A stretch of DNA of 64,000 nt from Verrucomicrobiales bacterium. Lineage in GTDB: Bacteria > Verrucomicrobiota > Verrucomicrobiia > Limisphaerales > UBA11320. The stretch is from NCBI GenBank assembly GCA_016793885.1, contig JAEUHE010000039.1:1-64000 (forward strand). The letters are read 5' to 3'. Shown piece after piece: positions 1-64,000 of this stretch. The position numbers and the translations under genes were made by a program. Numbering within the stretch: position 1 is the stretch's first letter; each line of letters opens with the position of its first letter. Below the pieces are notes generated by a model. That model had not been told where the DNA came from. It worked only from the letters and a program-made list of their open reading frames with translations, and searched no databases.

Positions 1-116
1 ACCACCCACCACCTACCACCTACCACCTACCACCTACCACCTACCACCTACCACCTACCACCTACCACCTACCACCTACCACCTACCACCCGGCACCCGG
101 CACCCGGCACCTACCA
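1..116. repeat. 7-bp tandem repeat (ACCACCT)n
   Basis: About sixteen head-to-tail heptamers run from the first base. Most are ACCACCT, with ACCACCC at both ends of the block and GGCACCC/GGCACCT variants near 92-112. The array begins at base 1, so it probably continues upstream of the window. It is out of frame with any gene and lies just upstream of the WXG100-like gene. Bases 117-221 hold the presumed leader; I see no convincing promoter there, only a weak TTGCCG-like hexamer near 153 and an AAGG element about 7 bases before the start at 222. Confidence 0.95.
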
Positions 117-221
117 GTCCCACCTCTCTTTCCTCCTCTCCCAGTTTGCCTATTGCCGAAACTCAGTGCAGGCTATGGCTGTAGCGCATCACAGTCATCG
201 GTCTAGCACGAAAGGCATCTT

Positions 222-494
222 ATGGCCCAGGCAATCATGAATCCGGAAGAGGTCCGGCGGTTCGCTGAAGAACTGAAACGGTTCAACACGGACCTCCAGA
301 GCCGTATGGGGTCCCTGCAGGCGAGGTTCGCGGCGTTGGGCGATAGCTGGCAGGACCAGGAACATGAAAAGTTCTCCGAGGAGTTCAAGCAGACGATGAA
401 GGCTCTGAAGAAGTTCGTGGAGGTTTCCAATCAACACTCTCCGTACCTGCTCCGGAAGGCTCAGCGGATCGAGGACTATCTGAATCAGCGTTAA
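222..494 (+). CDS. WXG100-like small secreted-type protein
   Basis: A 90-residue, all-helical, charged protein with the size and layout of the WXG100/ESAT-6 family: two amphipathic helices joined by a turn carrying a central Trp. Here the turn reads LGDSWQDQEHEKF, so W-x-D replaces the classical W-x-G, followed by a hydrophobic-acidic E-E-F segment. There is no signal peptide. WXG100 proteins are dimeric substrates or components exported by EssC/EccC ATPases of type VII systems. The ATPase encoded three genes downstream (1511-5413) supports that role here. The ATG at 222 has AAGG upstream; an ATG at 237 is a possible alternative. The family call rests on pattern and context, not on a search. 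Confidence 0.8.
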   Translation: MAQAIMNPEEVRRFAEELKRFNTDLQSRMGSLQARFAALGDSWQDQEHEKFSEEFKQTMKALKKFVEVSNQHSPYLLRKAQRIEDYLNQR

Positions 495-500
495 CTCCAC

Positions 501-1094
501 GTGCCCGAAAAAGCCAAAATCACTTCGGTCGATGCCTTGGAGGCGTTTCGGTCGAATCTGGTGGTCTACGTCTCGAAGGCTCGGCCTGCCCTCGAGGAGG
601 TCAGCTCGGATGTCATGCGGCTTCGGCTGTGGCTGCAGGAGGATCGGACGGACCATTGGCAGGCTCAGGTGAAAAAGCGCCAGAGGGTCCTGGAACAGGC
701 GCAACAGGCCCTCTTCAGCGCCCGAATGTCGAATCTCAACGAGGCCACTTCAACGGCCCAGTTTGATGTCCATCGCGCCAAGCGCGCTCTGGAGGAGGCG
801 GCTGAGAAGCTTCACAAGGTCAAAGCCTGGGATAAGAAGTTCGAGTCGCTCTCGAGCCCTTGGCTTCGCCAGATGGAGAAGCTTCACAGCGTCCTGGCCC
901 ACGACCTGCCTCTGGCGGCGGCGCACCTTTCCGAGATGGTCCGGTTGCTGTCCGACTATGCCGAGCTCCGCGCCTCCGGTGGCGCTGCCGCTGGCGCTCA
1001 AGCTCCTGCTGCGGAAGCGATCGTTTCTGAAACCTCTGCGGACGCTCCAGCGTCTGCATCGAACGACTCTTCCCCTGTGATTGGTTCCGGGTGA
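501..1094 (+). CDS. coiled-coil protein of the WXG100/ATPase locus
   Basis: A 197-residue protein starting at GTG 501, six bases after the preceding stop, so it is very likely co-transcribed. Residues 1-155 are predicted helical and coiled-coil, rich in Lys, Glu, Arg, Gln and Ala, with heptad-like spacing. The last ~40 residues are a low-complexity Ala/Ser/Pro tail. No signal peptide or membrane segment is visible. I do not recognise a named family. Its place between a WXG100-like gene and an EssC-like ATPase suggests a structural or chaperone-like component of the same apparatus, which is inference only. Confidence 0.75.
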   Translation: MPEKAKITSVDALEAFRSNLVVYVSKARPALEEVSSDVMRLRLWLQEDRTDHWQAQVKKRQRVLEQAQQALFSARMSNLNEATSTAQFDVHRAKRALEEAAEKLHKVKAWDKKFESLSSPWLRQMEKLHSVLAHDLPLAAAHLSEMVRLLSDYAELRASGGAAAGAQAPAAEAIVSETSADAPASASNDSSPVIGSG

Positions 1095-1110
1095 GGCTGG
1101 ATCCTTTGTA

Positions 1111-1220
1111 CGGAGTTCCGCCTTTAGGCGGTTCCCTGAGGCTTGATGACTATGAAGATGCTAAAATCCTACGCTGCTAGGCCAATTCCTGCGCCTTTTC
1201 CGCCTGAAGGCGGAACTCCA
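1111..1220. repeat. REPIN-like inverted pair of palindromic repeats
   Basis: A 21-base element at 1111-1131 contains the small palindrome CCGCCTTTAGGCGG. Its inverted copy lies at 1200-1220 and contains CCGCCTGAAGGCGG. The two copies agree at 19 of 21 bases when one is reverse-complemented, and they are separated by 68 bases. Two inverted REP-like units form the classic REPIN layout and could fold into a long hairpin in the transcript between the coiled-coil gene and the next small gene. No transposase is nearby. Confidence 0.7.
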
Positions 1221-1305
1221 TGCAATAGAGCGAGTGTCTCATGGTGCCTTGGATCGGCAAGCAGCCTCACCAGGAAAGAATCACACCCCTAAGTTTCCTC
1301 CTGAC

Positions 1306-1518
1306 ATGAGCATCGTTGCCAATCGAACCCGTTTGGAATCCTCCACCCAGCAGCTGCTGGCGCAGTGGCGTCAAACCAAGGAATACTGGCAGGACGCCAA
1401 GGCGTCGGAGTTTGAGCGCAAGTACCTGGATGAGTTGCTCTCGAGCGTAAACGTCGCCGTCGCGGCGATGGAAGAATTGGAGAAACTGGCGTCGAAGGTA
1501 AGGATCGATTGTGAATAA
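1306..1518 (+). CDS. second small W-Q-D helical protein (WXG-like)
   Basis: About 70 residues from ATG 1306. An in-frame GTG at 1234 would add 24 residues of poor, Pro/His-containing sequence, so I prefer 1306, although no strong ribosome site is seen for either. The protein is helical, with a core YWQDAKASEFERKYLDEL that parallels SWQDQEHEKFSEEF in the first WXG100-like protein: Trp-Gln-Asp followed by an acidic-aromatic EF. This suggests a diverged WXG-family partner, perhaps forming a heterodimer as EsxA/EsxB do. Its last eight bases overlap the GTG start of the ATPase gene, implying translational coupling. Confidence 0.65.
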   Translation: MSIVANRTRLESSTQQLLAQWRQTKEYWQDAKASEFERKYLDELLSSVNVAVAAMEELEKLASKVRIDCE

Positions 1519-4500
1519 CCCTTGGGCAGTCAAGCAGGCACTGGAATGGGTGGAGCAGCTTCGGACGCTGGTCGCTGAGGCAACCTCGCGCGAGGAATGG
1601 CTGAACAACGATCTGTCCACCCGAACCAAGCTTGCTCGACAGCAGTGCCAAGCCGCGGTGGACGTCGTGCTTCGCCAGTTCGCCAGCGAGCGCACGGCAG
1701 TCGAAGCCGGACTTCAGTCGGCTCGCCAGCGGGTTCTTGAAACCTACGAGCGTCGCAAGGCTCGGTTTAAAGAAGCTCACAAATCGGCCAAAAAGCGCGC
1801 GCTCCTGGCGATTGAGGAGGAGGAGGGACGTCGCAAGTATAAGCTTCAGATGGGGACGATGCAGGCGACCCGTGACCGTGACTCGGGTTTGGCCGCGGCC
1901 GACAAGGCCTTGGACGCTTACCAGAAGGAGCGCGAGCAAGACTCCAAGCGTTTGGATCACCTGGAGGAGCGGGCAAATGCCTCTTTCAGCGGCTATGGAC
2001 GGTGGCAGCGATGGCTAACCGGGCAGGGCACTCGCGCCGAGGTGGATGAGGCTCAGGACGAGCAGCAGATGGCCGAGCAGATCCGCGCCCTGATCGACCG
2101 AGTTGAATCCGACCTGCAGCGGTTCCGGAGCTTTTTCCTGCCCGCGTTGTTCCGCTTTCTTCCGTTGTGGGTGATCTTGGTGCTGGGGTTGGTTCCCATG
2201 GTTCCGGTGCTTCGCCAGTTTCAGATCCCGTTTCTTTCGTATCGCGATGCCGGCATCGCTGCCGGCGCGCTGTGCGTGCTGGGGCTCGTGCTTCATCTGT
2301 TGGGCCGTCGACAGGGAGATCCGGTGGCTCGGGAGATTGCCCTGGGATGTTTGAATTCACGGCGCCTGATCGAGCTAGGCTTGGTCAAGGCCGATCAGCG
2401 GCGGACTGCCGACCGTGAGCGGATCGAGAACACCTACCAGACCCGAGTTCAGGCCATCGAGCAGGATTGGACGCAGGCTCTGGCCGATGCCGGCTCTTGG
2501 CGCGAGAGCTGGCCCGCCCGGCTGCAGGCCAAGGAGACCAGGGCCTTCGAGACGAACGAGCGATTGCACCGGCTTCACCTGAGCCGCCACGAGCGTCAAG
2601 CCGCGGAGGTTTTGGGCAAGCTTCAGGGGATGGCGGATGCTCGGCAACAGGAGCTGCAGGCGGTCTGTACTGAGAAGGAGCAGCGGCTCAAGGCGGAGCA
2701 TGATGCGCAATGGGCACAGCTGGAGTCGAACTGGAAGAGCCGCATTCCCGCCCTTTTGGCCGAAGTCAACGCGCAGCAGCAGCTCTCGACGACCTTGTTT
2801 CCGGCCTGGGATGCCCGATTTCTGGCCGCCTGGAAGCCGCCGCTGGAGTTGTCTCCGTCCGCTCGCTTGGGGGAACTCCGAGTCGACGTGTCGACATTCG
2901 CCAAGGGCCTTCCCAAGGATCCACGGTTGGCTTTTCCCGGGCCAGCCCGTTTGCTGGCGCCACTCGAGTTGGTGTATCCCGGCCAGGGTTCCATTTTGTT
3001 CGAGACGTCCGAAACCGGACGCGATGAGGCTGTTGCTTCGCTCAACAACTTAATGCTGCGGTTGCTCTCCACCGCACCTCCGGGAAAGGTTAACTTCACG
3101 GTGTTCGATCCGGTCGGGTTGGGACAGAACTTCGCGGGTGTCATGCATCTCGCCGATCACGAGGAGCACTTGATCAACGGTCGGATCTGGACTCAGACCG
3201 AACAGCTCGAGCAAAAGCTCGCGGATCTGAATGCGCATATGGAGAAGGTGATCCAGATGTATCTGCGCAACGAGTACCAGACCATCGCGGATTACAATCG
3301 GGAGGCTGGCAATATTGCCGAGAAGTATCTTTTCCTGGTTGTGGCCGACTTCCCCAGCGGCTTTAGCGAGACCGCGGTACGACGCCTTATGAGTATTGCC
3401 ACGAGCGGGGCCCGTTGCGGCGTCTACACGCTCATCCACTGGGATAGGCGGCTGCCGCTTCCGCAGGATTTTGTTGCAGACGATCTGCGCAAAGCCAGTG
3501 TCGCCCTGACGGTCCGATCGGCTGATCTGATCTTTACCGGCAACGTCCTGCCGGGCACGCAGGTCGCTTTGGATTCGGGACCCGACGCCACTCTCGCCGT
3601 TGAGTTTGTTCACAAAATGGGACGAGCTAGCCGCGATTCGAATCGGGTGGAAGTCCCCTTCTCCCACGTGACGCCGCCCGATGCCGAGATGTGGACGCAG
3701 GAGACCACCTCTGAACTGCGGGTGCCGATCGGCAGAACTGGCGCCACCAAACTGCAATACCTGGCCATCGGCAAGGGCACTCGCCAGCACGCGTTGCTGG
3801 CCGGTAAAACGGGCTCCGGCAAATCCACGCTTTTCCATGTGGTGATCACCAATCTGGCTTTGTGGTGCAGTCCCGATCAAGTGGAGTTTTACCTGGTCGA
3901 CTTCAAGAAGGGCGTTGAGTTTAAGTGTTATGCCACCCAGAAGCTACCGCATGCCCGCGTCGTGGCGATCGAGAGCGATCGCGAGTTTGGGCTGAGTGTG
4001 TTGCAGCGTTTGGACGAGGAACTCAAGCGCCGCGGCGATCTGTTCCGCAAGCTCGGCGTTCAGGATGTGGCCGGATACAAGAGATCGGGCGGCACCGAGC
4101 CGATGCCCAGGACCCTCTTGCTGATTGATGAGTTTCAGGAGTTCTTTGTGGAGGACGACAAGGTGGCGCAAGGAGCTTCGTTGCTTCTGGATCGAATTGT
4201 GCGCCAAGGCCGTGCGTTCGGCATTCATGTCATCCTGGGATCCCAGACCCTGGGTGGCGCTTACACGGTTGCCCGGGCGACCCTGGGTCAGATGGTCATC
4301 CGAATTGCACTGCAGTGCAATGAGGCGGATTCTTATCTGATCATGGATGAGAACAATTCGGCGCCGCGTTTGCTCTCGCGTCCCGGGGAGGGCATTTACA
4401 ACGACAGCGCCGGCACCCCTGAGGGCAACAGTCCTTTCCAAGCCGTTTGGATCTCTGACGAGGAGCGCGATGCCGCGTTGTTGAAAGTCCGGCGGAAGGC

Positions 4501-5413
4501 GGCGGAGTCCTCCCGGGTGTATCCGGGTCCTTTCGTCTTCGAAGGGGATGCGCCGGCTGACTTGGCGGAGAACGAGCCCTTGCGCGCCTGCTTGGCGCAG
4601 GATCGGGTGCTTCCTTCCCGCAGCCCGCGGGTGTGGCTCGGGGCGCCCAATGCGATCAAAGGTCCGACCGAGGCGATCCTCCAGCGGCAAAGCGGCAATA
4701 ATTTGTTGCTGGTGGGGCAGCGCGAAGAAGCGGTTCTAGCCATTGTCACAGCCGCGATCCTCTCCCTCGCCGCTCAGTCCCCGGCGGGAGCGTTGCGGGT
4801 TTATCTGTTCGACGCAGCGGCTCCGGGCACCCCTGAACGGGAGTACATCGAACGTTTGACCCGGGCGCTGCCGCAGCAGGTGACGTTGGTCGGAAACGGC
4901 GATGCGGCTCAGGTCATGAATGAGCTGACAGAGGAACTGAAACGTCGGGCCGAATCAACTGATCTGGCTGCGGAACCCCTCATCCTCACCTTGGTTCACG
5001 ATCTGCAGAAGTTTAAACGCCTGCGCAATGAGGAGGAATTCAGTTTCTCCACTGACGACAGCGAGGCTCCGAACACCGGCGCTCAGTTCACCCGGCTCAT
5101 CTCCGAGGGGCCTGCCTTGGGCCTGCATGTCATGGCTACTTGCGACACCTACAACAACGTGAACCGTTGCCTGAACCGCAAGACGCTCACCGAGTTCGAG
5201 ATGCGGGTGCTGTTCCAGATGAGCGCCAACGATTCTGCCAGTCTGATCGACACTCCCAAGGCCAGCACCTTGGGGCTGCACAAGGCGATCTATTACAACG
5301 AGCAGCAGGGCTATCTCGAAGTGTTCCGGCCGTATGCGCTTCCGGACGCGGGTTGGATCGACGCGTCTGCGGCTCGCTTGGTGCGGCCGGCCTCCCCTCT
5401 CCCGGGTGCATGA
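1511..5413 (+). CDS. EssC/FtsK-SpoIIIE-type membrane ATPase
   Basis: A 1,300-residue protein from GTG 1511. Residues ~1-190 are coiled-coil. Two membrane segments lie at about 207-236 and 246-266, and a second coiled-coil spans about 290-430. An FtsK/SpoIIIE ATPase domain has Walker A GKTGSGKST at 765-773 and Walker B LLLIDEF with the Asp-Glu pair at 873-874. The C-terminal ~250 residues look like a second ATPase fold whose P-loop is degenerate (NNLLLVGQREEA, no GK[ST]). Coiled-coil N-terminus, two TM helices and tandem FtsK domains match the EssC/EccC/YukB motor of type VII secretion, although EssC-type FHA domains are not seen. The neighbouring WXG-like genes support this. It overlaps the gene before by 8 bp and the gene after by an ATGA. 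Confidence 0.88.
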   Translation: MNNPWAVKQALEWVEQLRTLVAEATSREEWLNNDLSTRTKLARQQCQAAVDVVLRQFASERTAVEAGLQSARQRVLETYERRKARFKEAHKSAKKRALLAIEEEEGRRKYKLQMGTMQATRDRDSGLAAADKALDAYQKEREQDSKRLDHLEERANASFSGYGRWQRWLTGQGTRAEVDEAQDEQQMAEQIRALIDRVESDLQRFRSFFLPALFRFLPLWVILVLGLVPMVPVLRQFQIPFLSYRDAGIAAGALCVLGLVLHLLGRRQGDPVAREIALGCLNSRRLIELGLVKADQRRTADRERIENTYQTRVQAIEQDWTQALADAGSWRESWPARLQAKETRAFETNERLHRLHLSRHERQAAEVLGKLQGMADARQQELQAVCTEKEQRLKAEHDAQWAQLESNWKSRIPALLAEVNAQQQLSTTLFPAWDARFLAAWKPPLELSPSARLGELRVDVSTFAKGLPKDPRLAFPGPARLLAPLELVYPGQGSILFETSETGRDEAVASLNNLMLRLLSTAPPGKVNFTVFDPVGLGQNFAGVMHLADHEEHLINGRIWTQTEQLEQKLADLNAHMEKVIQMYLRNEYQTIADYNREAGNIAEKYLFLVVADFPSGFSETAVRRLMSIATSGARCGVYTLIHWDRRLPLPQDFVADDLRKASVALTVRSADLIFTGNVLPGTQVALDSGPDATLAVEFVHKMGRASRDSNRVEVPFSHVTPPDAEMWTQETTSELRVPIGRTGATKLQYLAIGKGTRQHALLAGKTGSGKSTLFHVVITNLALWCSPDQVEFYLVDFKKGVEFKCYATQKLPHARVVAIESDREFGLSVLQRLDEELKRRGDLFRKLGVQDVAGYKRSGGTEPMPRTLLLIDEFQEFFVEDDKVAQGASLLLDRIVRQGRAFGIHVILGSQTLGGAYTVARATLGQMVIRIALQCNEADSYLIMDENNSAPRLLSRPGEGIYNDSAGTPEGNSPFQAVWISDEERDAALLKVRRKAAESSRVYPGPFVFEGDAPADLAENEPLRACLAQDRVLPSRSPRVWLGAPNAIKGPTEAILQRQSGNNLLLVGQREEAVLAIVTAAILSLAAQSPAGALRVYLFDAAAPGTPEREYIERLTRALPQQVTLVGNGDAAQVMNELTEELKRRAESTDLAAEPLILTLVHDLQKFKRLRNEEEFSFSTDDSEAPNTGAQFTRLISEGPALGLHVMATCDTYNNVNRCLNRKTLTEFEMRVLFQMSANDSASLIDTPKASTLGLHKAIYYNEQQGYLEVFRPYALPDAGWIDASAARLVRPASPLPGA

Positions 5414-6774
5414 ATCCGAAACAGCAGTTCACCTCCGGGCTCCTCGTTTCTCTGTTATTCGCGGCGCTGTGTCTCTGGGGAGGCAATGCCTCGGCGCGGG
5501 ATCTGTGGAGCACGGGGTATCATCCGGGCTGGACGCAGGGCCAAATGCCTGCGAGTGCGATTGACTATTCGGCGCTGAGCCACGTTATCCATTTCGCGGT
5601 GATTCCCCGAGTCGACGGAACACTGGACACCGAGACTCTGAGTCTGACGTCCAGTCATATCACCGACAGCGTAGCGCGTGGGCATGCCGCCGGAGTAAAG
5701 GTTTTGGTCTGCGTGGGCGGGGCCGGAACATCCGCGGGTTTTCGCGGAGCAACTCAACCTGCCAAGCTCGCCGGCTTCATCAATCGCCTGGTGACGTTCG
5801 TCACCTCGAAGGGTTACGATGGACTGGATGTGGATTGGGAACCGCTGGATGAGTCTGATACCCCCGCCTACCAAAACCTGATTCGCGGGTTGCGCTCGAC
5901 TTTGACTCAAAGGAAGCCTGGTTCATTGCTCACGGCTGCGGCTGCGGAGCAACCCGCTCTCTTCAGTTCGGTTCAGGGGGAGTTCGATCAGATTAACGTG
6001 ATGACCTACGACATGGCCGGCCCATGGCCGGGTTGGGTCACCTGGTTCAATGCGGCCTTGTTCGACGGCGGCTTTCGGTTTCCCAGCACCGGCGGTTTGA
6101 TCACTTCGGCAGACGGCCTGATCAATCGATTCATCTCGGCCGGTGTTCAGCCCGCCAAACTCGGACTTGGCATCCCATTCTATGGGATTGTCTGGAAGGG
6201 TGGAACGGGACTTCCGGCTGGAGGGGCGACCTTGCCTCGCCAGGGATGGACATCTGCTCCGGAGGTCACTGCGGTGGCGTTCCGTGAGATCATGGCGAAT
6301 CACTACACGGCGGCGCGCTATCGATGGGATCCGAATGCCTACGCTCCCTATCTGACCGTTAATAACCCGGGTTCGAGTGAGGATCTGTTTGTCGCCTATG
6401 ATGACGAGCGATCTTGCCGAGCGAAGGTAAGCTATGCTCGTAACCGGGGGCTTGGCGGTGTGATGATCTGGGAGTTGAGCCAGGATTATCAGGCCTCATC
6501 GCCTTTGGCCCAACGTCATCCGTTGCTTGCGGCGATGAAGGAGTCGTTGGAGGCGCCGCGATTTAGTTCCATCGAGCAGGTGGGGCAGAGCGTACGTCTC
6601 AGTTTTCAAACCATGCCGCTCGCGCGTTACGCGGTTCAGTGGTCGACCGGGATTCCAGGAGGAGCTTGGTCCAATCTGGTGATCCGGATCGGTGACGGGG
6701 AGCAGATGGTGGTCAACGACAGCCTTGCCGGAAAGGGGCCGGCCCGATACTACCGGATTAAGACGCCACCGTGA
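5410..6774 (+). CDS. secreted glycoside hydrolase family 18 (chitinase-like)
   Basis: A 454-residue protein starting at ATG 5410 inside the ATGA overlap with the ATPase stop; a longer upstream reading only shadows the ATPase. A signal peptide (MNPKQQF... to about NASA) is followed by a GH18 barrel. The catalytic DxxDxDxE motif reads DGLDVDWE at 137-144, with Glu144 the expected acid and Asp142 the assisting residue; NVMTYDMAG and the late MIWELSQD also fit GH18. Such enzymes hydrolyse beta-1,4-GlcNAc polymers. The last ~70 residues form a beta-rich C-terminal domain ending GPARYYRIKTPP, related to domains ending four other secreted proteins in this window. Translational coupling to a type VII-like ATPase is unusual for a protein with a Sec signal. 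Confidence 0.9.
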   Translation: MNPKQQFTSGLLVSLLFAALCLWGGNASARDLWSTGYHPGWTQGQMPASAIDYSALSHVIHFAVIPRVDGTLDTETLSLTSSHITDSVARGHAAGVKVLVCVGGAGTSAGFRGATQPAKLAGFINRLVTFVTSKGYDGLDVDWEPLDESDTPAYQNLIRGLRSTLTQRKPGSLLTAAAAEQPALFSSVQGEFDQINVMTYDMAGPWPGWVTWFNAALFDGGFRFPSTGGLITSADGLINRFISAGVQPAKLGLGIPFYGIVWKGGTGLPAGGATLPRQGWTSAPEVTAVAFREIMANHYTAARYRWDPNAYAPYLTVNNPGSSEDLFVAYDDERSCRAKVSYARNRGLGGVMIWELSQDYQASSPLAQRHPLLAAMKESLEAPRFSSIEQVGQSVRLSFQTMPLARYAVQWSTGIPGGAWSNLVIRIGDGEQMVVNDSLAGKGPARYYRIKTPP

Positions 6775-6793
6775 GACGGGGCAACCTCAACCA

Positions 6794-6819
6794 GGTAGGG
6801 AGAGACTCCGTCGAGCCCA
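6794..6819 (+). repeat. 26-bp intergenic repeat, copy 1
   Basis: An exact copy of the sequence at 10890-10915. It begins GGTAGGGAGAGACTCC and ends GAGCCCA. Both copies lie in non-coding gaps and have the same orientation relative to the window, so this looks like a dispersed intergenic repeat family. Confidence 0.85.
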
Positions 6820-7112
6820 TGCATGCCCAATGTGTGAACGAGCGTATTGAGTCACCGCGAAGAGCGATGATGGGTGATCTTCTTTACCTCCAAAATTGGG
6901 GACTATAGACAAGTTGGAGGAGATTCTCACTTCTTCGCACGAGTTCCTGAGGCCGAAGCCGAGAACCCACAGGGTTCAAAGAGGTTTTTTCAACCTGTTT
7001 TCTCTGTGTTCTTTGTGGTTTCCTTCAACTGTTTTTTCCAGGTTGAATCGGACAACGCAGGTTTCAGAAGCCGGTGGCATCGCTGCGCGATGCTGCGTAC
7101 TTTTAACAGTTT

Positions 7113-7134
7113 CCGGGGGTGCGAGCACCCCCGG
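7113..7134. terminator. strong hairpin between convergent genes
   Basis: A perfect 9-bp GC-rich stem (CCGGGGGTG / CACCCCCGG) with a 4-base loop, placed between convergent genes ending at 6774 and 7184. Its position suits a bidirectional transcription barrier, but no T-tract follows on either strand, so it may instead be a dispersed palindromic repeat. Confidence 0.35.
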
Positions 7135-7183
7135 CTAAATTTCTTTGAACCCTGCGGGTTCGGGGCCTCTACCGCTTTTCGGC

Positions 7184-7810
7184 TTAAACCTTCAAGCCGC
7201 GGGCTTGAACCTGTGCTCGAGTGCGCTGGTGATCTTCCTGCAGGATCACTTGCCAGCCGCGTCGGACTCCCGTCTCAATGTTCTCCGGTCGATCATCGAT
7301 ATAGAGAATATTGCTCCCGCGGCATCCGGTCATCTGCTCCACCACCTCGTAGAGTTTGGCATCCGGTTTCATGGAGCCATGCTCATAGGAGAGGATGTAT
7401 CCGTTGAAATTCGAGAAGAACGGATAGGCCTTCCGAATATGCGGGATGGCGATGTTGTTCGTGTTTGAAAAAATGAAGGTGGGGATCCCCAAACCGCGGA
7501 TGGCGGCGTGAAGCTCGATCATCTCGTGCATCGGCTCGAAGATGTTGGAAAAGATATCCACGAATTCATCGAAGCTCCCGCGGAATCCGGTGGCCTGGCT
7601 CACCGCTTGGTAAAACTCCTGCTCGGTCATTAATCCGGTTTCAAACCGGTAGAGGAGCTGAGGTTGGAGAATAAGCTCTCGAATTTGCTCAACGTTTCTG
7701 ACGCCACTTTCGGCGAGACGGCGGGAGGCGATTGAGTAGTCGAATTCCAACAGAACTTTGCCCAGGTCGAAAACGACCACTTGGGGAGACTTGATCGAGG
7801 GTTGAGACAT
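7184..7810 (-). CDS. HAD-superfamily hydrolase (YihX-like)
   Basis: A 208-residue cytosolic protein with all four HAD motifs: motif I VVFDLGKVLLEFD (nucleophile Asp; the second Asp is Gly, as in YihX-type sugar phosphatases), motif II FIFSNTNN, motif III Lys in SMKPDAKLYE, and motif IV ILYIDDRPEN. A helical cap of about 70 residues follows motif I. The likely reaction is phosphate-monoester hydrolysis of a small metabolite; the substrate cannot be read from sequence. It is the last gene of the dnaX-ybaB-recR run, 45 bases after recR, so probably co-transcribed. Confidence 0.85.
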   Translation of the reverse strand: MSQPSIKSPQVVVFDLGKVLLEFDYSIASRRLAESGVRNVEQIRELILQPQLLYRFETGLMTEQEFYQAVSQATGFRGSFDEFVDIFSNIFEPMHEMIELHAAIRGLGIPTFIFSNTNNIAIPHIRKAYPFFSNFNGYILSYEHGSMKPDAKLYEVVEQMTGCRGSNILYIDDRPENIETGVRRGWQVILQEDHQRTRAQVQARGLKV

Positions 7811-7855
7811 CGGTTCGCGGCTTCGTGTTAAGGTTGGAAACGAGTGGGTGGATGC

Positions 7856-8458
7856 CTAGGTCAGCTCGCGGCGTCCTTCGAGCGCTCGATGAAGCGTGAG
7901 CTCATCAGCGAACTCGAGTCCGGTGCCCGCCGGCAGACCATGGGCGATCCGGGTGACTCGAATGCCCCGCGGGCTCAGCCGTTTGGCTAGATAATGGCTG
8001 GTGGCATCGCCTTCCACATCGGTGGCGAGAGCGAGGACAATCTCTCGGATCGGCTCCGTGCTGAGGCGGTTTTCCAGCTGGACGATGCGCAGGTCCTCGG
8101 GTCCTACCCCATTCAGGGGGGAAAGACGCCCCCCGAGAACATGGTAGCGCCCCCGGAAGTTGCCGGCTTTTTCCAGGCTGAGGATATCGACCGCCCGCTC
8201 CACCACGCAAACGAGCGCGCCGTCGCGCGAGGTGCTGGCGCAGATGGGGCAGGGGGTGGCTTCGGTCAGCGCCCCGCAAATGCCGCACAGGTGGACCTTC
8301 TCGCGAGCGGTGTTGAGCGCCTCGGCCAATCGGCGGATGGAAGCTGGTTCCGTCTGCACCACGTGCAAGGCCAGCCGCTCGGCCGAACGAGGGCCGATAC
8401 CGGGTAGCTTGCTCAGTTCGTCCTGGAGGCGGGCGATGGCTTCGGGTAAGACGCTCAC
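7856..8458 (-). CDS. recR: recombination mediator RecR
   Basis: A 200-residue protein, the usual length for RecR. In order: a helix-hairpin-helix with LPGIGPRSAERLALH near residues 17-31, a C4 zinc finger CGICGALTEATPCPICA near 57-73, a Toprim domain (VCVVERAVDILSLEKAG onward) and a C-terminal tail ending GRRELT. RecR acts with RecO/RecF to load RecA at gaps. It lies ten bases after ybaB, the conserved ybaB-recR arrangement. Confidence 0.97.
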   Translation of the reverse strand: MSVLPEAIARLQDELSKLPGIGPRSAERLALHVVQTEPASIRRLAEALNTAREKVHLCGICGALTEATPCPICASTSRDGALVCVVERAVDILSLEKAGNFRGRYHVLGGRLSPLNGVGPEDLRIVQLENRLSTEPIREIVLALATDVEGDATSHYLAKRLSPRGIRVTRIAHGLPAGTGLEFADELTLHRALEGRRELT

Positions 8459-8468
8459 GAATTCCTGC

Positions 8469-8780
8469 CTACATGAGACCGGGGATGTTCATTCCGGCCG
8501 TGACCTTGCTCATCTCGGCGTTGGCGATATCGCGCGATCGGTTCAAGGCCTGGTTGACGGCAAGAAGGACCAGGTCCTCCAGCATGCCCACATCGCCGGA
8601 GGCGGCGGCTTGGGGATCGATCTTGATCGAAGCGATGGTGCTGTCCCCGCGGGCAACGACCTTCACGGCCCCGCCCCCGCTGGTTCCCTCGGCGGTCAGG
8701 TTAACCAAGCCTGCCTGCACTTCTTGCATCTGCTGCTGCATGCGCGCAGCTTGCTTCATCATTTTTCCAATACTCGACAT
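8469..8780 (-). CDS. ybaB: YbaB/EbfC nucleoid-associated protein
   Basis: A 103-residue protein of the YbaB/EbfC family. An N-terminal helix MSSIGKMMKQAARMQQQMQ leads into the conserved beta-sheet with the GGGAVKVVARGD segment, and it ends with the usual Met/Gly-rich tail (NIPGLM). Family members are dimeric DNA-binding proteins. It sits between dnaX and recR, as in many bacteria, which fixes the identity. Confidence 0.95.
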   Translation of the reverse strand: MSSIGKMMKQAARMQQQMQEVQAGLVNLTAEGTSGGGAVKVVARGDSTIASIKIDPQAAASGDVGMLEDLVLLAVNQALNRSRDIANAEMSKVTAGMNIPGLM

Positions 8781-8825
8781 AGGGTGATCTTCTAGGGGTT
8801 GTTTGAAAGGAAGATAGACCTGGGA

Positions 8826-10691
8826 TCAGGAGCGAACTTCGACAATGCGACCGCGGAAGAGTTCCAGCGCCTTCTGAATCAGAGGGTCGTCCTTGAAGTC
8901 AGTTGGATTGAGCTGCACGGGAGGCGCAGGTGGCGGTGTGGCGGCCGCTCGAGCGGCCGGGGGGGGAGCCCCGTTGGGCGTCGCTGGGGACGGTTGTGAT
9001 GGTGCAGGAGTCGCTCGTTGAGGTTCAGGTGCCGGCGTGGGAGCGGGTTTGGCCCGGTCCGCGGGAGCCGTCGCCTTGACGAATTTAACGTAGGTTCCCG
9101 GCCGGCCCAGCTCCTTGAGCTTGGTCTGGAGAAGCTCGATGTTCTTGCTGTTGTTGACGAGCTCAATGTGGTCGGCGAACTCGGGTTCAAAGCCAATGGT
9201 AAAAATGCTCCCTACATGCGAGACCGGGAACGCTTCGAGCAGGTAGCTGCGCGTAAACGGGCTCACGCGACCCACCGCCTCCAGCAGTTGGGGCCACAGG
9301 GCCTCGAGATCCGCCGGCCCGGTCGATGGAGGTGCAGCTTTGGAAGCAGATCCCGCGTCGATGATCTCCGCCGGGACAGCTGGGGCCGACGCAGCCGCGG
9401 CGGGCACAGCGGCAGCCCGCGGGGCGGGCGAGGATGATGGAGGCGCTGGCCGCTGAATCGCCGCCGGCGCCGCCATCGGTGCCGCACTCGCAACCGCCGC
9501 CGCCGGAGCTGCCGGAGTAGCCGCCGAGGAACCACGAGGGGCAGCGGAGCCTTGTGAGCGGAGTTGCTTGAGCTGTTCCAGAACGGCGTTGATGCCCAGC
9601 GAATTCCGAGCTTGGATCGCCTTCAAGAAGGCAACTTCGAGAAAAATCTTTTTGGAAGCCGCTTCACGCATCCGTCCCTCGGACTCAGTGAGTACCTCCA
9701 TCATGCGCGTGAGGACTTCAGCGCTGGCTAGGGCCGCATGCTCGCGAAGCCCGGCTCCTTCGGTCTCTGATACCTCGAGCAAGCTGAGATCACCGCCTGA
9801 AACCTGATAGACCAGAAGGTTGCGAAAGTGGCTGAGCACATCCGAAAGCAGTCGAGTGAGATCCTTCCCATGACGACACAGGGCATCCAGCTCGCGTAGC
9901 ACCGCGCCGGCATCTGCTCGCAAGATCCCCATCGCGATGGCTAGAACCTGGGCGTGGGAGGTGAGCCCGAACATGGAGAGCACATCTCCCTCCTCGATGT
10001 GGTTCCCGCAAAAACTGATCAGCTGATCGAGAGCGGACTCGGCGTCACGCATGCCGCCATCGGCTCCCCGGGCGATCGCGTGAAGCGCGGCTTCGTTGGC
10101 ATCGACTTTTTCCAGCTTCGAGATATGGGCCAGGTGCTTAACAATCAGGGCCACAGGTATGCGGCGGAGATCAAAGCGCTGGCAGCGCGAGAGGATCGTG
10201 GGAAGGACTTTCTCCGGGTCCGTGGTGGCAAACATGAACTTCACATGTGCCGGTGGCTCCTCCAAGGTCTTCAACAGGGCGTTGAAGGCCGCGGTTGAGA
10301 GCATGTGAACCTCGTCAATGATGAAGATTTTGAACTTTGAGGAGGCGGGAGCGAATTTAACCGTGTCGCGCAGTTCCCGCACCTGGTCGACGCCGTTGTT
10401 GCTGGCACCGTCGATTTCTAGCACGTCCAGCGAACGCCCCTCGGTAATCTCCTGGCATCTTTCGTCGTCATCGCTGAAGTCCACACTGGGCCCCCCCGTG
10501 CAGTTCAGGCATTTCGCGAAGATGCGTGCGACCGTCGTTTTGCCGGTTCCTCGCGGGCCGCAAAACAGATACGCATGAGCAATCCGGTTTTGCGCAATGG
10601 CATTGGCCAGCGTCTGGGTGACATGCTCCTGGCCAACGACATCGGCGAACCGTTGCGGGCGATACTTTCTCGCAATGACCTGATATGACAT
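8826..10691 (-). CDS. dnaX: DNA polymerase III subunit gamma/tau (DnaX)
   Basis: A 621-residue clamp-loader ATPase. The start is ATG 10691 (MSYQVIARKYRPQRFADVVG, the conserved DnaX N-terminus); an upstream in-frame ATG at 10811 would run through the SRP RNA gene and is rejected. Walker A GPRGTGKTT lies at 45-53, Walker B IIDEVHML and sensor 1 FMFATTDP follow, and domain III ends near 370. A long Ala/Pro linker covers ~390-510, then a C-terminal tau-type domain. The zinc module is odd: after CLNCTGGPS the usual P-C-G-x-C is replaced by DFSDDDE, leaving C61, C64 and C79 only. No clear tau/gamma frameshift site was identified. Confidence 0.96.
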   Translation of the reverse strand: MSYQVIARKYRPQRFADVVGQEHVTQTLANAIAQNRIAHAYLFCGPRGTGKTTVARIFAKCLNCTGGPSVDFSDDDERCQEITEGRSLDVLEIDGASNNGVDQVRELRDTVKFAPASSKFKIFIIDEVHMLSTAAFNALLKTLEEPPAHVKFMFATTDPEKVLPTILSRCQRFDLRRIPVALIVKHLAHISKLEKVDANEAALHAIARGADGGMRDAESALDQLISFCGNHIEEGDVLSMFGLTSHAQVLAIAMGILRADAGAVLRELDALCRHGKDLTRLLSDVLSHFRNLLVYQVSGGDLSLLEVSETEGAGLREHAALASAEVLTRMMEVLTESEGRMREAASKKIFLEVAFLKAIQARNSLGINAVLEQLKQLRSQGSAAPRGSSAATPAAPAAAVASAAPMAAPAAIQRPAPPSSSPAPRAAAVPAAAASAPAVPAEIIDAGSASKAAPPSTGPADLEALWPQLLEAVGRVSPFTRSYLLEAFPVSHVGSIFTIGFEPEFADHIELVNNSKNIELLQTKLKELGRPGTYVKFVKATAPADRAKPAPTPAPEPQRATPAPSQPSPATPNGAPPPAARAAATPPPAPPVQLNPTDFKDDPLIQKALELFRGRIVEVRS

Positions 10692-10704
10692 GTGCGGCCC
10701 CGTC

Positions 10705-10724
10705 AAAAAAATAAAAAGCCAGGG
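10705..10724 (-). terminator. U-tract after SRP RNA terminal stem
   Basis: On the minus strand the 3' strand of the SRP RNA terminal stem (CCCTGGC) is followed at once by TTTTTATTTTTTT, which ends 13 bases before the dnaX start codon. The stem plus U-run could end most SRP RNA transcripts, with read-through feeding dnaX, or the U-tract may simply mark the processed 3' end. Confidence 0.6.
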
Positions 10725-10809
10725 TGACCACGGCGGATGGAGAGCAAACTGCCGTTGCTGCATTCCTGCCCTGGCGGGGTTCGTAAGTCCCCATTCCATG
10801 GGCCCTGGC
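10718..10809 (-). ncRNA. ffs: bacterial small SRP RNA (4.5S type)
   Basis: A 92-nt RNA on the minus strand. The 5' end GCCAGGG pairs with the 3' end CCCTGGC, giving a single long hairpin. The apical part carries the diagnostic SRP domain: CCAGGGCAGGAATGC followed by AGCAAC, that is, a GGAA tetraloop with the AGCA-containing asymmetric internal loop that binds Ffh. No Alu domain is present. It is immediately upstream of dnaX-ybaB-recR in the same orientation, the arrangement known from Bacillus (scr-dnaX-yaaK-recR). The RNA guides FtsY/Ffh co-translational targeting to the membrane. Confidence 0.92.
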
Positions 10810-10821
10810 AAAAGACGAGGA

Positions 10822-10851
10822 GATTAAGCCTGACCCCTTCTGAGGCGGCAA
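10822..10851 (-). promoter_or_regulatory. candidate sigma-70-type promoter for SRP RNA-dnaX operon
   Basis: On the minus strand TTGCCG (10851-10846) and TTAATC (10827-10822) are 18 bases apart. Transcription would begin near 10815, about six bases before the mature SRP RNA 5' end, leaving a short leader as is usual for RNA genes. Both hexamers deviate from consensus, so this is a position-supported guess. Confidence 0.4.
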
Positions 10852-11101
10852 GCAGTTAATTGGGACTCTTGTCTGGGTGGGGGGCGGGGGGTAGGGAGAG
10901 ACTCCGTCGAGCCCACAGCGGCCCGAGGCTGCGTTGCAGACGGAAGCTGAACCCCGATGAGGGCCTCTCCGCGTGGGTTATCCCTGAGCGCTTCTCGCCG
11001 TGGCTCTCTCCACCTTCCCAGATCCTGGGTATTCATGAGCAAGTCTTTGCGGATCCGGGTCATCCGAGAAATCCGCGGTGAGTTCATTTCCGGTTTTAGG
11101 T
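10852..11101. other. intergenic region, no gene seen
   Basis: This ~250-base gap lies between the SRP RNA promoter region and the end of the protease gene. It holds the second copy of the 26-bp repeat (10890-10915) and an inverted repeat at 11049-11077 (GCGGATC ... ATCCGC arms) just beyond the protease stop, which might act as its 3' hairpin. No coding potential is seen. Confidence 0.55.
10890..10915 (+). repeat. 26-bp intergenic repeat, copy 2
   Basis: Base-for-base identical to 6794-6819. The flanks differ, which argues for a dispersed repeat rather than a recent segmental duplication. Confidence 0.85.
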
Positions 11102-13225
11102 TCAACGCCCGGGAGTGGAGATGACAATCCGATAGAAGCGCTGAGCTGCCGGCGGATCCGCGTCCAGGTAGCTCGACTCGCCACCCGTGCCAGAGAGGGT
11201 GACGATGGTCTCCCAAGCGTCGATGGTCGCTGACCGTTGGATCTGATACGTGACGCCAGTTTCGCCGCGAAAGGAAAGTTCAAACCCGCTAGGGAGCGTT
11301 CGACCCACCAGGGCGGGACGCTCCGGGGGAAGGAAGGTGCCGAACAGCTCCAGCTTGAGGCGGGTTAGCTGGCCGGTATTCAGAAAGCGGCGGTCAGCCA
11401 GTTCGACGACCCATTCTCCTTCGGCCGGTTCCCCCCAGTGCCGCACCGACAAAAAGGTCCAGTTCAGGGTGGTGCCGAACGCTGGCGAATGAGGCTCGGC
11501 CAGCAGGCTGGTCATGCCACTAGGGGATTTCAACAGGAGGTGCAGATCGCCCCAGTCATCGTGGGTCAACTGCACCTGCAGGGTGGCGTGTTCGACCCTA
11601 AAGCGGGGAGCCATCACTGGAAGGGAGACGCGCAACCCAGTGGCTTGGTTGTCCGGAATGGACAGGTCGAGGTTCGACCGCTCGATGGCTGTCTGCTCGC
11701 GGTCCCCCAAGGGCTGCCACTGCGCCGCCAAGACGACTGCAGCCTCCGCATTCACCAACCCCGCTCCATATTTGTGGTTGAAATGAAGTCCCGCCCCATT
11801 GGTTTGCCAATCAAGATCTGAGGGGTCGTTGCGCACTGCGGACCGAATCAGAATTTCTTGAGCGTCCCGCCAGCCCAGTTGAGGATTCTTCGACAGCATC
11901 AAAGCCAGGGTCGCCGAGACCAGAGGGGCGGACGCCGAGGTGCCGGTAAAGTTGGTGGTGTAGTCTCCCGAAGCTGCGCCGTCGAGTCCGAGCAAATCGG
12001 TCGTGGTGAGTCGAGGCAGTCCGGAACTGCCGGAAGGAGCCGATACCACCAAGCACGCGCCCGGCTCTCCGTAAGAGGTTTGAGTACCGTGATCGTTTAC
12101 CGATCCCACCGCGATCGTGTAGGGGGAGTTGGCGAAGCCGTCATAGTTGGCATTGTCGCCGACCCCGCGCCCGTTGCCTCCGGCAAACACGATCAGGCTC
12201 CCACGGCCACCCCGCCCGAGTTCTGCGGCGTCCTGAAGGGCTGCGGTGGCCAAAGGCCCGATACCCTCCAGCAGGCCCGTTCCGTCCGGGGCTCCCCAGC
12301 TGCAGTTTTTGACGGCCAGGCGATCATTGAGGTACAGCAAGGCTTCCGCTTCCGCGGAATCGGTGGTGGGGGCAGCGATTAACCGCAAGCTTACCAGCTG
12401 AGAGCGAGGCGCTCCCCCGGTTACTCCGATGCCATTCCCTTCGCGGGCAGCGATCAACCCCGCAACTTGGGTTCCGTGAATGTCCTCATCGAGGTTGCCG
12501 GGGCTTGGATCCCCGTCTCCGTCATTCCAGTCCCAGCCCGGTAGATCGCTCAGGTTCGGACTCAGGTCAGGGTGGGTGGATTGCAAGCCATCATCAACAA
12601 TACCAATCGTAACGCCTTCGCCCCGGACTTGCTGCCACACCGGAAGGCAGTTCAGGTCGATGCCCGGCAATCCTCCAGACTGACCGGTGTTGCGGAGGTG
12701 CCATTGTCGGGGAAAAAGGGGATCGTTGGGCTCGGTCTTCCGACTGCGCTGGCGGGCTAGGACCGGTTCGAGCTGAGCGACCTCCGCGGCCGACATGAGC
12801 TTGCGAGCGAGTTCCAGCCCGGCATCGGGAGATCCGGCATCCACCATAAAATAATGTTGCCGCGACGCTATTGGATGCCATTCGCCGACGCCTAGCTCGC
12901 GGAAGATGCCTGGAGCTTGAGCGGGTTCGAACAACCGGACCAGCAGGCGACCGTCGAAAGTGGCTTTGGTTTGCTGCGTGTGAGGAACTCCGACGGGGCG
13001 CATGACCCAATGGTGCCTTACCACACCTCCAGGCTTTGCCCCAGTCGCGGGCTCCTGCGGCGTTGGCAAGGGAGTCGGATCCACTCCCCACTCTTGGATT
13101 TGGCCCGACCTCCAAATCGAAAGGCGTTTAACGGGCGGGCTGGCAACCGCTCCCGCAGCACCAAGCGGCCAGGCACCTAATGATAAGGTGATGGCAACCC
13201 CCGAAATGAAAGCTCCGATTCGCAC
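11102..13225 (-). CDS. secreted S8 (kexin-like) serine protease with P domain
   Basis: A 707-residue protein with a signal peptide (MRIGAFISGVAITLSLGAWP, cleavage near Ala-Gly-Ala), a propeptide-like region to about 165, then a subtilase domain. The catalytic Asp is in GIVDDGLQSTHPDL (~207), His in DIHGTQVAGL (~248) and Ser in GTSASAP (~430). The D-D-G and H-G-T-x-V-A-G patterns are kexin/furin-like. A proprotein-convertase P domain follows at ~510-640 (LDLSIPDNQATG ... GEWVVELAD). The last ~70 residues, with FELSFRGETGVTYQIQRS and the end QRFYRIVISTPGR, form the C-terminal domain also seen in GH18 (5410) and other proteins here. It is transcribed divergently from the giant gene at 13597. Confidence 0.93.
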   Translation of the reverse strand: MRIGAFISGVAITLSLGAWPLGAAGAVASPPVKRLSIWRSGQIQEWGVDPTPLPTPQEPATGAKPGGVVRHHWVMRPVGVPHTQQTKATFDGRLLVRLFEPAQAPGIFRELGVGEWHPIASRQHYFMVDAGSPDAGLELARKLMSAAEVAQLEPVLARQRSRKTEPNDPLFPRQWHLRNTGQSGGLPGIDLNCLPVWQQVRGEGVTIGIVDDGLQSTHPDLSPNLSDLPGWDWNDGDGDPSPGNLDEDIHGTQVAGLIAAREGNGIGVTGGAPRSQLVSLRLIAAPTTDSAEAEALLYLNDRLAVKNCSWGAPDGTGLLEGIGPLATAALQDAAELGRGGRGSLIVFAGGNGRGVGDNANYDGFANSPYTIAVGSVNDHGTQTSYGEPGACLVVSAPSGSSGLPRLTTTDLLGLDGAASGDYTTNFTGTSASAPLVSATLALMLSKNPQLGWRDAQEILIRSAVRNDPSDLDWQTNGAGLHFNHKYGAGLVNAEAAVVLAAQWQPLGDREQTAIERSNLDLSIPDNQATGLRVSLPVMAPRFRVEHATLQVQLTHDDWGDLHLLLKSPSGMTSLLAEPHSPAFGTTLNWTFLSVRHWGEPAEGEWVVELADRRFLNTGQLTRLKLELFGTFLPPERPALVGRTLPSGFELSFRGETGVTYQIQRSATIDAWETIVTLSGTGGESSYLDADPPAAQRFYRIVISTPGR

Positions 13226-13596
13226 GGCTTCTCCGTCTCAGATGCTGCCTCATCATCGGCTGAACGAGTGGCTTGCTCAAGGCCGGCCCTGGAGATTTCT
13301 AGCGGCTGACTTCACTTCCGACTTGTGAGACCGCCCGGACTGAAGTATAACCGACACGCTGGATGTCTAGTTCCAGGACACCAGCGAATTCCCGATATTC
13401 CAGAGTCGCTCTCCAGTCAAAACGGATTTTGACGATGGTTTCAACGGCCCCTAGGTGGGGCCAGTTGATGAGGGATAGCACGGAGAACCATCAGGACCCC
13501 CAGCGTCCACGGCTGGCGGGTTTAGCTGGCCAATTGATGATCAAGATCTTGGCCTGCTGGGATGGTTGCCGATGTGTGCCAGTAGACGTTGCCTTT
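13226..13596. other. divergent intergenic region upstream of giant gene A
   Basis: These 371 bases lie between the divergent S8 protease and giant gene A and should hold both promoters. I see no consensus promoter pair, operator palindrome or riboswitch. An open frame from 13363 runs through into the giant gene, but its translation before 13597 lacks secretory or domain character, so I treat it as leader. Confidence 0.5.
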
Positions 13597-16500
13597 ATGT
13601 TACCGAGAATGCTTTGTAGGCTGTTGTTGGTTCGTGTTCTTCTGCCTGGGTTGATCGCGGCCCCCTTGCTAGTGCCTCTGACCGCCGTCCAGGCCGCCTG
13701 CCTTCCTCCGCCCGTCGGCCTCGCCACCCTGTATTCGGGTAATGGCAGCGCACTGGAGCCGGTAAGCGGACTCCATGGTCTCATGGGCGCCGGCGTGACA
13801 ATCACCAATGCCTTCGCCGGCCAAGGCTTCGCCTTTCGGGATGATCCCTCGAGTGTCATGTATCTGCCCGAGAGCCCGGTCTGGTCGCCCACCAACAATC
13901 AGTTCAGCATCGAATGCTGGATCCAACCAAATTTTGCGGTGTCGGGGGACAAGTTGGACACGATTCTGTCCAAACGCGAAGGGTGCTCCACGGTCGCTTA
14001 TCAGTTTGGAGTGTACAAGGGGCACCAAGGCCCGGCAAAGGTCGGCCTGCTGTACTTCAGCATTGGAGGCGTCGGGCTGGATTCCACCAATCGAATTCCC
14101 AACGACGGCCAGTTCCATCACGTGGCAGCCGTGTTCGATGGATCCCAAACCAACCAAAATATGCGGCTCTATCTGGATGGAGTGGCTGTGGGTGCCGCCT
14201 CGGTCTCGGTCACGATTCCCGTGACCTCGAGCGCTCCGGTCATCGGCCAGCACGGTGGCTGCAATTACTTCAGCAGTGCCGTGATGGACGAGATCAGTTT
14301 CTACAACCGGCCGCTGTCGCTTGCCGAGATTCAATCCATCCAAGCGGCCGGCTCTTCCGGAAAATGCATCCCAGCGGTAACGGGCGTTCCGGTTCCTTAT
14401 TTTACTGATTTTGAGTCGGGGGCAGGAGCCGGTTGGTCGCTTCGTCTCACCGACGGCAGCGAACCCATGCGCTTCAGCCGATTTCTAGGTCGCTTGGGCA
14501 GTGACGACGTTCTGCTCACGCTCACCGGACTTTCGCCCGGCACCTCCTACACGCTGGGTTTTGACTTCTATGCCCTGGATTCTTTGGATGGAGGAAACAC
14601 CTCCAGCGGCGACGTGCTCGGCGTCTGGGCGGACAATCAGCTTCTCTTCCGGGAAAGTTTCGCGAACTACAATGGCAATCCCCCGGGTGGCGTCCAAACC
14701 TTTCCACGCTCGCCGGACGAAGGACGTGCGGCCTTCGGTTTCGTGCCTTCCTATGTGGATGCCATCTATCGGAACATTGAGCTGACCTTCGTGCCGTCCA
14801 ACTCAGTCTCGGTGCTGCGCTTCTGGGGCTTGAACTTGCAGGAGCTGGGGGACGAATCCTGGGGTATCGACAATGTCCGCGTTCGCTCCACGGCTGCGGC
14901 CGGGGCTCCCATCATCAGCTCCACCACCCTGCCGACGCCCGGCACCACCCAATCCATTGCGCTGGATCGATTCACGGTGGCCGCTTCCCGCCCTTTGCAA
15001 CCTGCCGCAGCGACCAACCTGGCTAACTGGTCCCTCCGTTCCGCCGGCCCCAACTCCACGCTCGGGGACGGGGATGATGTCACGGTCGGACTCTCGGCCG
15101 CGCTGGTCCCCGCCTTCAACACCGGCCGGAGCATTCAGTTCACCATTTTGGGCGCCGTTCCCCTGCAGCCAGCGCGCTACCGGTTCTCCAGCGGAGCGGG
15201 TTTGGTGGATACCAATGGCGTGGCAGTGACGCCCTTCACCCAGGATTTCACCATCGTCCATCCGTCGCCGGGTCGGTTGGAGACTCCGGGTAGCGACAGC
15301 ATCGCGACGGCCTCGGACCTCAGCATGATCGAGACCCCGGCGGGCTCTGGTTTCCAGACCGCCATTGGGTCTGGCATCTTCAGCGCTGCGGGCGATGTGG
15401 ATTATTGGCGGTTCGATGCCGAGGTGGGGGATGTCGTCACGCTGCGCCTCGAGACGTTGGGAGCCGGTACCAATCCTCAGATGCAACTCCAGACGGTTTC
15501 GGGTTCGAACTTGGCCAGTGTCGGAGGCGGAGCTGATGGAGTTGTGGGCATCGATCGGTATCGGTTCGGTTCCCCGGGCACTTACTTTGTTCGGGTGTGG
15601 TCGGATCAGCGTCCGGCAGCCTACCGGCTGAGAGTGGATCTGGGTCGTAGTGCTCAACTCGAGGCTGAGCCGAACGATACGATTGCCCAAGCCACCCCGT
15701 TGACCCTGACCTTCGGGGCTGGGCTGGCCCAGGGTCGTGTCGCGGGAACCACCCTGGGTGCTGTCGACCTGTTCGCGCTGTTGAATCTCAATGCCGGCAA
15801 CTCGGTCAGTGTGACCGCGCGTTATCCCGATGGCTCCACTTTGGCGCCGCAGGGGGTGGTTCTGAGCCTGCTCGCCGGCACTGAGCCGGTGGCGACGGTG
15901 GCTGGTAACTCCTTGAACTTTCTGCTTCAGGCGAGCACGAATTATTTGGTGAGGGTCACGTCGACCAACGCCGATCTCCGAAGCCAGTACGTCCTGGATA
16001 TCGCAGTCAGCGACAGTGTTCCGCCTCAGATCACTTCGACCAGTTTTCCAGCGCAAGGCGGTTCCGCCGCTACGCTGTTCGACCGGTTTACGCTCGGTTT
16101 CTCGGAGGATATGAGCCCGGTTGCGGTGACCAACTCCTCGGTTTACGAGCTGCGCAGTGCGGGACCGGACGGGAACTTCAACACAGCCGACGATGCGATC
16201 TATCCCATCGTTCCGGATGCTTACTCAACCGGGTTGTCCGCGAGCTATTCGATATTGGATGGTCCGGTTCAGCCCGGCCTGACGCGGCTTCGTGTGAGCA
16301 CTGGTCTTAGCGACCGGATCGGAAATGGTCTGGCCAGCACCTTCCAGCTCACCTTCACGATCACCAACCCGCCGGGCTATTTTATGGAGACCCGCGGCAA
16401 TGACGTAGCCGGCAAAGCAGCGTTGTTCCTCAACCCTGGCAACGGGAATCCCAGCGGCACTCTCGGTTTTGCCTACAATCTCACCGGATCTAACAACCCA

Positions 16501-19500
16501 GAGTTCATGGCGGCCGCCGACCTGAATGGTGATGGTCGCCCGGACCTGGCTGTCGCTCAGCGAGCGGGTGGGGTGATGATTTACACCAACGACGGAACCG
16601 GACAGTTAATCGCATCCACCAACCTCACGGGCATCAACGATGCCGTGTCCGTGGTGGTGGGCAGGTTCAATAACGACACTCTTCCGGACCTGGCGGCGAC
16701 GAGCTACAACGGGGCGTCGGTCGTCTTGGCTTTGGGAGTGCCGGGCGGTTGGGTTGTGGGAACTCCCATCACCGGCGCGCCGGGGGCTTACCAGCATGTC
16801 GGGGCTGATTTCAACAACGATGGTTTCACGGATCTCGCCGTGCCGAATTTCAATGGCGGATCGCTCGTTGTGCTGCTGTGCAATGGCAACGGCGGTTTTG
16901 CCCCGCCGGTCTCGTATCCCGTGACCGGCAATGTGATGCAGGTGGCGGCTGGGAAACTCAACAACGATGCCCACGTGGATCTGGTGGCGACCAGCACCTC
17001 TGGCAACGTTGCTGCCCTCTTGGGTAAAGGTGATGGCACCTTCCAACCAGCAGTGAATTATCCCTCGGGAGCCGGCACTCGGGCGGTGGCGATCGGAGAT
17101 GTGAATGGAGACAGCTTGCTGGATGTTGTTTCCGCCGCCGTGGGAGATGACACGGTGAACGTTCTGCTGGGCAAAGGTGACGGGACCTTCCTGGCCCGTG
17201 TGGATTACAGCTCTGGAGTGTCCGATCCCTATCATCTCGGGTTGGGTGACTTCGATGGCGACGGACGACTGGATGTCTTGGTCCCGGGTTATGGAAGCGG
17301 CAACTGGTCGCTGCTCATCAACAACGGCGCCGGTGGTTTTGAAGATCCTAAAGTCTACCCTCTGGGAAATAGTCCGATCGGCACCGCGATCGCCGACTTC
17401 AACGCGGACGGTCGTCAGGATGTCGTGTTGAGCCGCTATTCCTCGCGGCTGTTGTCGGCTTACTACGGGTTGCCAAATCTCGCGCCCGCCGAAGATCCCG
17501 CGGGCTCCGGCGTTCGAACCCATCTCGCCCGGGGCACGCTCTCCACTGGTGCGGATCAGGACTACTATCAGTTTTTCGGGCAGGCTGGCGAACGAGTGGT
17601 GGTGGCGATTGAGGTGCCGGGTGCTCCCAGCAACTCGGGACTCCGGGTTGATCTGTATCGATACGATGATGTCATTCTGAACACCTTCTACGCCACCAGC
17701 AGTGGCTGGGGGCAGTCTCCTCCGCTGACGCTGGCGCAGAAAGGCACCTTCTTCGTGCGAGTCACGGAGAATCATGGCTATCGTGGAGAGTATCGCATCC
17801 GGGTCACTCGGGTGCCTGCCACGATCGGGTTTGAGGTGGAGGACAATAACACCATCGCGGGAGCGAACTATCCCTCCTTTGTATCCACCAACAGCCAGCT
17901 GACTGGCGTGATGGCCGGGTACCTTAGCTACGGCGATGCGCTTGGGGATCACTTCGACCTTGGGTTCCTCGAGGCTGGCACCACTATCAATCTGGGCCTC
18001 CAGCAACCCTCCTCCGCCGGGGTTCGTGGCGTGCTCTCGGTTTTGGACGGCTCCGGCCAAGTGCAATCCTCCTCCGCCTCTGGTTCCACCAACCTGAGCT
18101 ATGTGGTTCCTGTCGGTCCAGGAGGCAACTACTCGGCCCGTATTCTGGCCGATCCCCTGCCGCCTGCCCAAACGTTTGGCGGCACGCCGGGAAGCTCCCT
18201 GTTGTTCAACGGCCTCAACCAATATGTGCGGGTGCCGGACGCGCCCGCCCTTCGTCCGGCCAACCTCACACTCGAATGCTGGGTGAATTTCGCCGCTCCG
18301 GTGGATGCTGATGTCCTGGTCGCCAAAGGACTGGGCAACGGCGACGACAATTCCTATGCCCTTTGGTATAGCAAGCCCGAAGGAGTCCTTCGAGGCTACA
18401 TCTCCGGCGGCCCGACGTTGAGCGTGCCTTGGGTTCCTGAGATTGGACGTTGGTACCACCTGGCCTATGTGTTCGATGATGCCGCCAATCTCCAATCGCT
18501 CTATGTAGATGGCCAGACCGTGACGGCAGGCACGGTCAACACGTCGATCAACTACGACACGCGGCCGCTGCACTTGGGGGCCGATTCCGTGGGCGATGGG
18601 GTGAATCATCATTTTGCCGGCAAGCTGGATGAGATCCGAGTTTGGACTGTGGCGCGGGCTTCCAATGAGATTGCGAGCGCACGCTCCCTGCGTCTGGTCG
18701 GCACCGAGCCCGGGCTCGCCGCCTACTGGCGTCTGGATGACGGCGTGGGTGCGGTGGCGGCGGACGCGACTCCGAACTCCAATCAGGGCGCTCTGATCGG
18801 GTTCCCGGTTTGGTCTCCTTCAGGCACCGCCGCCCCGTCGTCTGCCCCGCTGGCTGCTCAGTACCTCCTGCGTCTGAACCTCCAGGAAGCCAAGTCCCTG
18901 CAGGTTGTCACCACGACTCTGCCTTCGGAAAGCGCCTCTATTAGCAATCTCGTGCAGAGCTTCGTCGTGGGATTCAACGAGGAGCTGGATCCCCAGATCA
19001 ACCTGCTGAACCGGGTGGTCTATACCCAGGGCTCCCGCCAGTTCGTGGTTTCCGACACGGCCTTGAGCTGGATCGATGCCGAATCCTTGGCGGTCTCCTT
19101 AGGTGGTCACCTGGCGCGCGTCACCAGCGCTGATCAGAACGCGTTCCTGGCTCGAACGTTCTCGGCCGCTGCGACCGGCGATCTCTGGATCGGTTACAAC
19201 GACCGATCCGCCGAGAATTCATTCTCGTGGGTGGGCTCCGGGGCTCCCGGTTATGTTAATTGGCAGAACGGGCAGCCTGATAACAATGGCGGCGCCGACG
19301 GGGCCGTCTTGGCGATTCCTGGCGGCGGATGGTACGATGATGTTATCCGCACGCAACGCCGAGGGTTAATTGAAGTTCCCCAACTCCCGGATGCGGACGG
19401 AGACGGTCTGGCCTCCTCGTTGGATCCCTACGCCTCGGACCGCTTGAACGGATTTGACCTGCGCGCCTCGGGGACGGACGGACTCTTCGACACCGGGGAC

Positions 19501-22500
19501 GACTTGCTGTACCGGCTGAGGCTGAACACCTACGCGCGGGGCACCAACGTTTCGTTCTTTGTGGTGGACGGTCCGCTTCAATACGGTTCCTACCGCTTTT
19601 CGGTCACCCCAAGTATTAAGGATCGGTTTGGAAACGCCTTGGCTGCGAGCTTCGTCCGGCGGTTTGCGGTAGTTCCTGTTTCCGGCTTTGGAATCGAGGG
19701 ACGCACCAACGGGACTTTGGGTCTGGCTACCCCGGTCACAGGCAGCCTGCCGGGTGCCGCCTTGGACGGCAGCTTCCAGGAAACCTACCGGTTGTCCAAG
19801 GGTTCCAAGGCCCACCACCTGGTGGCAACCAATCTGAACGGCGATGCCAACATCGATCTGGTGGTGAATAATTTTGATGACGGCACCCTGTCTGTCTTCT
19901 TAGGCCAGCCCGACTCGAGCTTCATCAATCTGACCAACGTTCCGGTAGGGAGCGGGCCGGTCGGATTCTCACTCGCCGATTTCAACAAGGACGGGAAGCT
20001 CGACCTAAGTGTCGACCTTTATCAGGCGGCGCGCATGGCGATTTTGCTGGGTGATGGGACCGGTCGCTTCACCGCGTTGACGAACTATGTGACTCCGAGC
20101 CAGCCCTACTATCAGGCGGTCGGAGATCTCAATGCCGACGGGAATCTGGATGTGGCCGTGGCGACCGTGGCCGGGGGGAGGGTGACTTTGTTCTTCGGTT
20201 TGGGGAATGGCGCCTTCAATCCCGGCGTGGATATCACAACCGGTGCCGGAGCCTTTAGCGTGGCTATTGGGGATATCGCCGGGGATGGCACGGCTGACGA
20301 CCTTGCGGTGGCCAATCGCAGCGCTCAAACTCTGAGCGTCCTGATCGCCAACGGGGGAGGGACCTATGCCGCTCCGGTGCAATATCCCGTCACCACCACC
20401 GCCGGCGCGCTCGCCTTGTATGACTTTAACAGCGACACCTTCCTCGATGCCGTTGTCGTGGCCGGAGGCGATATCAACTACTTCGCCGGCCGGGGCGACG
20501 GAACCTTCTTGGATCGCAAGACGTTCGCGGTTCCGACCAGCGATCCCTACGAGACTGCTCTGGCGGATATTGATGGCAACGGAACGATGGATCTCGTCCT
20601 GCCCGCCTACGGAAACAGTCGGTTGGTCACCGTGCTCAACTTGGGAGACGATCAGTTTGGTGGCGTGCTGAATTACGCCATCTCTGGCCGCCCTATCTCG
20701 GCGGTGGTGCACGACTTCAACAAAGATGGGCGACTCGACATCGCGACGGCCAACCACGACTCGGCCGATATCGCCTTCCTCTACGGAAAGGGCACCCAAA
20801 TCCCCACGTTGGATCCGGCTACCCGGCTTCGGAGTGTTGCGGCTCGCGGCATGCTTGCGGAGGCCTCCGACCTGGATTACTGGAGCTTCTCCGGCCGGTT
20901 GGGCGATCGGCTGACCTTGGCGCTTGAATCCTTGGGGGCAGCTGCGAGCAGTCAGCTTCGCTATTACCTGTATCGGCCTGATGGTTCGGAGGTGGACAAC
21001 TTCGTGACTGATAATCTCGGCCGCGGGGAGTTCAGCGTCGGTCTGACCGCCGCAGGAACCTACTCCATTCGAGTGGAGCGTTATGACGCCTATGCCGGGG
21101 AGTACCGCCTCCGGGTCACGCTGGCTCCGGGTGCTTATCAGAACGAGTCGGAGAGCAACAACACCATCGCCACCGCCGACCCGGTGGCCTTCAGCTTAGC
21201 CGATGGCCGTCAAACGGCCGACCTCTTTGGCTACTTCAGCAGCGGGGATTCCGGCGACTATTTCCGGTTAGGCAACCTCTCCCCCGGAACGGAGATCTCC
21301 CTCACGCCCCAGAGGCCTGCCAGCGGCACCGTTTTGGCGACTCCGGCGGTTTACGATGCGTCCGAGGCTCTCGTGGCTCTCGCGGCGCCGGGACAGACGA
21401 ATCTGAGTTATGTCATCCCAGCGGGGCAGTCAGGTGCGCACTATGCGCGGCTGATTCCCACGTTCCTGCGGTCGCCGAACAATGCCACCAATGCGCTCTG
21501 GTTTGATGGGGCTGATGACAGCGTCCGTGTTGGCGCCTGGTCGCCAGGCAAGCGATGGACGGCTCAGGCATGGATCTTTCCAACAGCGACCCCAGCGGGG
21601 CGGCGCACGATCGTCGGCGGGCTCGGAGGTTGCCAGGACTGGGCCTTAACTCTTCAAGATGGTCGGCCGGGGCTGGCCTATCGTCCAACCGATGGGGCCA
21701 GCTCGTGCAGTGCGAGTATCGCCGCGGCAACGCCCGTCGATCTCGCGCGCTGGTATCACGTGGCTGGGGTGTCGGATGGCACCAATGTTTTCCTCTATGT
21801 TAACGGCATTCTCGCAGGTACCGCTGCCGTGGATCCCGCCTGGAACCCATATGCGGGTGGCGTGTGGATTGGCGGTGAGGTGTGTTGCGGAAACTATTTT
21901 GCAGGCCTGATCAGCTCGGTGTCGATTTGGAATCGGCCGCTTTCCGCCGCCGAAATTGGTTCGTTCCTGGCGGCGAACCCCGTGGGGAATGAAACGGGTT
22001 TGGTGGGATATTGGCCCTTGGATGACGGCGCGGGTAATACGGCTCGCGATCTCAGTTCTGTGAATCGACCGGGCACCCTCTTCAATGCCCCGAACTGGAG
22101 TCCGCTCTCCCCTCTCAGTCGAGGTGGTTTGGGAGTTCAAGCGGAATATCGGTTAAACATTTCGCTACGCGACACCTCATCGCCCTTTGTTACCACCACC
22201 ACCCTGCCGGCGGCCGGATCCTCCATCGGAACCCTGCTGGATCGGTTCAGCCTGAGCTACTCCGAGGACATGTCGCCTGCGACCGTGCTCTCCACGAATT
22301 CCTATGAACTGAGAAACGCCGGCGCCAACCAGATTTTCGATGCGCAGGATGACTCCTTCTATACCGTTCAAAACTCCCCCGCCTACGCCAACGGGCTGAC
22401 TGCGAATTACCTCATTCCGGATGGCCCGCTTCAGCCCGGGCTCTACCGGCTTACCGTCCGCACCCAGCTAACGGACACGAGCGGCACACCATTGGCCTCG

Positions 22501-25500
22501 AACTATGTTCACCAGTTCTCGGTCACCAACACGCCCGGCTTTATTCAGGAAAGCCGCGCCAACGATAGCATCGCGACGGCCGTGGGATTGGGCGCGCCGG
22601 TTCCCGGATCGCTCGGGTTATTCCGCGCGGGCAGTCCGGTCGCGGTGGGGACCAATCCCGAGTATTCCCTGCTCGCGGATCTGAATGGTGATGCCAAGCA
22701 GGACCTGCTCGTCGTGAACTATGGAGAGAACACCTTCTCGGTATTCCTCGGCGGGGGCGATGGCTCCTTCGCCTTGAAGACGAACTGGACCTCGACGGCC
22801 GCCGGACCGCTTCAACCGGTGCTGACCAACTTCAACGGCGATGCCTTCCCTGATTTTGCGGTGGGGAACTATGGAGCCGGCTCAGTATCCATCTACCTGG
22901 GCAATGGCAATGGATCCTTCCGCGTCTTGACCAACTATGCAACCGGAACCCAGGTGGTCGGCATGGCCGCGGGCGATTTCAACGGCGATGGGCGCGTGGA
23001 TCTTGCTTCCGCCAATTATGGCAGCGGCAATGTCAGCGTGCTTCTCGGTCTCGGTGGCGGGCTCTTCCAGCCGGCGGTGCAGTATCCCGTGGGCGGAGCA
23101 CCCTATCAGCTCGTCACGGGTGACTTTAACAAGGATGGCCGCCTTGATCTGGTGACGGCTACCTACAACACGGACAACCTGGCTTTGTTATTGGGCAAAG
23201 GGGATGGCACTTTCCCAGCGCCGTCCACCATCCCGACCGGCAATGCGCCGTATGCGGTGCAATCCGGAGATCTGGATGCGGATGGGAATGCTGACCTGGT
23301 AACCAGCGGCTCGGATGGAGTGCTCTTGGTGTTTCGCGGCAATGGCAACGGCAGCTTTCAGACTCCGCTCAAGCTGGCGACCGGTTTGGGTCTGAACTAC
23401 TACATCGCCATCGGCGACTTGGACAAGAACGGGCGCGCGGACCTTGTGGCAACGGGTTTCAATGTGGATCGGGTGGGTATCCTCTTCCAAACCGGCCCTC
23501 TGAACTTCGAGCCCTCGGTAAGCTATGCCACCGGGGGGCGTCCGCTGGGCATCAACATCGGGGACATCAACAACGACAATCGTCCCGATCTAGCGATCGT
23601 CAACTATGGGTCGGCCCAGATGACGTTCCTGTTGGGGCGGGAGAAGGAAACTCTTTCGCCCGATGGCGGTGATCAAACCTTTGCGCTGGCCCGCGGCGTG
23701 ATCTTCAGCAATGCGGACACGGACTACTGGAGCTTCCCGGCAGGGGCCGGCGACTCGGTTCAAGTCGTGATCGAAAATCCCGGTGATCCCGCCGCCAGCG
23801 GCCGCTGTATCGACTTGTATTCGCCGGCCGGCGGCAGTGCCATCGAAACTTGGTGCGCCGATTACAATGGACGGGGCACTTTCTCTCGAGTTTTACCCAG
23901 CGCCGGAATTTACTCATTGCGCGTCCGCTACAACTACAGTTTCGCCGGGGAGTATCGATTGCGGGTCTCGGTGGTCTCTGCTCCCGTGCAGGTGGAGGTC
24001 GAATCCAATGACAGTACGGGAGCCTCGCAGAGCCTAACCTGGACCGAATCGCCGACCAAGCGCTCGGCCAAAGTCTTCGGAACAATCCATCGGGACGACT
24101 CTGCCGGCGACTTTTTCCGCTTGGGCAATCTGTCGGCGGGTGTGCTCCTCCAGTTGAGCCACACGGCTCCGGCGAGCAGCACGCTCTCGCATCAGTGGGC
24201 GGTCTACAAGGGAAACACCCTCCTGACCAACGCGCCGGCAGCGGCCGCGAGCTTCGCCTACGCGATTCCGCCGGGGGCAGGCGATGATTATTATGTTCGG
24301 GTAACTGCCTTGAGCGGGACCTCCGGACTTCAAGCCACCTATTTCTTGGGCTTGGAGGTTTTCGATGGAGAAGGGCCCCAGGTGGTATCCACGACGTTGC
24401 CTCCCTCCGGGAGTGCGAGCGAAAGTCTTATCGATCGGTTCTCGTTGGAAGTCAGCGAGGACTTGAATGTCGAGATCGCCCGGCTGGCACAGCGCCCGGT
24501 GGTCAACGGAACGCATGCGTATCAGCGCACCAGTGTCAGCACATCCTGGCGCAACGCGAGCGAGGAAGCCCGGCTGCTCGGCGGGACATTGGTCACGATC
24601 AACGATGTGCTGGAGAATCAATGGCTCAACGACACCTTCGGTGGCGGCCTGTGGATCGGTCTGTCTGATGAGTTGCAGGAAGGAAGCTTCGTCTGGCAGG
24701 ACGGGGCGGCCACCACCTTCGTCAATTGGAATGCCGGTGAGCCCAGCAATTCCGCCAATGAGGACTTTGCCGTTCTCCTGGACGGTGGAAAATGGAATGA
24801 CGAGGGATTGGCCGGATCCCACTTCGGGATCATGGAGTTCGCGGGCAGCGATGGGGACGGCGACGGGATTCCCGATGTCGTCGACGTCTATCCCAGCGAC
24901 CCCTACAATCTCTTCGACCTTCGCGGGGCCGGAGCCGACGATGCTTTCGACACCTCCGATGATGTTCGCTACACGCTTCAAGCCCCGGCCTATACGTCGG
25001 GGACCTCGCTGGCTTTCGCGGTGCTGAACGGGCCGATTCAGCCCGGCCGCGCGCGCCTCCGCGTGACCACGTCGCTGCGTGACCGTTTGGGCAACCCATC
25101 CACTGCCGTTTACGACCAGGTATTCAGCATTGTTTCCATCCCTGGCTTGCAGGCGGCGAGCCAGACCAACTCCACCCCGTCCACCGCCACACCCCTGGCG
25201 TTGCAGGAAGGTCCAGTCAATTTCCGGACCGCTTTGGCCCGCGGCAAGTTGTTCGGCAATGGCGACGCGGAGTATTGGAGTTTCAACGGTAAGGCCGGCG
25301 ATTTGGTCAGCATCGCAGCGGAGGTTCCAGGCGCGCCTGGAGCCACGGGACTGCGGTATCGAGTGCTCTCAACGACGGGCGCGGCTATCATAGATTTATA
25401 CGCCGAGTACGCGGGCTTTGGCCAGTCCGACCCCGTGACCCTCGCCAGCAATGGTGTTTACCGGGTGCTGGTGACCCAGAACTATGGTTATTATGGCGAG

Positions 25501-28500
25501 TATCGTTTCCGAGTGGCGCTCTCAACCCCACCCCTGCAGGTCGAAAACGAGGCCAACGATTCCATTGCCACGGCCTCCTCGTTGGCGCTTCAGCAGGATG
25601 GCAATGCCCGCTTCGGTGCGGCCATGGGAACCCAAGGCAAGGCGGCCGATCTCGACTACTTTGCCCTGGGCAACATCACGAATGGTTCCTCTGTGTTCCT
25701 GAACGTGCGCCTGCCGCAGGGGAGTACCTACGTCCCCGTGGTGGCGCTCTACAACGCCGCGGGCCAGTATCAGAATGAGGTCGTTGGCGGACGCGCCGGC
25801 GATGAGATCGCCGAGGTCCGCGTGTTGGCCACAGGGAATTACTTCGCGCTGGTCCGGGGCGGTGGTGGCAGCCTGTCCGATATCCGATCCCAGTACCAGC
25901 TCGACGTGCAGGTAGTGCCTACCGGATCGGTGAGTTTCCCCAATCTGCAAGTCACCGACCTAAGCCTTCCCGGAGGAAGTCCGCTGAGCGGCCAGTCCAT
26001 CTCGTTTGGTTTCTCTGTGACCAACGTAGGACAGCTGGCTACCCCCGTGAGTTCCTGGGTTGATCGTGCCGTCCTTTCCCTAAACCCCGTTCTGGGCGAT
26101 GCGGATGATATTCCGCTGGGATTCTTCAACCGGGTTGGAACGTTGAACCCCGGCGTGGGCTACGCCGTGAACGGGTCGGCCACCTTGCCCGAGGGCGTGA
26201 GTGGCGATTACCTCCTGATTGCCCAAACGGACGCGGGCAATGCCGTGAACGAATTCATTTTCGAAACGGACAACATCACGGTCTCGGGCAATAGCTTCCG
26301 AATCAACCGGGCTCCCTATCCCGACCTCAAGGTCGAGGATCTGCAGGCGACCGGTCCTACCGGACAGGGCATCTACACCCTTCGCTGGCGGACGGCAAAC
26401 CGCGGCGATGGTCTAGCCAAGACTGGCTTCCGTGATCGTTTGGTGGTGCGCAACCTCAACAATGGCCAGGTCATCGTCACCTCGGACATCCCCGTCCCGG
26501 CAGGCTTGGCGGTGGGTGCATCGCTCCAGCGAGAGACGACCGTGACCACTACCAACGCAGGCACCTACCAGGTGCAGGTAACCACCGATGCGCTGAATGA
26601 GAATTATGAGTTTGATGCGGCGGGCCACGACAGCGCGGAGCTTAACACCGCCGTGACTCAATTCGTCATCGCGCAGTTCTTTGAGATCGCCGTGGGTGCC
26701 AGCCCCTCCGAGGGGGGCGCGGTGACCGGTGCGGGTTCGTATGTGAGTGGGAATCCCCTGACGGTTACGGCCAAGGCCAATACCAACGACCGACCCTACT
26801 TCTTTGTGAACTGGACCGAGGCTGGGGTGTTCCAGAGTGCATCGCCGAGCTATTCCTTCACGGTGTCCCGTCCGCGCAGTCTGGTGGCAAACTTCAGCCT
26901 GCCCGCCTACTCCATCACCGCCTCGAACAATCCCGTGGTCGCCGGGAGCATCGAGGGTCAAGGAACCTATTTCCACGGCGCCAGTGCGGTGTTGATCGCC
27001 AATCCGAATCCTGGCTATCGCTTTGTGAACTGGACCGAGCAAGGTCAGGTGGTTGGATTGCTTCCTAGGCTGACGAATACCATCACGGCTCAGCGCTTCT
27101 TGGTCGCCAATTATGCGGAAGCCAATCCGTTCCATGTGGTCACCACAGCAACCTCTCCCAGTGGCCTGGCGGTCATCAGCGGTTCCGGCACCTACTCAAA
27201 TGGCCAGTCAACCACCATCACCGCTCCGGCTCGACTGACCAACTCGCCAACTCTTTTCACGTTCCGCGAGTTTCGCCTGAACGGATCTCCCGCCGGATCC
27301 ACTCGGTCGTTCAGCAAGACATTCTCGACCCTGGATCCCACCAACTTGCAGTACATCGCCTACTACGATTCCAACAGTCTTCTGCCCGTCGTGGTGCGCG
27401 CGAGTGGTGGGTTCACAAACATCGGCGTCGGGGGCTACACCACGGTCACCAACCCGGTGCCGGCGAGCTCGGACTACCGTATCAGCCTGCAGTTTGACCG
27501 ATCGATGAACCCGGCGATCAATCCCCTCGTCCTGGTCACCAACAGCTCGGGGGCGGCGCAGCCCAGCCTCACGGGCGCGGGCTACTGGCTTTCCACCATC
27601 GAAACGAACGACACCTACCGGACGCCGGCTATCGGGTTCGGCCCGGGACTGGATGGCTTGTCGCTGGTAAAGGTCTCCCGTGCCCAAGACAAGACGGGCT
27701 TGACGATGGCGGCGGCCGATGTCCTGGCGTTGGTGGTTGATGTCACGCCGCCCGTCCAACCCTCCCCCGTTCTAGTTTCCTCAAATTCGGCATCGGCCAC
27801 CTTTGGTTGGTCTAGCTATGCGGCACCCGCCGATCTGGGTGGATTCCGGGTTTATCGCGCCTCGACACCCTTCACAGTGCTAACCGGTCTGACTCCGATT
27901 ACCACCCTGGGGCGGAACGCTCGATCCCATGTCTTCACCGGGCTGTCCTTGGACACCCCCTATCACATCGCCATCGTCGCGCTCGACGCCGCGGGCAACG
28001 CTCCTTCGACGGTCGCTTCCATCCCCATGTCCTTGCCGCGGTCGGTTCCGGCTCCGGTGGCGCTCGTACTCACTGCCCAGGACGCCTCGTCGGCTTCGCT
28101 TTCGTGGGCCGGCTACTCCACGGCTAATCTGCTTGGATTTGAGGGATTCTGGTTATTTTACGAAACGACGCCGTTCACATCCGTGCAGGGCTTGACTCCC
28201 AAACAGACCCTGGGCGCAGGAGTTCGCTCCGCCGAGGTGTTGGGTCTGGATCGATCCTTTACTTATTATGTGGCTGTCGTTGGTTACAATTCGGCCGGCG
28301 GTCACAACCCGCAGGTGACGACTCAAACCTGGAAGGATCCCTTTGCCGGACGGATCACCTCCAACTTGAACCTCGGTTCCGCCGATGCGCCGGTGGTGGA
28401 TATCCTGCAGCCGATGGTGATCACCAGCAATGCGACCCTCACGGTTCGAGCCGGGACCACGATTCGCTTCGCCGCGGGCGCCGGAATTACGGTCGAACAG

Positions 28501-31500
28501 GGACGGCTGGTGGCGAGTGGTAGTGCGTTGGATCCGATCGTCTTCACCTCTGCCAATGATATCGCCGGGCTTGAGGCCAATCCGGGTGACTGGAAGGGGA
28601 TCACGCTGAGCGCGGGTGCAACCGGATCGGTTCTCCGGCACGTGTTCGTCCAGTTTGGTGGCGGCCTGACCCTTAGCAACGTCTCGCCCACCGTGGAGGC
28701 GTTTACAGCGCTTCGCAACTCGCCGGCTGGGCTCACTTTGCTGGGCTCCGCCTCGCTGACGACAACCGAGGCTTTGATCGCCTTCAACGACATCGGACTG
28801 ATCAGCACCAGCACTGGAGTGGTGAACCTCCGACAATCGGTGGTGAAGAACAATCCTACCAACGCTTTCTCAGCGGGTGCTGGCTCCATCATTGCGACTC
28901 AAAACTGGTGGGGAACCTCGGTCGCCGGGGAGATCGATGGCTCTCTGCGCGGGACTGTCAACCGATCCGGATTCCTGTTGGGCGAGCCCTTGCTGACGCC
29001 CGCGATCGGGCTGTCCAACGGCGTGACCCAAGTGGGTAGCCGCGACATCCGCCTCCGGCTCGCCTGCCGCACCGCCGACTCCGTGCGTGTGAGCGAGGAT
29101 TCCGCCTTCCTGGCCATCTTCTATCAGGCCTTCCGCAGCCCATTGGATTATCAGTTGAGCGACGGGGGTGGTTCGAAAACGGTCTACGCTCAGTTCCGCA
29201 GTGTAACGGGTCAAACGAGCGCTCCGGTTGCTCTGACACTCAGCTACATCACCGCCGGTCCCAATCTGACCGCCTTCAGCCTTACGGAGGGGCAGGTCCT
29301 CACGCGACCCTTGACGGTCACGGCAGGCGCCTCTGCGCCTTTGGGGATGGCGGGCATCGACTTCCTGGTCGATGGTCAGCTGGTCGCCACCCAGCCCGGC
29401 GGCGCGTTTGCTTATCGTTACGATATGCGCTCGTCCACCAACGGAGTGCACCGCGTTCGCCTTGCCGCCCGCGACACCAGCGGGAACCTCGCCACGCGGG
29501 AGCTGAACGTGACGTTCAATCTGTCGCCTCCGCCCGCACCGTTGATCACCACTCCCGCCAGCGATCTGAACGGAAGCGAGAGCACGATCTCCGTGCGGGG
29601 CACAGCTGAGCCTCTGATCCCGATTCGTTTGGTGCAGAACAGTGCCCCGGCCGCAACTGGTGCCGCCGACGCTGCCGGCAATTGGAGCTTCGACAACGTA
29701 TCGCTGGTGGAAGGCAACAATGCCTTCGTTGCGACGGCTTTCGACACCCTAGGCTCCGCGGTTTCCGGGATCCGCAATGTGGTCCGAGACACCGGACCAC
29801 CCGCTGCTCCTGTGCTGGACACTCTGTACTACAACGTCATCGAGGGGTTAGGTCTGTCCTGGACGTTTGCGACCGCTGGCGAGCGACCGGCGTTCTTCCG
29901 TGTCTATTGGCACTCGAACAGCTTCACGACCACCGCGCAGGCCAGTCGTCAAAGTCCGATCTTGACCGCGATGAACTACCGTCCCTCGGGGCTCACGCCG
30001 GGAAACTACTATTTCGCGGTGGTTGGTTACGACAGCGCGGGGAATGCCAGTGCGCTCTCCAACCTGGCTCCCTTCAACTACGATCCCGTCCCGCCGTCCT
30101 TCACGGTTTCCTACAGCAAGGTTTCACCTGTGGCAGTAGGCCCTCTGAGGATCACTCTCGTTTCCTCGGAGCCGCTCGTTTCCGTTCCCTCGCTGACCCT
30201 GGTACCCACCGGCAGCACGCCGGTGGCACTCACCCTTAGCAACGCGGCCTTGAACACCTTTGAGGCGACTCTGAATGTCACGCCTTCCTTTGCCTCTGGT
30301 GCCTTGGGTTTGGTGGTGTCGGGCCGGGACCTTTCCGGCAACACCTTCAATGGACCGCCTCAGGGTCCGTCGATGGCTATTGATGTCCGGCCTCCCACCG
30401 GCAGCATTGTCACGGTGCCTGGAGCGCCGGTTCAAACGACGAACGCGACGCTGGTAACGGTGAGCCTCACGCTCAATGAACCCGCGAAACCCGGGACTAC
30501 CCCGACGGTGGGCTTCACCCCGCCGGTCGGACCGCTCGTCAACATCCCGGTCACCGGAAACGGCTCCAACTGGATTGGATCGTTCACCGCCGTGGCCGCC
30601 ATGGGTTCTGGGTATGGCACGTTCACCCTCAACGCGCGCGACGCGCTGGACAACATCGGTCAACTGATCACTTCCGGCCAAACGTTGGAGCTCTACAACA
30701 CAGCGCTGCCCAAGCCGCCCGGACAGCCGGTTAACTTCTCCGCCAGCAGCTTGAGTGAGGGTCGGGTTCGATTGTCATGGACCGCCGTCTCGAATGCCGA
30801 GAGCTACCGCCTCTATTCGCAGCCCGGCACCAATGTGTTCCTAACTCCGACCAACATGGTCGCTGAGACCATCCTTTCTAACAGCTGGATCGATTTGCCG
30901 CCGTCGGACGGTTACCACCTCTACAGTGTGACCGCTGTTCGTCGGGGTTCGGAAGGAACCAACTCCATCACCCGCGCCGTGATCTCGGATCGAACGCCGC
31001 CTCCCACTCCGGTTCAGGTGGCCGTCCAACTGCTGAGCAGCGGCGTCCAGGTTTCATGGGCGGCTGGAGCCGGTGAGGTCCCCTCCCTGTTCAAGGTCTA
31101 TCGCAACGGCCAAGCGATCCGCACCGTGAATGGCTCGGGGGCTACGGCCATTGTTGACTCTCCGCCGCGTGGGGTGATGAGCTATACGGTGGCTTCCGTG
31201 GATGCGCTGGGCAACGAAGCGATCAGCAGCGCCGCCAACATCGAACTGTTTGTGGGCGCGGTTCAGAACTTCACTGCGCTGGTGCGTTCGGGTGAACCGC
31301 CTCAGTTGACCTGGAACTCCTCGGACAACACCGCCGTCGGATACAATGTCTACCGCAACGGCATCAAACAGAACGGCGCCCCGCTGACAGCGCTTCAGTT
31401 CACTGATGCGTTGGGCGTTCAAGCTGGCAGCCGTATCCAGTACATCGTCAGGGCCGTCAACTCGACCAACGCCGAGAGCGCCCCGAGGACGGTCAACGTG

Positions 31501-34500
31501 AACGATGTCTCACTGGGATTCTTCCACAACCTCGCCGGCGATGTGGAGCAGCCGCTGGTAACCGACTACTTCGACAACCTGTTGGTGATCGTGTCGAATC
31601 GAACGACCTCTGCGGCTTTGCCCTTGGGCGTGGTTCAGGTTCACCGTTCGATCCTGGGCTTGCCGTCGCTCTCCCGGAGCAACCAGGTGCACGAGCCGGT
31701 GCCCGAGGGCGGGGTGCTCGAGACCTCGGTCATCATGCCGGCAGCGAAGGCTCCGGAGCCGGAAGGCTTCCTGGTGCGCGCTATTCAGGACGCCGATGCC
31801 GGTGGCAGCCGGGCGATCTACGAGGAAGCATTCGCTGGCGGAGCGGTGGTGCGTCCTGCGACTCGCATGACCTTGAACGCCACCCAACAGCCTCTGGCCG
31901 GTGGCCTTTCGACCCTGAGCCTGACGGTCTTCAATCAGGGGTTTGCCGATTTGGATCTGCTGGTCACACGTGCCAATGGGTCTGACCCCGGAGATCTGTC
32001 GATCTCGGTCCAAAACTCCCTCGGAGCCGAAGTCAGTAAACTGGATTACATCGGCGTTCCTCCTGGAACCATCTTCACTTCCGACGGCCGGGGCTATCTG
32101 CGCATTCCTCCCGCCGGATCGCGCTCGATCACCATCCCGGGGGTTCTGGTCCCTGAATCCCTGGGGACCAACAGCGCCGCGTTCGTGGCCACGTTCAGCA
32201 AGCTCTACTACCGGCTCGGTCAGGAGAACGAAGACGTCTCCGGGCCGATCTCCGGCTCCATGGTCTCTGCTTTGGCGGTCACCCCGTACTATGGCGTTGC
32301 GACGACCGACAGCCGGCTTTATGCCGACCGCGATCCCATTATCATCAGCGGCCAGGCCATCGACCGGGCGACCGGCCAGCCGAAGCCCAACGCCCCGCTG
32401 CGCATCGGGTTTTCGATCAGTGGCGCCAAGTTCTGGAACAACGTGACCAGCGATATCTCCGGTAGCTTCACCTACACCTACAATCCTCCTCAGGGTATGA
32501 GCGGCACCTTGAACATCTGGGCCGCCCACCCCGATGTGGTCGACACTCTCAATCAGGCCGAGGTGAAATTGTATCGCTGCTACCTCAGCCCTGCCAATGT
32601 GGATATTCGGATGTCCAAGAACGGGACCCAGCGGTTTTTCCTCACCCTCATCAACACGGGTGACGAGGAGCTCACCGGCTTCGCTCTGGCAAGCAGCGCC
32701 TACACCTTCGTGGGTGACGTCAAGACCCCGACCTCGACCGTCACCGCGCGTTCGTTGATGGAAACCAACTTCGTGCTGCGCCCTCGATCCACCGAGAAGA
32801 TCAACTTCGAATTGGTGGCCACCCTTGACGCCCCCGACAACGCGGTCATCGACTTCAACCTTCGCTCCAGCGAAGGAGCCTCGGCCACCTTCCACGCCAA
32901 CTTGACGTTGCTCCAGGCGAACCCGCTGCTCGTTCTGACGGATCCCTCGGTGGGCTATGTGGAGGCGAGCGTCAATCGAGGTGACATCCGCAGCCGGTCA
33001 GTCACCATCGTCAACCGCGGCTTGCGTCCGCTGCAAGGCGTCACCATGCAGCTCCCGACGAATGTCACCTGGATGTCGGTGAACCTGCCAGCCAACTCCA
33101 ACGGAGTGGTCAACCTGCCCGACCTCCCGATCGGGTCGAGCAACAGCTTTACGGTGGTCTTTGCCCCGCCCGCCTCGACGCCGCTGGATGCTTTTCAGGA
33201 CAAGCTGATCATCCGGGGAACCAACTCGCCCGCCGTCTTTGAGACCGGGCTTTTCGCTCTCGTCACTTCACAGGCCAAGGGGAGTGTGCGCTTCTTCGTC
33301 GACAACATTCTGGTGGAGCCGGTGCCCAATGCCACCGTGCGCATTCGAAACACCCTGATCGGTCAGGACTTCACGGTGAAGACCGATGCCAACGGCTTTG
33401 TGACCGTGAATGATCTGCAGGAAGGTCCATGGGCCTGGCAGGTAACGGCGGCGGGTCATTCCGCCGAGGTGGGCGTCATCGAAGTGATCCCTGACCAAAC
33501 GGTGCTGGTGGAAACCCGGCTCTCGCGGGCCCTGGTCACGGTCAACTTCTCCGTCGTCCCGGTGCCCTACACCGATCGCTACGAGATCGTCATTGAGCAG
33601 ACCTTTGAAACGCATGTGCCCGCTCCCGTGCTCGTGCTCACGCCGCCGCACATGGATTTCAAGAACGTAGGCTATGGCTATGAGGCCACCTACATCATGA
33701 CCGCCAAGAACTACGGCCTGATCCAGATGACGGATGTCACCATCCGAGGCATGAGCGATGGTCGAGGTGGCGTCTTGTCCCCGCTCATCAGCTATCTGCC
33801 CGTGCTCCGCGCCCAGGAATCCGTCGAGATCCCGATGCGCTTCACCTTCCAGGCTCCGAACACCGGGTCCGTCGCCGGGGCGGGCAAGGTGGCCAGAACC
33901 TATACCGATCGGCGTAAGAGTCTGACCCGCGACATCGACGCCGATGGAAATATCACGGGTGGCGTTCAGTTCCCGCCTTCCTTCGGCGACAACGCGACAC
34001 CGTCGCAGGCCTTTGCGGACTGCGCCACCGGCGGGTTGGGCGGGTTGGCGGATCTGGTGGGCGGCCTGATGGCGATCGCCAACGCCTGCGCGACCTGTGC
34101 TGACTTGCGCACGGCCATGGCCATCGCAGCGAGCGCCGCGATTACCTACTCGGTGCTCTGCTCGCCCAACTTCAGTCCCATTCCGGTCTCACCTCTCCCA
34201 TGCCCTTCGGGGAACTGGGTGGTCTCCTTCTTTATCAACCTGGCCAGTTGTGCGTGCCAAGCGTTAGGATGCTTTGGTGCGGGTGACGGCGGAAGCAGTA
34301 GTCCGGGCTCCGGTTTGGGTCGCGGACCTCAAAGCTTCTCGCAGTTCAGCCCGGGCGGTCCCGGATGCTTCACGGCTGACACACTGGTTACCCTGGCCGA
34401 TGGATCCACCAAGCGCATCGATGCGGCGGTGGTTGGGGACCGAGTTAAGACGGGGCCCGGCTCCGGCGACTATGCGGTGGTGCGCGAAGTCCAGACCCGC

Positions 34501-34848
34501 AAGGTGGTCGACCTGCTGGTGATTCATTCCGAGAGCCGCACCTTGGAGACCACCGCGGAACACATGCTCTGGTTGGACGGCAAAGGCTGGTCCCAAGCGG
34601 GTCAAGTTCGGGTGGGCGACTGGCTGACCGACACCACTGGCGAGCGCGTCCGGGTCAACAGGATCGAGCATCAGCCCGGGGAATTCACCGTCCACACTCT
34701 CATCAACTCCGGCGATCATACCTTCTATGCCAATGGCCTGCTGGTGCAGGACAGCTGCGGAGCTCCGTCGGTGGTCGCGCCGTTCTCCGGCTTCACCCTT
34801 CCGCCGCCCAGGATTGAGGACGCGCGGGCAAAGGAGGTGGCCCGATGA
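13597..34848 (+). CDS. giant extracellular mosaic protein A with C-terminal Hint domain
   Basis: About 7,083 residues. The start at ATG 13597 gives a clean signal peptide (MLPRMLCRLLLVRVLLPG, cleavage near AVQA-A); the frame is open from 13363 but the extra 78 residues are not secretory. Modules in order by nucleotide: LamG 13717-14350; Ig and PPC-like domains to 16370; FG-GAP/VCBS repeats 16480-17480; PPC; LamG 18181-18830; C-type lectin 19000-19375; VCBS 19770-20800; PPC; LamG 21480-22120; VCBS 22620-23640; PPC; C-type lectin 24490-24840; CARDB 25930-26670; InlB-B-like repeats 26680-27370; FN3; right-handed beta-helix 28345-28990; Ig and FN3 to 31500; a conserved module 32281-33900; a Cys-rich hydrophobic stretch 34000-34360; Hint 34366-34758. 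It is likely a surface or secreted adhesin/processing protein. The stop overlaps the next start (ATGA). Confidence 0.93.
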   Translation: MLPRMLCRLLLVRVLLPGLIAAPLLVPLTAVQAACLPPPVGLATLYSGNGSALEPVSGLHGLMGAGVTITNAFAGQGFAFRDDPSSVMYLPESPVWSPTNNQFSIECWIQPNFAVSGDKLDTILSKREGCSTVAYQFGVYKGHQGPAKVGLLYFSIGGVGLDSTNRIPNDGQFHHVAAVFDGSQTNQNMRLYLDGVAVGAASVSVTIPVTSSAPVIGQHGGCNYFSSAVMDEISFYNRPLSLAEIQSIQAAGSSGKCIPAVTGVPVPYFTDFESGAGAGWSLRLTDGSEPMRFSRFLGRLGSDDVLLTLTGLSPGTSYTLGFDFYALDSLDGGNTSSGDVLGVWADNQLLFRESFANYNGNPPGGVQTFPRSPDEGRAAFGFVPSYVDAIYRNIELTFVPSNSVSVLRFWGLNLQELGDESWGIDNVRVRSTAAAGAPIISSTTLPTPGTTQSIALDRFTVAASRPLQPAAATNLANWSLRSAGPNSTLGDGDDVTVGLSAALVPAFNTGRSIQFTILGAVPLQPARYRFSSGAGLVDTNGVAVTPFTQDFTIVHPSPGRLETPGSDSIATASDLSMIETPAGSGFQTAIGSGIFSAAGDVDYWRFDAEVGDVVTLRLETLGAGTNPQMQLQTVSGSNLASVGGGADGVVGIDRYRFGSPGTYFVRVWSDQRPAAYRLRVDLGRSAQLEAEPNDTIAQATPLTLTFGAGLAQGRVAGTTLGAVDLFALLNLNAGNSVSVTARYPDGSTLAPQGVVLSLLAGTEPVATVAGNSLNFLLQASTNYLVRVTSTNADLRSQYVLDIAVSDSVPPQITSTSFPAQGGSAATLFDRFTLGFSEDMSPVAVTNSSVYELRSAGPDGNFNTADDAIYPIVPDAYSTGLSASYSILDGPVQPGLTRLRVSTGLSDRIGNGLASTFQLTFTITNPPGYFMETRGNDVAGKAALFLNPGNGNPSGTLGFAYNLTGSNNPEFMAAADLNGDGRPDLAVAQRAGGVMIYTNDGTGQLIASTNLTGINDAVSVVVGRFNNDTLPDLAATSYNGASVVLALGVPGGWVVGTPITGAPGAYQHVGADFNNDGFTDLAVPNFNGGSLVVLLCNGNGGFAPPVSYPVTGNVMQVAAGKLNNDAHVDLVATSTSGNVAALLGKGDGTFQPAVNYPSGAGTRAVAIGDVNGDSLLDVVSAAVGDDTVNVLLGKGDGTFLARVDYSSGVSDPYHLGLGDFDGDGRLDVLVPGYGSGNWSLLINNGAGGFEDPKVYPLGNSPIGTAIADFNADGRQDVVLSRYSSRLLSAYYGLPNLAPAEDPAGSGVRTHLARGTLSTGADQDYYQFFGQAGERVVVAIEVPGAPSNSGLRVDLYRYDDVILNTFYATSSGWGQSPPLTLAQKGTFFVRVTENHGYRGEYRIRVTRVPATIGFEVEDNNTIAGANYPSFVSTNSQLTGVMAGYLSYGDALGDHFDLGFLEAGTTINLGLQQPSSAGVRGVLSVLDGSGQVQSSSASGSTNLSYVVPVGPGGNYSARILADPLPPAQTFGGTPGSSLLFNGLNQYVRVPDAPALRPANLTLECWVNFAAPVDADVLVAKGLGNGDDNSYALWYSKPEGVLRGYISGGPTLSVPWVPEIGRWYHLAYVFDDAANLQSLYVDGQTVTAGTVNTSINYDTRPLHLGADSVGDGVNHHFAGKLDEIRVWTVARASNEIASARSLRLVGTEPGLAAYWRLDDGVGAVAADATPNSNQGALIGFPVWSPSGTAAPSSAPLAAQYLLRLNLQEAKSLQVVTTTLPSESASISNLVQSFVVGFNEELDPQINLLNRVVYTQGSRQFVVSDTALSWIDAESLAVSLGGHLARVTSADQNAFLARTFSAAATGDLWIGYNDRSAENSFSWVGSGAPGYVNWQNGQPDNNGGADGAVLAIPGGGWYDDVIRTQRRGLIEVPQLPDADGDGLASSLDPYASDRLNGFDLRASGTDGLFDTGDDLLYRLRLNTYARGTNVSFFVVDGPLQYGSYRFSVTPSIKDRFGNALAASFVRRFAVVPVSGFGIEGRTNGTLGLATPVTGSLPGAALDGSFQETYRLSKGSKAHHLVATNLNGDANIDLVVNNFDDGTLSVFLGQPDSSFINLTNVPVGSGPVGFSLADFNKDGKLDLSVDLYQAARMAILLGDGTGRFTALTNYVTPSQPYYQAVGDLNADGNLDVAVATVAGGRVTLFFGLGNGAFNPGVDITTGAGAFSVAIGDIAGDGTADDLAVANRSAQTLSVLIANGGGTYAAPVQYPVTTTAGALALYDFNSDTFLDAVVVAGGDINYFAGRGDGTFLDRKTFAVPTSDPYETALADIDGNGTMDLVLPAYGNSRLVTVLNLGDDQFGGVLNYAISGRPISAVVHDFNKDGRLDIATANHDSADIAFLYGKGTQIPTLDPATRLRSVAARGMLAEASDLDYWSFSGRLGDRLTLALESLGAAASSQLRYYLYRPDGSEVDNFVTDNLGRGEFSVGLTAAGTYSIRVERYDAYAGEYRLRVTLAPGAYQNESESNNTIATADPVAFSLADGRQTADLFGYFSSGDSGDYFRLGNLSPGTEISLTPQRPASGTVLATPAVYDASEALVALAAPGQTNLSYVIPAGQSGAHYARLIPTFLRSPNNATNALWFDGADDSVRVGAWSPGKRWTAQAWIFPTATPAGRRTIVGGLGGCQDWALTLQDGRPGLAYRPTDGASSCSASIAAATPVDLARWYHVAGVSDGTNVFLYVNGILAGTAAVDPAWNPYAGGVWIGGEVCCGNYFAGLISSVSIWNRPLSAAEIGSFLAANPVGNETGLVGYWPLDDGAGNTARDLSSVNRPGTLFNAPNWSPLSPLSRGGLGVQAEYRLNISLRDTSSPFVTTTTLPAAGSSIGTLLDRFSLSYSEDMSPATVLSTNSYELRNAGANQIFDAQDDSFYTVQNSPAYANGLTANYLIPDGPLQPGLYRLTVRTQLTDTSGTPLASNYVHQFSVTNTPGFIQESRANDSIATAVGLGAPVPGSLGLFRAGSPVAVGTNPEYSLLADLNGDAKQDLLVVNYGENTFSVFLGGGDGSFALKTNWTSTAAGPLQPVLTNFNGDAFPDFAVGNYGAGSVSIYLGNGNGSFRVLTNYATGTQVVGMAAGDFNGDGRVDLASANYGSGNVSVLLGLGGGLFQPAVQYPVGGAPYQLVTGDFNKDGRLDLVTATYNTDNLALLLGKGDGTFPAPSTIPTGNAPYAVQSGDLDADGNADLVTSGSDGVLLVFRGNGNGSFQTPLKLATGLGLNYYIAIGDLDKNGRADLVATGFNVDRVGILFQTGPLNFEPSVSYATGGRPLGINIGDINNDNRPDLAIVNYGSAQMTFLLGREKETLSPDGGDQTFALARGVIFSNADTDYWSFPAGAGDSVQVVIENPGDPAASGRCIDLYSPAGGSAIETWCADYNGRGTFSRVLPSAGIYSLRVRYNYSFAGEYRLRVSVVSAPVQVEVESNDSTGASQSLTWTESPTKRSAKVFGTIHRDDSAGDFFRLGNLSAGVLLQLSHTAPASSTLSHQWAVYKGNTLLTNAPAAAASFAYAIPPGAGDDYYVRVTALSGTSGLQATYFLGLEVFDGEGPQVVSTTLPPSGSASESLIDRFSLEVSEDLNVEIARLAQRPVVNGTHAYQRTSVSTSWRNASEEARLLGGTLVTINDVLENQWLNDTFGGGLWIGLSDELQEGSFVWQDGAATTFVNWNAGEPSNSANEDFAVLLDGGKWNDEGLAGSHFGIMEFAGSDGDGDGIPDVVDVYPSDPYNLFDLRGAGADDAFDTSDDVRYTLQAPAYTSGTSLAFAVLNGPIQPGRARLRVTTSLRDRLGNPSTAVYDQVFSIVSIPGLQAASQTNSTPSTATPLALQEGPVNFRTALARGKLFGNGDAEYWSFNGKAGDLVSIAAEVPGAPGATGLRYRVLSTTGAAIIDLYAEYAGFGQSDPVTLASNGVYRVLVTQNYGYYGEYRFRVALSTPPLQVENEANDSIATASSLALQQDGNARFGAAMGTQGKAADLDYFALGNITNGSSVFLNVRLPQGSTYVPVVALYNAAGQYQNEVVGGRAGDEIAEVRVLATGNYFALVRGGGGSLSDIRSQYQLDVQVVPTGSVSFPNLQVTDLSLPGGSPLSGQSISFGFSVTNVGQLATPVSSWVDRAVLSLNPVLGDADDIPLGFFNRVGTLNPGVGYAVNGSATLPEGVSGDYLLIAQTDAGNAVNEFIFETDNITVSGNSFRINRAPYPDLKVEDLQATGPTGQGIYTLRWRTANRGDGLAKTGFRDRLVVRNLNNGQVIVTSDIPVPAGLAVGASLQRETTVTTTNAGTYQVQVTTDALNENYEFDAAGHDSAELNTAVTQFVIAQFFEIAVGASPSEGGAVTGAGSYVSGNPLTVTAKANTNDRPYFFVNWTEAGVFQSASPSYSFTVSRPRSLVANFSLPAYSITASNNPVVAGSIEGQGTYFHGASAVLIANPNPGYRFVNWTEQGQVVGLLPRLTNTITAQRFLVANYAEANPFHVVTTATSPSGLAVISGSGTYSNGQSTTITAPARLTNSPTLFTFREFRLNGSPAGSTRSFSKTFSTLDPTNLQYIAYYDSNSLLPVVVRASGGFTNIGVGGYTTVTNPVPASSDYRISLQFDRSMNPAINPLVLVTNSSGAAQPSLTGAGYWLSTIETNDTYRTPAIGFGPGLDGLSLVKVSRAQDKTGLTMAAADVLALVVDVTPPVQPSPVLVSSNSASATFGWSSYAAPADLGGFRVYRASTPFTVLTGLTPITTLGRNARSHVFTGLSLDTPYHIAIVALDAAGNAPSTVASIPMSLPRSVPAPVALVLTAQDASSASLSWAGYSTANLLGFEGFWLFYETTPFTSVQGLTPKQTLGAGVRSAEVLGLDRSFTYYVAVVGYNSAGGHNPQVTTQTWKDPFAGRITSNLNLGSADAPVVDILQPMVITSNATLTVRAGTTIRFAAGAGITVEQGRLVASGSALDPIVFTSANDIAGLEANPGDWKGITLSAGATGSVLRHVFVQFGGGLTLSNVSPTVEAFTALRNSPAGLTLLGSASLTTTEALIAFNDIGLISTSTGVVNLRQSVVKNNPTNAFSAGAGSIIATQNWWGTSVAGEIDGSLRGTVNRSGFLLGEPLLTPAIGLSNGVTQVGSRDIRLRLACRTADSVRVSEDSAFLAIFYQAFRSPLDYQLSDGGGSKTVYAQFRSVTGQTSAPVALTLSYITAGPNLTAFSLTEGQVLTRPLTVTAGASAPLGMAGIDFLVDGQLVATQPGGAFAYRYDMRSSTNGVHRVRLAARDTSGNLATRELNVTFNLSPPPAPLITTPASDLNGSESTISVRGTAEPLIPIRLVQNSAPAATGAADAAGNWSFDNVSLVEGNNAFVATAFDTLGSAVSGIRNVVRDTGPPAAPVLDTLYYNVIEGLGLSWTFATAGERPAFFRVYWHSNSFTTTAQASRQSPILTAMNYRPSGLTPGNYYFAVVGYDSAGNASALSNLAPFNYDPVPPSFTVSYSKVSPVAVGPLRITLVSSEPLVSVPSLTLVPTGSTPVALTLSNAALNTFEATLNVTPSFASGALGLVVSGRDLSGNTFNGPPQGPSMAIDVRPPTGSIVTVPGAPVQTTNATLVTVSLTLNEPAKPGTTPTVGFTPPVGPLVNIPVTGNGSNWIGSFTAVAAMGSGYGTFTLNARDALDNIGQLITSGQTLELYNTALPKPPGQPVNFSASSLSEGRVRLSWTAVSNAESYRLYSQPGTNVFLTPTNMVAETILSNSWIDLPPSDGYHLYSVTAVRRGSEGTNSITRAVISDRTPPPTPVQVAVQLLSSGVQVSWAAGAGEVPSLFKVYRNGQAIRTVNGSGATAIVDSPPRGVMSYTVASVDALGNEAISSAANIELFVGAVQNFTALVRSGEPPQLTWNSSDNTAVGYNVYRNGIKQNGAPLTALQFTDALGVQAGSRIQYIVRAVNSTNAESAPRTVNVNDVSLGFFHNLAGDVEQPLVTDYFDNLLVIVSNRTTSAALPLGVVQVHRSILGLPSLSRSNQVHEPVPEGGVLETSVIMPAAKAPEPEGFLVRAIQDADAGGSRAIYEEAFAGGAVVRPATRMTLNATQQPLAGGLSTLSLTVFNQGFADLDLLVTRANGSDPGDLSISVQNSLGAEVSKLDYIGVPPGTIFTSDGRGYLRIPPAGSRSITIPGVLVPESLGTNSAAFVATFSKLYYRLGQENEDVSGPISGSMVSALAVTPYYGVATTDSRLYADRDPIIISGQAIDRATGQPKPNAPLRIGFSISGAKFWNNVTSDISGSFTYTYNPPQGMSGTLNIWAAHPDVVDTLNQAEVKLYRCYLSPANVDIRMSKNGTQRFFLTLINTGDEELTGFALASSAYTFVGDVKTPTSTVTARSLMETNFVLRPRSTEKINFELVATLDAPDNAVIDFNLRSSEGASATFHANLTLLQANPLLVLTDPSVGYVEASVNRGDIRSRSVTIVNRGLRPLQGVTMQLPTNVTWMSVNLPANSNGVVNLPDLPIGSSNSFTVVFAPPASTPLDAFQDKLIIRGTNSPAVFETGLFALVTSQAKGSVRFFVDNILVEPVPNATVRIRNTLIGQDFTVKTDANGFVTVNDLQEGPWAWQVTAAGHSAEVGVIEVIPDQTVLVETRLSRALVTVNFSVVPVPYTDRYEIVIEQTFETHVPAPVLVLTPPHMDFKNVGYGYEATYIMTAKNYGLIQMTDVTIRGMSDGRGGVLSPLISYLPVLRAQESVEIPMRFTFQAPNTGSVAGAGKVARTYTDRRKSLTRDIDADGNITGGVQFPPSFGDNATPSQAFADCATGGLGGLADLVGGLMAIANACATCADLRTAMAIAASAAITYSVLCSPNFSPIPVSPLPCPSGNWVVSFFINLASCACQALGCFGAGDGGSSSPGSGLGRGPQSFSQFSPGGPGCFTADTLVTLADGSTKRIDAAVVGDRVKTGPGSGDYAVVREVQTRKVVDLLVIHSESRTLETTAEHMLWLDGKGWSQAGQVRVGDWLTDTTGERVRVNRIEHQPGEFTVHTLINSGDHTFYANGLLVQDSCGAPSVVAPFSGFTLPPPRIEDARAKEVAR
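34366..34758 (+). other. Hint (intein/hedgehog-like) domain of giant protein A
   Basis: This segment starts with a Cys nucleophile in PGCFTADTLVTLADGS (Cys6924 of the protein). It has the B-block TxxH as TTAEHMLWLDG and the late block HTLINSGDHTFYANGLLV. These are the conserved Hint blocks found in inteins, hedgehog proteins and polymorphic toxins. The C-terminal His-Asn that normally precedes Ser/Cys is QD-SC here, so the N-S acyl shift may be possible while C-terminal Asn cyclisation is lost or altered. Only about 30 residues follow, with no toxin domain. Confidence 0.88.
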
Positions 34849-37800
34849 ACACCCCTCTCACACTCCCTCGAACTGAATCAGCTCTGGATATGTTCCTGCC
34901 TAGAACTTTGAAGACACTCGCGCATCGCTGGCTGATGGTGATCAGCCTGATTCTCCCGCTGGCCAGCCTCCAGGGCCAGCAGCAATTCCAGGGCGTCTGT
35001 TCCCGGGTCAAAATGGTCATCGAACAGGAGCTGACCTTGGAGCGAATCGGGTTTGAAGCGACCCTGGAGGTGACGGATAATGATGGGGCCGATCCGATCA
35101 CTGACTTCTTTGCGGAGCTGACGTTCGAGAATCCGGTCGGTGGAACCAATGGCGCGCCGGTCGATGCCTCATCGCTCTTTTTCGTTCGGGCCCCGACTTT
35201 CCAAAACATCAACAGCATCGATGGGAATGGAGTGATCGCTCCCACCACCAAAGCGGTTATCCGGTGGTTCATCATCCCCAAGATCGCTGCGGGTGGAACC
35301 AGCCCCGCCGGGTTGCGCTATCGCGTGGGTTGCAAGTTGGCCGGCAAGATCCGTGGGGCCACCATTCCTGGTGATGTCTTGTTCGCGGTTCCGGACACGA
35401 TCACCGTCCGTCCCGAACCCCAGCTCGAGATTAACTATTTCCAGCCTCGCGATGTGCAAGGCGATGATCCGTTCACTCCCGAAGTTGAGAGTCCCATCCC
35501 GTTCACCCTGGGTGTGTTGGTGAAGAACGTGGGCCACGGTCCGGCTCGTAAGCTTAAGATCGATTCCAAGCAGCCGCGGATCGTCGAGAACATCAATGGA
35601 TTGTTGTTGGTGGCTCAGTTGCTCGGCGCGCGTGTTGCGGACGTTCCGCAGCGGACCCCCAGCCTGTTGGTGGATCTGGGCGACATCCAGCCTGGACAGA
35701 CTCGCAAGGGTTCCTGGGATATGATCACCTCGCTGTCGGGCGAGTTCGTAGATTTTCGCGCCAGTTATCGGCATGCGACGGAACTAGGCGGGGAGGAGAC
35801 CTCGGTCATCATCGCTCTCAACGCCCATTTTATCGCGAAGGAGGTTCTTAACGACGAGCCGGGGCGCGATCAGCTCAAGGATTTTCTCGCTGACGTAGAC
35901 CGGGATGTCGACATGTATCCGGACAGCCTTTACGAAAGTCAGGGCGAGGTGCTGCCCGTGAACCTGCTTTCCGACGCCACGGTCATCGGCAGCGCCGGGG
36001 CAGGCGGAAGCTTCGAAGTTCGAGTGAGCGCCGACAAGGACGGGTGGGGTTACGTGCGAGTGGTCGACCCCGGGCAAGCCAAGCTGAAGATCGGGAGTGT
36101 GGTTCGTTCCGATGGCAAGGTCGTCAACACGAACAATGTCTGGACGAATATCCGCTACACCAAGCTGGGAAACACGCGTCAGAACTGGCTCAATATTTTC
36201 GATCGGGTCGACCTGGGTAACTACACCTACCGAATAACGTATGCTGCCGGCGGTCCCGACACCATAGCTCCCGTCACCACCTTGCACTTCGCCGGCCCGG
36301 CGACCGAGTCTGGCTCCACGGTGTTTATCACGCCCGCAACGCAGATGTACTTCATCTCCGAGGACGTGAATCCGGTCAGCATCGTCTACAGTCTCACCAA
36401 TTCTCCGTTCATTCCGGCCTTACCCTTCACACTCAACCAGCCGGGGAATTACAAAATCGTGTACTATGCCACCGACAACGCGGGTAACCGGGAGGTGGCC
36501 AAAACCAACCTCCTGGTGGTCTCGGGTGAGGCCTCGTTGGATTTTTCCAAAGTCACCTCGCCAGCGGACGCGATCTTTGTTCCAGGCGATGCTCTCTCCA
36601 TTCGGCCGTCCGAGGCTCCCATCCAGTTTCAGATTCAACCCAATCCCGCGGAGACGGCAGCCAAGCTGGACATCTTTCAGGGTGTGATCGGCTGGGTAAC
36701 CGTCAGCAATACCCCGAGCTCGCCGACCCGCAATACCTCCGCGACGCTCACCATCGGCGGGGACCAGGTGCAGTGGTATCGGTATCGTTTGGATTCTGCT
36801 GCGTGGAGCGCCGAAATTCCGGTCACCTCCCCGCTCGTTTTGAGCAATCTGTCCAATGGTCCGCACACGGTCGCAGTGCTGGGGCGATCCAGCCAGGGTA
36901 GCTACCTTCCCGAAACCAGCGCTGTGGTGGTGGGATGGACGATCAACCCCACCGCGCCGCCGGTCTTGATCTCGGGTGTTCCCCCGACGCCGAGCCGGCT
37001 GCGAAACGCGACTCTGACGATTGGCGGATCCGGAGTGACCGATTACCGCTGGACCCTCAACGGCTCTTTCTTCCGCGCGGAGACTCCCGTGGCTAACCCG
37101 CTCATCCTCCCGACTCTCGATCCGACTCAGCAGGTGGTGTCGGTGGTGGGCAAGTCAGGCGGCATCTTCCAGCTGATCAGCAACGCGACCACAGCGACCT
37201 GGCTCACGGATCCCACCTATGGATCCGATTTTTCGTCGCTTCCCAAAGTATACACCCGAGTGTTTACCAACGTGGCAACCAACCTCATCTCCTTCAACTG
37301 GGATGGGAAAGACCAAGGGGGTGCCATTCTGCCGCCCGGGTATTACACGGCCCGCATCACCCTCAGCGATGCGCTGGGCCGTACCAATTTCACGACGCGG
37401 CTGATCCAAATCGGCAACCTCACTTCCGATCCACAGACCTTGGCCGATGTCATCCGTGGCCCGCGCAACCCTCATGCCCGGGGACGCTGGGGCGTGTGGC
37501 AGGATCAAAGCGACGGCTATTCTCAAGTGTACGCGCAGAATCTCGCGGAGTCAGGCACCCAACCCTTAAAGCTCACTTCTGGGATCCTGAGCCAGGAGTC
37601 GCCCAAAACCGATGGGCGTCATGTGGTCTGGCAAGGCCGACAGACGAATGCAACTTGGGACATCTACATCAAGGATCTGCAGAGCGCCGCACCTCCCCGA
37701 AAGATCACTGACACCGCCAATCGCGATGAGGTGAATCCGTGCATCGAGTGGCCGTGGGTCGTTTTCCAAAGTCGCGTGGCCGGCAACGCCAGCGCCCCGT

Positions 37801-38873
37801 GGCAGTTGCGCGCCTACCATGCCGTCTCGGGGGACACCGTGATCGTTTCCTCCTCGACCCAGGATCAGCTGGATCCCGACATCCAGGAGGGCCGAGTGGT
37901 TTGGCAGGACTTCCGCAATGTCGGATTCGGAGAAATCTATTTCAAGAATCTGGAGACTGGCGAAGCGCGAAGGATCACCACCAACCCCTTCGGTCAGTAC
38001 AGCCCGGCGATCTACGATCGATGGATCGTCTGGGCGGACAACCGCAACGACCAGGTGGATATTTACGGATACGATCTGTTCCGGGACACGGAAGTCCGCA
38101 TCACTCAGACTCCCGAGGATGAGTTCCGTCCCTACTTGGACGGAACTTGGCTGGCGTGCCTGGAGGACTCTTTGGGAGTTACCCAACCCAACGTCCGCCT
38201 GATTCATCTTCCCACTCTGCGGGCGGTACCCATCACCCGCACCCGCACCCAAAAGGACCGCGTGGCCATCTCGGGTGGCCGCGCCGTCTGGCAAGAGGCG
38301 GTGACCAACCTGGCTCGAATTCAGGTGGCCGAGCTGCCCGCACTCCAGGCTGTCTTCCAGAATGCCAACGCCGTGGCGATTACGCCGGCCATGGCTTCTT
38401 CGCAGCGCAATGCCCACACCTTGCTGACCCTCTGGCATCAGCAAGCCGGCATCCAGTCGATCAGCCGTTATTCCTCCCTGGTTCCCAAGCCCGTGAAGGA
38501 GACGGCCACTTGGAGCGGTGCCGGGCCGAGTGGCGCCAACTTTGATCTCGTGGCGGGAAGCTTCCTCTGGATCGAGTTTGAGTCTGGCCGAGTTCTCGAC
38601 CTCGGGGCAGCTGGTGCCGCCAGCCTGAACCTGGCCTCCGGTGTCAATGCCTTCAGTTTCTCACGCTTTCCCAGTCAATACAGCGCCTACCAGTTGCTCG
38701 GTCAGCTGGGGGTCGCCAATGCCCGTGGGGTTCGGATGTTGGACTCCGAATCCGGCCGGTGGCTGGTGGCCAGTTATGAGTCCGGGCGTTTGGTGGGTAA
38801 CGACTTCCTGATACCCAAGGTTGCCGTCCTTTTGCTCGATATGGCGAATCCGGTGAACAATTTCCGTCCTTGA
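34845..38873 (+). CDS. secreted partner protein with conserved module and TolB-like propeller
   Basis: 1,342 residues from ATG 34845 inside the ATGA overlap; an internal ATG at 34890 is an alternative. A signal-peptide core (WLMVISLILPLASLQG) is followed at ~49-470 by a module (VCSRVKMVIEQELTL ... YFQPRDVQGDDPFT ... QPRIVENINGL) clearly homologous to the middle of giant protein B (VCAKVRMELSQDITL ... YFQQRDVYSDDPFT ... QPRIIENEKGL). Ig-like domains follow to ~790, a FlgD-type Ig at ~806-855, then a beta-propeller at ~869-1160 of TolB-like repeats (VVWQDFRNVGFGEIYFKNL, WIVWADNRNDQVDIYGYDL). The function is unknown. Coupling and the fused homologue predict a complex with giant protein A. Confidence 0.88.
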   Translation: MNTPLTLPRTESALDMFLPRTLKTLAHRWLMVISLILPLASLQGQQQFQGVCSRVKMVIEQELTLERIGFEATLEVTDNDGADPITDFFAELTFENPVGGTNGAPVDASSLFFVRAPTFQNINSIDGNGVIAPTTKAVIRWFIIPKIAAGGTSPAGLRYRVGCKLAGKIRGATIPGDVLFAVPDTITVRPEPQLEINYFQPRDVQGDDPFTPEVESPIPFTLGVLVKNVGHGPARKLKIDSKQPRIVENINGLLLVAQLLGARVADVPQRTPSLLVDLGDIQPGQTRKGSWDMITSLSGEFVDFRASYRHATELGGEETSVIIALNAHFIAKEVLNDEPGRDQLKDFLADVDRDVDMYPDSLYESQGEVLPVNLLSDATVIGSAGAGGSFEVRVSADKDGWGYVRVVDPGQAKLKIGSVVRSDGKVVNTNNVWTNIRYTKLGNTRQNWLNIFDRVDLGNYTYRITYAAGGPDTIAPVTTLHFAGPATESGSTVFITPATQMYFISEDVNPVSIVYSLTNSPFIPALPFTLNQPGNYKIVYYATDNAGNREVAKTNLLVVSGEASLDFSKVTSPADAIFVPGDALSIRPSEAPIQFQIQPNPAETAAKLDIFQGVIGWVTVSNTPSSPTRNTSATLTIGGDQVQWYRYRLDSAAWSAEIPVTSPLVLSNLSNGPHTVAVLGRSSQGSYLPETSAVVVGWTINPTAPPVLISGVPPTPSRLRNATLTIGGSGVTDYRWTLNGSFFRAETPVANPLILPTLDPTQQVVSVVGKSGGIFQLISNATTATWLTDPTYGSDFSSLPKVYTRVFTNVATNLISFNWDGKDQGGAILPPGYYTARITLSDALGRTNFTTRLIQIGNLTSDPQTLADVIRGPRNPHARGRWGVWQDQSDGYSQVYAQNLAESGTQPLKLTSGILSQESPKTDGRHVVWQGRQTNATWDIYIKDLQSAAPPRKITDTANRDEVNPCIEWPWVVFQSRVAGNASAPWQLRAYHAVSGDTVIVSSSTQDQLDPDIQEGRVVWQDFRNVGFGEIYFKNLETGEARRITTNPFGQYSPAIYDRWIVWADNRNDQVDIYGYDLFRDTEVRITQTPEDEFRPYLDGTWLACLEDSLGVTQPNVRLIHLPTLRAVPITRTRTQKDRVAISGGRAVWQEAVTNLARIQVAELPALQAVFQNANAVAITPAMASSQRNAHTLLTLWHQQAGIQSISRYSSLVPKPVKETATWSGAGPSGANFDLVAGSFLWIEFESGRVLDLGAAGAASLNLASGVNAFSFSRFPSQYSAYQLLGQLGVANARGVRMLDSESGRWLVASYESGRLVGNDFLIPKVAVLLLDMANPVNNFRP

Positions 38874-38883
38874 TCCGATCCCG

Positions 38884-39741
38884 ATGAAAACGATCTCTAC
38901 TTTATTCATGTTGCGCCGACTCTCCTGCGTTGCCGTGGCCTTGGCCCTGGGGCTTCTGCAGCTTCCCGCCGTCCAACCTGCGGAGGTTCAACGCCGCATG
39001 CAGGCCGGCGAGAAGGTGATGTTCATCGATGTGCGCAGCACGGATTTTTTCCAGAAGGGGCATGTGCCGGGCGCCATGAATGTGCCTGTTGGTTTGCTGG
39101 CAGAGAAGCGCCTGCCCAAGCTCGGACGGGTGGTTCTGTATGATGACGGTCTGGGCGGTGGACAGGCCGAGACGGCTCTGCCGCTGCTCAACGCCAAGCC
39201 CGGCATTCAAGCCGAGATCCTCGAAGGTGGATTTGCCGGCTGGACCGAGTCGGGTGGCGCCACCACCGCCGCTTTTGGGATTTCGAAAGAAGAGATCCCG
39301 ATGATCACCTATCAAAAGCTCAAGGCGGTTTCCCCTGACGATGTCGTGCTAGTGGATTTGCGCACGGTGACACCCGCGCCGGCCGCCGGCCCAGCTGCCA
39401 AGTCGACCGTGGCCGCGCCCGCGCTGACCGACTTGCGTTCGGAGTTTCCCGGAATGCCCGTCACCAAGTCACCTTTCGCGCTGGCGACGACCCGCAAATC
39501 GGGCACCCCTGGAGCCGGGGGCAGTCCCTTGCTGGTGTTGGTGGACAATGGCGATGGCAAGGCCGAGGAAACCGCGCGAGCGCTGCGAGCCAACGGGGCC
39601 ACACGGTTTGTGATTTTAGCGGGCGGCGAAAGAACGCTGTCCCGCCAGGGCCAGCCGGGGTTGCAACGATTGGGACAGACCGTGGAGGCTCCGGCCGATT
39701 TCCCGGCAACCATCACGACCTCTACCAATCGAAATAAGTAG
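38884..39741 (+). CDS. secreted tandem rhodanese-like protein lacking catalytic Cys
   Basis: A 285-residue protein with a signal peptide (SCVAVALALGLLQLPAVQPA). The first rhodanese fold (~35-125) keeps VMFIDVRSTDFFQKGHVPGAMNVP and GGFAGWTESGG, but the active-site loop reads VVLYDDGLGGGQA with no Cys. A second, more diverged repeat (~140-280; VVLVDLRTV, LLVLVDNGDGKAEETARAL, VILAGGERTL) also lacks the loop Cys. Sulfur transfer is therefore unlikely; a binding or structural role fits better. It starts ten bases after the propeller protein's stop and 18 bases before the next gene, so it is within one transcription unit. Confidence 0.85.
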   Translation: MKTISTLFMLRRLSCVAVALALGLLQLPAVQPAEVQRRMQAGEKVMFIDVRSTDFFQKGHVPGAMNVPVGLLAEKRLPKLGRVVLYDDGLGGGQAETALPLLNAKPGIQAEILEGGFAGWTESGGATTAAFGISKEEIPMITYQKLKAVSPDDVVLVDLRTVTPAPAAGPAAKSTVAAPALTDLRSEFPGMPVTKSPFALATTRKSGTPGAGGSPLLVLVDNGDGKAEETARALRANGATRFVILAGGERTLSRQGQPGLQRLGQTVEAPADFPATITTSTNRNK

Positions 39742-39759
39742 GCGCATCCGCTCCATTTT

Positions 39760-41442
39760 ATGACGCTCCTGGGGATTACAAACTTGGAAACAAACCTCGC
39801 TGTTCCGTTCCTGCGCTCCGCATGGTTGCGTTGGACGGTATTGCTTGCCTGCTGCGGATCGGCCTTGGCTCCGCTCGAAACAGCAGCTCAGACCGCCCAG
39901 ACGAATACGATCGTCGCCAACGTCACGCCGAGCGGCTTCACCCTCGTTTGGCGTGGCCCGATCGGAGCCGCGCCGGATGTGCGACTCTTTGCCGACGAGG
40001 CGGGCACACAAAGCCTCGATGGGCAGCTGGGCGTTGAGCCTTATCCCGTTCACACGGGTTATCCCCGGGCCACCAACACTTTTGAAAAGCGGCTCAGCAA
40101 GGCCTGGCTGCGCGGGAAGACGACTGGTTACGGGCTCGAATCAGTCCGCGTCACGGGCGCGAAGCCGTCGACCACTTACTATTATCAAGTTGTTTCCAGC
40201 TCCGCCACCGCGACGAACCTGACTCCGCAGACGCCGCCCTTGCCCTTCGTTCGCACCGCCGAACGCAACTCCCTCGTGCCTGACTCGGTGCAGGTGCTGA
40301 TGGACGTTCAGGGCTTGGACGTGGCGGGCCGAATCGTCACCCTGACTCACTCCAACTCCGTGAGCGCCTTGGCTTCCGTGGTGGGGGATGGCGCAGGAAC
40401 GAATCAGGTCTGGTTTAACCTCGCCGAGCTGATCGACCTGGCGGGAGGCAGTAATTTTACTCCCAACGGCAGCCTGCGCTTCGTGGCTCAGGTTCTTGGT
40501 GCCGGTCCGGATGGGGGGCGCGCCTTGCCGGTCAACGTCGAGTTTACCGACGCCTTCCGAGTGGCTCGATCCGTCCTTTCCCAGGCGACCAGCGAGTTGG
40601 TCGTGGTTTCCTTGGGATCGGGGGTGATGCAAGGGGGCGAGACCAGCAGCGTGCCGGTCTCCCTCGATGCGACCATCCCGTTGGGCAGTCTGAGCCTAAA
40701 TTTCCGGATTCCCCCCGGGCATTTGACGAATCTGGTTTTGGAGGCGATCGCTCCGGAGGTGGATCCTACCAAGCTCGCGTTAACGCCTGCGGCCGGGGGC
40801 TTTTGGTCGGCCAAAATCGTCCCGCGACCCGGGCAGGCCTTGTTTGCCGCGACCGAACTTGTCCGCCTCAAGTTCGCGGCGCTCGGACAGGTGCCTTCCG
40901 CTTTCGTTCCTTTGCAGCTTTCGACGGTGAGTGCGACCAAGCCGGACAACACCGTGGCGAATGTCGCTCTCTTCCGCTCCGGCCGAATGGTCGTGGTGGT
41001 GAACGAGCCCCTCTTGGAGGCCCATCCGGGAGTGGATGAAACGCGGCCGGTGACCCTCTATGGCAAGCCCTCGTTTGGCTACGCGATCGAGTCGGCTGGG
41101 AACACTCAGGGTCCTTGGACGCTGCAGACGAAGGTGGCCATGACCAATCTTTCGCGACTTCTGAACCTTCCCTCGATTCCGCAGCCGCTGACCTTCTATC
41201 GCGCCTATGAAATTGCGGCCGGAGCTCCCGAGTTGCAGATCACTCGTCGCTCATCAAATCAGGTTGATCTGTTGGTGTTTGGGGCTGCTGGCAAGAACTA
41301 CACCTTGCAGTCCGCGCGCAGCCTGACTCCGCCGCTGGTGTGGAACGATGTCTTGACCTTCAGTCTCACCAACTCGGTTCGCACTTTGGAAGGTATTCGG
41401 ACCACCAACCCGGCCTCCTTCCTCCGCCTGTTCACGCCTTGA
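39760..41442 (+). CDS. secreted FN3/cohesin-like beta protein
   Basis: 560 residues with a signal peptide (RWTVLLACCGSALAPLETAAQ). An FN3-like domain lies at ~45-150 (VTPSGFTLVWRGPIG ... PSTTYYYQVVSSS). A cohesin-like beta-sandwich follows at ~285-415 (VMQGGETSSVPVSLD ... LVRLKFAALG ... SAFVPLQLSTVSA). A C-terminal domain ends NPASFLRLFTP. The cohesin-like part and what follows match the C-terminus of giant protein B (SAFVPLFISNVAA, GREPLLEMVESAQQVDLTIYG versus NEPLLEAHPGVDE and VDLLVFGAAGKNY). Cohesins bind partner modules, so a docking role at the cell surface is plausible but inferred. Confidence 0.8.
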   Translation: MTLLGITNLETNLAVPFLRSAWLRWTVLLACCGSALAPLETAAQTAQTNTIVANVTPSGFTLVWRGPIGAAPDVRLFADEAGTQSLDGQLGVEPYPVHTGYPRATNTFEKRLSKAWLRGKTTGYGLESVRVTGAKPSTTYYYQVVSSSATATNLTPQTPPLPFVRTAERNSLVPDSVQVLMDVQGLDVAGRIVTLTHSNSVSALASVVGDGAGTNQVWFNLAELIDLAGGSNFTPNGSLRFVAQVLGAGPDGGRALPVNVEFTDAFRVARSVLSQATSELVVVSLGSGVMQGGETSSVPVSLDATIPLGSLSLNFRIPPGHLTNLVLEAIAPEVDPTKLALTPAAGGFWSAKIVPRPGQALFAATELVRLKFAALGQVPSAFVPLQLSTVSATKPDNTVANVALFRSGRMVVVVNEPLLEAHPGVDETRPVTLYGKPSFGYAIESAGNTQGPWTLQTKVAMTNLSRLLNLPSIPQPLTFYRAYEIAAGAPELQITRRSSNQVDLLVFGAAGKNYTLQSARSLTPPLVWNDVLTFSLTNSVRTLEGIRTTNPASFLRLFTP

Positions 41443-41528
41443 CCACGGGGCGGAGTCCCGTCGTTAATAGTCCTATAAACCAAAGGCGCTGGCTGCGCTC
41501 CAGCCTTCGCCCGAATCGCTATGACATC

Positions 41529-42068
41529 ATGAAAACAATGGTTACCTTTCTTCTCACCTTGGCTCTGGGTGTGGCGCCGGCGATGGCGGTAGATATGTTT
41601 TTGAAGCTCGGGGATTTGAAAGGGGAGAGTGTTGACGCCTACCACAAGGACGAAATTGATGTGCTGGCCTGGTCATGGGGCATGAGTCAGTCCGGCACGA
41701 CTCACACGGGGGGTGGAGGGGGAGCGGGGAAAGCGAGCTTTCAAGATCTAAACCTCACCAAGTATGTGGATCGAACGAGCGTGAAGTTGATCGAGGGGGT
41801 CGCGACTGGTAAACACTTTCCGTCGGCCGTATTGGTCGTCCGCAAGTCGGGTGACAAGCCGGTTGAATACCTCAAGATTACCCTGGAGGATGTGATCATC
41901 ACCTCCCTGTCGACGGGCGGATCCCGCGGCGAAACTTTGCTCACGGAGAATGTCTCCCTGAACTTTCGCAAGTTTAAGGTGGAGTATGTTCCCCTGAATC
42001 CAAAGACCGGGGCACCGGAGACGGCGATTCCTTTCAGCTGGGATATCTCCTTGAACGCTGCTCCCTAA
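41529..42068 (+). CDS. Hcp-family protein 1 with Sec signal peptide
   Basis: 179 residues from ATG 41529; the frame opens earlier, but this Met begins a textbook signal peptide (MKTMVTFLLTLALGVAPAMA). The mature part VDMFLKLGDLKGESVDAY followed by EIDVLAWSWG is the hallmark N-terminus of the Hcp/TssD tube family, and the later VEYLKITLEDVIITS and IPFSWDISL segments also fit. True type VI Hcp lacks a Sec signal, and no other type VI gene occurs here, so this is a Hcp-fold protein exported on its own. It probably forms rings or binds partners outside the inner membrane. An 86-base gap separates it from the preceding gene. Confidence 0.9.
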   Translation: MKTMVTFLLTLALGVAPAMAVDMFLKLGDLKGESVDAYHKDEIDVLAWSWGMSQSGTTHTGGGGGAGKASFQDLNLTKYVDRTSVKLIEGVATGKHFPSAVLVVRKSGDKPVEYLKITLEDVIITSLSTGGSRGETLLTENVSLNFRKFKVEYVPLNPKTGAPETAIPFSWDISLNAAP

Positions 42069-42115
42069 CCGAGTGTGGCTCGACGGAGCGAACCACCGTG
42101 CCGGTGGAACCTATC

Positions 42116-43063
42116 ATGAAGCGTCTGCTGCATCTTTCCGCATGCTTATTGGCCTGGCTGCTGCTCTGCGTCGGTAATCGGGCGCTGGCCTCTATGGATG
42201 TGTTCCTCCGCCTGACGTCGGCCACGGGTGAGTCGGTGGATCCGGCACACGCCCAGGATATCGAGTTGCTTTCCTGGCAATGGGGAGCCGCGAACTCAAG
42301 CACGACCCACGTGGGCGGCGCTGCAGCGGGGAAATCAACGTTTCAGAATCTTTCCCTCTCCAAGTTCGTGGATCGTTCGACTCCGATTTTGATGTCTGCC
42401 GTGGCGAAGGGAACTCATATCGAACGGGCCATTCTTTACGTCCGTGGGACTGGCGGCAAGCCCGTTGAGTTCTACAAAGTGGTTTGTGAGAATGTGTTGG
42501 TGACGAGTGTTCAGCTGGGCGGTCATCGGGGTGCGGATCGCTTGACCGAGCAAGTTGTCCTGAATGTTCAAAAGATCGGGGTGGAGTATGTGAGAATCGA
42601 CGCTCAAGGCCTCCCGGCAGCTCCGGAGCAGTTCAGTTGGGATATTCTCGCGGGTGTTCCCGCCGGTTTGAGTTTTTCGGACCCCGTGGACTTCGATGGG
42701 GACGGCCTTCCGGACACTTGGGAACGCGCGTATGGCACACAGCCCAATACTCAGGACGGTGATGCTGATGTGGATCGGGATGGAGCCACGAATCTGGAGG
42801 AGTATTTGGCCGGAACTGATCCCTCCAAACCCAATTCCGTCTTTACTGCGAAGCTGGATCCCCCGACTGCCCGTGGGGTGGCCACCCTGAGTTGGAACAG
42901 TGTTTCCGGGCTTGTTTATCGAGTTTTGGTTTCAGACCGCCCCGAGGGCGAGTTTCAACTGCTTCAAACCGTGCCCTCCGCCGGAACTGGTACCACCTCC
43001 GTTTTGGTGGGCGCCAACCTCGCTCGAAAGTTCTTCCGAGTTGAGGCTCTTCCAGCGCAGTGA
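42116..43063 (+). CDS. Hcp-family protein 2 with TSP3-type and C-terminal beta domain
   Basis: 315 residues from ATG 42116 (a GTG at 42098 is an alternative). A signal peptide (LLHLSACLLAWLLLCVGNRA) precedes an Hcp domain (MDVFLRLTSATGESVDPAHA, IELLSWQWG, VEFYKVVCENVLVTS, QFSWDIL). A linker with calcium-binding TSP3/dockerin-like repeats follows (DFDGDGLPDTWE, DVDRDGATNLEEY). A C-terminal beta domain ends KFFRVEALPAQ, of the type found at the end of the GH18 and S8 proteins. It is a paralogue of the preceding Hcp, 47 bases downstream. The C-terminal extension suggests surface attachment or sorting. It is the last gene of the run that begins at 13597. Confidence 0.9.
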   Translation: MKRLLHLSACLLAWLLLCVGNRALASMDVFLRLTSATGESVDPAHAQDIELLSWQWGAANSSTTHVGGAAAGKSTFQNLSLSKFVDRSTPILMSAVAKGTHIERAILYVRGTGGKPVEFYKVVCENVLVTSVQLGGHRGADRLTEQVVLNVQKIGVEYVRIDAQGLPAAPEQFSWDILAGVPAGLSFSDPVDFDGDGLPDTWERAYGTQPNTQDGDADVDRDGATNLEEYLAGTDPSKPNSVFTAKLDPPTARGVATLSWNSVSGLVYRVLVSDRPEGEFQLLQTVPSAGTGTTSVLVGANLARKFFRVEALPAQ

Positions 43064-43070
43064 GGCTTTG

Positions 43071-43764
43071 GGGCGGTCGCATTCTTCCATCGATGGGCGC
43101 CATCCTCATCGGTTTCCGTCCCCACCCCCACGACCAAACGCGTGAACGTACGTTCAACGAGTTGGTCGTGGAGAGGTCGGCCGGGTGAGGAAGCCTTGTG
43201 ACCTCGGCGCTATAGTCGTCGGGGTGTAGGAGTCGATCACGAGACATTGGTAGCTTGATTCCTTCTCAGGTGAACGGAATGGCTCTTCGTGGCGTGAAGG
43301 AAAAGCGGTGGCATGCCACACGCAGTCCATAAGGGCGGTCGCATTCTTCCGTCGATGGGCGCCATCCTCATTGGTTTCCGTCCCCACCCCCACGACCAAA
43401 CGCGTGAACGTACGTTCAACGAGTTCGTCGTGGAGAGGTCGGCCGGGTGAGGAAGCCTTGTGACCTCGGCGCTATAGTTGTCGGGGTGTAGGAGTCGATC
43501 ACGAGTCATGGGTTGCTTGATTACTTAGCAGGTGAACGGAATGGCTCTTCGTGGCGTGAAGGAAAAGCGGTGGCATGCCACGCGCAGGCCATAAGGGCGG
43601 TCGCGTTCTTCCGCCGATGGGCGCCATCCTCATCGGTTTCCGTCCCCACCCCCACGACCAAACGCGTGAACGTACGTTCAACGAGTTGGTCGTGGAGAGG
43701 TCGGCCGGGTGGGAAGCCCCGTGACCTCGGCCCTACGGTTGTCGGGGTGGAGGAGTCGGTCAGT
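43071..43764. repeat. 262-bp tandem repeat, 2.65 copies
   Basis: Copies begin at 43071, 43333 and 43595 with a constant 262-base period; the third stops near 43764. Copies are nearly identical, differing by scattered substitutions. Short minus-strand frames in it repeat with the array and are not genes. The block fills most of the 722-base gap between the convergent Hcp2 and giant B genes. Confidence 0.95.
43128..43171. repeat. 44-bp imperfect palindrome in each 262-bp unit
   Basis: Outer arms CCACGACCAA and TTGGTCGTGG pair perfectly, a 5-base asymmetric region follows, and the centre is the perfect palindrome GAACGTACGTTC (43144-43155). Equivalent sites lie at 43390-43433 (one mismatch in the right arm) and 43652-43695. 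The spacing is exactly 262 bases. It could be a protein-binding site or a strong RNA/DNA hairpin. Confidence 0.9.
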
Positions 43765-43785
43765 GTTCCCGTTGCATCTTGCCGT

Positions 43786-46700
43786 TTAGTTCTGGATCGC
43801 GCGGAAGAATTGTGACTCCTCGGTCGGATCGACCGGGATCACATCCATGTAGTCGATCAAGACGCCGCTCCAGAAGGGCGTCCATTGGAAGCCCGGAGCC
43901 AGCGATGGAGTCGACTCGATGTTGTAGGTGTCTCCTGATCCGTAGATCGTGAGATCCACCTGTTGCGCGGATTCCACCATCTCGAGCAAGGGTTCCCTGC
44001 CCAGGTAAACGACCCGGCCGGGTTGCCCCAAGGCTCGAGGCAGTGGCGACCCGTTGGACTGTATGGCCGCCACATTGGAGATGAACAATGGCACGAAGGC
44101 GGAGCTTTGGTTGGCAACCGTTTGGAACGTCAATTGCGACACGATACGCTCTCCGCTCAGACTGACTCCGGGTAAGGTTCCGAGCTGCACTTGATAGCGG
44201 TTCCCTCCCAACGCCTGGATGCGGGCGGAGGCCAGGGGTGAGGCGGCGGTTGGCAGAGTGAATCCGGTCAGCCGCCCTTCCGGCACCTGTACCGTGAAGC
44301 TCACGTTGGTGGCCGGGATGGTGGTAAAGATGACGATGGGAACACTGGCCGATTGACCGGCTAGTGCGATGCCGTGACCCAATCGCGCCTCCAGATAGTC
44401 GCCAACAATGATGCGCAAGGGCTGACTGGCGGTGAGTGACGGAGCCCCGTTGTCGGTGACTTGGATGGTGACTTGATTGGTGCTTCGCGCGTATTCGGCT
44501 GACGGTGTCCAGGTGAACACGCCAGTGTTGCGGTCGATGCGCGCACCGCGGGGAGCCCCGGCACCCAAGCTAAAGAAAAACTCCTGGGCCGGACGGTCTG
44601 GATCCGTTGCCGAGTTGGTCACCACCAGGGTGGTTTGAACCAGGGCCGCCTGGAGGGGAATAGCATTCAGGGAAGGAGCCTGATTCACCTCTCGAACCCG
44701 CAGCCGCAGGGTGCGGCTGGCGGCTTGGCGGGGTGATCCGTTGTCGCGAACAGTGACTGTGATCGGATAATCTCCGGGGCCCTGATCTTCCGACGGGGTC
44801 CAGCGCAGGATGCCAAGGGCCGGGTCGAGACTCAGACCTTGAGGAGCACCCGCAGCCAGTTCCCACGTCAGGGTCTGTTCAGGAAGATCGTTGTCGCTCG
44901 CCAGGATCCGTTCGGCCAAGGCGATGCCTTCATCAGCCAGGATCTCGGTTGAGGCACTGACGAAGCTCGGGGCGCTGTTAAGCTCACGCACAGTTACCTG
45001 GACGCTTTGGGTGGCGATCAGGCTCGGCTCGCCGTTGTCAGTTGCGGTCAGGATGAATCGCGCGACGCTGCCGCCCTGGGCTTCTCCGGTCTGCCAGCGA
45101 ATGTTTCCGGAAGCCGAATCTATGGTGGCTCCGGCCGGGGCCGAGATTAGGGCATAGCTAATGGTCTGGCGTGGTAGATCGATGTCGATGGCGTTGGCCC
45201 GGAGATTGAGCTGGGTGCCTTCGTCGATGGTGACATCTGCCAGCGGTATCAGAGTGGGTGGGGTGTTGGCGCTGTTCGCGGTAGTCTGCGCATCGGGCAG
45301 GGTGGGCACAATTTCGACGTTTCCGTCGAGGTCCGTGGCTCGGCTGTAGAAGGAATAGCGGGACCCGTTGATCCCATCGAAGAGCGCGCTTCGCAGCGTG
45401 GTTCGGGCGAGCCAATTGGTGTAGGGACTGCCGTTTATCGAAACGAAGATATCGAAGAAAGCGATCCCGGATTCGCCCGCCCCATCGCTGCCCGACCATT
45501 CGACCGCGAAGCGCGACGGACTGCTGGCCGGAAGGGCCGCCACCGCGCTCGCCGGGGCGTTGGTATCGGCGACGGTTGGTGCGAATCGGAGCGTGTAACT
45601 TCCCGAGCTGTTGTGATCCAAGAGATGCAAGAGCTGTTCGCGCACGGCACCCGTTTGCGCCGATGGGAAGCTGCGATCGGTAGTCCAGATGTTCGGTCCA
45701 AGCCGCAGGGTTTTGCCATCGGCGCGAGTGGCGCTGACGAGGCGGAAGTCGGCTCCGGGATTGGGCAGGCGCAGGTAGCTCCACCCAGGACTCATGGTGG
45801 TGGTCAGTTGCACCACCAGATCATTGGTGGTGGCCGGGCTATCAACCCTGGGGTTGCTCGCCAGGGTGACGGGTTCGTTCAAGCCGGTGCTGAGGTAGAT
45901 CACGTCGGGCAGACTTTGCTGGTCCGGTGAATCATTGACCAAGAAGTCGGGGAGGGAGTCGCTCCCAACCCGGTCATCCTGCACGAGATGGATCAGCTCG
46001 TGCACGGTTACCGCCTCGATCAGCGACAGGTTTTTGCCACCGAGCGCGTCCACGTGCTCGAAGCTGGCCCGGTAGTCGATGAACTTGCCTTGGAGGTTGG
46101 AAGCCATGTCCCACAGCACGGTCTTGGAGGCACCGGGATCGATGGTGCCCAGGTTCAGAGTGAACGAAGGATCGACAGGCTGATTGTCGAGACGTGCTCC
46201 GATGAGCTTGAAATCAATGTCGAGCCCCTTCTCATTCTCGATGATGCGCGGCTGCGCGGATGCGATTCGGAAGTTGCGAGCAGTGCCCGCCCCGCCGTTG
46301 CGAGCGCGCAATCCGAGGACGAACGGTTCGGAGGGTTCGATTTCCAGGGTGAACGGATCATCCGAGTAGACGTCGCGCTGCTGGAAGTATTCCAGGGTCA
46401 GTCGCGCCTCCGGCAGGACCGTGATCGCCCCGGGCAGAAGTTGGATGGTCACAGTCTGACCGTTTTCCTTGAAGCGCAGCGTTCCGCCGATGTAGTAGCC
46501 GGTCGGTTGGGTGGGTGCGGCATCGAGCGTGGGGATGAAGAGGTATTCGGCGGATCCGGTCGCGGTGTTGGCGAGTGTCCCCGAGCCGTCGACGGCTGAG
46601 AGGCCGCTGAGCGTGGGGCCGCGAACCGCGAACAGCGAGGCGGCGGATTGGTTGTTTCCATCCCGGAAATCCACCGTGAGCTGGATATCGGTCAAGCTAC

Positions 46701-49700
46701 CTCCCGAGTTGTTCTCCAGCACGAGCGTCCCTCGGAAAGCGGATCGGGTGAGGGTGATGTCCTGGCTCAGTTCCATGCGAACCTTAGCGCAGACGGCTGC
46801 TGGAGGCGGCAGCGTTCCTCCTAAACCCTGGAGTTCTGGTCCGGCGAGGGCAGGCGGAACTGGGAAGGGTTGATTGCAGGGAACCTCACTCACCAGGGTC
46901 ACCGTGCCAAAGTTGACGAAACCGGGGGCGGAGCCCACGGGCGAGAATCCAAGCGAGCTCAGATAATTGGAGGCAACGTTGAACATCTGCGGAATTCGCT
47001 CCGGCGGGGCACACCCGCAGAAATCGCTGATGCCAAAACCGAACGGACCGTCGACGGAGCCGAAGTCGCCGGAGCGCAGATACCCGCGCACGCGAGCCTT
47101 TTGGCACTCGTTCATCTTGCCGAGAAGACAATCAAGCTCAGCCTCAGCAGCGAGGCGACTCGCCGTCATGAAGTCGATTCGGGTGATATCCGCGTTGGGG
47201 AATTGACAGCCTGTTTCCGGCACGCAGATGACCTGGAGCGTCACGTCCGCTTCCTTGAACACGAAATTCTCTCCGCATTTGAAGCTGGTATCAATCGGCA
47301 TGTGGATGACGCATTCGGTGCCCTCGCAGGTTTCCGGGCCGGCCAGTCCCACGGCTCCCTGAAGACCGACGGTCCCGGGAGGGGGAGCATCCGCCACTTG
47401 AATGGTGACGGGCACGGAGATGGACGTCAGTGCGGGCAGTTCCTCGATCTCCGTCACCAGCGGGGTGATGATCAATTTAGGGTGGCTGGGGACGGGGATG
47501 CGCACCCGCTGCAGGGCGATCCTTCCGGTGTTGCGCAGGCGGATTTCAAATTGGCTGACTCGACCTGGAGTCACGAGCGGCATGATCTGAGGATTCTCCA
47601 CCACCAAGTTCGGCTGGGGCACCTCGGTTTCGAATTGGGGTTGGAGCACGACTCGATAGTGATCCTCGATCTGGGTGGGAACGACACTCCATTCGTAGCG
47701 GACGGTTTCCTGGGTCAGGAACACTTCTTGTTCCTTGGTGATGCCGGGGACCACCCGGATTCCTCCACGCGTGCTGCCATGTCCGGGAGCCGAAGCTTCG
47801 AGTAAGTAGTCTCCTTCGAGGAGATTGTTGAACCGGACCTGGCCAGCCGAATCCGTGCGGGCCTGGGCGACGATGCCATTGGTGAAGGGGTCGCGCAGCA
47901 CCAGCGTGGCGTTGGTCAGTTTGGGAGCGCCGCTGACGAAATACGTGTATTCGTCGGTCGCGGTGAGCACCAGGTCGCCCCGGGCCTCGGAGAGGGCCCG
48001 GAACGTGAACGGAACGCTGACACTTGCCTGTTCCTGTCCGATGACCGAGAGGCTTCCGCTATAGACCGTCAGCGGCAGATTGGTCGCGGGGTTGAGAGCG
48101 AGAACGATGGTAGTGCGACCGGCCGGCGGTATGGAGGGTAGGGGGGACGGAGATACCAGAGACAGCCAGGGAGTCACTGGCAGCGCGACGCTGAGTTCGC
48201 CACTGGCGACGCCCCCTCGGTTGATCACATCGAACTGCACCAAGGTCTGAGTTCCACGGAGCATACCGCGTTGGAGGGACGCGGGTTCGGCCACGAGTTC
48301 GGCGGTGGGGGGAGCGATGACGAAGTCGATGGGTATTCGCAGAATGGCTCCTTCGGCGGAAGTGACCACCAGTGCAATTCTTCCGCTCGCACCGCTGGTG
48401 AGCGTTGTGAGTAGGCTGAAGTTGAGAGTGGCGACTTGGTTGCCGGCGAGGCTATTGGTCATCGCTGCGGCCAATTCGAAGCCCAACGGCACGCCTTCTC
48501 CGGCGACTTCGATTCCAGTGAGGGGCAGCGGGCTGAGATTTCGGACTTCAATCGATCCACTGGCCAGCTCATTGGGGGCAAGGCGCAAGCTGACTTGCCA
48601 GGGTACCGCGGCCATTCCCAGCAGAGTGAACTGGTCCTGCGCCTCGTCCTCGCGGACGCGAGGGTGATCGGCACCGATGGTGTAGACGCCGGCTTCTCCG
48701 GGTATGGGCTGGAAGGTCGTGCTAAAATTGCCTTGGGCATCGGACACCACCTGGAGAACCCGACGAACTTGGTTCACATTGATGCGCACCGTCGCGGTGC
48801 GGAACGACGCCGGAGACCCGTCGGTGCTGAGGAACGTGCGTCCCTGGAGAGGGATCGGTGTGCCGGAGATGGCGGAATCGATGTCGGTGCTCACCGTCGC
48901 CCGATAGGACGGCCGAACCGCGATGGGTCCTGAGACCAGGACGTTGTTGCGGTCGGAGCCCTCGGTGAGGGTGCGGGTTGCATCCGTCCGCACGAGGACC
49001 CAGTAGGTTCCTGGATCCGAGGGGAGCAGGAACGATCTCGATCTGGAATACCCTTCGCCGACCAACAGTGGCCCTTGATTCGTGACGGCGGTTATCAGGC
49101 TGGCGTTGGCACCCTGGGCATCGGTTGAGAGATACACCTCATCGACCCAGGTTCCCACCGCTGTCGCGAGTCCGCTGTTGGTGACGCTCCAGATGGCGCT
49201 AATCAGCCCGTCGGTCAGTGAGCTGGGCGGCACGGTCACCTCCACTACCGCCAGGTCGGGCACATCGATGTCGGTAACGGTCAGCGGGGCGGTTCCGGGG
49301 TTGTAGCCGACGGCCAGCGCAGTGAAGACTACCTCTTTGATTCCATCGCTCACTCCGTCGCTCACCCCTCGAACGGTGATGTTGGTGGCGGTCACCCCTA
49401 CAGGAAGCAGGACAGTGGCCGGAGCGGTCGCCTGGCCTGCCGGTGTGGCGTTGATGGAGACGGTGAGCGAGTTGGTGGGAGGGGTATTGCGGCTGACGAT
49501 CGCGAGCGTGCTGGCTCCTTCCTCGATCACTGCGGACTGGAAAGCGATGTTCAAGGTGGGGCCGTCATCCTCCCTCACGGTAAGCACGGATGAGGCGGTT
49601 GCTCCTGGGATGGGAGACCCGTCGCTGCCGATCGCCTGGGCCACGAGGTTTACTGTCTGCGCTCCATAGGCGAGGGTGTCGTTTCTGACATTGACGGGGA

Positions 49701-52700
49701 AGGCCACGCCGGGCTGGTTGGCTGGGATGGTGACTTCGGATGGCAGTTGGACCAGGTTGCCGCCATTGGTGCTCAATAGCACCCGCAGCGTCGCTGAGCT
49801 GATGGGGCTGCGCGTCAAGGTCGCGATCGCGGCGGGGTTCAAAGTCGCTTCTCCCACCGAGGAATCACTGAGCTGGAGCGTGAGGGCCACCGTGTCGTTC
49901 TCGAGCAGGGTTATGGAAGTGGAGACCGGAGAAAAGCCGGTTGCAGAGGCGAAAATGGAGGCGACGCGGTTTCCGGTGACGACATCATCGTCGGTCAGAG
50001 TGAGGTTAAAGCTGGTGTTGGTTTGGCCAGGCAGAAAGGTGACACTGGCGGGCACGGCGATGGCGCCTGGCCTATCGCTGGTGAGACTGACTGTCAGCGG
50101 GAGGTTCGTTTGGGCATTGCGACTCAGCTGGCCGGTCAGTGCGCCCGGGCTGGCGGCCTCTGAGATCGTCGTCGCGCTCAGGCGGAGCGCCAGTGCGGGC
50201 GAGTCATTGTCGAGGACCACCAGTTGGTTGGTAACCGTCACATGGCCGGGCGCCTGGGCGGTGAGCGTGATGGTGACATCTCCTAGCGCAACCGCATCAT
50301 CCCTGATTTCAATCCAGAAAGTGCCGGAAGCGGCACCGATCGGCAGGGTCAAACTTCCTGGGATGATCGCTCGCGAAGGTTGGCTGTTTCCGAGTGCGAC
50401 GGTGAGCGCCGCGGTGGTATCGCTGTTGCGGACGACAGTCGCCTGGACCGCCTGAGATCCCGCGTTCTCGCTGACCCTGGTGGAGCTGAGTTGGAGCGTG
50501 AGGATGGTGGGCACCGAGGTGGGCTGCGACGAGACCCCGACGTTATTGGTCTCATTTTCTTCAAAGACCCGGTTGGCCGCGTCGGTTTCCACGACGAAAT
50601 AGCGAGCCCCGGCCCCGAAAGCGGGCAGGCTTACCTGTTGGGTGCGAGTGAGGGATTGACCTGCATTTAGGATTCCGGCGAAGGAAACCGACGCGAGGAA
50701 GGTATCGCTTCCCGGTGTTGGATCCTGCGAAAGAAACAGCTGATCGGCCCAGCCATTGGTAGCTGGTGTCGTCCCGTTATTCCTCACCGTCCAGACCACC
50801 GGCACTTGCTGCCCTGACTGAGCTTGAGCGGGAGCGGTCACGCTGGTGATTACCAGGTCGGGGTAGGGGCGGTCGGCGATACTGATGCGAACCGTGGAGT
50901 CGTTGTTGGATTCTCCGGTGCCAGCTGGATTGTGCTCCACCAGCTGATTGAGCGCATCGGTGGAGATGGTGATTTCCAGCCCGCCGATGCCTCGAGCGCC
51001 GTCGGGAAGGCGCAAGGATTGTTGTCGCGCACGGGCGGCCCCGGCGGGTAGGGGGCCGTTGCCCACCAGCGTGGGGGTGTAGGGAAGCAGGGTGTTGAGC
51101 AATACCTCGGCCGTGTTCGTGTTTCGCACGAGAACTCGATCGTAGAAGGCTCCGGAAGCGAGCGTGTTTCCTTGGTTGGTGGTGTTCCATTGGATGACCA
51201 GCTCCGCTCCGGCCTGGAGGGCGGGGCTGGCGGTGATCGCCAGTCCGGCCACCCGGAGATCGGGAGCTGAGAGGGTCACCAGACGCTGCGAGTTGTTCTG
51301 TTCCCCGGTTCCGGCCGGATTGTACTCGAAGAGTTCATCGGTTTCGTCGGCGGAGACGGTGATCTCGAATGCACCGAACGCCGTCGAGTCCGCCGGGACC
51401 GTAAACTGAAGTGAACGGGTCCTTGAGGATGCGGGAGCGATGGGCCCCTGTTCGGGATCCGATTCCTCGTAGGGCAGGGAAGTGCTGAGAATGATGGACG
51501 AGGTGTTCGTGTTGCGGATTCGGACGCTCTCGCTCCAGGAGCCGAGGGTGGCTCGGTTTCCGGAGTTGGTCGTGATCCAACGCAGAGTGATGGTTTGCCC
51601 GTTGGTCCAGCCGGACAGCGGTTCGGCCGAAAGCTGGATGGTTTGCAGATCGGGATAGGGTGCTAGCGATGCCGTGGTGTTGATTGAAGCGCTATTGTTC
51701 GCCTCAGCCGTGCTGGAGCCGTTCTGTTCGGTCAGGTTGTTGAGGGTGTCGGTAGTGACCGTCACTTGCAGAGCGCCCGCGCTGCCCGAGCCATCCGGAA
51801 GTTGTATGGAGAGACTGCGAGCCCGTGACTGCGCGGGTTCAATCGGACCGGAGGTGGCATCATCGTAGGCGAGAGTGCGGCTGACCAGTACCTGGCTGGT
51901 GCCGGTGTTTCTGACCGTCACCTGCTCCGTGAAGGAACTGCCGGTGGCGGCGGCGCCCTCGTTGCGAGTGGTCCATCGGACCAGGACGCTTTGGCCGGAC
52001 TGCAGGTTGGCGTTCGGCGTCAGGGTGACTCCGCTTACCGTCAGGTCTGGGGCGATATTGGTGTTGAAGAGCGTCTGGGACAATGGGGGCGGGTTAAGCA
52101 CGAGCAGGAACGAATACTGACCTTCGGCGCTGGTGTCCGAATAGCGCCCCTCGACGGCCAGCACATAGTCGCCGGTTTCCAAGAGAGAGAATTCCCGGTC
52201 CGTCGTGATGGACTGGGCATCCAGGCTCACGTTGCCGTAGGGCGAATAGATTTTGCAGTAGGGGGTGGCGCTAAAGCCCGAGGTGGGCCGGCCGTCAAAG
52301 TAAAAGCGCGCTCCCGCCTGGGCTTCAAACCGATAGAGCCGACTGCTGACGCCCGGGGCCAGGGTTCCATTGACCACCTGGCCGAGGGTCATCGGAGTGG
52401 CTGTGGAGGCATCGATCAACCTGAACGCATAGCTGCCCAGAGTCGCCGCGTTAGGGTCGATGACCAGCTGGTATTCTCCCGCAGCCAACTCCAGCAGAGC
52501 GTTTCCGTCCGCGCTGTCGGTGCTCCAGAGTTGTCGGGAATCAAACAAGGTGCCGGTTGGGCCGGTCAGGGTGGCGGTGATGCTGCTGTCGCTCAGGGTG
52601 TCGAAGAACACCCGAAGTGGCTGCGTCAGGCTGAAGCGGTGGTAGTGACGCTGCCCTGGTATCGAAATGGATCCTTCCACCCGGGCGCCCACCGTCATGG

Positions 52701-55700
52701 TGTTGGTGAGGTCGGTGATGGAGTGAATCAGGAAGGAGAACAAACCGTTTGTGGAGGTGTCGCTGTAGCGTCCCTCCACCGACATGAGATAGCTGCCGGT
52801 CTGCGGCAGCGGAGGGAGTTCGATATCGGTGGTAACCTGCGTGTTGTCCATCACGAGGTCGCCCAGTGGCGAGTAGATCTTCATGTAGGGGGCGGAGCTG
52901 AAGCCGCTGGTCGGTCGTCCGTCCACGTAGAGCCGTTGACCGGTGGTCGCATTGAATCGGTAAAGGCGAAGCGAGTTGCCGGGTTCGAGATTTCCGTTGA
53001 CCAGGGCTCCGGTTGTGAAGGGCTGTGCTGATGAGGAGTCCACCAGCCGGAAGGCGAACTCTCCGACGGTCGCTGCCGCGGGATCCACGACCAGCACATG
53101 GTTGCCGGCCAGGAGATTCAGGATCGATCTTCCGTCGACGCTGTCCGAGCTCCAGAACGCCCGGGAGCTGACGATTTCACCCTGAGGACCGAACAGGCTC
53201 CAAGTGAGGTCATTGTTGGCCAGACTGTCGAAGAACACGGTGGCGGGAGTGGACAGATTGAGCTGGTAGTAACGGCGATGCCCGGGAGTCGTAAGGGACC
53301 CGGCCACCCGTTCGCCCAGAACGATGGTATTGGTCGTGTCACCCCTGGAGTGGAGAAGGAAGCTGAAGCTCCCGCTCGCCGCGGTCTCGTTGGGCCGGCC
53401 TTCGATCGAGATCAGGTACGTGCCGGTTTCAGGAGCGATCAGATTGTCGGTGTCGGAGGAGATGCTGTCGGAGAGAACCAGCTTGCCGCGAGGGGACAAG
53501 ATTCGTAGGGAGGGAATAGCGGAGAATCCGACAGCCGGCCGTCCATCCATGAACATGGCGTCACCCGCCTGTGCTTCGAATCGGCGCAGGACCGTTGCTC
53601 CGGCTGGTTCGAGTGTTCCGCTCACCAGGGTGTCGCGAGAAATGGTCGTCGCCGTGGCGGCATCCAGCACACGGAACGAGTAAGCTCCCGCCAGCCCGGT
53701 GATCGTGAGGCCGTATTCACCCGCTGGGCACATCACGGAAGAGTCCGAAATGAACGCGCTATCGGACGACCAGAAGGCGCGATTGTTGACCACGAGCCCG
53801 GAAGGGCCTGCCAAGCTCCAGGAGACGGAACTGTAAGTCAGCGCGTCGAAGTAGAGACGGGTTGGGGCGCTCAGCGCAAAACGGTAAAGATTGGTGCTGG
53901 TGGCGGTGGGCAGGCTCCCGCTCACGGTCGTCCCGAGGGCGAGGAGGGAGCCGGTGAATGGCGTGGGGGGAACGTTTCCAGCGGAAACCACTCGGAACTG
54001 GTAGGCTCCGGCGGCCTGGTCGAGATGGTGTCCTTCCACCAGCAGGGTGTAGGCCCCGCCCACCAAGAAGCGATTTGTTTCCGAGTCGGACAGGTGATTT
54101 CCGAAAACCTTGGTTCCGTCGGGATCCAGCAAACGCCAGTAGAGATTGGGAAGGTTGGCTTTGCTAATCCAGTCAAAGAAGTACCGATCCCCGGGGGTGA
54201 CCTCGAGGCGATACACGTCGGTCCGGTTACCTGGGCTGAGGTTGCCGCCCACGGTGACTCCGGGGCTGATTGGAGATCCGCTGGTAAGGTTCAGGAGGCG
54301 GAATGAGAACGCCCCAGTGTTATCGCCGGTAGCTGAGATAGTGAGGGTATATTCGCCTGGGGTGAGCGTGTGGACTGGATCCGCCGAGCCGGAACCATCG
54401 GAACTGATGAAGCTCCGCCGGCTCACCCATTGCTGTCCGGCTCCTTGAAGTGTCCAGAGCATGGACGAGTCATTGCTCAGGGAGTCGAAGTAGACTTGGG
54501 TGCTGGCGGGGACGGAGAAACGGTACTCCTGGGTCTGTCCGGGAGTGGTGATGTTCCCGGAAACCTCGCTGCCGAGGACGAGAGAACGAGCCCCATCGAC
54601 AACATTCCAGATCGTGAAGCTGTAGTTTCCGCTGGCGGTATCCGCGGGGTGCCCCTCCACGAGGAGCGTGTAGACGCCCCCTTCGGTGAGCAGCAGGGGG
54701 CCTACATCGGCGATGCCCCCGCCGAAGATCCGCTCGCCGCGCGAATTGATGCATCGCCAGTAGGCATTAGGCATTCCGGTTTGAGCCACTAGATCAAAGT
54801 AAGCCTCGGTGCCTGCCGAAACGGCGAAGCTGAAGGCGTCGGTCTCTCTGGCCGGGTCGAGAGTCCGAGCAATGGTAGCATTCAGAGGAACGATTTCCGC
54901 AGAGCCCAGGTCCAGAAGCCGAAAGCTGAAGTCGCCGGTTTCGTCCCGCATGCCCTTGACCTGGAGTTGGTAGGCGCCCGGGGGCAGGTTTAACGGGGGG
55001 ATTCCCTGAGCGGCATCCGAAGAAGCGAAGCCCCGTTCGTTGATGATCCTGCCCGAAGGACCGTCCAAGGACCATACCACCCCAGCATTCGGGATGATGG
55101 CATCGAACGAGACCGAGGTTCGGTTGATCAGGCTGAAGGTGTATAGGTGGGTTTGCCCTGGCAAGGTGACCGTCCCTTGCACGAGAGTGTTCAGTGCCAG
55201 GGAGTGGACTTCGTCCTGGGGGGTGACGAGACTAAACGTGTAGTTGCCGATCGTGGCTTCGGAGTGATAGCCATCGATGACCACTGTATAGGTGCCTCCG
55301 GCGGTGAGCACTCGAGGGCCCACGTCGGCCAAGCCTTGGGAAAAGACCGCATTTCCAACCGAGTCCACGCATCGCCAGTAGGCGTTGGGCATACCCGAGT
55401 TGTTCACCGAGTTGAAGAAAATGCGAGTACCTGGCGGGGTGGTGAACCGAAAAGCGTCGACTTCGTTGGCTGGATTCAGCGTTCCCGAAATGGGGGTGTT
55501 CAGGCCGACTTGCTGGGCAGCGGAAAGGTCAACCAGTCGAAAGCCGTAGCCGCCCGTGGTGTCCCCGGTTGCCGTCACAGTTAGGGTGTAGTCACCCGCG
55601 GGCGCAAACCTGATATGCCCGGGACTAAAGCCATCAATGCTGGCCAATGGCACGTTGTTCACCAGGCGCCCGGAGGGCCCTTCAAGCAGCACTCGCAGAG

Positions 55701-57189
55701 GAGAATTGGTCCGGGAATCCACCGCGATGATTCGATCAGTGGGAACGGTGAAGAGGTAGCGCTTCGTTTGCCCGGGCGATTCGATCTGGTCGGACACGAC
55801 GTCGCCCAATGCGATGGTTTCGAGCCCGTCCTGGATCGGCACCAGGTCGATGCGGAAGGCGTTGGCGGCTCCATCTTCGGCGTAATAGCCGTCGACGACG
55901 AGTGAGTACGTGCCGGTCAGCTTCAGATTCAAAGGTCCGCGGTCTCCCCCTCGAAGGTTGGATTGTTCCAGGAAATTATTTTGCGGATCGTAGAGTCGCC
56001 AGGTCGCATTTGGAGGGTTGTTGGTGGTGGATACATCGACGAAGAGACGCGAGCCCGCGCTGGCCGCGAAGCGATAGATTCGGCTTTCCTGCAAGGGAGT
56101 CAGGTTCCCGAGGATCGGTGTGCCGGGAACGACGGTGGAACCAGAGCTCTCGGTGAGTAGTCGGAGTCGATAGGGGGAGGTGCCGGCACTCGTCCGGCGC
56201 ACGTAGAAATGGTAATCCCCGGCCGGCAGCAGCAGCAACGGGACCCCCGCATGGCTCTCGCTGTTATTCAGCGTGGAGTGGTTCACTGCCACTCCGCTCG
56301 GGCCTTCCATCCAGAGTTGAACGTTGGCGCTGTTGGTGAGCGAGTCCACTAGGACCCGGGTCTCCTCGGCTAGCGTGAAATGGTAAGAGTTGGTGGAAGC
56401 GTTGACCAACTCCCCGGCGATCACTTGGTTCAGAGTGTAGGGGGTTCCGGGGAGCGGGGGGGGCGGCGTGTTTCCGAGGAACTCGGGTAGAAAAGAATAT
56501 CGCATCGCCTCCTGATTGGAGACATACCCCTCGACTAGGACGGTGTATTCGCCGCTCACACCCAGGGTTAACGGTGGTTCCGTGGCGAAGCCGCGACTGA
56601 ACGTTTCCCTGTTGTAGGGATCGATCAGCCGCCACCAGATATTGCCAGGCGTGGAGACAAAGAGGCGCCTGAAGGAGAATTGGTCTCCGGCGTTGGCCGT
56701 GAACCGATAGAGGTGGGAGTCGTTGCCCAGGCTGAGCGTGTTGGAGACCACGGTGTCCGGAGTGAGCAGGCGGGCTGACTCCAGATTGACGAAACGAAAC
56801 TGATATCCATTGGTGCTGGCGTTGAGTCCGTCCAAGTCGAGCCGGTAGAATCCAGGCTCCAGCGACACGATGGCTCCACTCCCGGCATCGGACTGGTTGA
56901 AAGGACGGGAATCCACATGGACCCGTGTGGGCCCCTCCAGCGTCCACCGGACATTGGACTCGTTGGTAAGGGCATCGAAGTAAAACCGGCTGCGGGCGGA
57001 GAGGCTGAAGGTATAGCGGTCCACCTCGCCGGGAATCCCGATGGTGCCGCTCACAATATTGGTCGAGCTGACTTGCGCCGGTGCCTCGGCAGTCGGGTGA
57101 AGCAACCAGAGGATGGCTAACGGAAGCACTCGAGGACTGAACCGACGAAGTAACGAGGATACGACACACATACGCAAATCGGAATTCAT
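43786..57189 (-). CDS. giant secreted repeat protein B
   Basis: About 4,467 residues. The start ATG 57189 gives MNSDLRMCVV and a signal peptide (VLPLAILWLLHPTAEAPAQ); the frame is open 19 codons further. Residues ~40-1710 are eight dyads of two alternating ~100-residue PPC-like repeats (YRFSxxxxTxxYFDSL / GxYTLLVEGHxxDxAxG types). Four CARDB-like domains follow (~1710-2225), four Calx-beta-like (~2226-2640), one more CARDB, a carboxypeptidase-regulatory-like module (~2758-3266), a Cys-rich stretch (~3280-3400), a module homologous to the 34845 protein (~3463-3920), three cadherin/Ig-like repeats (~3973-4273) and a cohesin-like end finishing ESQFFRAIQN. It is probably a long surface fibre or adhesin. 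It converges on the 13597-43063 run across the tandem repeat. Confidence 0.92.
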   Translation of the reverse strand: MNSDLRMCVVSSLLRRFSPRVLPLAILWLLHPTAEAPAQVSSTNIVSGTIGIPGEVDRYTFSLSARSRFYFDALTNESNVRWTLEGPTRVHVDSRPFNQSDAGSGAIVSLEPGFYRLDLDGLNASTNGYQFRFVNLESARLLTPDTVVSNTLSLGNDSHLYRFTANAGDQFSFRRLFVSTPGNIWWRLIDPYNRETFSRGFATEPPLTLGVSGEYTVLVEGYVSNQEAMRYSFLPEFLGNTPPPPLPGTPYTLNQVIAGELVNASTNSYHFTLAEETRVLVDSLTNSANVQLWMEGPSGVAVNHSTLNNSESHAGVPLLLLPAGDYHFYVRRTSAGTSPYRLRLLTESSGSTVVPGTPILGNLTPLQESRIYRFAASAGSRLFVDVSTTNNPPNATWRLYDPQNNFLEQSNLRGGDRGPLNLKLTGTYSLVVDGYYAEDGAANAFRIDLVPIQDGLETIALGDVVSDQIESPGQTKRYLFTVPTDRIIAVDSRTNSPLRVLLEGPSGRLVNNVPLASIDGFSPGHIRFAPAGDYTLTVTATGDTTGGYGFRLVDLSAAQQVGLNTPISGTLNPANEVDAFRFTTPPGTRIFFNSVNNSGMPNAYWRCVDSVGNAVFSQGLADVGPRVLTAGGTYTVVIDGYHSEATIGNYTFSLVTPQDEVHSLALNTLVQGTVTLPGQTHLYTFSLINRTSVSFDAIIPNAGVVWSLDGPSGRIINERGFASSDAAQGIPPLNLPPGAYQLQVKGMRDETGDFSFRLLDLGSAEIVPLNATIARTLDPARETDAFSFAVSAGTEAYFDLVAQTGMPNAYWRCINSRGERIFGGGIADVGPLLLTEGGVYTLLVEGHPADTASGNYSFTIWNVVDGARSLVLGSEVSGNITTPGQTQEYRFSVPASTQVYFDSLSNDSSMLWTLQGAGQQWVSRRSFISSDGSGSADPVHTLTPGEYTLTISATGDNTGAFSFRLLNLTSGSPISPGVTVGGNLSPGNRTDVYRLEVTPGDRYFFDWISKANLPNLYWRLLDPDGTKVFGNHLSDSETNRFLVGGAYTLLVEGHHLDQAAGAYQFRVVSAGNVPPTPFTGSLLALGTTVSGSLPTATSTNLYRFALSAPTRLYFDALTYSSVSWSLAGPSGLVVNNRAFWSSDSAFISDSSVMCPAGEYGLTITGLAGAYSFRVLDAATATTISRDTLVSGTLEPAGATVLRRFEAQAGDAMFMDGRPAVGFSAIPSLRILSPRGKLVLSDSISSDTDNLIAPETGTYLISIEGRPNETAASGSFSFLLHSRGDTTNTIVLGERVAGSLTTPGHRRYYQLNLSTPATVFFDSLANNDLTWSLFGPQGEIVSSRAFWSSDSVDGRSILNLLAGNHVLVVDPAAATVGEFAFRLVDSSSAQPFTTGALVNGNLEPGNSLRLYRFNATTGQRLYVDGRPTSGFSSAPYMKIYSPLGDLVMDNTQVTTDIELPPLPQTGSYLMSVEGRYSDTSTNGLFSFLIHSITDLTNTMTVGARVEGSISIPGQRHYHRFSLTQPLRVFFDTLSDSSITATLTGPTGTLFDSRQLWSTDSADGNALLELAAGEYQLVIDPNAATLGSYAFRLIDASTATPMTLGQVVNGTLAPGVSSRLYRFEAQAGARFYFDGRPTSGFSATPYCKIYSPYGNVSLDAQSITTDREFSLLETGDYVLAVEGRYSDTSAEGQYSFLLVLNPPPLSQTLFNTNIAPDLTVSGVTLTPNANLQSGQSVLVRWTTRNEGAAATGSSFTEQVTVRNTGTSQVLVSRTLAYDDATSGPIEPAQSRARSLSIQLPDGSGSAGALQVTVTTDTLNNLTEQNGSSTAEANNSASINTTASLAPYPDLQTIQLSAEPLSGWTNGQTITLRWITTNSGNRATLGSWSESVRIRNTNTSSIILSTSLPYEESDPEQGPIAPASSRTRSLQFTVPADSTAFGAFEITVSADETDELFEYNPAGTGEQNNSQRLVTLSAPDLRVAGLAITASPALQAGAELVIQWNTTNQGNTLASGAFYDRVLVRNTNTAEVLLNTLLPYTPTLVGNGPLPAGAARARQQSLRLPDGARGIGGLEITISTDALNQLVEHNPAGTGESNNDSTVRISIADRPYPDLVITSVTAPAQAQSGQQVPVVWTVRNNGTTPATNGWADQLFLSQDPTPGSDTFLASVSFAGILNAGQSLTRTQQVSLPAFGAGARYFVVETDAANRVFEENETNNVGVSSQPTSVPTILTLQLSSTRVSENAGSQAVQATVVRNSDTTAALTVALGNSQPSRAIIPGSLTLPIGAASGTFWIEIRDDAVALGDVTITLTAQAPGHVTVTNQLVVLDNDSPALALRLSATTISEAASPGALTGQLSRNAQTNLPLTVSLTSDRPGAIAVPASVTFLPGQTNTSFNLTLTDDDVVTGNRVASIFASATGFSPVSTSITLLENDTVALTLQLSDSSVGEATLNPAAIATLTRSPISSATLRVLLSTNGGNLVQLPSEVTIPANQPGVAFPVNVRNDTLAYGAQTVNLVAQAIGSDGSPIPGATASSVLTVREDDGPTLNIAFQSAVIEEGASTLAIVSRNTPPTNSLTVSINATPAGQATAPATVLLPVGVTATNITVRGVSDGVSDGIKEVVFTALAVGYNPGTAPLTVTDIDVPDLAVVEVTVPPSSLTDGLISAIWSVTNSGLATAVGTWVDEVYLSTDAQGANASLITAVTNQGPLLVGEGYSRSRSFLLPSDPGTYWVLVRTDATRTLTEGSDRNNVLVSGPIAVRPSYRATVSTDIDSAISGTPIPLQGRTFLSTDGSPASFRTATVRINVNQVRRVLQVVSDAQGNFSTTFQPIPGEAGVYTIGADHPRVREDEAQDQFTLLGMAAVPWQVSLRLAPNELASGSIEVRNLSPLPLTGIEVAGEGVPLGFELAAAMTNSLAGNQVATLNFSLLTTLTSGASGRIALVVTSAEGAILRIPIDFVIAPPTAELVAEPASLQRGMLRGTQTLVQFDVINRGGVASGELSVALPVTPWLSLVSPSPLPSIPPAGRTTIVLALNPATNLPLTVYSGSLSVIGQEQASVSVPFTFRALSEARGDLVLTATDEYTYFVSGAPKLTNATLVLRDPFTNGIVAQARTDSAGQVRFNNLLEGDYLLEASAPGHGSTRGGIRVVPGITKEQEVFLTQETVRYEWSVVPTQIEDHYRVVLQPQFETEVPQPNLVVENPQIMPLVTPGRVSQFEIRLRNTGRIALQRVRIPVPSHPKLIITPLVTEIEELPALTSISVPVTIQVADAPPPGTVGLQGAVGLAGPETCEGTECVIHMPIDTSFKCGENFVFKEADVTLQVICVPETGCQFPNADITRIDFMTASRLAAEAELDCLLGKMNECQKARVRGYLRSGDFGSVDGPFGFGISDFCGCAPPERIPQMFNVASNYLSSLGFSPVGSAPGFVNFGTVTLVSEVPCNQPFPVPPALAGPELQGLGGTLPPPAAVCAKVRMELSQDITLTRSAFRGTLVLENNSGGSLTDIQLTVDFRDGNNQSAASLFAVRGPTLSGLSAVDGSGTLANTATGSAEYLFIPTLDAAPTQPTGYYIGGTLRFKENGQTVTIQLLPGAITVLPEARLTLEYFQQRDVYSDDPFTLEIEPSEPFVLGLRARNGGAGTARNFRIASAQPRIIENEKGLDIDFKLIGARLDNQPVDPSFTLNLGTIDPGASKTVLWDMASNLQGKFIDYRASFEHVDALGGKNLSLIEAVTVHELIHLVQDDRVGSDSLPDFLVNDSPDQQSLPDVIYLSTGLNEPVTLASNPRVDSPATTNDLVVQLTTTMSPGWSYLRLPNPGADFRLVSATRADGKTLRLGPNIWTTDRSFPSAQTGAVREQLLHLLDHNSSGSYTLRFAPTVADTNAPASAVAALPASSPSRFAVEWSGSDGAGESGIAFFDIFVSINGSPYTNWLARTTLRSALFDGINGSRYSFYSRATDLDGNVEIVPTLPDAQTTANSANTPPTLIPLADVTIDEGTQLNLRANAIDIDLPRQTISYALISAPAGATIDSASGNIRWQTGEAQGGSVARFILTATDNGEPSLIATQSVQVTVRELNSAPSFVSASTEILADEGIALAERILASDNDLPEQTLTWELAAGAPQGLSLDPALGILRWTPSEDQGPGDYPITVTVRDNGSPRQAASRTLRLRVREVNQAPSLNAIPLQAALVQTTLVVTNSATDPDRPAQEFFFSLGAGAPRGARIDRNTGVFTWTPSAEYARSTNQVTIQVTDNGAPSLTASQPLRIIVGDYLEARLGHGIALAGQSASVPIVIFTTIPATNVSFTVQVPEGRLTGFTLPTAASPLASARIQALGGNRYQVQLGTLPGVSLSGERIVSQLTFQTVANQSSAFVPLFISNVAAIQSNGSPLPRALGQPGRVVYLGREPLLEMVESAQQVDLTIYGSGDTYNIESTPSLAPGFQWTPFWSGVLIDYMDVIPVDPTEESQFFRAIQN

Positions 57190-57496
57190 GATTGAGCCAG
57201 TGTTAAGGGTGCGACGCAGCCGCGCTTGGAGCAAGAAAAAACCCATCCTCGCTGTTTACGAAAATGGCTGAGCACTTCTTTCATTCGGCGTTTAGATTTC
57301 TTGCCCTGCCCTGTTGGCTCACGGTGGCCGCACCTTCAACTCCTTGGCAGTGTGGCATGGGCGCTATTAAACCACGGTTAATCGAATCTGAAATCGATTT
57401 CAGGTAGGAGGTGACGTGCCGTTTTGACACAACGAATCCTCCTAGTCCTTTCGATTCCAGTGGACGGCAAGAAATGATGAATCTATTGAAAGGGGA
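57190..57496. promoter_or_regulatory. divergent promoter region with 16-bp palindrome
   Basis: This 307-base gap lies between giant B (-) and the SGNH enzyme (+). It contains the perfect palindrome CTGAAATCGATTTCAG at 57388-57403, a candidate operator serving both directions. TTGACA at 57424-57429 is a consensus -35 for the plus strand, but no good -10 follows at 16-19 bases. Nothing else was recognised. Confidence 0.4.
57388..57403. promoter_or_regulatory. perfect 16-bp palindrome, candidate operator
   Basis: CTGAAATCGATTTCAG reads identically on both strands and lies ~94 bases before the SGNH start and ~199 bases before the giant B start. This is a typical symmetric dimer site; the regulator is unknown. 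Confidence 0.45.
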
Positions 57497-58861
57497 ATGC
57501 GCATTTCTTTCATTCTCTCCCTGGGGCTTCTGGTGGTCGGTTGGGTGTTGGGTTTGACCGCTCCGACCCGACTTGCGGCTGCTTCGAGCGTGGAAATTCC
57601 GGCCAGTGACGACGGGTTGCCGGGCGCTGGACCCATTCGGCGCTATGATTGGTTCAAGGAGTTGTGGAGGGCTCGTCGGACGGAGTGGGCCAGGCGGGTG
57701 GAGCAGGATCGTGGGGCGGTGGTGTTCTTGGGTGACTCGATCACCCAGGGTTGGGGCGATGCCATGGGCGGGGCGTTTCCGGGGTTGAAGGTTGCGAACC
57801 GAGGAATCAGCGGTGACACGACGCGCGGCCTTTTGATTCGGCTGAAGGAGGATGTGCTGGATCTTCATCCGCGGGCGGTGGTTCTGCTCATCGGAACCAA
57901 TGACCTCGAAGAAAAGGCGACCCCGGAGACGATCGCGGGGAACGTTAAACTGATTTTGGCGGCGCTGGCGCAGCACGATGCATCCCTGCCGGTTCTGGTT
58001 TGTCAGGTTTTTCCGAGCTCGGCTGAAAAGAGCCGGCCGGCGGATCAGATCAAGAAGCTAAACCAGCTCTACGCTGCCGCCATCAAGGGTAACGGTCGAT
58101 TCCAGATGGTGGAGACCTGGCCTTTGTTTGCCAATGCGCAGGGGGATGCCAAGGTGGAGGAGTTTCCGGACCTGCTGCATCCCAACGAGGTGGGATATCG
58201 GAAATGGGGGAATGCGCTGACACCGTTGCTCTCAACCCTGGAGCTTATCGAGACCGCTTCTGAGCCCTTCGTGGCGGAGCCTGGATTTGAGAGTTTGTTC
58301 AACGGCAAGGATCTCACGGGATGGGGGTATCGGACGACCTCTGCTGGTGATCGCAAGGCGCGCGAGGGTTGGCAAAAGAGTGATCCGAACGCTCCGCCCT
58401 GGCCGGTCATTGAGGCGCCGGTTGCTTTTCCTGGAATGCAGGCCAGCTCCGATGGTCGTTTCCAGGCGATTGGCGGTCGGCTCGTGGTGACCGCACCGCC
58501 GGAGGGACGGAAGATCCAGCAGCTTTATACCACTCGCGAATTTTCGCAGAACTTCATCCTGAAGTTGGAGTTCCGGGCGGCGGCCAACGCCGACAGTGGT
58601 GTGTTCTTAAGAGGAAATCAGCTGCAATGCCGCGACTATCCGTTGGCTGGGCCCTACAAGCAGCTGAAACAGTTCCGTCACCTGGATTGGAACCAGATGG
58701 TGGTGGCCGTCACCAATGGGGTGGCGTATGCCACCTGTAACGGGGAGGTTCTCGAGAGCGCCATGAAACTCCCATTGACTGGACCGATTGGGGTGGAGGG
58801 CGACAAGGGACAGCTGGAGTATCGTCGGATTCAGATCCGGGAGCTGGGGAATCCGAGGTGA
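57497..58861 (+). CDS. secreted SGNH hydrolase fused to DUF1080 domain
   Basis: 454 residues with a signal peptide (MRISFILSLGLLVVGWVLGL). The SGNH/GDSL domain spans ~40-250: block I VVFLGDSITQGWG (Ser81), block II Gly in NRGISGDTTRG, block III LLIGTND (Asn135) and block V DLLHPN (Asp225, His228). From ~258 the DUF1080 (3-keto-disaccharide hydrolase type, concanavalin-like) domain runs to the end: FESLFNGKDLTGWG, SGVFLRGNQLQC, GPIGVEGDKGQLEYRRIQIREL. The enzyme probably deacylates and binds or cleaves extracellular polysaccharide. AAAGGGG lies immediately before the ATG, an unusually short spacing. Confidence 0.92.
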   Translation: MRISFILSLGLLVVGWVLGLTAPTRLAAASSVEIPASDDGLPGAGPIRRYDWFKELWRARRTEWARRVEQDRGAVVFLGDSITQGWGDAMGGAFPGLKVANRGISGDTTRGLLIRLKEDVLDLHPRAVVLLIGTNDLEEKATPETIAGNVKLILAALAQHDASLPVLVCQVFPSSAEKSRPADQIKKLNQLYAAAIKGNGRFQMVETWPLFANAQGDAKVEEFPDLLHPNEVGYRKWGNALTPLLSTLELIETASEPFVAEPGFESLFNGKDLTGWGYRTTSAGDRKAREGWQKSDPNAPPWPVIEAPVAFPGMQASSDGRFQAIGGRLVVTAPPEGRKIQQLYTTREFSQNFILKLEFRAAANADSGVFLRGNQLQCRDYPLAGPYKQLKQFRHLDWNQMVVAVTNGVAYATCNGEVLESAMKLPLTGPIGVEGDKGQLEYRRIQIRELGNPR

Positions 58862-58868
58862 TGGAGTG

Positions 58869-58946
58869 TGGGCCAGGCCGGCCCAGGGGGCGGGGAAGGT
58901 CCTAGGACGGACGTCTCTACACTGTAGCGTGGGCCGTGTCGGCCCA
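58869..58946. repeat. pair of TGGGCC-N5-GGCCCA hairpins
   Basis: Two 17-base hairpins, at 58869-58885 and 58930-58946, share the arms TGGGCC/GGCCCA but have different 5-base loops (AGGCC and GTGTC). They lie in the 134-base gap between the SGNH and S9 peptidase genes. They could be paired REP-type elements or a terminator/anti-terminator; no U-tract follows. Confidence 0.65.
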
Positions 58947-58995
58947 TGGGGGGCATCTCCGTCCTGGACTGGAGGCGGTTTTCTCACGCACTCTC

Positions 58996-60930
58996 ATGCC
59001 CATGAAGACTTGGCTCATCTCCACCGGACTGTCCCTGGCTCTGACATTTTCCGCATCGGGAGCCGGAGTTCCCGACAACTTGGTGGTGGAAGGTGTTCCA
59101 TCATTTCCGGATGAGCTGAGATCCTCCGTCTCCCGCTACTTGGAGTTTAGGACCGCGGCGTTCTACAGTTGGCATCCGCAGGAACGTTCCATGCTGATCG
59201 GCACCCGCTTCGCCGAAACGCCGCAACTTCATTGGGTAGGGGCACCCGGGGCGGCACGCCGGCAGCTCACATTCTCCACCGAGCCCGTCCGCGGAGGGGC
59301 TTTTCGTCCCAAAACTGGGGACTGTATTCTTTACACTCAGGATTCGGGCGGCGGTGAGTTCTTTCAGCTCTACCGCTACGATGTCAAAGAAGGCCGAACC
59401 ACGCTCCTCTCCGACGGCAAGTCGCGTTATACCGGGGCGATGTGGTCTCATACCGGGCGCTGGATCGCCTACAGCTCCACCCAGCGCAACGGCAAGGACA
59501 CCGATCTCTATGTGATGAATCCTGATGATCCCAAGTCCGCCCGCCGTGTTCTAGAGGTCACGGGAGGGGGATGGGGCATCGAGGACTGGTCATGGGATGA
59601 TGCCGAGCTGTTGGTGAGCGAGCGGGTGTCGATCAACGAGAGCTGGCTGTATCGGTTGGATCTCAAATCAGGCGTCAAGACGGCGCTGGCATCGTCGCGT
59701 GAAAAGCCTCAAGCCTACGGTACCGCACTGTTCAGCCTCGACTCCCAATCGATCTACTGGACCACCGACGGGAGTTCGGAGTTTCAGCAGCTGTACCGGG
59801 TGGACCTCGGGACGCAGAAGGCGACCCTTCTCTCCGGAGGGATTCCCTGGGACGTGGAAGACGTCGCGCTCTCGCCGGATGGCCGGCGGGTAGCCTTGGT
59901 TGCGAATGAGCGAGGGAGCAGCGTGCTCTATCTGGTCGATGCGCGCACGGGGCGTGTCCTTCAGCAGCCGCGCATTCCCAAGGGTGTGATGGGTGGGCTT
60001 CGCTGGCATGAAAACGGACGCGACCTCGGGTTTACCCTCTCGTCCGCGCAGGCTCCCAGCGATGCCTACTCCCTCGATGTCCGGTCGGGCAAATTGACCC
60101 GTTGGACGGAGAGCGAGACCGGGGGATTGGACGCCGCTCGATTCTCGGAGCCGGAGTTGGTGGAGTTGAAGAGTTTCGATGGATTGACCATTTCTGGGTT
60201 TCTGTATCGCCCGGATTCCCAGCGTTTTCCGGGACGACGGCCGGTGGTGGTCAATATTCACGGAGGTCCGGAATCGCAATCTCGCCCCAGCTTTTTGGGT
60301 CGATTGAACTACCTGATGGACGAATTGGGCGTGGCGTTGTTGGTGCCCAACGTGCGGGGATCGAGCGGGTACGGCAAAACCTTCCTTACTTTGGACAATG
60401 GTTTTAAGCGGGAGGACAGCGTCAAGGACATCGGCGCGTTCCTGGGCTGGATTCGCCAGGACGGACGGTTGGATGGAGATCGGATCGCGGTCATGGGCGG
60501 GAGCTACGGCGGTTACATGGTGTTGGCCTCCATGATCCATTTCAACGACCAGCTGCGGTGTGGCATCGACATTGTTGGGATCTCGAACTTCCTGACGTTT
60601 CTCAAAAACACCCAGGACTATCGGCGCGATCTGCGTCGGGTCGAATACGGGGATGAGCGGGACCCGAAGATGGCGGAATTCATGGCGCGGATATCCCCGA
60701 CCGCTCAGGTTTCCCAATTGCGTAAGCCACTTTTTGTGGTGCAGGGCAAAAACGATCCTCGAGTGCCATTGACGGAGGCCGAGCAAATGGTGAAGGCCAT
60801 TCGGGATCAGGGGGGGATGGTGTGGTATCTGATGGCCAAGGATGAGGGGCACGGGTTTGCCAAGAAGAAGAACGCGGACTTTCAATGGTTGAGCAGTGTG
60901 CTGTTTTTTCGCGAGCACCTGATAAAATAG
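58996..60930 (+). CDS. secreted S9 family (prolyl oligopeptidase-type) peptidase
   Basis: 644 residues from ATG 58996 (ATG 59002 is possible) with a signal peptide ([19 protein letters not shown]). Residues ~60-380 form a beta-propeller of TolB/DPP-like blades ([23 protein letters not shown]). Residues ~390-640 are the alpha/beta hydrolase domain: oxyanion region [15 protein letters not shown], nucleophile GGSYGGYM (Ser ~503), Asp in [14 protein letters not shown] (~586) and His in [11 protein letters not shown] (~619). This is the S9C/acylaminoacyl peptidase-like pattern. It should cleave short peptides in the periplasm or outside. Confidence 0.93.
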
Positions 60931-61012
60931 CGCGGGACTTTCTCACTTTCCCATTGCGTGTTCCGATCCACTCGATACTTTCAACCGCATTACCATACGA
61001 ACACCGTCATCT

Positions 61013-62056
61013 ATGAGCACGACAGCTAATAATTTCCCGAAACTGCACAACGCCATGTGGCCTGGTCTCGTGGGCAAGGGTTCGCCCGGGGCCGAGCCGA
61101 GCATCGATCTCGACACCATGTTGGACCTCACGGCGAAGGCAGAGGTCAACGGGGTTCGTTTCGATGGTGTGGACCTGTTTCTCTATGATCCGCATGTCAG
61201 CATCGATATCGATGACAACGGCCTGAAGGCTTTGGCGGACAAGATTCGCAGCAAGGGCTTCGTGGTGGGTTCGGTGGTGGCACCGGTCTGGTTTGAAGGT
61301 TCGGCGATGGGCGATGAGGCCAAGCGCAAGAACTGGGTCGACGCGGTTCGCAAAGCGTGTCGGATCGCCAAGCGCCTCCGGGAGCTGGGGGTTCGTCCCT
61401 ACGGGGTGGTTCGGGTGGACTCCGCGGCCGGGGTGCATGACTGGGCCAAAGATCCAAAAAACAATACCAAGCTCATTGCCAAAACTTTCAAGGAAGGCAC
61501 CAAGGTCGCCAAGGATCACGGCGAGCGTTTGGCCGCCGAGGGAGAGATTTGCTGGGGAGCGATGCACAGCTGGAAGTACATGCTCCAGCTGCTGGAAGAG
61601 GTCGATCAGCCGAAGTATCTGGGTTTCCAGGCCGACATGGCTCACACGCTCCTGTATACCTTGGGCTACAATGCCCCCGAGCATCGGATTGTGCCGGCCA
61701 AGTTCCATTGGGAGCCTGAGCTGTTCCACGCCGCCATGAAGAAGCTGACCAAGGCGCTGCGTCCTTGGACCATCGATTTCCATGTCGCTCAAAACGACGC
61801 GACGGTCAAAGGCTCGGGTTCCCACGACAAGACCGGCCGTCACTGCTTGGCCACCGATCCGAACGGTAAGCTGAACATTGCTCGCGATGCGGGGTATTGG
61901 CTGCGCGACGATGCCGGTAAAGTCACCAAGAAGTTCAAACACATCTGTTGGGATGGGTGTATGTTCCCCAACGATGTGATGTACAAGCAGCAGACTTGGA
62001 ACGACATTCTGGCCTCCATGATCCAGGTTCGTGAGAACCATGGATGGAAGGCGTAA
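61013..62056 (+). CDS. sugar phosphate isomerase/epimerase-like TIM barrel protein
   Basis: 347 residues, cytosolic, with no signal peptide. The fold is the xylose isomerase-like/AP endonuclease 2 TIM barrel, with acidic and His residues at strand ends suitable for a divalent metal: [50 protein letters not shown] and [14 protein letters not shown]. Members isomerise or epimerise sugars or inositols; the substrate here is unknown. The PVC group has many paralogues used in carbohydrate degradation, which fits the SGNH/DUF1080 neighbour. Confidence 0.85.
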
Positions 62057-62378
62057 GGCGAGACGGGGTGACGATACGGGGTAGGGCGAGATTTGACCGC
62101 GAAGCGGTCCGACGAGGTTTATAGTTCTGATTTCCGGTCGAGCCCTGATGGGCCCAAGGGCATCGAACTGTGCCAAGGCTGCGTCCGAGGAGAGCCCAGG
62201 TGGAGACGATCGCTTAGCGGCCCTTCCGGAGTTGCCCTCCTTCTGATTCTAAGCCTGGGGCAGGAGTGGGCTCGAGCAGAGTCTCGCCCTACCTGGGTGA
62301 CGATCGCCTGGCGGCCTCCCGAAGCCGGCCCCCTATTTTCACATTCCGGCTCGAATATTTTTCCGCCTGGTGCATCTT
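62057..62378. other. intergenic region with fold-back structure, no gene
   Basis: This 322-base gap holds a perfect small hairpin at 62095-62109 (GACCGC-N3-GCGGTC). It is followed by an inverted arrangement with AGTTC ... GAGCCC-TGAT-GGGC ... GAACT around 62120-62170. An overlapping open frame (62093-62803) has a hydrophobic stretch but changes into the wrong frame of the DsbD-like gene and is not accepted. No promoter was recognised. Confidence 0.5.
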
Positions 62379-64000
62379 ATGCCGACGATGCGATCGATCC
62401 TCACTCTAATCTGGGCACTCGGGTTGGCATTGAACTTAGGCGCGGCTGCTGCCCGGGATGCCGCCCAGACCAAGGTCGACCTCCTCTTAGGGCAGGAAAT
62501 GGCCCGTCCGGGATCGGTGGTGTCGGTCGGACTGCGTCTGACCACCCAGCCGGGTTGGCACACTTATTGGCGGAACCCCGGCGAATCCGGCAGCCCCACG
62601 ACCGTGGAGTGGACATTGCCGGAGGGCGTCGTTGGCACCCCGTTGGAAGGGCCGGCTCCGGAGAAAATCGTGATCGGGGGGATTCTCACGCTGGCCTACC
62701 ACGACGAGGTGGTCTTGCTGACAACAGTGGCGCTGCCCAGCGGCTTGGCGGCTGGCAAGCACTCCCTTCGAGGCAAGGTTCAATGGCTGGAATGCAGCGA
62801 TAAGTTGTGCGTGCCGAGGTCGCAGACAGTCTCAGCGGAGATCGTGATCGGAACCGACAGCAAGGAGGGAAGGGATCTCACGGCCCTGAAGGAGGCTCAG
62901 GCGAAGCTGCCGAAACGTTCGGAGTCTTTGCAGGCGAGCGCTTCTTGGGATGGAGCTGGCACTCAGAATGAAAATGAGCGCTCCGTTACTCTGCAATGGT
63001 CGGTTCCTCCGGATGTCACTCACGTCGATTTCTATCCCTACGAATTTAAGACCCTATCGGTTCGGCTCACTAATGAATGGTCAGAGATCAAAGCGGGGCG
63101 TGCGACTGTGCGTCGCGTGGTGGATCGAACCGAAGGGGAGTGGCCCGAAACCATTCCGGGCTTGGTCGTATTCGGTCAGGCCGATGTGTCTTCGCATCGA
63201 TTCACAGAGGTCGCCTTTAAACCGTCCCATCCGGTTGTCCCTGGGAATGAAGCGGCGTCTGCCGTCGCAGCCGTAACCGTGGTGTCACCACCCTCCGCTC
63301 CGGCTGCCAGTTTGTCCCTGTTGCTGAAGATGCTGGTCTTCGCCTTTCTCGGAGGCGCCATTTTGAACATCATGCCCTGCGTGTTGCCGGTGATCTCGCT
63401 GAAGATTCTGGGCTTCGTGAATCAGAGCCGGACTTCGCCGGGGCGAGTTCGCCAGCTGGGGCTGTTCTATGCCCTCGGCGTCTTGGTCTCCTTTCTGATT
63501 CTCGCCGGAATGGTGATTGGGCTCAAGCAGGCCGGCAAAGCTGCCAGCTGGGGGATTCAGTTTGGCAATCCGCAGTTTCTGGTGGTCCTCACGACTCTGA
63601 TTCTCCTGGTGTCATTGAATCTCTTCGGAGTTTTCGAAATTACCTTGGGCGGGGTCGCGGGTTCGGCTGATCAGCTGGCCCGCAAGGAGGGTGGTGCGGG
63701 AGCCTTCTTCAATGGCGTTCTGGCGGTCGTGCTCGCGACGCCCTGCACGGCCCCATTTCTGGGTGTGTCGATAGGATTCGCCATCGCTCAACCTCCGGCG
63801 ACCATCGTGTTGTTCTTTGCCACGGTAGCGCTCGGGCTCGCCTTTCCTTATGTTCTGCTCTCTTGGAATTCCGCCTGGTTGAAAGTCCTGCCTCGACCGG
63901 GTGTTTGGATGGAACAGTTCAAGGTCGCGATGGGTTTTCCCATGCTTGGAGCCGCCATGTGGCTCTTTTGGCTGACTGGAAAGCACTTCGGGGATCGAAG
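62379..64000 (+). CDS. DsbD/ScsB-like thiol-disulfide transporter, partial
   Basis: The first 540 codons of a gene cut by the window end; the frame is open from ATG 62379 with no stop. A signal peptide (MPTMRSILTLIWALGLALN) is followed by the DsbD N-terminal-type domain, with the ScsB-like motif PGWHTYWRNPGESGSPTT and a Cys pair in WLECSDKLCVPRS. From ~315 come the CcdA/DsbD membrane helices, with redox cysteines in ILNIMPCVLPVISLKILG and VVLATPCTAPFLGVSIGF. The protein would pass electrons from cytosolic thioredoxin to periplasmic substrates. A C-terminal thioredoxin domain is expected beyond the window but cannot be seen. Confidence 0.92.
   Translation, partial: MPTMRSILTLIWALGLALNLGAAAARDAAQTKVDLLLGQEMARPGSVVSVGLRLTTQPGWHTYWRNPGESGSPTTVEWTLPEGVVGTPLEGPAPEKIVIGGILTLAYHDEVVLLTTVALPSGLAAGKHSLRGKVQWLECSDKLCVPRSQTVSAEIVIGTDSKEGRDLTALKEAQAKLPKRSESLQASASWDGAGTQNENERSVTLQWSVPPDVTHVDFYPYEFKTLSVRLTNEWSEIKAGRATVRRVVDRTEGEWPETIPGLVVFGQADVSSHRFTEVAFKPSHPVVPGNEAASAVAAVTVVSPPSAPAASLSLLLKMLVFAFLGGAILNIMPCVLPVISLKILGFVNQSRTSPGRVRQLGLFYALGVLVSFLILAGMVIGLKQAGKAASWGIQFGNPQFLVVLTTLILLVSLNLFGVFEITLGGVAGSADQLARKEGGAGAFFNGVLAVVLATPCTAPFLGVSIGFAIAQPPATIVLFFATVALGLAFPYVLLSWNSAWLKVLPRPGVWMEQFKVAMGFPMLGAAMWLFWLTGKHFGDR

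What the first reader, a model, noticed from the sequence alone, without database searches (positions are those of the whole stretch)
32281..36255. A Hint domain sits at the break point between a split and a fused version of the same protein
Giant B contains in one chain the module of giant A's C-terminus (EWSVVPTQIEDHYRVV versus NFSVVPVPYTDRYEIV), a Cys-rich stretch, then the module of the 34845 protein (YFQQRDVYSDDPFT versus YFQPRDVQGDDPFT; QPRIIENEKGL versus QPRIVENINGL). In locus A the chain is broken between these parts by a Hint domain, an ATGA overlap and a new signal peptide. The fused homologue predicts that protein A and its partner interact; the Hint thioester could even link them covalently outside the cell.
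Basis: partly seen in the sequence, partly recalled or inferred. Interest (0 to 1): 0.9.

Follow-up and report, generated by a model that had tools for sequence, protein, structure and literature searches.

The report
Hint-tailed giant protein and its partner
A giant secreted bacterial protein ends in a self-processing (intein-like) domain right where a sister protein keeps two parts fused; the arrangement is a real, conserved four-gene operon, but the self-processing domain did not cause the split, and whether it joins the two proteins is untested.

Summary
Giant A (7161 aa) ends in module A, a Cys/Gly-rich linker, a Hint domain and a 31-aa tail. Protein C starts inside A's stop codon with its own signal peptide. 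Giant B carries modules A and C, and a third piece matching downstream gene E, in one chain. The survey changes the meaning. C modules form three groups: (1) split with Hint: Hint in 49/49 loci with upstream sequence, plus a tandem rhodanese lacking the catalytic Cys (40/40) and E (34/39); (2) split without Hint, where A often carries RHS repeats, sometimes a canonical toxin-releasing Hint and toxin; (3) fused without Hint. Hint plus split is therefore one clade, not a repeated association, and splits without Hint are common. The Hint keeps Cys1 and the block-B His in essentially all copies but never the terminal Asn, and an invariant Cys follows two residues later. Its predicted fold is closest to bacterial intein-like domains. 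Best reading: a toxin-less, N-terminal-acting Hint that processes giant A's C-terminus in a secreted A-C-E complex. Covalent A-C ligation is possible but untested; an invariant, often lone, Cys in C makes an inter-chain disulfide an equally simple link.

The parts
13363..34848 (+). giant A, 7161 aa secreted multidomain protein ending in module A, linker, Hint and tail
   Evidence: ORF; BLASTP to B
33283..33891 (+). module A at the end of giant A (carboxypeptidase-regulatory-like beta domain plus PapD-like Ig domain)
   Evidence: Pfam CarboxypepD_reg E 1.5e-9; homology to B; fold matches of the B copy
33892..34365 (+). Cys-rich, partly hydrophobic, then Gly-rich linker before the Hint
   Evidence: alignments and Cys counts
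34366..34752 (+). Hint domain: Cys1 at 34366-34368, block-B His at 34561-34563, terminal Asn replaced by Asp at 34750-34752
34753..34845 (+). 31-aa tail after the Hint with an invariant Cys (34756-34758) two residues after the replaced Asn
34845..38873 (+). partner protein C, 1342 aa: signal peptide, mature QQQFQG (34977-34994), invariant Cys52 (34998-35000), C module, OmpL47-like and beta-propeller repeats
34995..36278 (+). C module shared with giant B
38884..39741 (+). secreted tandem rhodanese without catalytic Cys, conserved third gene of the Hint operon
   Evidence: Pfam Rhodanese E 5e-14; 40/40 loci with room; alignment
39760..41442 (+). gene E; its middle/C-terminal part is homologous to the C-terminus of giant B
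43786..57246 (-). giant B, 4486 aa, fused version without Hint
47374..47991 (-). module A within giant B
46795..47373 (-). Cys-rich linker of giant B between modules A and C (no Hint)
45547..46794 (-). C module within giant B
43912..44382 (-). E-like C-terminal domain of giant B

Best explanation
Locus A encodes a secreted complex in four tightly spaced genes: giant A with a C-terminal Hint, partner C, a pseudo-rhodanese, and E. Giant B is a one-chain version of A, C and E without the Hint. The Hint is a Hedgehog/BIL-B-like domain that kept only its N-terminal chemistry: outside the cytoplasm Cys1, helped by the block-B His, turns the peptide bond after A's Gly-rich linker into a thioester, which is resolved by water or another nucleophile. 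This removes the Hint and tail and gives A a processed or modified C-terminus, after which A assembles with C, as the fused homologue implies. The slot between modules A and C is where relatives carry RHS shells, toxin-releasing Hints and toxins, so this Hint most likely descends from such a payload cassette that lost its toxin. Shown: anatomy, operon conservation, residue conservation, fold prediction, evolutionary context. Inferred: thioester chemistry, cleavage, complex formation, descent from a toxin cassette.
For: Hint directly before C in 49/49 loci, pseudo-rhodanese in 40/40, E in 34/39. Cys1 in 48 of 49 with one alignment gap, His 49/49, terminal Asn 0/49, Cys at +2 49/49. Seven other Hints of the same order and three RHS-linked Hints all keep His-Asn. 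Best structural matches are BIL domains (6y75 Z 21.8, 2lwy Z 20.8), with Hedgehog close behind (1at0 Z 19.6). RHS, PT-HINT and toxin domains occupy the same slot in relatives. B-type BILs share all intein motifs but the C-terminal one and cleave at their N-terminus (PMC7765530). Fused homologues join A, C and E modules.
Against: No biochemistry. Asp, Gln or Glu at the intein end can sometimes cyclise (PMC4031507), so C-terminal cleavage is not excluded; five of 49 have His there, which cannot. Block-F Asp of inteins is not kept. Window Pfam scores are below cut-offs. Descent from a toxin cassette rests on shared position, not on a Hint tree, and the root of the C tree is unknown.
Confidence: 0.55

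Rival explanations
1. The Hint thioester is passed to partner C (for example to its mature N-terminal amine), re-joining A and C covalently outside the cell and restoring the fused chain of giant B.
For: N-terminal Hint residues kept and terminal Asn lost; C's mature N-terminus QQQ[FQY]QG is strongly conserved in the Hint clade (76% pairwise identity vs 63% for the module), while Hint-less C proteins lack it. Closest fold is a BIL from a ubiquitin-like locus.
Against: No evidence of ligation; Hint-less split systems do without it; signal-peptidase sites followed by Gln could be conserved for secretion reasons; the N-terminal motif could be shared ancestry.
Confidence: 0.12
2. A and C are linked by an inter-chain disulfide through C's invariant Cys, and the Hint is unrelated to the linkage.
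For: This Cys is invariant in 24 Hint-split, 29 fused and 8 Hint-less split C modules and is the only Cys of mature C in L155, L162, L165 and L072. A's linker has three near-invariant Cys.
Against: Cys parity gives no consistent pairing; fused segments mostly have odd Cys numbers. Homodimerisation through this Cys is equally possible.
Confidence: 0.2
3. The Hint is a structural relic with no catalysis.
For: Terminal Asn lost, block-F residues relaxed, toxin gone.
Against: Cys1 and block-B His are kept in essentially all 49 loci across several phyla although the domain is down to about 30-40% identity.
Confidence: 0.13
4. Full splicing or C-terminal cleavage still occurs, using Asp/Glu/Gln cyclisation, to release the short tail.
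For: Asp, Gln or Glu in 44 of 49; such inteins exist (PMC4031507).
Against: Position +1 is rarely a nucleophile (S/T in 6 of 37 scored), tails vary in length and sequence, five loci have His at the end.
Confidence: 0.08

Closest known systems
B-type bacterial intein-like (BIL) domains
   Same: Hint fold, N-terminal motifs kept, C-terminal motif changed, sits in a variable region of a large secreted protein
   Different: Fixed place at the end of a giant protein inside a conserved four-gene operon; invariant x-Cys-Gly after the lost Asn; activity untested
PT-HINT domains of RHS polymorphic toxins
   Same: Same slot between module A and C in Lysobacter, Pseudoxanthomonas and Rubrivivax relatives; Hint at C-terminal end of a large secreted protein
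   Different: No toxin after the Hint (11-66 aa tail), no immunity gene, no RHS shell, terminal Asn absent, Pfam cut-off not reached in the window
Hedgehog autoprocessing domain
   Same: Only the N-terminal thioester step expected; C-terminal position
   Different: No sterol-recognition region; acceptor unknown
BIL2 of the Tetrahymena BUBL1 locus (PDB 6y75)
   Same: Closest solved structure (Z 21.8)
   Different: Eukaryotic ubiquitin-like locus; wild type ends in Asn (N143)

Membership tests
Hint superfamily | Hint fold | tested here: met
   AlphaFold2 core pLDDT >95; BIL/intein/Hedgehog matches Z 15-22
Hint superfamily | Cys1 and block-B TxxH His | tested here: met
   Cys1 48/49 with one gap, His 49/49
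Hint superfamily | Pfam curated cut-off | tested here: inconclusive
   Window 24 and 21 bits, below cut-offs; Desulfatibacillum member 41.9 vs 32.1 for PF05203
Intein (class 1) | terminal Asn followed by Cys/Ser/Thr at +1 | tested here: not met
   Asn 0/49; +1 nucleophile in 6 of 37 scored
B-type BIL | all intein motifs except the C-terminal one | tested here: inconclusive
   Block A and B residues kept and C-terminal motif changed, but block-F Asp/His not kept; definition from PMC7765530
B-type BIL | N-terminal autocleavage | not testable with these tools
   needs protein
A-type BIL | terminal His-Asn | tested here: not met
   0/49
Polymorphic toxin with PT-HINT | toxin domain after the Hint | tested here: not met
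   tails 11-66 aa in 48 split loci
Polymorphic toxin with PT-HINT | immunity gene next to the toxin gene | tested here: not met
   next gene is C, overlapping by 4 bases in 20 of 24 loci
Hedgehog/Hog | sterol-recognition region after the Hint | tested here: not met
   short variable tail only
Rhodanese (third gene) | catalytic Cys in the active-site loop | tested here: not met
   absent from both domains' loops in 21 aligned sequences

The most novel reading that the evidence does not exclude
The Hint works as a dedicated extracellular protein ligase: it hands giant A's C-terminus from its thioester to the mature N-terminus of the co-translated partner C, rebuilding by peptide ligation the chain that giant B encodes as one gene.
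Probability: 0.12. Interest if true: 0.92.

Novelty: new variant of a known kind. Interest (0 to 1): 0.58.

Why it matters
It defines a secreted A-C(-E) system spanning Verrucomicrobiota and relatives, Desulfobacterota and Pseudomonadota, in which one slot holds RHS toxin cassettes, a toxin-less Hint, or a plain linker in a fused chain. The toxin-less Hint with only its N-terminal residues kept is a natural case of a Hint serving its host protein's C-terminus rather than releasing a toxin. A fused homologue gives a built-in prediction of what the processed complex should look like. It also warns against reading a Hint at a gene junction as the cause of a split.

Tried and rejected
Frameshift as the reason for the split: rejected, because 48 loci keep the break, with coupled starts and signal peptides where checked; apparent Hint-less splits L052, L056, L060 were frameshifts or N-runs in Gly-rich linkers of fused genes. 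Repeated Hint-split association: rejected, one clade. Cys parity as proof of an A-C disulfide: dropped, counts are inconsistent. A-C interface from the fused model: not resolved. Fold search of the fused model gave only generic Ig-like matches, with transthyretin-like and PapD-like domains for module A. Translocation-like hydrophobic segment before the Hint: clear in only 22 of 45. Literature searches found no description of this operon. In one search one row (L169) was cut wrongly and has a meaningless branch; the Hint group is still one side of a branch there but with low support (30), against 100.

Full report
What is there. BLASTP links A's end to B (E 1.5e-27) and C to B (37% identity, E 3e-73). 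In A, module A is followed by a Cys-rich and then Gly-rich linker, a Hint domain and a 31-aa tail. A's stop and C's start overlap as ATGA, and C has a signal peptide. A third paralog in the same genome is fused without Hint. Gene E (39760-41442) matches the C-terminus of B, so B is a one-chain version of three genes of locus A.

The Hint. Pfam scores are weak, but the AlphaFold2 model is confident and closest to BIL domains, inteins and Hedgehog. In 49 loci from a GTDB scan Cys1 is kept in 48 (one alignment gap), the block-B His in 49, the terminal Asn in none (Asp, Gln, Glu or His instead), and a Cys two residues later in 49. Seven unrelated Hints of the same order and three RHS-linked Hints all keep His-Asn. 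So the N-terminal thioester step is probably intact while the C-terminal step is lost or weakened. By motif this resembles a B-type BIL (PMC7765530); Asp, Gln and Glu can cyclise in some inteins (PMC4031507), so this is not proof.

The operon. In the Hint clade the order Hint-ended A, C, tandem rhodanese without catalytic Cys, E is conserved: Hint 49/49, rhodanese 40/40, E 34/39 where sequence is available. A's stop overlaps C's start by exactly 4 bases in 20 of 24 loci, mostly with a GGAGG-like site just upstream. None of the fused loci searched has the rhodanese in the fetched flanks, which reach only about 3.5 kb past the module. Members occur in several orders of Verrucomicrobiota, in Kiritimatiellota and Lentisphaerota, and in Desulfobacterota including the cultured Desulfatibacillum alkenivorans.

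Does the Hint go with the split? Within the clade, with one exception: L075 (also L212, same genome) keeps the Hint but lost the stop, leaving an internal signal-peptide-like stretch. Across the whole C family, no. A second large group has C as a separate secreted protein without adjacent Hint (29 of the 80 best GTDB loci), plus L160-L162, L164-L167 and L072. In many of these A carries RHS repeats between module A and the stop, some with a canonical PT-HINT and a toxin (Tox-REase-9-like in L274, an HNH-like end in L281 read by eye, Tae4-like without Hint in L261), usually with a small gene between A and C. L163 has RHS fused straight to the C module. The trees show a Hint clade, a Hint-less split clade and a fused clade. 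The split is thus not tied to the Hint, and the Hint occupies the slot where relatives keep toxin payloads. Only the best 80 of 188 GTDB hits were kept, so Hint-less splits may be more numerous still.

How A and C may be linked. Fusion in B and its kin supports a shared complex. C's only invariant Cys lies 8 residues into the mature protein, is present in all fused and split copies aligned, and is the sole Cys of some C proteins, so an inter-chain disulfide is as plausible as a Hint-made bond. The mature N-terminus QQQ[FQY]QG is conserved specifically in the Hint clade, which would fit an acceptor role but may be ancestry or secretion. The model of the natural fusion (pTM 0.65) leaves the linker unresolved and gives no interface.

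Verdict. A real and conserved Hint-bearing secreted operon; the causal reading of the split is wrong in general; the ligation idea is open and testable. Limits: mostly MAGs, quick trees without bootstrap, unknown root, no biochemistry.

Noticed in passing
window 41529-42068 and 42098-43063 (+): Two tandem Hcp-family proteins (PF05638, E 5e-40 and 6e-27) with signal peptides right after gene E; the second also has a TSP3 repeat. Not generally conserved beside the operon.
   Followed up: partly
window 38884-39741 (+): Secreted tandem rhodanese lacking the catalytic Cys in all 21 aligned homologues, yet strictly kept in the Hint operon.
   Followed up: yes
L254, L274, L281: RHS + PT-HINT + payload genes, a small gene, then a C homologue in Pseudoxanthomonas, Lysobacter and Rubrivivax: C looks like an undescribed accessory of secreted RHS toxins.
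   Followed up: partly
L164:4863-5804 (-): A transglutaminase-like protein (PF01841, E 6e-21) directly upstream of a Hint-less C; L072's A protein ends in a similar-looking Cys motif without Pfam support.
   Followed up: partly
L075 / L212 (genome G056): Single-frame A-Hint-C fusion with an internal basic stretch plus hydrophobic signal-like segment and AxA-QQQFQG site; could be a refusion or an assembly effect.
   Followed up: partly
L174, L175: Proteins with two tandem Hint domains followed by a Gly-rich linker, unrelated to this operon.
   Followed up: no
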